The notes under the pieces are model-generated. The model searched no databases. It had not been told where the DNA came from and saw nothing but the letters and a program-made list of their open reading frames with translations. A DNA stretch of 20,256 nt from a virus. The stretch spans positions 1-20,256 of the IMG/VR virus record IMGVR_UViG_3300044825_000582, one strand, 5' to 3'. Made by a program: the position numbers and the translations under genes. Shown here piece after piece: positions 1-20,256 of this stretch (position 1 is the stretch's first letter; every line of letters begins with the position of its first letter).

Positions 1-2
1 TC

Positions 3-857
3 GACGCTGCCGTCACGCCCAAGACCAAGGCCGTGATGATCGCTCACACGCTCGGCAATCCCTTCAATATGGAGGAGATCCGGGCGCTGTGCGACAAGCA
101 CAACCTGTGGCTGATCGAGGACTGCTGCGACGCGCTGGGCGCTACATGGCAGAACAAGTACGTCGGTACGTTCGGAGACTTGGCCACCCTGTCTTTCTTC
201 CCGGCACACCACATCACCATGGGCGAAGGCGGGGCGGTGATCATCAACAACACAAAGCTGACCCGTGCCGTGGAATCTACCCGCGACTGGGGCAGGGACT
301 GCTGGTGCGAGCCTGGCAGGGACAACACCTGCAAGCGCCGGTTTGAGCAGCAGCACGGCGAACTGCCCTACGGCTATGACCACAAGTACGTCTTCACCCA
401 TCTGGGCTACAACCTGAAGGTAACGGAGATGCAGGCCGCTTGTGGCGTGGCACAGCTGGAGCAGCTAGACATGTTCATCGCCCGTCGCCGGGAGAACTAC
501 GGCTACCTGCGTGAGCGGCTGGTGGATCACGAGGAGTTCTGGCTGCCGACCGTCTACCCGGACGCACATCCCAGTTGGTTCGGGTTCCCGATCACCCTGT
601 CGGGCGAGGCCAAGTTTACCCGGCAGGAGATCATCGACTGGCTGAACGGCCACAACATCGGCACCCGCCTGCTGTTTGCTGGAAACGTTACCAAGCAGCC
701 GTACATGGAAGGCCGCCAGTACCGTATCCATGGCGATCTGGAGTACACCGACTACGTGATGGAGAACACCTTCTGGGTGGGAGTTCAGCCAGCACTGACC
801 CGCGAGATGCTGACCTACGTGGCAGACACCATCGAGAGATTCTTGGAGGAGAGATGA
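3..857 (+). CDS. rfbH: CDP-4-keto-6-deoxy-D-glucose 3-dehydrase (E1, RfbH/DdhC/AscC type), 5'-truncated
   Basis: The reading frame is open from the first complete codon, so the true start lies upstream. About 150 residues are missing relative to the roughly 437-residue E1 enzymes. Numbering residues from the GTG at 33, the segment FFPAHHITMGEGG has His60 where aminotransferase-fold enzymes carry the PLP-binding Lys. That replacement is the hallmark of E1, which binds PMP and removes the C3 hydroxyl. Cys32, Cys90, Cys92 and Cys100 give exactly C-X57-C-X1-C-X7-C, the [2Fe-2S] ligand pattern of this family. The known product is a CDP-3,6-dideoxy-4-keto sugar, formed with a separate flavin/iron-sulphur reductase (E3) that is not in this window. 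The stop overlaps the next ATG by four bases (ATGA), indicating translational coupling. The assignment to E1 rather than a generic DegT aminotransferase is strong; the role in the phage is inferred. Confidence 0.93.
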   Translation, partial: DAAVTPKTKAVMIAHTLGNPFNMEEIRALCDKHNLWLIEDCCDALGATWQNKYVGTFGDLATLSFFPAHHITMGEGGAVIINNTKLTRAVESTRDWGRDCWCEPGRDNTCKRRFEQQHGELPYGYDHKYVFTHLGYNLKVTEMQAACGVAQLEQLDMFIARRRENYGYLRERLVDHEEFWLPTVYPDAHPSWFGFPITLSGEAKFTRQEIIDWLNGHNIGTRLLFAGNVTKQPYMEGRQYRIHGDLEYTDYVMENTFWVGVQPALTREMLTYVADTIERFLEER

Positions 858-1867
858 GAGTAGCTGACTGGATTGCAGACTACCTGTACAGCATAGGCGT
901 ACGCCGGGTGCACGGGCTGATGGGTGGCGGAGCGGCAGGGCTGAACGACGGCTTCATCAAGCACGGCGGCATAGAGTACATCTGCTACCACCACGAGCAG
1001 GGCGCTGGCCACGCAGCCATAGGCGAGGCTAAGTACTCAGGCAAGCTGGCCGTGGTCAACCCTACCACCGGGTGCGGGGGAACAAACTGCGCTACCAGTG
1101 TGCTTAACGCTTGGCAGGACGGAGTGCCAGTGCTGTTCCTGTCCGGCAACGTGCGCAAGGACACCTGTACGGCGCACATCAACAAAGAGAAAAAACTAGA
1201 GCTTCGGCACTACGGATTGCAAGAGCACGACATCACTAGAACCGTGAGGTCGATGACTAAGCTATCGTGGTTTGTCGATGATAAGCGGTATGTAAAACTC
1301 ATCCTACAGAAAGCTGTTCACGAGGCTATCTCAGGACGACCGGGGCCAGTGTGGGTAGACATCCCCATAGACATTCAGCAAGCTGAGATGCCGGAAGATC
1401 CGCTCAATTGGTACGGCCCTGCAACCATCCCAATTTATGACTTCAACCCCATGACCATCTGGCACGACATCAAGAATGCCAACCGCCCGATCATCTTGGC
1501 TGGCATGGGTATCCGGCAGTCTGGCTGCGTGGAACAATTTGTCCAGTTCGTCACCAAGTACGAGATCCCCTTCGTCACCAGCTACGGCGCACAGGATTAC
1601 TTGCCGTACGACCACCCGCTGAACATGGGAACCGTAGGCTCGCGTGGCACCAGGTTTGGAAACTTTGCCATGCAGAACGCTGACCTCCTGCTGATTCTTG
1701 GATCTTCCATGAACGCGGGCGTGATCGGCTACGATTCAAAGCAGTTCAGCCCTAAGAGCCGCAAGATCTACGTGGACATTGAACCTGACGAGCTGGCCAA
1801 GGACATCGTGCCGATAGACCACAAGATAACCATTTCGCTAGACAAATTCTTTGGAGCGATGCTATGA
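854..1867 (+). CDS. ThDP-dependent enzyme, PYR plus middle domain half (acetolactate synthase/YerE-like)
   Basis: This 337-residue protein starts at the ATG at 854, which follows GGAGGA at 845-850 and overlaps the upstream stop. Residues 1-160 are a ThDP PYR domain. Glu48 in YHHEQGAGHAA is the expected catalytic glutamate that activates the cofactor, and PTTGCGGTN (about 70-78) replaces the TSGPGATN usual in acetolactate synthase. That variant fits, from memory, ThDP enzymes of O-antigen clusters. Residues 190-325 match the central nucleotide-binding-type domain, with the GSRGTRF and late IDIEPDEL segments typical of it. There is no PP domain; that lies in the next gene. Next to an E1 dehydrase, the likely role is adding a two-carbon acetyl unit from pyruvate to a 4-keto sugar, as YerE does in yersiniose A synthesis. 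Substrate and flavin binding cannot be read from sequence. Confidence 0.85.
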   Translation: MRVADWIADYLYSIGVRRVHGLMGGGAAGLNDGFIKHGGIEYICYHHEQGAGHAAIGEAKYSGKLAVVNPTTGCGGTNCATSVLNAWQDGVPVLFLSGNVRKDTCTAHINKEKKLELRHYGLQEHDITRTVRSMTKLSWFVDDKRYVKLILQKAVHEAISGRPGPVWVDIPIDIQQAEMPEDPLNWYGPATIPIYDFNPMTIWHDIKNANRPIILAGMGIRQSGCVEQFVQFVTKYEIPFVTSYGAQDYLPYDHPLNMGTVGSRGTRFGNFAMQNADLLLILGSSMNAGVIGYDSKQFSPKSRKIYVDIEPDELAKDIVPIDHKITISLDKFFGAML

Positions 1868-2601
1868 CCAGACAAGAATGGATCGACAAGTGCAGCGATT
1901 GGAAAGCCAAGTGGCCTGTCATGCAGCCGGAGTATTTGGATGACACCAACGGCCTGAACATCTACGCCGTACTGGATGCCATCTATACCCACGCGCCGGA
2001 CGATGCCGTGTTCATGGCAGACGCAGGCACTGCTTATTACACGTTGCCGCAATCTGTTCGTATCCGGGCGCAGCAGCGTATCGTCATGAGCCAGTCGCAG
2101 GGAGACATGGGTTGGGCACTACCAGGCGCGATAGGCGTGGCAAAGGCAGGAGCAAAGAACGTCATCTGCATCGTGGGCGACGGTAGCTTCATGTCAAACA
2201 TGCAGGAGCTGGCAGTTATCCGTGAGCACAATCTGCCCATCAAGATCATCATCCTGAACAACCGTGGCTATCTCAGCATTAAGAACACGCAGGGCAAATT
2301 CTACGAGGGCAGGATTCATGGGGTAAACAAAGCTACCGGCGTGTGGTTTCCAGACATGGAAGAGGTTGCCAGCGTGTTTAAGATCAAGGTCGGACGAGCA
2401 TGGAGCATCAAGACTTTGGACAAGTATGTTGAGATGGCCATGAAGCAGACTGCGCCCTATCTTTTGGACTGCGTTTGCACGGAGGATCAGGTCATCATGC
2501 CCGCTCAGTCATTCAAGAAAGGCCAGCAAGCTCCTCTGCATGATATGTTCCCCTTCCTGTCCGACGAAGAACTGGCAGCAGAAATGGTGGTGCCGCTATG
2601 A
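1864..2601 (+). CDS. ThDP-dependent enzyme, PP (cofactor-binding) domain half
   Basis: This 245-residue protein carries the C-terminal third of an acetolactate-synthase-type enzyme. GDGSFM (residues 105-110) followed by LNN (131-133) is the classic GDG...NN motif that binds the diphosphate and Mg2+. GDMGWALPGAIG (80-91) is the helix before it. The N-terminal 20 residues (WIDKCSDWKAKW) look like the interdomain linker of fused homologues. With the upstream half the total is 582 residues, the normal length of a single-chain acetolactate synthase large subunit. The ATG at 1864 overlaps the preceding TGA (ATGA), with GGAG at 1853-1856, so the halves should be made in equal amounts and assemble. 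The frames differ by -1 and no slippery heptamer is visible at the junction, so reinitiation is more likely than frameshifting. Function depends on the partner; alone it lacks the catalytic Glu. Confidence 0.85.
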   Translation: MTRQEWIDKCSDWKAKWPVMQPEYLDDTNGLNIYAVLDAIYTHAPDDAVFMADAGTAYYTLPQSVRIRAQQRIVMSQSQGDMGWALPGAIGVAKAGAKNVICIVGDGSFMSNMQELAVIREHNLPIKIIILNNRGYLSIKNTQGKFYEGRIHGVNKATGVWFPDMEEVASVFKIKVGRAWSIKTLDKYVEMAMKQTAPYLLDCVCTEDQVIMPAQSFKKGQQAPLHDMFPFLSDEELAAEMVVPL

Positions 2602-3509
2602 AGATCGCCATCCTTGGAGCTACCAGCCAGATCGCCAAAGACCTGATCCTGTCCTTTAGCGACGAGCACGAGCTGGAGCTGTTCTCCCGCGAGGCCACTG
2701 CCATGGGCAGGTGGATGGTTGAACATAACTTGAACAATTACCACAGCCGCACGTACTTCGACTTCCCGGCAGTCAATGGCATAGACGCCATCATTAACTT
2801 CGTGGGTGCAGGCAACCCAGAGCGGGTCAAGAAGATGGGGGCAAACATCTTCAACATCACGGAGACCTTCGACCGCATGGCGATGGAGTATCTGGAGGAG
2901 AACAAGCACTGCCTGTACATCTTCCTGTCCAGCGGTGCTGCTTTCGGAGACAACTTTCAAACGCCCGCAGATACCCAGAAACACGCTGTCTTCCCCATCA
3001 ATAACATCCAGCCAGAGAACTACTACGGTCTGGCCAAGGCGATGGCGGAGGTGCGGCACCGCATGAGCGGCAGGAACATCATCGACCTGCGCCTGTTCAA
3101 TTACTTCAGCCACACCATGAGCCTGAAGCACCGGTTCATGATTACAGACATGATCCGGTCGATACAGGAGAAGAAGATATTCAAGGCCGACAGAACGCCG
3201 CTGGTACGTGACTACATCGGCCCGCTGGACTTCTACCAGATGATCAACGTCCTGCTGACCACGGACAACATCAACACCCCCATCGACTGCTACAGCCGCC
3301 AGCCAGTCAGTAAGGACACCCTGCTGGAGAAGATGGCGCACAGGTACGGGCTGGAGTATGAAACAGTTGGATACCCGGTAGGATTGCCGTCTACCGGCGT
3401 GAAGGAGAAATACTACTCCGTGAACACGGCAGCGTACGCTCTGGGTTACCGGCCTACGCTGACATCCTTGGAAACCATTTTCATCGCAACCGATAAGATC
3501 CTCAAATAA
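2598..3509 (+). CDS. Extended SDR NAD(P)-dependent sugar reductase/epimerase
   Basis: This 303-residue protein is a short-chain dehydrogenase/reductase of the extended, sugar-nucleotide type. The N-terminal Rossmann entry is MKIAILGATSQIAKDL, in which Gly7 is kept but the usual second and third glycines are replaced by Gln-Ile-Ala. SSGAAFG (111-117) supplies the serine region, and Tyr143-Gly-Leu-Ala-Lys147 is the catalytic YxxxK. The C-terminal half (VRDYIGPLDFYQMINVLL and after) is the substrate-binding part of NDP-sugar enzymes. It overlaps the ThDP PP-domain gene by four bases. By position it could be the YerF-like reductase that reduces the branched keto group after the ThDP enzyme acts. 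Epimerase or 4-ketoreductase activity cannot be distinguished from sequence. Its stop shares one base with the next start (TAATG), tying the sugar genes to the phage-type genes downstream. Confidence 0.82.
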   Translation: MKIAILGATSQIAKDLILSFSDEHELELFSREATAMGRWMVEHNLNNYHSRTYFDFPAVNGIDAIINFVGAGNPERVKKMGANIFNITETFDRMAMEYLEENKHCLYIFLSSGAAFGDNFQTPADTQKHAVFPINNIQPENYYGLAKAMAEVRHRMSGRNIIDLRLFNYFSHTMSLKHRFMITDMIRSIQEKKIFKADRTPLVRDYIGPLDFYQMINVLLTTDNINTPIDCYSRQPVSKDTLLEKMAHRYGLEYETVGYPVGLPSTGVKEKYYSVNTAAYALGYRPTLTSLETIFIATDKILK

Positions 3510-3718
3510 TGTGGTGCCCATCCTGCGACAAGAAAACCCTTGTTACTGACACCAGGCGGTATCGGGACATCTCAAACACGTTTGACTTCGTGCAGCGTCA
3601 GCGTGTCTGCAAGGAGTGCGACTTTAAGATGATGTCCATCGAGATACCGCAGGAGACATGGGAGAAGCACTACCGATTACCGAAGAAATATAGGACGGAC
3701 GATGGGCAAGAGCCTTAA
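3509..3718 (+). CDS. NrdR-like zinc-ribbon protein
   Basis: This 69-residue protein has a CPSC pair (Cys3, Cys6) and a CKEC pair (Cys34, Cys37) separated by 27 residues containing TRRYRD and RQRVCKEC. This closely follows the N-terminal zinc ribbon of the NrdR ribonucleotide reductase repressor (CPxC...RRRxCxxC..FTTFE). The ATP-cone domain that makes up the rest of NrdR is absent, so this is a free-standing ribbon. It may bind nucleic acid or act as an adaptor; regulation of nucleotide metabolism is only a guess. It is coupled to the SDR gene by TAATG and is overlapped by the next gene for 17 bases. The tail after residue 50 (EKHYRLPKKYRTDD) is basic and probably flexible. Confidence 0.7.
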   Translation: MWCPSCDKKTLVTDTRRYRDISNTFDFVQRQRVCKECDFKMMSIEIPQETWEKHYRLPKKYRTDDGQEP

Positions 3719-3989
3719 GGAGTACATGAACGAAGTAGCGCAGATCGGTTGCGTGATGTGTCATCACCTTGATCTCGGCTACACGCCTGCCGTTCTCCAC
3801 CATCCTCGGGACGCAGCAGGCGGGGCGCAGAAGGCTTCGGACTGGCTGGTGATACCCCTCTGTCCTGAACATCACGTTGGAAAGTCAGGCTACCATGGGT
3901 TAGGAAGCAGAGGGTTTTATACACGCTACAAGCTCACAGAGTGGGATCTCATGGCCATGACTATTGAGCGGCTGCATAACTCTTCTTAA
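3702..3989 (+). CDS. Ref/HNH-like phage recombination nuclease
   Basis: This 95-residue protein has an HNH/treble-clef-like pattern: Cys17-x2-Cys20, His33-His34, then PLCPEHHVG with Cys54, His57 and His58, and finally SGYHGLGSRGFYTRY. This matches the phage P1 Ref family (RecA-dependent nuclease) and related small phage HNH proteins, where HH, PLCxxHH and a late HG-R motif form the metal site. The order helix, CxxC, HH, PLCxxHH fits well. The start at 3702 preserves the helix before the CxxC. An in-frame ATG at 3726 has a better Shine-Dalgarno (AAGGAG, 3717-3722) but only a 3-base spacer. Likely role: DNA nicking or cutting during phage recombination or replication. It ends the plus-strand unit and overlaps the 3' end of the convergent polyvalent gene by 29 bases. 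Confidence 0.72.
   Translation: MGKSLKEYMNEVAQIGCVMCHHLDLGYTPAVLHHPRDAAGGAQKASDWLVIPLCPEHHVGKSGYHGLGSRGFYTRYKLTEWDLMAMTIERLHNSS
3717..3722 (+). promoter_or_regulatory. Alternative ribosome binding site inside the Ref-like gene
   Basis: AAGGAG lies 3 bases before an in-frame ATG at 3726, giving an 87-residue form that starts after the zinc-ribbon stop. The 3702 start instead has only a weak GGA-rich stretch at 3693-3699. Ref-like relatives usually keep a helix before the CxxC, which favours 3702, but this site makes the shorter form plausible. Confidence 0.4.
3949..3960. repeat. Perfect 12-base palindrome at the convergence point
   Basis: TCATGGCCATGA reads the same on both strands and sits directly against the stop codon of the minus-strand polyvalent gene (3961-3963), within the Ref-like coding region. 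It has no loop and no T-run, so it is not an obvious intrinsic terminator. It may be chance, a protein site, or a by-product of codon choice (Leu-Met-Ala-Met). Confidence 0.3.
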
Positions 3990-6900
3990 CTGCCAGCCTA
4001 GCCTCCTCCATCTGGCGGGCAATCTCACCGATCAACACCTTCAGCCGATCGATCTCTTCCTTCTTCTGAGCGCCAGACATCTGCTCGTCGTTGCGGATAG
4101 CCTGGATTGCCTGCCGTACCTTAGCCATATCCTTAGACGCATTGTCGTAGAACTTGGCCATGGCAATCTTGTCGCCCTTTTCCTTCAGGATCTCCTGCAC
4201 CTTGTCTGCCTGACCTAACTGGGCGAAGTGGCGCATGTCGGCGTAGGCTTGGCTGATCTCCTTGTTGTTCTCGTAGAACGCAGTGACGTACTTGGACTGC
4301 GTGGCCGGCAACGTTTTTATGAACCCTGCCGACATGGTTTCCGTCCAGTTGTTGTCCGGGTATGCAGACTTTTTAAACGGCATGACCGCGTAGTTAGACA
4401 ACCAAGATGCGGTGCTTCCTAGCCAGCCAAAGTACGACTTGATCGTGTAATCCGCTTGGACAGGAGAAAGCTCGGCGGAAGTTGGCAGGAAAACATTTGA
4501 CACCTCTGAAAGCGCAATGGCAAGCGGGCTGGTTTTCTCTGCAAGACGCTCTGCCTTTGACAGTCGCTCCATGCCGGCAGTCTCGATCGGCGCACCGGTA
4601 AAGCTATCCTTGTTAGAGTAAAGGTCAACCAAGGGCTTGAACGCTTGTGGCATCGGATTGATGGCGAAAGTGTCGAACAACATCCGTGCCAAGCTGTCTC
4701 GGAATACCTTGCCCTCCGCGCCTTGGTCAATTATTTGCTCTGCAACACGCTCCGCCATAGTGCCAAACGCACCCAGCTCAAATGGCTTGGGGATCCTAAA
4801 GGCAGCATCCATACCTGGAAGCTTGATCCACCAGAAGTTGTCGCGGTCCCACTGCTCGCGCTTCTTGAACTCGTCATCGTCCTTGAACGCAAGGTAAAGT
4901 GACAACGATGCCAACGCAACAGCAGCCATGATGTACGAGAACTTTTCTGCCCTGATCTTGTCGTTCTCAGTAATTTTTTCCTGATTGCCAGTAACCACGT
5001 TGTAGAACACACGGCTGGTAGGAATAATGCCGTCACGGCCGAGCTTGTACAAACCCTGCACACGGGCGTTGAGGAACGGTACTACTTGCGTTAGGAACCT
5101 AAACGTTGGCCACGCACCCTGCATTGAGAAGTCCAGCATATCTCTTGCATAGAAAGATGCTTGAAGGTGGCTGTAGCCTTTTTCCTTGAGCTGGTTATAC
5201 AACGCCATGCGGTTGGCCGCTTCTGACTTGTTTCCCCAATCTTGATACCTGTCCCACATAAATGCCAAAGCTTTTTTGACCTTCTCTGGTGAGTCAAGAA
5301 TAGTGTCGCCCTTAACTCCTTTATCCAGAAGGCGCTTGATAAGCTTTGCTTGGTCCCCTTCATAGTACGATCCAAAGTTGAAGATCGCGCCGCCAGCCAG
5401 TGCAGAGATATGCGCAGGATTGTTCCTGTCAGATGCGGCCCAACCATCAAGCACGTTGGCAAAAGGGTTGCGTTTCAAATCGGTCACGGCCAACGCAGAC
5501 ACAGAATCACGGATGAGGTTACGAATCTTGAAGGCCGGTGATATGGTCACACCAAACTGCAACATGTTTTTGAAGTCACGAGCCACCATCGTAAACTTGG
5601 ACTTTGGACCCATGTAACCAATCGACATAATGGACTCAAGCAGTAGCTTGTCCTTGATGTCAAAGTAAGTTGGTTGGCCGTCACGCATTACTTTGATAAG
5701 GCCCTTGCGGTCGCTAGTCGTGTACTCACCGCGCAGCACGCCATCACCACCAGCCAGACCAGCGTACAAACCTTCTATCAGCGAATCCTTTTTCTGGTCG
5801 GATATATCTTCCCTTTCCATGATCGCATCAACGTAAGGTTTCATCACGCCGTCAATCTTCTTTTTCTTCTGCGCGTCTGTTAGCTTATCGTCATCATTTA
5901 TCCTGTCGATAGTTGCCATTCTTTTCGTGGCATAAACTTTTCCATCAATCCAGGATAGTCCTGATTTCAGGTTTGGAAACGCTTCATTCAAGCGCATAGC
6001 TGCATTGACAGTTGCGTTTGCTGCCTCGTTCTTCATGGACGCAGACAGGATGTGGCTCCAGTTGCGCAGGGTGTTTTCCATCAGATCACCAAACGGCTTC
6101 TCTCCACCCTCTAGTGCTTTTGAGAAGTACTGGTTAATCAGACCAGAGTTGGTTGCGGCAGACTGAACATCACCATCTTCATCGATGACCTTGTAGAAAG
6201 GTATGTAGTTGATGTCCCTTGAAAATATGTTGAACGCCTTCCTGTCAATAAGCCCTTGGTCTAGGGCAATCTTGAGCACGGAGCGGTTCAGATTGTTCAT
6301 GTCTTTCTGAACCTGGCGATAAACCTCTAGCCTGCTCTTGTTGCCAATCATCCCTTTGGAAAGCTCGTTGCGTTTTTCAACCAACTTGGCATTTACAGAC
6401 GGAGCTTTACCTTGACGCACGAGCTGCGCATCGCGGTTCAAGGCAACCCAGATCTGGTAACGATCAACCTCGTTGCCAACAGGTTCCAGCGCCTTCAATA
6501 GACCTTTGGTGTCTTTGGCAATATCCAACGCGCCGTCAGTCAGCTTGACCTCACCGTTGAACAACAGGCCCTCTAAAGCGCCATCCACGGTCTTGGACAT
6601 GCGGGCTTTCATGTAAGCCTCTTCGTCAATATCTTTGATAGAGCGATACTGATCGGCTATACCCTGCGCCAACTTTTGCCAAAAGTCGTTGCGCATACCA
6701 TCTATCTTGTCGATGATGGTTTTCTTTTCTGGGGCGAATACGGGCTTTAACGCATCGTAGTACTCGTCGGATACGCCATCGAACTGGCTCTTTGGCAGCT
6801 TGCGCGGCTGGATAGCAGCCTTGGCCGCTTGCTTGGCTTGCTCAACACGGCTAGGCTTGCCGGCCTGCTCGAACAGACTGCCTTGTACGGCCTCACCCAC

Positions 6901-9849
6901 GCCAGGTTTGACACCAAAGCTGTACTGCTTGGCTATGATCTTGTCGCCAACTACGTCCACATCCTCATCCAAGATAGACTCTGTGGTCTTAACCAGCTGG
7001 TCCAAGGCCGTGAGGTACGGCTTGGTAACGTTCAGGATCTTGCGGATCAACTCCACAAGCTTGTCCATGATGGTCTGATCGCCAACCTTTATCTCGCTCA
7101 GGAACTCCTGCATCTCCTTGTCAGCGATACCCCACGCCAGTAGCTCGTCCGGGCTAGACAGCGCGTTGATTTCTTGGGCGTACATCTTCTCCATGATTGG
7201 AGTAAGACGGCCAGCACGCACCTCAGTATTGAAGTGCGTTACCACCTTGTTGAACAGGTCGCGCAGATCCTTAACCAGCGGATCGCTGCCCTTCAAGACG
7301 TTGATCTGGCCGACAGTGGCTACGTGCAACAGCTCGTGCAGAACCGTGATATATCGCGCACCCGGAGGATAGCCGCCTTGATTGTCCATAACAGCCGCGC
7401 CGTTGATGGTCATCTTGAACGCAGGCTGCTTACCCTCACCCGGCCGGCCAAAGTCAAACTCAACCAAACCGCGAGCGTTGTACATTTTTACCGGGCGCTG
7501 CTGGCCAGATGCAACATCAAACTCCATCTTGATGCCGCGCTTGGCCATGCCGTTCAAGCGGTTCGACACCTTCTGTGCAATCGCCTTAGCAAACTGGTTG
7601 GGTGCGTTATCAACAGCCCACTGCGCTACCTGCAACATGGACTTGCCGGTCAGCTCTTTCTCTATGCGCTCGTGCTCTGGATCTTTGTTGATGACAAATT
7701 TTTCTCTTTGCGCAAGAGTGCTTTTAATTATGTTTATGCCATCAATATCATTTTTTGAAACAATTGCTTTGATTGTTTTTTGGCCGCGCAGTTTTGCTGC
7801 CTCAAGGCGATGGCTACCATCAACAACCACCCACTTTCCAGTTGCATCATCAGGCGAAACAACATCAATAGGCGGCAACTCGGTTGGCCTGTTGGCATAC
7901 TCTTTAATTAAATTTTTTGCCCCAGGGAAGCTAAGTTTGCCTCCGGGTGTAGCGCTTTCACCGTGTTCAATTTGATCGATTGGTATATCTACAACATAGT
8001 TTCCTTCTTTATCAATCTTGGCTGTTTCTGCTAATCTTCCGCGCAACTCTTCTTGATCCGGGAAGTACTCTTCCTCTACCGGTTCTTCTGGGATTGTTTC
8101 GAAAACTCTAGCAGGTGGCTCAAGACCTCCAACCTCTCCTTCGGGGGCAACTCCCGCAGTTTCTTGATCAATTGCTCTCTGCTCATCGAACGCTTCTTGG
8201 AAGAGTCTGTTGGCAAGTTCTTCATCTGCAAATTCCCGGTAAGAAGACTCTATGTCAGCAAGCGATGTGCCGATTTCTGTGAGCCTGTTGTTGGTTTCCC
8301 ATGTAAGGTAGTTGCGCTGGCGTAGTTGATCTTTGATGTACTCATCTGCCTCTTTTGCACGAGTAAGTACATCGCCTTCCATACGGGCAAGATCTGTTTC
8401 TTGACCTTTAATAATTTGCAGCTCTGGTGGCAACCATGGATTTAATGAACCATCGGCCGCAAGTTCAGATATGGACTTACCCGGCATGCCTCTAGGCGCG
8501 CGCAGGCCGGCAAAGCTCTTATCTCCAAGTTCAGCCAAGTCAGACTGCGTAAGATTGCCTTGTATGGCAGACCAAAGACTTTTGCCTTTTTCACCACGCA
8601 TCAGCTTGTTGCGCTCTGCTACCAACGCCTTCTCGTCTTCGGCCATCTGCTCTTTTTGAGCTGCAATCTCTGGCGGTTCTGGTGCCGGCTCGCCAGAAAC
8701 AAATTCAGCTTCCGGTACGGGCGGGGCTTCAGCTCTGGCACGGATAGCTTCTTCGTCTGCACGACGTTGCATTTCCTCTGCGCTTGGCCCAGTAGGAACT
8801 GGCGCGGTGGGTTGTTCTGTAACGGCGGTTGCGCCAACTTCCGCAGGTTTTTCCTCTCGTGGTAACGTTTCCACGAGCGGGCGACGGGATAGTCCAGCAG
8901 CGGTACCCAAACCTAATCCGCCGACAGCCGCCATACCCATGGTTTCGCCCAGCCCCTCGGTCAAGCTACGGGTGGGATCTACCTGCTGCATGGCCAAGTT
9001 CTGCGCTACCTTGCCGCCGCCTTCTTCAATCATCTCACTGACGGTCTCTCCAGCGCCACCCTTGACCGCGCCCATCAGGCGACTTCCCTTGCCCGGCACC
9101 TTCGCCATGGCTTCTTCAATCGCGCGACCGCCCGGCAGTTTCTGTGCCAGCGCAGATATCACAGTAGCCGCAGCTCCCGTAGCCCGCGCATAACCCAGCG
9201 CACGCCCGGCAGCCTCTTCTTCCGGCACGCCTTGTTTGACCAGTTCCTTGTACAGCTGCTCGTAGGAACCAGCGCCGATGTCAGCACCTTGCTGGACAGC
9301 GCCAGTGCCGATCGCACCACGCACAGCGCCGACAGTCATGCCGGCAGCGGACAAGCCACGGGCAACGGCAAAACCGGGGATAAGGTTGGGAGCTTGTTCT
9401 GCGATGAAGTTGGACAGCAGAGCCGGATCCTTGATGGTCTCCATGAACGCCGTGACGCCAGCAGATACTTGGCCCTCTTTGCCTGCCTCTGCAATCTTTG
9501 CCGCACGCTCTGCCTCACGTTGCTTCAAAGCTTCAGACTTCATGCCCTCGCCAGTCTCGCGCAGCTCACGCCCAATCTTGGTCAGTCCAGTGTCGGAGAA
9601 ATCGCCGGTGGCTAGGCCGTACAGTTGGCCAGGAAGCTGGGCAAGCGCGCCCACGCCAGATACCGCGCCAGCACCAATATCCTTGGCGGCTTCCAGCATC
9701 GTGCGTTCTTTGGGGCCGGCAGCAGGCTGTGGCGCAGGCTGGGTAGCCATGGCCTGACGGAGAGCATCAGCCAGAGCCTGGGCGGCCTGTGCATCTCCCG
9801 CGTTGTGTGCGTTTAGAAAGGCTCGCTCAAGCTCTTGTACTGTTGCCAT
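3961..9849 (-). CDS. Giant polyvalent/ejection protein with ParB-like, zincin and LPD38-like regions
   Basis: This 1962-residue protein is the largest in the window and the last gene of the late operon. Residues 50-320 are Gly/Ala-rich with amphipathic and hydrophobic stretches; 325-400 are Pro/Glu-rich linker. Residues 600-715 look like a ParB/Srx-fold domain, with VVVDGSHRLEAAKLRG (674-689) as the conserved core. Residues 830-920 hold His838-Glu-Leu-Leu-His842, an HExxH zinc-protease motif, followed by DELLAWGIADKEMQEFL, the usual downstream pattern in phage zincins. Residues 1020-1300 and 1430-1610 (KIRNLIRDSV, DFSMQGAWP, VVPFLNARVQGLYK) resemble polyvalent-protein domain LPD38. A membrane-like segment lies at 1638-1655. 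Such proteins are thought to be delivered with phage or plasmid DNA. The start abuts the upstream stop (TAAATG) with GGCGGACGA before it. Domain calls are from motif memory; ejection is inferred from size, position and content. Confidence 0.8.
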   Translation of the reverse strand: MATVQELERAFLNAHNAGDAQAAQALADALRQAMATQPAPQPAAGPKERTMLEAAKDIGAGAVSGVGALAQLPGQLYGLATGDFSDTGLTKIGRELRETGEGMKSEALKQREAERAAKIAEAGKEGQVSAGVTAFMETIKDPALLSNFIAEQAPNLIPGFAVARGLSAAGMTVGAVRGAIGTGAVQQGADIGAGSYEQLYKELVKQGVPEEEAAGRALGYARATGAAATVISALAQKLPGGRAIEEAMAKVPGKGSRLMGAVKGGAGETVSEMIEEGGGKVAQNLAMQQVDPTRSLTEGLGETMGMAAVGGLGLGTAAGLSRRPLVETLPREEKPAEVGATAVTEQPTAPVPTGPSAEEMQRRADEEAIRARAEAPPVPEAEFVSGEPAPEPPEIAAQKEQMAEDEKALVAERNKLMRGEKGKSLWSAIQGNLTQSDLAELGDKSFAGLRAPRGMPGKSISELAADGSLNPWLPPELQIIKGQETDLARMEGDVLTRAKEADEYIKDQLRQRNYLTWETNNRLTEIGTSLADIESSYREFADEELANRLFQEAFDEQRAIDQETAGVAPEGEVGGLEPPARVFETIPEEPVEEEYFPDQEELRGRLAETAKIDKEGNYVVDIPIDQIEHGESATPGGKLSFPGAKNLIKEYANRPTELPPIDVVSPDDATGKWVVVDGSHRLEAAKLRGQKTIKAIVSKNDIDGINIIKSTLAQREKFVINKDPEHERIEKELTGKSMLQVAQWAVDNAPNQFAKAIAQKVSNRLNGMAKRGIKMEFDVASGQQRPVKMYNARGLVEFDFGRPGEGKQPAFKMTINGAAVMDNQGGYPPGARYITVLHELLHVATVGQINVLKGSDPLVKDLRDLFNKVVTHFNTEVRAGRLTPIMEKMYAQEINALSSPDELLAWGIADKEMQEFLSEIKVGDQTIMDKLVELIRKILNVTKPYLTALDQLVKTTESILDEDVDVVGDKIIAKQYSFGVKPGVGEAVQGSLFEQAGKPSRVEQAKQAAKAAIQPRKLPKSQFDGVSDEYYDALKPVFAPEKKTIIDKIDGMRNDFWQKLAQGIADQYRSIKDIDEEAYMKARMSKTVDGALEGLLFNGEVKLTDGALDIAKDTKGLLKALEPVGNEVDRYQIWVALNRDAQLVRQGKAPSVNAKLVEKRNELSKGMIGNKSRLEVYRQVQKDMNNLNRSVLKIALDQGLIDRKAFNIFSRDINYIPFYKVIDEDGDVQSAATNSGLINQYFSKALEGGEKPFGDLMENTLRNWSHILSASMKNEAANATVNAAMRLNEAFPNLKSGLSWIDGKVYATKRMATIDRINDDDKLTDAQKKKKIDGVMKPYVDAIMEREDISDQKKDSLIEGLYAGLAGGDGVLRGEYTTSDRKGLIKVMRDGQPTYFDIKDKLLLESIMSIGYMGPKSKFTMVARDFKNMLQFGVTISPAFKIRNLIRDSVSALAVTDLKRNPFANVLDGWAASDRNNPAHISALAGGAIFNFGSYYEGDQAKLIKRLLDKGVKGDTILDSPEKVKKALAFMWDRYQDWGNKSEAANRMALYNQLKEKGYSHLQASFYARDMLDFSMQGAWPTFRFLTQVVPFLNARVQGLYKLGRDGIIPTSRVFYNVVTGNQEKITENDKIRAEKFSYIMAAVALASLSLYLAFKDDDEFKKREQWDRDNFWWIKLPGMDAAFRIPKPFELGAFGTMAERVAEQIIDQGAEGKVFRDSLARMLFDTFAINPMPQAFKPLVDLYSNKDSFTGAPIETAGMERLSKAERLAEKTSPLAIALSEVSNVFLPTSAELSPVQADYTIKSYFGWLGSTASWLSNYAVMPFKKSAYPDNNWTETMSAGFIKTLPATQSKYVTAFYENNKEISQAYADMRHFAQLGQADKVQEILKEKGDKIAMAKFYDNASKDMAKVRQAIQAIRNDEQMSGAQKKEEIDRLKVLIGEIARQMEEARLAVKKSYAAAQ

Positions 9850-11196
9850 TTATCGTCCGCCGTACTGTTGCAGTGCTTTCTGTGCTTCTGGGCTAAGTTT
9901 GAATGGATTGGGCGTTGATGTTGGAGCCTTGACCGTAGCCCTTGGATCAGATGCCATCATATCCAACGCCAGTCGTTTCTTTTCTTCTATCGACTTGGCG
10001 GCATTCATGGGGTCGTTTGCGATGATCTTGAACGCCTCTTCGTATGACATCACGTTCTGAGGCTTAGGACCACCACGAACTGCCTCAAGCTCTCCCATAA
10101 ATTTAGCGGCAGCCTCCGGACCTTGTTTAGCCAAGATGTCGTGATATCTGCCAAGCAGTCGCTCAGTTTCACCCGGCCGATTGGCTGACATGGCATGAAT
10201 ACGGGCTGCCGCCAGTTGATACTCGCCGCTAGTCTTGGCAACTTCCAACGATCTCTTTGCGTTCTCGTCGATGCCGTACTTGGTGATGAACAAGTCAGAT
10301 GCTTTTTCAGCAGCCTTGTTGTACTGATCAGTCTGGCGCATTTGCAGATCTTCCAGCTTGTCCCGCTTGGCTTGCACACGACCCAAAACTTTGCCGGACG
10401 CATCACGCTTGGCGCGATCCTCTGCAAACATCAGCTCACGCTCTGTTTTCTTGATGTCCTTCTCGGTATCGCGGATCTCACGCAACGCGCCACTGTATTG
10501 CTGCACCGCCTGACGGCCAACACCAGCCAAAGTCTCAAACTCCTGACCTCTGCGCGCGCCCATCAGACCCAGACCAGCCATCAGCAGCGCCTCACCCTTG
10601 GCTTCCTCGCGGCGGCCTTTCAGTTCCTCACGACGGCCAGCCTCTTCCTCACGCATACGCTTGTACAGATCTGTGTCTACACCAGCCTCGCGCTCTGCCT
10701 CACGCTGCAACGCCATCTCAGACTTGATGTCCGTAGGCTTGGGCATGTCGTACTGACGGAACCTGAAGCCACCTGGCAAAGTAAGGCCATCATCTCTGCC
10801 CATCCCTGCCAGCGCAGCGTTGGCCTCGCGGTTGGCGCGGATCATATCCTCTGGCGTGCCGCCGTCTGCAAACGCAACGATGCCGCCGCCTGCCATGTTC
10901 TGCAATCCCGACGGTAATCCTGCCACGCCCGGGCTGGGCTGTGGAGCGCCCGGAGCCGCCATGATTCCTGCCTGTGCGGTTGTGGGCATCTCTGGTGCCA
11001 GCACATCCTCGGCCACGGTAGTCTGCGGAGGCTGCATCGCTGACTTGGCAATCCGATCGATCATCATGCCGGCCATCAGCGCGCGCTGCGGATCCAGCAT
11101 GCCCATCTTCACCATCCGGGCAAGATCCTGCTTGCTGTACTTTGTAGCCAGCTCACGGACTTCATCTATCCGCATCCCGAAGTCATCGCGCTTCAT
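9850..11196 (-). CDS. Putative internal virion protein (coiled coil, Gly-rich motif)
   Basis: I do not recognise a named family with certainty. Starting at the ATG at 11196 the protein has 448 residues; AAGG lies 9 bases upstream. A TTG at 11202 would add two residues and overlap the upstream stop. The N-terminus (MKRDDFGMRIDEVRELA) is helical and charged. Residues 101-113, MAGGGIVAFADGG, carry a short Gly-rich hydrophobic motif that recurs in two neighbouring proteins. Residues 165-335 are rich in Glu, Lys, Arg and Ala and should form long helices or coiled coil. The tail is Pro-rich and ends QQYGGR. Lying between a Gln-rich protein and the giant polyvalent protein, it corresponds by order to T7 gp15, but I see no sequence match to gp15. 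Confidence 0.6.
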   Translation of the reverse strand: MKRDDFGMRIDEVRELATKYSKQDLARMVKMGMLDPQRALMAGMMIDRIAKSAMQPPQTTVAEDVLAPEMPTTAQAGIMAAPGAPQPSPGVAGLPSGLQNMAGGGIVAFADGGTPEDMIRANREANAALAGMGRDDGLTLPGGFRFRQYDMPKPTDIKSEMALQREAEREAGVDTDLYKRMREEEAGRREELKGRREEAKGEALLMAGLGLMGARRGQEFETLAGVGRQAVQQYSGALREIRDTEKDIKKTERELMFAEDRAKRDASGKVLGRVQAKRDKLEDLQMRQTDQYNKAAEKASDLFITKYGIDENAKRSLEVAKTSGEYQLAAARIHAMSANRPGETERLLGRYHDILAKQGPEAAAKFMGELEAVRGGPKPQNVMSYEEAFKIIANDPMNAAKSIEEKKRLALDMMASDPRATVKAPTSTPNPFKLSPEAQKALQQYGGR

Positions 11197-11198
11197 GA

Positions 11199-12302
11199 TC
11201 AACCTTTCGAGAGATGTTCAACTGCCAGATCTGCCAGACCGCCGCCAGCAAACAACTTGCTCGCGCCGTACAGCGCCGTACCCATACCGGCCAACTGTGC
11301 CGTGGTGGACGGAGGTGCCTGATAGATAGCCTGCGTGGTCTGCTGCGGCACACCCTTCAACATTTCCTGCATGAACGCAAGTTGCTGGTAAGGGTACTGC
11401 TTCTGTTGCAAGAAGTCTTCGTACTGGCGGGTAAGCTGTGCCTGCTGGAGAGCCTGACGCTGCTGGCCGGCACCTTGCAGTGCGTTGATAATCGCCTGCT
11501 GCTGTTGCATCTGCTCTTGCCCCAGAGCGCCCAGCCCCTGTGCCGCCTGTAGCTGTGTCTGCAAACCCTGCATGGTCAGACCGGCGCCATACTGACGCGA
11601 CTGCTCTGCCTGCTGCTGTGCTGCCAGCGCGCGCTGCGCCTCTGTGCCGTACAGATTCTGTGCCTGCTCGTATGCCGCTTGCAAGCCTGCCTTCTGAATA
11701 TCTGCTTTCTGCTGGGCAAGGTTCTTCGCTGCCTCTGCCTCAAGGATTGCCTGACGACTACCACCGTACGCGCCACGGCCAACAGCCTGTGCCTTTAACT
11801 GCTGGCCAGCAATGTCAGCCTGACGCTGTGCCTCGCGCTGCTGGATGTCAATAACGTTCTGGGCGTAGGGCGACATGTACAAGCCCGCTAGTCCTGGAGT
11901 GGTAAAGCTTGCGGTACCAAACTGCTGCGGCTGGTACTGGACATCACCTGCTTTCAGGCCGGCCGAGGTAGCAAACTGACTGGCAGTACCAAGCTGTTGA
12001 GATGGGCCAAGGTTTGCCACAGCCTGCTGGGCAGTCAGTTGGAACGGGTCAAACCCAGCGATACGCTCACCCCGGTACGCCGTGTACGGGCTGGATGCTT
12101 CAGCCATCGCACGCTGCGCGGTCTCGTAGACCATCGGCTTGAACTCTGCCGGATAGGACAGGTTAGTGACAGTCTGGCTGGTGGGCTGACTGCTTGCGCC
12201 GCCGCTGTCATACAGACGGATCTTGCCGCCCTCTGCCTTAAAAGCACCTAGATCGCCGGGGATAAACCCAGCTTCCATCATTCCGAAAGATATACGGCTC
12301 AT
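11199..12302 (-). CDS. Putative internal virion protein, Gln/Ala-rich
   Basis: This 367-residue protein belongs by pattern to a family common in marine and freshwater phages but without a defined function. The recognisable core is LYMSPYAQNVIDIQQREAQR (141-160) followed by GRGAYGGSRQAI (175-186). Residues 155-310 are strikingly rich in Gln and Ala with heptad-like spacing, which suggests long helices and assembly inside the capsid or tail. The C-terminus ends with FAGGGLADLAVEHLSKG, the same Gly-rich motif seen in both neighbours. The ATG overlaps the stop of the GNAT-like gene by four bases. By order it occupies the place of T7 gp14. Structural identity is likely; the precise role in DNA ejection is inferred. 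Confidence 0.62.
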   Translation of the reverse strand: MSRISFGMMEAGFIPGDLGAFKAEGGKIRLYDSGGASSQPTSQTVTNLSYPAEFKPMVYETAQRAMAEASSPYTAYRGERIAGFDPFQLTAQQAVANLGPSQQLGTASQFATSAGLKAGDVQYQPQQFGTASFTTPGLAGLYMSPYAQNVIDIQQREAQRQADIAGQQLKAQAVGRGAYGGSRQAILEAEAAKNLAQQKADIQKAGLQAAYEQAQNLYGTEAQRALAAQQQAEQSRQYGAGLTMQGLQTQLQAAQGLGALGQEQMQQQQAIINALQGAGQQRQALQQAQLTRQYEDFLQQKQYPYQQLAFMQEMLKGVPQQTTQAIYQAPPSTTAQLAGMGTALYGASKLFAGGGLADLAVEHLSKG

Positions 12303-12742
12303 AGTAGCCCCTGCTCAAAAAATCTTTGGTACGTCACGCTCTGCGCTGTGTAGCCGTACTTCTCAGCGTGCTTTTTCCATCCCGGCCTGCCGACAAACTC
12401 AATGCCCTTGCAGCCAGCCCCCAACGCATAGTTCTCCGCATACTGCTGCATCAGCGCCTCTATCTCAGCCATGTAATTCGGGATCATGGCCGCGTACTGA
12501 ATGACCAGCATCTTGAACTGCGGATACTGCTTGACCTCTGTGATGAAGTGACCGTGCGCCTCCTTGGTCTCATCATCGAATACCACCCATAGCTGCATCT
12601 CGCCCGTGAACAGGAAGCGCAGGATATCGTCCACGCTTGCCCGGCCACGACTGCGATTAGCCGACTCCACCAAATACGGCATGATCGCCGGGATCGTACC
12701 GGCTATCGCACCGTACGGTATTAGTGCGATGTCCAGCTTCAT
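12299..12742 (-). CDS. GNAT-fold acetyltransferase-like phage protein
   Basis: This 147-residue protein fits the GNAT fold. Strand-like segments MQLWVVFDD (49-57), AHGHFITEV (62-70) and KMLVIQYAAM (77-86) are followed by a helix (90-108) and the late strand-turn-helix GCKGIEFVGRPGWKKHAEKYG (110-130). The acetyl-CoA binding signature (R/Q-x-x-G-x-G/A) is not clear, so activity may be lost. Small GNAT-like proteins sit among virion genes in podoviruses, and T7 gp13 has been placed in the acetyltransferase-fold clan as I recall. It overlaps both neighbours by four bases, so it is made with the structural proteins. It is either a virion or assembly factor or an enzyme modifying a host or phage protein; I favour the former. 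Confidence 0.62.
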   Translation of the reverse strand: MKLDIALIPYGAIAGTIPAIMPYLVESANRSRGRASVDDILRFLFTGEMQLWVVFDDETKEAHGHFITEVKQYPQFKMLVIQYAAMIPNYMAEIEALMQQYAENYALGAGCKGIEFVGRPGWKKHAEKYGYTAQSVTYQRFFEQGLL

Positions 12743-15700
12743 GCAGGAAGCAGTTTTCTAGCTTTTGCGTCCACCGCTACCTTGTTTTTGCCAACAGTCT
12801 TGCCTCTTGCTCGTTGAATACGATCCATCATGGCGTACAACTCACGTGCACCGGCATCCGTGGAACCGTTACCAAGCTCGGACACAATGCGCGCCGGTAT
12901 TACAAATTCACCATCAGCAAGACGAGCAGGCTGCCTGCCGCCAATAGAAGCAGGAATTGAATCACTAACTCCATCGCCAGGTCCTTTCAGTAAACGGCCG
13001 CCGTCCGAGTAATCTCCCAGATGGTAGCCACCGCCTGCATAACCACCGCCCGCCATCTGCGTTACGCCCTGTTGCTGTTGTGCGCGCAGGGCGGCCATGA
13101 CTGCCTCCAGCGATTGCGGCGTGCCTTGTGCGGGAGCGCCGTACGGTTGGAAGCCAAACACGTTCTGAGGCTGCTGTGCTTGGAACTGCAAGCCGGTCTG
13201 CAACTGGGGCGCTTTCTCTGCTGCCTGCGTGGCTAGTGTCTGCAATCCCATCTGCTCGGTAAACGTCGGATTCAGCGGCATAGCGCCTTCCAACGTCACA
13301 GCACCACGGGTCAGCGGAGCCTGTAATCCCGATGGCGTAGGCTGCACGCCGCCAGTAATAGCACCCAAACCAGTTGCTGCCGGTTGAGTTGGCGTGTACT
13401 CCAGCACTGTGCCCGGAGCGTAACGCGGAGCAGATGGTGTTGGAATCAGCGGTTGGGTCAGCTTGCCAAGGTACTCTTCCGATCCTTTCAGCATTCCTTC
13501 CAAACCTTGTGGCGTCTGCTGTGCGCCCATATACTTGCGCAGCTCTTCCATGCTGGGCGTGCGGCCAAGAACATCGCGGTAGGCCGTAGATACCTGCTCC
13601 GGTGTCAGCGATGCCGACAGTCTCTGCTGCTCTGCCAGCGCTTCTTCCGCAGTCTTCTGCTGCTGCGTGAACGCCTGCTGGGCTACCGTGTTCAGGTTCT
13701 TCAAGTATGCAGGTTGCTGTTGCAGGAAGTTGCGCATCTGGTTGAAGTTGGTAATCTTCGCCTTCTTCATCGCAGCCAGCTCACCGCCGGTAGGCTCACG
13801 GCCAATGTAGTACTGGAAGTTTTCCTTGAAGTCATCATCCGTGTACTTAACCGCAGCCTTAACATCAGGCTGGTTCATGGCAAACTGAGCAATAGCTGCA
13901 TCAGTGCTTTGTGTGCCGAGGAACCTGTCCATCTCTGCCGCAGTCGGACGACGGCCAGCCACATCCTCAAAGACAGCTGTGATGTCTTTTTCTTCCATCA
14001 AGCGCTTGGTAGTGTCGTAGCCCGGAACCTTCGTGAACGCCTTGAACTCTGTGATGGGCGGAGCTTCTGACGACGGGATCAGCTTGCCGGTCTTCGGATC
14101 CTTGATGTAAGCAGGCGTGTAACCAGCCATGCCGGACTTAAGCTCATCAATCTGCTTCTGAATCTCTGCTGCTTGCGGGATTGGAGAACCCATTGGGCCG
14201 GTACCCAAGGATGCCTTCTGTCTTTCCAGCTCTGCAATTTTTGCAGAGTTATCTCCACCCAAAGACTTTGTAGTTGTCTGCGGGCGAATGGCTTGAATGC
14301 CGGTAGCCTTACGGCCAGTCTCTTCCTGCCATGCCTGTTTCTCTGCTGCCAGCGCATCCTTGTACTCGTTGTACTTGCCCATCGCTGCTTCATACTGCTC
14401 GTTGGCCTTGGCGGTCGCCGCCTCGTTCGCAGCAATCATCTTGTCTCTGGCAGCAACAGCATCCTGATATTGCTTGGCCATGGCGGCGGCACTCTTGGCA
14501 GGAGTTGCCTCTTTGTTCAAAGAAGCTATGCGGGTATCGAAGTCTTTGACAGATGCAGAGTAATCTTTCTTGAAGTTGTTGTACTCGGCCTGACGGTTCT
14601 TGATGGCGTCAGCAAATTCAGTGTTTACACCAGCAATCGTGGACTTTTGCTCGCGCTGGATCTCAGCGATGGCTGCCTGTTTCTCTTTCGCCGGACGCCC
14701 TCTGTCAGCCTGAATCTCTTTGATGCGATTGGCAAACTCGGAGTTCAGCTCCTTCAGGCGGTTAGCCTTGTCCTTGTTGATCTGCGCAACAGCGGCGTTG
14801 TACTCCTTCGCAGCATTGGCCGATTCAGCGGCGCGATTGGTCTTCTGCTGCTGCAATTCCTTGATCTGGTTCTGCAAGTCGTTGTACCGACCCTGCACTT
14901 CCTCAATGTTGCTGTACTTCTCAAGACTGGCAATCTTCTTGTCGATCGCAGATGTGCTTTGCAGCTTGGGCGCAGCTTTCTTCGGCTCTGCCACAGCCTT
15001 CAGCTTGGAAATAAATCCACCTGTCGCCAACGCCGCAAGACCGCCGCCTGCAAACTTCTGCTCGCCGGTGTATGGGTCAACCGACTGATAGTCCATCGGC
15101 TTGATGACGTTCTGCGATATCGGATTATTACGTGGCACAGCGTAGCCGTACGGCTTGATACGAGCCATGGGGTAATTCTGGTTGCCGCCTGTCATGTTCT
15201 CTTGTGACATGCGGGCGACAGGAAGATCTGCCAAGCCACCATCAGCAAAGTAGCGACGCTCGCCGGTCATGCTTGGATATGCGCCTGCCTGATACTGACC
15301 GCCAGACTGAGCGATGCGATTGTAGGTAGGGTTGAATGTTGTGTAGCCACCCTGTTCCTGCGGCATCTTCTGCTCTTCGCGGGATAGTGACAGCGCAGCC
15401 AGACCAGCACCCATTAGCGGGAACTTCTGTTCCTTTAAGAATGCGTCACGGTATGCCTTGTCTTCTTCTGATGAACCAAACAATCTGCCAACGTTTTGGC
15501 CGGCACTCTTCAATCTCTGGCCAATGCTGGACTCCACGGTTGCCGGAGCTGTAGTTGCAGGCGCGCCAGCAGGAGCAGTGGACACAACCGGTTGAGCTGG
15601 GACTGGCGGGGTAAATGCGGTTCCTGCAACCGGTGCACCAGCAGCAGTAATACCGGCAGCGGGAGCAGCGGCAGTTACCGGTGGCACAACCGTTGGCATT

Positions 15701-16137
15701 GTAAAAGGAGTTCCGCCAGCAAACGTAGTAGGAGCTGCGGCAGCAGAAGCAGCAGCCGGAGCAGCAGAACTGGCAGCAGCGGCAGGAGCCAAGCCTAGCC
15801 CAGCACCGAGACTAGCGCCACCATAAGCGCCCAGCCCCATCATCAAGCCTTTGTTCAGGCTGCCAGTGGCAACAGTTCCAGCAGCGCCCACCATCAGTGC
15901 CGCCATAGGAGCGCCTACGCCCGTAGCCGTCAGCGCAGCACCAGCCACCATCGGGAGGATGGACGACAGAAAACCCGCTTCCGGCAGGCCGGTCTCAGGG
16001 TTAATGGTAAGACTTCCACCGTGCGCCATGGCCAGAGACTGCAAGCCGCTGACCTCGCCTGGGGTCATATGAACGAGAACTTTGTCCTCGCCTCTACCGG
16101 CGCTTTGGAGGTGTTGGGCTAGGGTGTGCAGGCTCAT
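12739..16137 (-). CDS. Large structural protein: coiled coil, DUF4214-like repeats, conserved C-terminal module
   Basis: This 1132-residue protein starts at the ATG at 16137 with GAAGG upstream. The N-terminus has VHMTPGEVSGLQSLAMAHGG (22-41), a motif I associate with phage virion proteins, then Gly/Ala-rich hydrophobic sequence (55-120) and an Ala/Pro-rich linker (117-200). Gly-rich motifs FADGGLADL (297-305) and FAGGGLAALATGG (362-374) follow. Residues 393-600 are a long Lys/Glu/Gln/Ala helix or coiled coil. Three related helical units at 719-759, 770-811 and 849-890 share GRxP...E and resemble DUF4214. A conserved C-terminal module (1050-1113) contains GPGDGVSDSIPA, ARLADGEFVIPA and GNGSTDAGARELYAMMDR. 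The layout suggests a tape-measure-like, tail-interior or internal core protein. There is no TM-helix-rich tape-measure signature, so the exact role is uncertain. Confidence 0.68.
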   Translation of the reverse strand: MSLHTLAQHLQSAGRGEDKVLVHMTPGEVSGLQSLAMAHGGSLTINPETGLPEAGFLSSILPMVAGAALTATGVGAPMAALMVGAAGTVATGSLNKGLMMGLGAYGGASLGAGLGLAPAAAASSAAPAAASAAAAPTTFAGGTPFTMPTVVPPVTAAAPAAGITAAGAPVAGTAFTPPVPAQPVVSTAPAGAPATTAPATVESSIGQRLKSAGQNVGRLFGSSEEDKAYRDAFLKEQKFPLMGAGLAALSLSREEQKMPQEQGGYTTFNPTYNRIAQSGGQYQAGAYPSMTGERRYFADGGLADLPVARMSQENMTGGNQNYPMARIKPYGYAVPRNNPISQNVIKPMDYQSVDPYTGEQKFAGGGLAALATGGFISKLKAVAEPKKAAPKLQSTSAIDKKIASLEKYSNIEEVQGRYNDLQNQIKELQQQKTNRAAESANAAKEYNAAVAQINKDKANRLKELNSEFANRIKEIQADRGRPAKEKQAAIAEIQREQKSTIAGVNTEFADAIKNRQAEYNNFKKDYSASVKDFDTRIASLNKEATPAKSAAAMAKQYQDAVAARDKMIAANEAATAKANEQYEAAMGKYNEYKDALAAEKQAWQEETGRKATGIQAIRPQTTTKSLGGDNSAKIAELERQKASLGTGPMGSPIPQAAEIQKQIDELKSGMAGYTPAYIKDPKTGKLIPSSEAPPITEFKAFTKVPGYDTTKRLMEEKDITAVFEDVAGRRPTAAEMDRFLGTQSTDAAIAQFAMNQPDVKAAVKYTDDDFKENFQYYIGREPTGGELAAMKKAKITNFNQMRNFLQQQPAYLKNLNTVAQQAFTQQQKTAEEALAEQQRLSASLTPEQVSTAYRDVLGRTPSMEELRKYMGAQQTPQGLEGMLKGSEEYLGKLTQPLIPTPSAPRYAPGTVLEYTPTQPAATGLGAITGGVQPTPSGLQAPLTRGAVTLEGAMPLNPTFTEQMGLQTLATQAAEKAPQLQTGLQFQAQQPQNVFGFQPYGAPAQGTPQSLEAVMAALRAQQQQGVTQMAGGGYAGGGYHLGDYSDGGRLLKGPGDGVSDSIPASIGGRQPARLADGEFVIPARIVSELGNGSTDAGARELYAMMDRIQRARGKTVGKNKVAVDAKARKLLPA
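15731..15790. repeat. Low-complexity GCAGCA-type tract encoding Ala-rich linker
   Basis: The stretch is an imperfect run of GCAG/GCAGCA units, encoding the alanine-rich part (about residues 117-136) of the 1132-residue protein on the minus strand. It is the most repetitive DNA in the window. Copy-number variation here would only change linker length, because the unit is in frame. Confidence 0.5.
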
Positions 16138-16173
16138 AACGCACCTTCAAGAAATTTTGTCAAGTTTAGCACT
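16138..16173. other. 36-base intergenic gap, the longest in the window
   Basis: On the minus strand this gap holds GAAGG as the ribosome binding site for the 1132-residue protein. A TTGACA lies at 16164-16159, but there is no convincing -10 box 16-18 bases downstream; the candidate hexamer (GTTATG) includes the start codon. No stem-loop followed by a T-run is visible. I read it as a spacer with a ribosome binding site, not as a proven promoter. Confidence 0.45.
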
Positions 16174-17556
16174 CTATTGCGTCAAATCATAAAAAGACAG
16201 GGAGGCAACAGCATCTCCTGTGGTCGCTCCAGATACTGTTCTAATGGCAACAGTCATGGTGTCGCTGACATTGGCCAGAGACACCCCAAGTTGTAGATCC
16301 CAGTTGTAACCGGTGGGAGCGGAAAGATTTCCAGTGCCGCCCGATCCGCTAGTAGTTACATAGTCCACTTGAACTATCGATCCGTTAGCCATCGCAGTCG
16401 CGGACACATCAAACTGCACGTTTGAATCAGTGGCAACATTTGACCACGAAGCAGAAGTTAGCTCTGTATTTTTGACCAAAGCTACTTCATAGTTTTGATT
16501 CGTGGTTGGCAGAACTTGTACTCTGTTTGGCAACACCACAGATCCCAAGGTGGAATTCCCAAGCCGGATGGATACTAACGGCACGAACGTACTGCCAATT
16601 GTTGTGCGTAATGCGGTGCGTCGCGCCACATGATCTATCGACGTCTGCTCAAACCCGCCTTCTGATACGACAGAAATACAGATGGCCTTCATCGAAGCTG
16701 CTACTGCCGAGGAAGTAGTAAAAATCTCATACCGCACCGGCAAGATAGCCGTGGTCATGTAGACGTTGGTAATCTCGTTAGCATTGTTGAATGTATGGCA
16801 GACGATGTACTCACCATTGATGATGAAGCCACAACGCACAGAGCCTACCCCAAGCCACTCAAAGTCCATCCACAAAATCTGCGCCTTTGATGGGTCAAGC
16901 GTTAGTCCGCTCGCACCCGTGCCGTCCAGCTTGTCTCCGTTCCAGTCGGACTGATTAACCGTGCGCGCGTCGCTAACAGACCCAGTAACAAACGAGCGGA
17001 GCACAAACGAATACGTGCCGTCTACGCGCTGGAAAAACACGCCGTTCTGGGTGTTGAAGTAGCCAACGCGCTGGGTCAGGTTCAGACTTTGACTGCTGTC
17101 CATGACAAATGTTGCCAATACAAGAAGACCTTTGCCGGGCTGATATGGGAACGACCGGTAAGATTGACGTATTACGGAACCTACACCTGCGCCAGTCACC
17201 TCCATTTTTACCGCAGCTTCGTTAGGCAAGAAAGACGTAGTGCCGGTGCCCGTTGTAGCTACATCAAACTGGTTGTCCGGGGCGTATCTGTTTTGGCTGT
17301 CGAACAGCGTGTATGGCTGGCTTACCCGCAGCCGCCCAAAGGCATCCACATTGGTGCCTCCGATTGAAATGGGTAGTGTTGATGAGTTAGCCATAAGCTG
17401 TGCGATAAAGTTGTCTAGCTGCGAAAAATACAGACGTAGGACATTGTTAAGCTGGTCTTGATATGTACGGCTGTAGTCTGTAGGCGCAATAGGGAGTGCC
17501 GGAGCTTTTGTCCGACTAAGCGTTGTAACCTCCGTAGTAACAATCTGCGTTGTCAT
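16174..17556 (-). CDS. Phage appendage/fibre-like structural protein (DAFGRLRVS family)
   Basis: This 460-residue protein has an N-terminal segment DYSRTYQDQLNNVLRLYFSQ (27-46) that I recognise as a recurring virion-attachment N-terminus in aquatic phages. It is followed by VDAFGRLRVSQPYTLFDS (70-87), a motif shared by many phage and some large-virus structural proteins. The remainder is rich in Thr, Ser, Val and Asn with alternating hydrophobics, so it is probably beta-structured. It shows no enzymatic motif such as a polysaccharide lyase or sialidase box. The start overlaps the tail-protein stop by four bases. Its place directly after the tail hub gene suits a surface-exposed appendage or receptor-contact protein. 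Base composition looks slightly more AT-rich than its neighbours by eye. Receptor binding is inference. Confidence 0.62.
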   Translation of the reverse strand: MTTQIVTTEVTTLSRTKAPALPIAPTDYSRTYQDQLNNVLRLYFSQLDNFIAQLMANSSTLPISIGGTNVDAFGRLRVSQPYTLFDSQNRYAPDNQFDVATTGTGTTSFLPNEAAVKMEVTGAGVGSVIRQSYRSFPYQPGKGLLVLATFVMDSSQSLNLTQRVGYFNTQNGVFFQRVDGTYSFVLRSFVTGSVSDARTVNQSDWNGDKLDGTGASGLTLDPSKAQILWMDFEWLGVGSVRCGFIINGEYIVCHTFNNANEITNVYMTTAILPVRYEIFTTSSAVAASMKAICISVVSEGGFEQTSIDHVARRTALRTTIGSTFVPLVSIRLGNSTLGSVVLPNRVQVLPTTNQNYEVALVKNTELTSASWSNVATDSNVQFDVSATAMANGSIVQVDYVTTSGSGGTGNLSAPTGYNWDLQLGVSLANVSDTMTVAIRTVSGATTGDAVASLSFYDLTQ

Positions 17557-19688
17557 CTTCTACCATCCGGGCGTACATCGATACGCGGCACGCCTAGCTG
17601 CCACTGACAACCTAGCTGATCTGAGCTAACCCTAAACGCCATCTGCCTGCCACGCAGTCTTGTGTACACAATCTCAGTGAACTCCTGCACCGTGTAGTTG
17701 CGCACGTTGTTGTAAGACTGAGCAGACTCAACCGTCGGTGTGTCTGCCGTGCCGTATGGTGCACCGGGGTTATACCGTGGGCGTACTGTGAACGTCACCT
17801 CTGGCGTGTTAGGCGTAGCCGTGCTTGACCCATCGAACGTAATGTCCGGGATCATCCTCCACACAAAGCCATAGTTGTGCCCGTCACCGATGTCAAAGTC
17901 TGACGACTGAATGTATGAACTGATAGGCAGCACCGTGCCGTTGGCCTCGATGTCGTCGTTACCCTTCTCATGGAACACAATAGTGCGGCTATAAGTTGCA
18001 GCTTGCGGGTACTCGCGCAGGGGGCTGTCCAGCCACGCCGTACGGTTCAAAGTGCCGTAGTACCAGACTTGGTCAAGGTAGTTATAGATGACGTAGCGGT
18101 CCACGACCGTGCTGTTTGCCGAGCAGTAGAACCACCAGACCTCGCTGTAGCCCTCGTTAGTGCCAGCAAAAAACTGATCTGATTGTTCAAGGTTAATATC
18201 CCCGAACACATACTGACGTAGCGAGCAAGGCAGCGTCTCAACACGGCCAGAGTAAGCGTAGAACTTGTCCACACCCATCCAGTAGGTAATGTTGTTTGCT
18301 GTGGCCACAGCATTAGGGCCAGCGATAGAGATGTTGTCCGAGAGGATGTTGAAGCCCCAGACGTACGGCGGCCCCAGATACTGCATCGAGAACAGCGCAG
18401 CGTCAGTGAACACCAGAATCTCTTGCCGTGTCTGCTGGGCAGTAATAATGCTTGAGCCCGAGGACAGCCTGAAGCTACCTGCTTGATTGGCGGCGTCCGG
18501 CGCCCAGACCTGATAGTTTTCCTGATCTGACCAACGAATCAGCATCGGGTCTTGGACAGTAGAGCCGTAGTCGTTTACCCCAAAGGCAATCACAAACCTA
18601 CTGGAGTCCGACACTAGGACAAACTCAGCCACCGATGGGCACGACGAGTCGGTCTGGTAAATGCCGCTGCTAGTAGAAGAGAGCAGCTTAGCCGGTGTGG
18701 TGAACAGCAGGCTACCTGCAGTCGTGTACTGCGGCACCCACATATACAGAGCACCGCCACGAGGGTTAATTATCAGGTAGTCGCCATAGTTAGCCTCAGA
18801 CCACAGACGCAACTGCTGTGGGATGCCCGACGCTGCAGACTGACCCCAGCCGGTGTATCTAGCTGCGTTATAGACGATAGTGCCGTTAGCATGCGTCGCC
18901 GCCACGGTACCATTTGCGCCTCGTGTGGCTCCAGTGAATGTCGTAGCCGTGTTGCCTGTGTAGGTCGCAAGCTCCGAGTCGATCAGCACCGTGCCAGTAG
19001 CGTTAGAGAAGCCCGTGGTAGATGTGACGGTAATGGTTGTGTTTGTTGAGTTAAGGTCAGCTGAGAGCGTAGTCTGCTGGGCACCCAGCACGTAGCCACC
19101 CCATAGACCCGCACCCCAGCCTGCAGCGAAGCCAAACACCTCCTGACCGACGTTGATCTGATATGTGGCAGTGACGGTACCCCCGCCCGTTGCGCTAGAT
19201 GACGCAGCGCTAGGCGCTTGTATGGTGTACGTGTTGGTATTGACGTATGTAATCCTGAACTCGCCGTTCAGTGTCAGACCACCAACAGCCGTAGCGCCAG
19301 AGAAAGTCACATAGTCGCCGTCGATTGCACCGTGGTTAGCGTCCGTTACAGTAACAGTCTTGGAACCATTAGTAGTTGTGAACGGATCGGTGAGCGTAGC
19401 CACCTCTCGCACGGGTGTGATGTCGTTGTAAGCACCGCCGCTCTCGACGTAGTACTTGACGTTAGTGCCGACGCCCAGCAGGTTATAGCCACGCTGAGTC
19501 ACCCAGTTCCACAGCGACCGCGCCACACCCAGATAAGTGTTGGGGGATATAGGCTGCCAGCCGCCTAGCTTTTGCGGATAGCCCGAACGAAAACGAATCT
19601 TGTCGCACTCAAACCACCCGCCCTCGTTAGCGAGTGTCGTCGATTCCCTGTTTACACCCGGACGAAGTTGTAGTTTCTGTAATGGCAT
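17553..19688 (-). CDS. Tail hub/stabilisation-type protein with two inserted beta-rich domains
   Basis: This 711-residue protein begins LQLRPGVNRESTTLANEGGW and DKIRFRSGYPQKLGGW, the typical entry of a conserved podovirus tail protein comparable in role to P22 gp10 or T7 gp12. Core segments ARSLWNWV (56-63), LRLWSEANYGDYLIINPRGG (293-312), the VLVSDSSRFVIAFG region and SDQENYQVW look like repeated blades. Two foreign-looking segments interrupt the N-terminal part: about 100-178 (VTVTDANHGAIDGDYVTFSG ... NTYTI) and about 203-274 (TTLSADLNSTNTTITVTSTT ... TRGANGT). The second lies between AGWGAGLWGG and GWGQSAASG, which look contiguous in relatives. Only a weak GAG ribosome site precedes the ATG at 19688. 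The tail role is likely; the exact homologue is uncertain. Confidence 0.68.
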   Translation of the reverse strand: MPLQKLQLRPGVNRESTTLANEGGWFECDKIRFRSGYPQKLGGWQPISPNTYLGVARSLWNWVTQRGYNLLGVGTNVKYYVESGGAYNDITPVREVATLTDPFTTTNGSKTVTVTDANHGAIDGDYVTFSGATAVGGLTLNGEFRITYVNTNTYTIQAPSAASSSATGGGTVTATYQINVGQEVFGFAAGWGAGLWGGYVLGAQQTTLSADLNSTNTTITVTSTTGFSNATGTVLIDSELATYTGNTATTFTGATRGANGTVAATHANGTIVYNAARYTGWGQSAASGIPQQLRLWSEANYGDYLIINPRGGALYMWVPQYTTAGSLLFTTPAKLLSSTSSGIYQTDSSCPSVAEFVLVSDSSRFVIAFGVNDYGSTVQDPMLIRWSDQENYQVWAPDAANQAGSFRLSSGSSIITAQQTRQEILVFTDAALFSMQYLGPPYVWGFNILSDNISIAGPNAVATANNITYWMGVDKFYAYSGRVETLPCSLRQYVFGDINLEQSDQFFAGTNEGYSEVWWFYCSANSTVVDRYVIYNYLDQVWYYGTLNRTAWLDSPLREYPQAATYSRTIVFHEKGNDDIEANGTVLPISSYIQSSDFDIGDGHNYGFVWRMIPDITFDGSSTATPNTPEVTFTVRPRYNPGAPYGTADTPTVESAQSYNNVRNYTVQEFTEIVYTRLRGRQMAFRVSSDQLGCQWQLGVPRIDVRPDGRR

Positions 19689-19700
19689 TTATTACTCGCA

Positions 19701-20120
19701 TTAAACTATCTTCGCGCCCGTTTGTAGTTGCGCTAGTGTCAAACCCCCGGTGTACTGGAAGTGTGGATATTCTTTAAACCGTTTCCAGTCCCCTGCCCAC
19801 TCCAGTCCCGCCGCTTTACCTAGTGCACCGACTTTTTGCCAGACTTCATCTTTGACGTCCCAGCGGGGTTTACCAGCCACTATAGGGACTACATCCACGG
19901 CGCAACGATGGTTATGCCAGCTTTGCCCTGCTTTGGCGTTGGTCACAATCCTTCCCGGCTTTGTGCGGCCTTGCGCGTACAGCGCATCTTGGCTGGCGTT
20001 ATCACGGTACGTGCTTGTCACCAGTAGGTCAATCCCTTGCGCCTTGGCGCTATCCAGAAACTTCTGCACCCGCACTTTTACTGGCGGCAGCAGCTCGTCC
20101 AGACTACGGGAATTAATCAT
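19701..20120 (-). CDS. M15-family peptidoglycan endopeptidase (endolysin)
   Basis: From the ATG at 20120 this is a 139-residue single-domain enzyme of the L-alanyl-D-glutamate endopeptidase/VanY type (like T5 endolysin). TSTYRDNASQDALYAQGRT is the family entry. SWHNHRCAVDV supplies the first zinc His and Asp (HxxxxxAxD), and EWAGDWKRFKEYPHFQY supplies the catalytic acid and the last His. It cleaves stem peptides of Gram-negative murein to release virions. The frame stays open upstream to a TTG at 20165, which would add a hydrophobic MVWQVWLVCLLLTA-like leader. That stretch is an out-of-frame read of the holin-like gene, so the ATG at 20120, overlapping the holin-like stop by eight bases, is preferred. 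Coupling of holin-like and endolysin genes supports the lysis role. No spanin gene is seen. Confidence 0.9.
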   Translation of the reverse strand: MINSRSLDELLPPVKVRVQKFLDSAKAQGIDLLVTSTYRDNASQDALYAQGRTKPGRIVTNAKAGQSWHNHRCAVDVVPIVAGKPRWDVKDEVWQKVGALGKAAGLEWAGDWKRFKEYPHFQYTGGLTLAQLQTGAKIV

Positions 20121-20256
20121 TCTTGCTGTCAGCAGTAAACATACCAACCAGACCTGCCAGACCAAGGCCAGCGGTCACAATAGCCTCACCCAGCTGCGGA
20201 GCGATGGGCACGCCGATAGCGGTCAAAAAGAGAATGGCACCGCGCCACGTTGAGGG
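20113..20256 (-). CDS. Holin-like small membrane protein, 5'-truncated by window edge
   Basis: The last 47 residues are visible in a minus-strand frame open to the window edge. It reads STWRGAILFLTAIGVPIAP, then GEAIVTAGLGLAGLVGMF and a short charged tail ADSKND. That gives two hydrophobic segments separated by a short turn with Pro and Gln, followed by a hydrophilic end, as in small phage holins and holin-associated proteins. It directly precedes and overlaps the M15 endolysin gene, the usual lysis-cassette order. The N-terminus is outside the window, so total length and number of membrane segments are unknown. The tail could also belong to a structural membrane-like protein, but context favours lysis. 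Confidence 0.65.
   Translation of the reverse strand, partial: PSTWRGAILFLTAIGVPIAPQLGEAIVTAGLGLAGLVGMFTADSKND

Follow-up and report, generated by a model that had tools for sequence, protein, structure and literature searches.

A short glycine-rich motif in unrelated proteins of a phage ejection module and in some tape measure proteins: a candidate docking signal

The capsid-targeting sequence of T4 ends in a site for the phage-encoded prohead protease, and FG-repeat or sticker motifs are short hydrophobic and glycine units set within disordered spacers. Ejection genes of the P22 and T7 type are clustered downstream of a tail or stabilization gene, with a large DNA-transfer-like gene in last place, and the module described here is arranged in the same way. 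Entry of the P22 ejection proteins into the procapsid requires the scaffolding protein, according to PMC8402733, which provides a precedent for docking. Ejection and tape measure proteins both diverge very fast, which obscures the parts they share. We analysed a 20,256-nt stretch of virus DNA (the window; IMG/VR record IMGVR_UViG_3300044825_000582, positions 1 to 20,256), in which three otherwise unrelated proteins, p1132, p367 and p450, probably injected into the bacterial host, carry the same short motif.

The module and its motif copies

The first of the three proteins, p1132 (positions 12739 to 16137, minus strand), has conserved N- and C-terminal ends and a variable middle; by eye it is rich in alanine and glycine and shows DUF4214-like stretches, and DUF4214 scored in one relative (L100). 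It is followed by p147 (12299-12742), which has no motif copy, and by p367 (11199 to 12302, minus strand), a member of a DNA ejection protein family (phrog_4287, E 2.5e-16). The next gene product, p450 (9850 to 11202, minus strand), is an unnamed ejection-module protein with no family match in Pfam, in PHROGs at E<=0.1 or in NCBIfam, and the giant gene p1962 (3961 to 9849, minus strand), with LPD38 and a virion-RNA-polymerase-like N-terminus and without the motif, comes last. The motif-bearing proteins had been described as consecutive in the first-pass annotation; in fact p147 separates p1132 from p367. From gene order and profile matches we infer that the three are virion proteins: a recognisable ejection protein, p367, lies in a cluster behind tail genes, the same order is found in MinM2, Caulobacter phage RW and DSL-LC04, and the DSL-LC04 genes in matching order are annotated as stabilization and DNA transfer protein. 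An SU10 adaptor, a portal and a gpT-like capsid protein were found in relatives, and no tail tube was seen in partial scans of them.

The hallmark copy lies in p450 at residues 103-115, MAGGGIVAFADGG (10858 to 10896, minus strand), where two copies stand 8 residues apart; it had been numbered 101, and the numbering differs because we place the start of the ORF at a TTG that precedes the ATG by two codons. In p367 the motif is FAGGGLADL, near the C-terminus (residues 351-359; 11226 to 11252, minus strand), and the following residue is the final A of the FAGGGLADLA listed before. Protein p1132 has FADGGLADL at residues 297-305 (15223 to 15249, minus strand), a tandem pair 8 residues apart at 362-374, FAGGGLAALATGG (15016 to 15054, minus strand), and a pair 5 residues apart, MAGGGYAGGG, at 1028-1037 (13027 to 13056, minus strand). 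A further copy, MAHGG at 37-41 (16015 to 16029, minus strand), sits in the conserved N-terminal block and might belong to a folded domain. All copies listed in the first-pass annotation (p1132 297, 362 and 1028, and those of p367 and p450) are thus present, and its list lacked FADGG at residue 111 of p450, the second of the tandem copies, as well as LATGG 370, YAGGG 1033 and MAHGG 37 in p1132. The last p1132 pair precedes residues 1043-1132 (12742 to 13011, minus strand), of the form YSDGG-GPGDGVSDSIPA-ADGEFV, which by its sequence is a tape-measure-type module (GxGxSDSIPA / GEFV).

Counted strictly as [FM]A[GD]GG, the three proteins hold six copies against about 0.02 expected from 2000 composition-preserving shuffles per protein (p1132 3 against 0.011, p450 2 against 0.007, p367 1 against 0.006). 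No shuffle of p1132 or p450 reached the observed count, and 12 of the 2000 did so for p367. The pattern occurs in none of the 10 other window proteins, a TPP-enzyme ORF read by eye among them.

Enrichment and conservation in related loci

We then counted the broader form [FMYLW]AxGG in the longest-ORF genes of related loci, from which exact duplicates had been removed and which were further de-duplicated by shared 4-mers, and compared the counts with the mean (maximum) of shuffled sequences. The p1132 family has 242 copies in 70 of 73 proteins, the conserved N-terminal MAHGG included, against 20.4 (36); the p450 family 65 in 37 of 39, against 3.7 (7); the p367 family 24 in 24 of 44, against 5.9 (14). 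Natural p367-p450 fusions carry 20 copies in all 10 proteins, against 2.8 (9), and head C-tag proteins 12 in 5 of 8, against 0.3 (2); in three complete-sized relatives the motif also occurs in basic head-region proteins. The neighbouring structural proteins p711 (0/44) and p460 (0/47) have none, and p1962 homologues (3/30) show no enrichment. The remaining proteins, a class that includes some motif-bearing p450 relatives (L030, L105, L118), have 17 copies in 16 of 822, against 25.3 (35), that is, at or below chance. Poly-glycine tail-fibre matches (YAGGGGGG) are a different feature and were kept as a class of their own (38 de-duplicated proteins).

In p450, no 9-residue window is better conserved than MAGGGIVAF (residues 103-111), with 3.38 bits against a mean of 1.44, in 38 of the 63 homologues of alignment A2, none of them chosen by the motif; the other 25 were left out because they came from loci fetched by a motif pattern. 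Successive p450 copies are 8 residues apart in 22 of 28 pairs. The p367 copy is barely above the rest of its protein (1.88 against 1.72 bits), and MinM2 and RW have p367 homologues without it. The motif is best written [FMYL]-A-x-G-G-[LIV]-[AV]-x-[LF], with the core [FMYL]-A-x-G-G; a residue table made without the MAHGG slot of p1132 holds 208 distinct contexts. Where similar copies agree in their residues they differ in synonymous codons, and a recent spread of one DNA segment from gene to gene is therefore rejected.

A blind 27-base DNA pattern led, among the 80 loci listed, to 65 within the p450 profile or a fusion, a profile that itself includes the motif, so that weak self matches may be motif-driven; 12 more had no such match and lay on contigs that carry further genes of the module, and 3 were unrelated. 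For 77 of the 80 loci listed, the pattern by itself thus leads to one unnamed gene or close to it. In 12 relatives it occurred exactly once in each of 7, and the reversed pattern in none. A motif that outlasts the sequence around it offers a handle for finding ejection and tape measure proteins.

Both the scarcity in other proteins of the related loci and the conservation in homologues agree with the first-pass proposal of a function common to the three unrelated proteins, which is well supported since neither comparison spoke against it.

Possible roles of the motif

We tentatively prefer to read the motif as a short linear docking or assembly motif of head-interior or ejected proteins. Each copy would form a brief strand-turn-strand, with x-G-G as the turn and hydrophobic residues on either side, and the copies would dock on one common partner during assembly, be it the scaffold, the portal interior or another ejection protein; the flexible proteins would be drawn in and kept in place by several weak contacts, which would give way as the DNA leaves. 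The motif is confined to few protein families, in fixed conserved slots, and is often doubled 8 residues apart. The p450 model has N-terminal helices (12-56), a low-confidence linker with the motif and a long helix (221-338); the motif residues have pLDDT <50 in a predicted disordered linker, as do p367 residues 352-356 (pLDDT <50) in a model that is poor overall (61.6). Judging from these two models, the motif stretches of p450 and p367 are probably disordered. Foldseek gave no match for p450 at E<=0.001, p367 gave only uninformative long-helix matches (best Z 8.3), and a sequence search of solved structures gave no meaningful match for any of p367, p450 and the C-terminus of p1132. Of the roles offered before (processing site, docking peptide, membrane-active patch), docking fits best because the stretch is short and conserved, probably disordered, multivalent and partly common to head-region proteins. 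Against docking, p1962 homologues, probably ejected too, are not enriched, the p367 copy is present in only 24 of 44 de-duplicated members and is little better conserved than its surroundings, and the six P22 and T7 ejection proteins compared lack the motif.

The p1132 C-terminal module matches the tape measure protein (TMP) of Nitrincola phage 1M3-16 (95.9% probability, E 6e-9, 50% identity over 44 columns); its only three PHROGs matches at E<=10 are all tail length tape measure proteins (E 0.04-0.1), and 47 of the 60 tblastn matches listed carry a tape measure label. HK97 gp16 and P22 gp16 were tried as relatives of the module and did not match. The motif is found both in ejection proteins and in the TMPs of some long-tailed viruses, which points to a docking or assembly signal common to them. 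It is conceivable, at low confidence, that [FYML]AxGG serves generally as an address or cohesion tag on the proteins that precede phage DNA (podophage ejection, head-interior and siphophage tape measure proteins, lambda gpH included), read by a conserved partner or mutually, and that p1132 is a TMP re-used in a short-tailed phage.

It is unlikely that the proteins are cleaved at or next to x-G-G during head maturation, which would take about 100 N-terminal residues off p450, a short tail off p367 and parts off p1132, although such events have parallels. In SPN3US, nine head proteins, some of which have more than one site, are cut by gp245 after AXE (PMC10052503), so that by analogy a motif which several unrelated head proteins have in common can serve a protease as its site. 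P22 gp7 is cleaved by OpdA of the host immediately ahead of KGGKG (PMC8402733), a glycine-rich stretch in TP901-1 Tal is proteolysed (PMC11409707), and the lambda TMP and T5 pb2 are cleaved (PMC10038345). A copy also lies near the p367-p450 junction in most fusions. Against it, of the known families of head protease Peptidase_S78, Clp and S49 were each found in none of 12 complete-sized relatives, with positive controls, and C48 likewise in none, although its control was silent; among the 25 families listed of 45 Pfam families in 54 proteins of one relative there is no protease apart from an M15 endolysin. The residue at x is not constrained, a single cut does not readily account for tandem copies 8 residues apart, and conservation runs downstream into IVAF.

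Rather unlikely as well is a purely structural turn without a partner, with x-G-G as a turn or hinge between helices or strands. This would suit long flexible proteins in a narrow channel, Gly-Gly suits a hinge, and copies flank predicted helices in the p450 and p367 models; yet a hinge needs neither [FMYL]A before nor IVAF after, nor the best conservation in p450, and the long p1962 and p711 of these phages lack the motif. A membrane-active patch inserting into the host envelope on ejection is highly improbable: MAGGGIVAF resembles a short fusion peptide, and a hydrophobic stretch of the T5 TMP is proposed as a channel former in PMC10038345, but no 19-residue window with hydropathy >=1.6 covers any of the 343 motif sites, and mean 9-mer hydropathy is 0.64 (p450), 0.22 (p367), 0.38 (p1132) and 0.02 (head C-tag). 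Least probable of all is a by-product of Gly/Ala-rich composition and common descent without shared function, for although homologous slots inherit the motif and p1132 is by eye Ala/Gly-rich, composition-preserving shuffles are exceeded many fold, the motif is common to three families without relation to one another, to fusions and to head proteins, and synonymous codons differ between copies.

Comparison with known systems

Our search of the literature on motif strings, ejection and tape measure proteins and processing found no description of the motif. It is absent from P22 gp7, gp20 and gp16 (0/3) and from T7 gp14, gp15 and gp16 (0/3), and, unlike in P22 and T7, an extra tape-measure-like member, p1132, here precedes the ejection proteins. 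As with the T4 capsid-targeting sequence and the SPN3US AXE sites, one short motif appears in several unrelated head-interior proteins; those end in a site for a phage-encoded prohead protease, whereas no such protease of a known family was found in the relatives searched here, and the motif is internal and repeated. The hydrophobic-glycine units within disordered spacers of FG-repeat or sticker motifs offer an analogy, but the motif described here has few copies per protein, fixed slots and an A-x-G-G core.

Siphophage TMPs have, like p1132, [FYL]AxGG before, and often after, the GxG-SDSIPA/GEFV module. Copies are present in the TMPs of lambda (gpH), N15 (gp16) and TM4 (gp17) and missing from 5 of 8 textbook TMPs; lambda (733-790, with copies at residues 733 and 778) and N15 (716-770) have two each, around GEFV, and the lambda match to the p1132 module is weak by itself (15.5%, E 0.0017). 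Unlike the setting of siphophage TMPs, the gene order here is podophage-like, with an SU10-type adaptor in relatives and no tail tube in the partial scans. With this motif, the loading of flexible proteins into heads and tails can be studied at a defined target, and since gpH of the laboratory phage lambda has two copies, the question is directly testable there.

The probable ejection module and its glycine-rich motif

The window is a fragment, the entire 20,256-base virus record in IMG/VR, and its virion genes lie on the minus strand. In transcription order they encode (names give lengths in residues) the M15 endolysin p154, the virion structural proteins p711 (PHROG 3287) and p460 (PHROG 1645), p1132 (12739-16137), p147, the DNA ejection protein p367 (phrog_4287, E 2.5e-16), p450 and p1962 (3961-9849). 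Three cultured phages show a similar gene order, namely Synechococcus phage MinM2, Caulobacter phage RW and phage DSL-LC04; in DSL-LC04 the genes are annotated as M15 peptidase, stabilization protein, tail tape measure protein and DNA transfer protein. Complete-sized relatives carry genes for large terminase, portal, GroES, gpT-like capsid protein and SU10-type adaptor. On this gene order, these head and adaptor genes and the profile matches, we take p1132, p367, p450 and p1962 as the probable ejection module of a short-tailed phage. The motif described below is absent from p1962, in which LPD38 is combined with a ParB-like stretch and an N-terminus resembling virion RNA polymerase. Adjoining the virion genes on the opposite strand, the stretch 3-3509 holds sugar-nucleotide type genes (DegT aminotransferase, a TPP enzyme divided over two ORFs, and an epimerase), the same families being present in one relative (G003); the stretch 3702-3989 encodes a protein of the RecA-dependent nuclease family.

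Every copy of the glycine-rich motif listed in the first-pass annotation for p1132, p367 and p450 is present, and another four turned up; the form [FM]A[GD]GG occurs 6 times over the three proteins, compared with about 0.02 expected from shuffles of those same proteins. They had been described as consecutive, which is not strictly so, as p147 separates two of them.

Distribution and conservation of the motif

Scans with p367 and p1132 (the latter taken as the best 80 of 344) gave 103 loci, to which we added the window itself together with 14 stretches taken from MinM2, RW and DSL-LC04 and from three relatives of complete size, and [FMYLW]AxGG was counted on de-duplicated proteins against the shuffled mean. 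It occurs 242 times in the p1132 family (70/73 members; shuffled mean 20.4), 65 times in the p450 family (37/39; 3.7), 24 times in the p367 family (24/44; 5.9) and 20 times in p367-p450 fusion proteins (10/10; 2.8). None of the 44 members of the p711 family or the 47 of the p460 family carries it, the 30 members of the p1962 family have 3 copies (shuffled mean 7.9), and the other proteins have 17, in 16/822 (shuffled mean 25.3), several of these 16 carriers being p450 relatives or head proteins not picked up by profiles. The motif is confined to a few families, at fixed slots. The natural fusions (812-983 residues; loci L058, L076, L078, L081, L082, L084, L097, L099, L103 and L104) mostly have one copy close to the junction and another in the slot of p450.

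Among 38 p450 homologues selected independently of the motif, no other 9-residue stretch of the protein is as well conserved as MAGGGIVAF at residues 103-111 (3.38 bits vs a mean of 1.44). The copy in p367 barely stands out (1.88 vs 1.72 bits) and is frequently missing. A degenerate DNA pattern encoding [FMIL]AxGGIVAF, searched over viral contigs, found at least 80 loci; among the 80 listed, the matched protein scored against the p450 profile or a p367-p450 fusion at 65, 12 had no profile match, yet their contig holds other module genes, and 3 were unrelated. Seven of 12 complete-sized relatives have exactly one match each to the same pattern, and the reversed control matches in 0/12. The motif is conserved as amino acids, not as DNA.

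Small basic head-region proteins of three 60-kb relatives also have the motif, in the form K[KR][FM]AxGG, and several of these terminate in a second common tag, SSRxDGxAxRGKTxGxxx. The ejection-module and head-region clusters hold most motif copies in these genomes, the remainder being chiefly in glycine-rich fibre proteins. The tag, for which we found no description in the open-access literature (PMC), was seen in 8 proteins, mostly at the extreme C-terminus, and 6/8 stop three residues past TxG; it occurs in 2-3 head-region proteins per genome, otherwise differing in sequence (L109:17024-19880, L110:2796-4927 and L114:14519-16806), with a variant in MinM2.

Possible roles: docking, processing or membrane insertion

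Short linear motifs are usually marked by a short conserved stretch inside a low-confidence linker. The motif stretches are of low predicted order: MAGGGIVAF of p450 has pLDDT <50 in the predicted structure, between the N-terminal helical part and a 118-residue helix. The model of p367 is poor overall (mean pLDDT 61.6). Successive copies are spaced by 8 in 22/28 pairs of p450, and in p1132 by 8 in 15/172 and by 5 in 14 more. We infer that the copies may dock on one common partner, a reading for which P22 offers a precedent, as its ejection proteins require scaffold for procapsid entry (PMC8402733). Of the roles proposed in the first-pass annotation, docking gives the best fit. The strongest rival is a protease processing site, because motifs that several head proteins share can be such sites, as is the SPN3US AXE motif (PMC10052503), and because TP901-1 Tal is cut at a glycine-rich site (PMC11409707) and P22 gp7 by a host enzyme beside KGGKG (PMC8402733); however, a search of 12 relatives for S78, Clp and S49 proteases turned up none, which weighs against it. 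A membrane-active patch is unlikely, 0/343 motif sites having the hydropathy of an inserting stretch.

The ends of p1132 and tape measure proteins

The two ends of p1132 are conserved and its middle is variable: of 68 relatives, about 80-90% can be aligned over residues 1-200 and 1000-1132 and about 30% over residues 400-800; intact members (n=35) range from 437 to 1522 residues, and the middle repeats vary by relative (DUF4214, E 1.4e-22, in L100; ALTTAQ repeats in L065; pentapeptide-like). The last 90 residues (YSDGG..GPGDGVSDSIPA..ADGEFV..) match tape measure proteins (TMPs): tblastn gave weak matches spread over 467 phage records, with a tape measure label on 47 of the 60 matches listed; the three PHROG matches at E<=10 are all tape measure families (E 0.04-0.1); and profile comparison with the TMP of a Nitrincola phage, chosen from the tblastn matches, gave 95.9% (E 6e-9). 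Lambda itself gave a weak match in direct profile comparison (15.5%, E 0.0017).

No description of a motif common to these proteins, or of a podophage-like ejection-module protein with a tape-measure-type end, was found in the open-access literature (PMC), and the motif is not mentioned in a section on conservation in an ejection-protein review (PMC8954989). Both kinds of protein, ejection and tape measure, were already known. Among eight TMPs picked by name, lambda gpH has 2 motif copies, N15 gp16 2 and TM4 gp17 3, numbers reached by 1.6%, 1.2% and 0.6% of shuffles, and those of HK97, D29, Mu, P2 and TP901-1 have 0. In HK97, FAAGGLTGF and YAFGGVTNT stand in the homologue (L249:13834-14442) of gpI, lambda's tail-tip plug. 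The lambda and N15 cases are not independent, because the two phages are related; in both, the copies lie on both sides of GEFV, and it is at GEFV, between lambda's two copies, that the weak match of p1132 falls. In the lambda virion the motif region of gpH lies outside the model, upstream of the helix 818-842 that sits on the gpI plug at the tail tip (PMC10721106).
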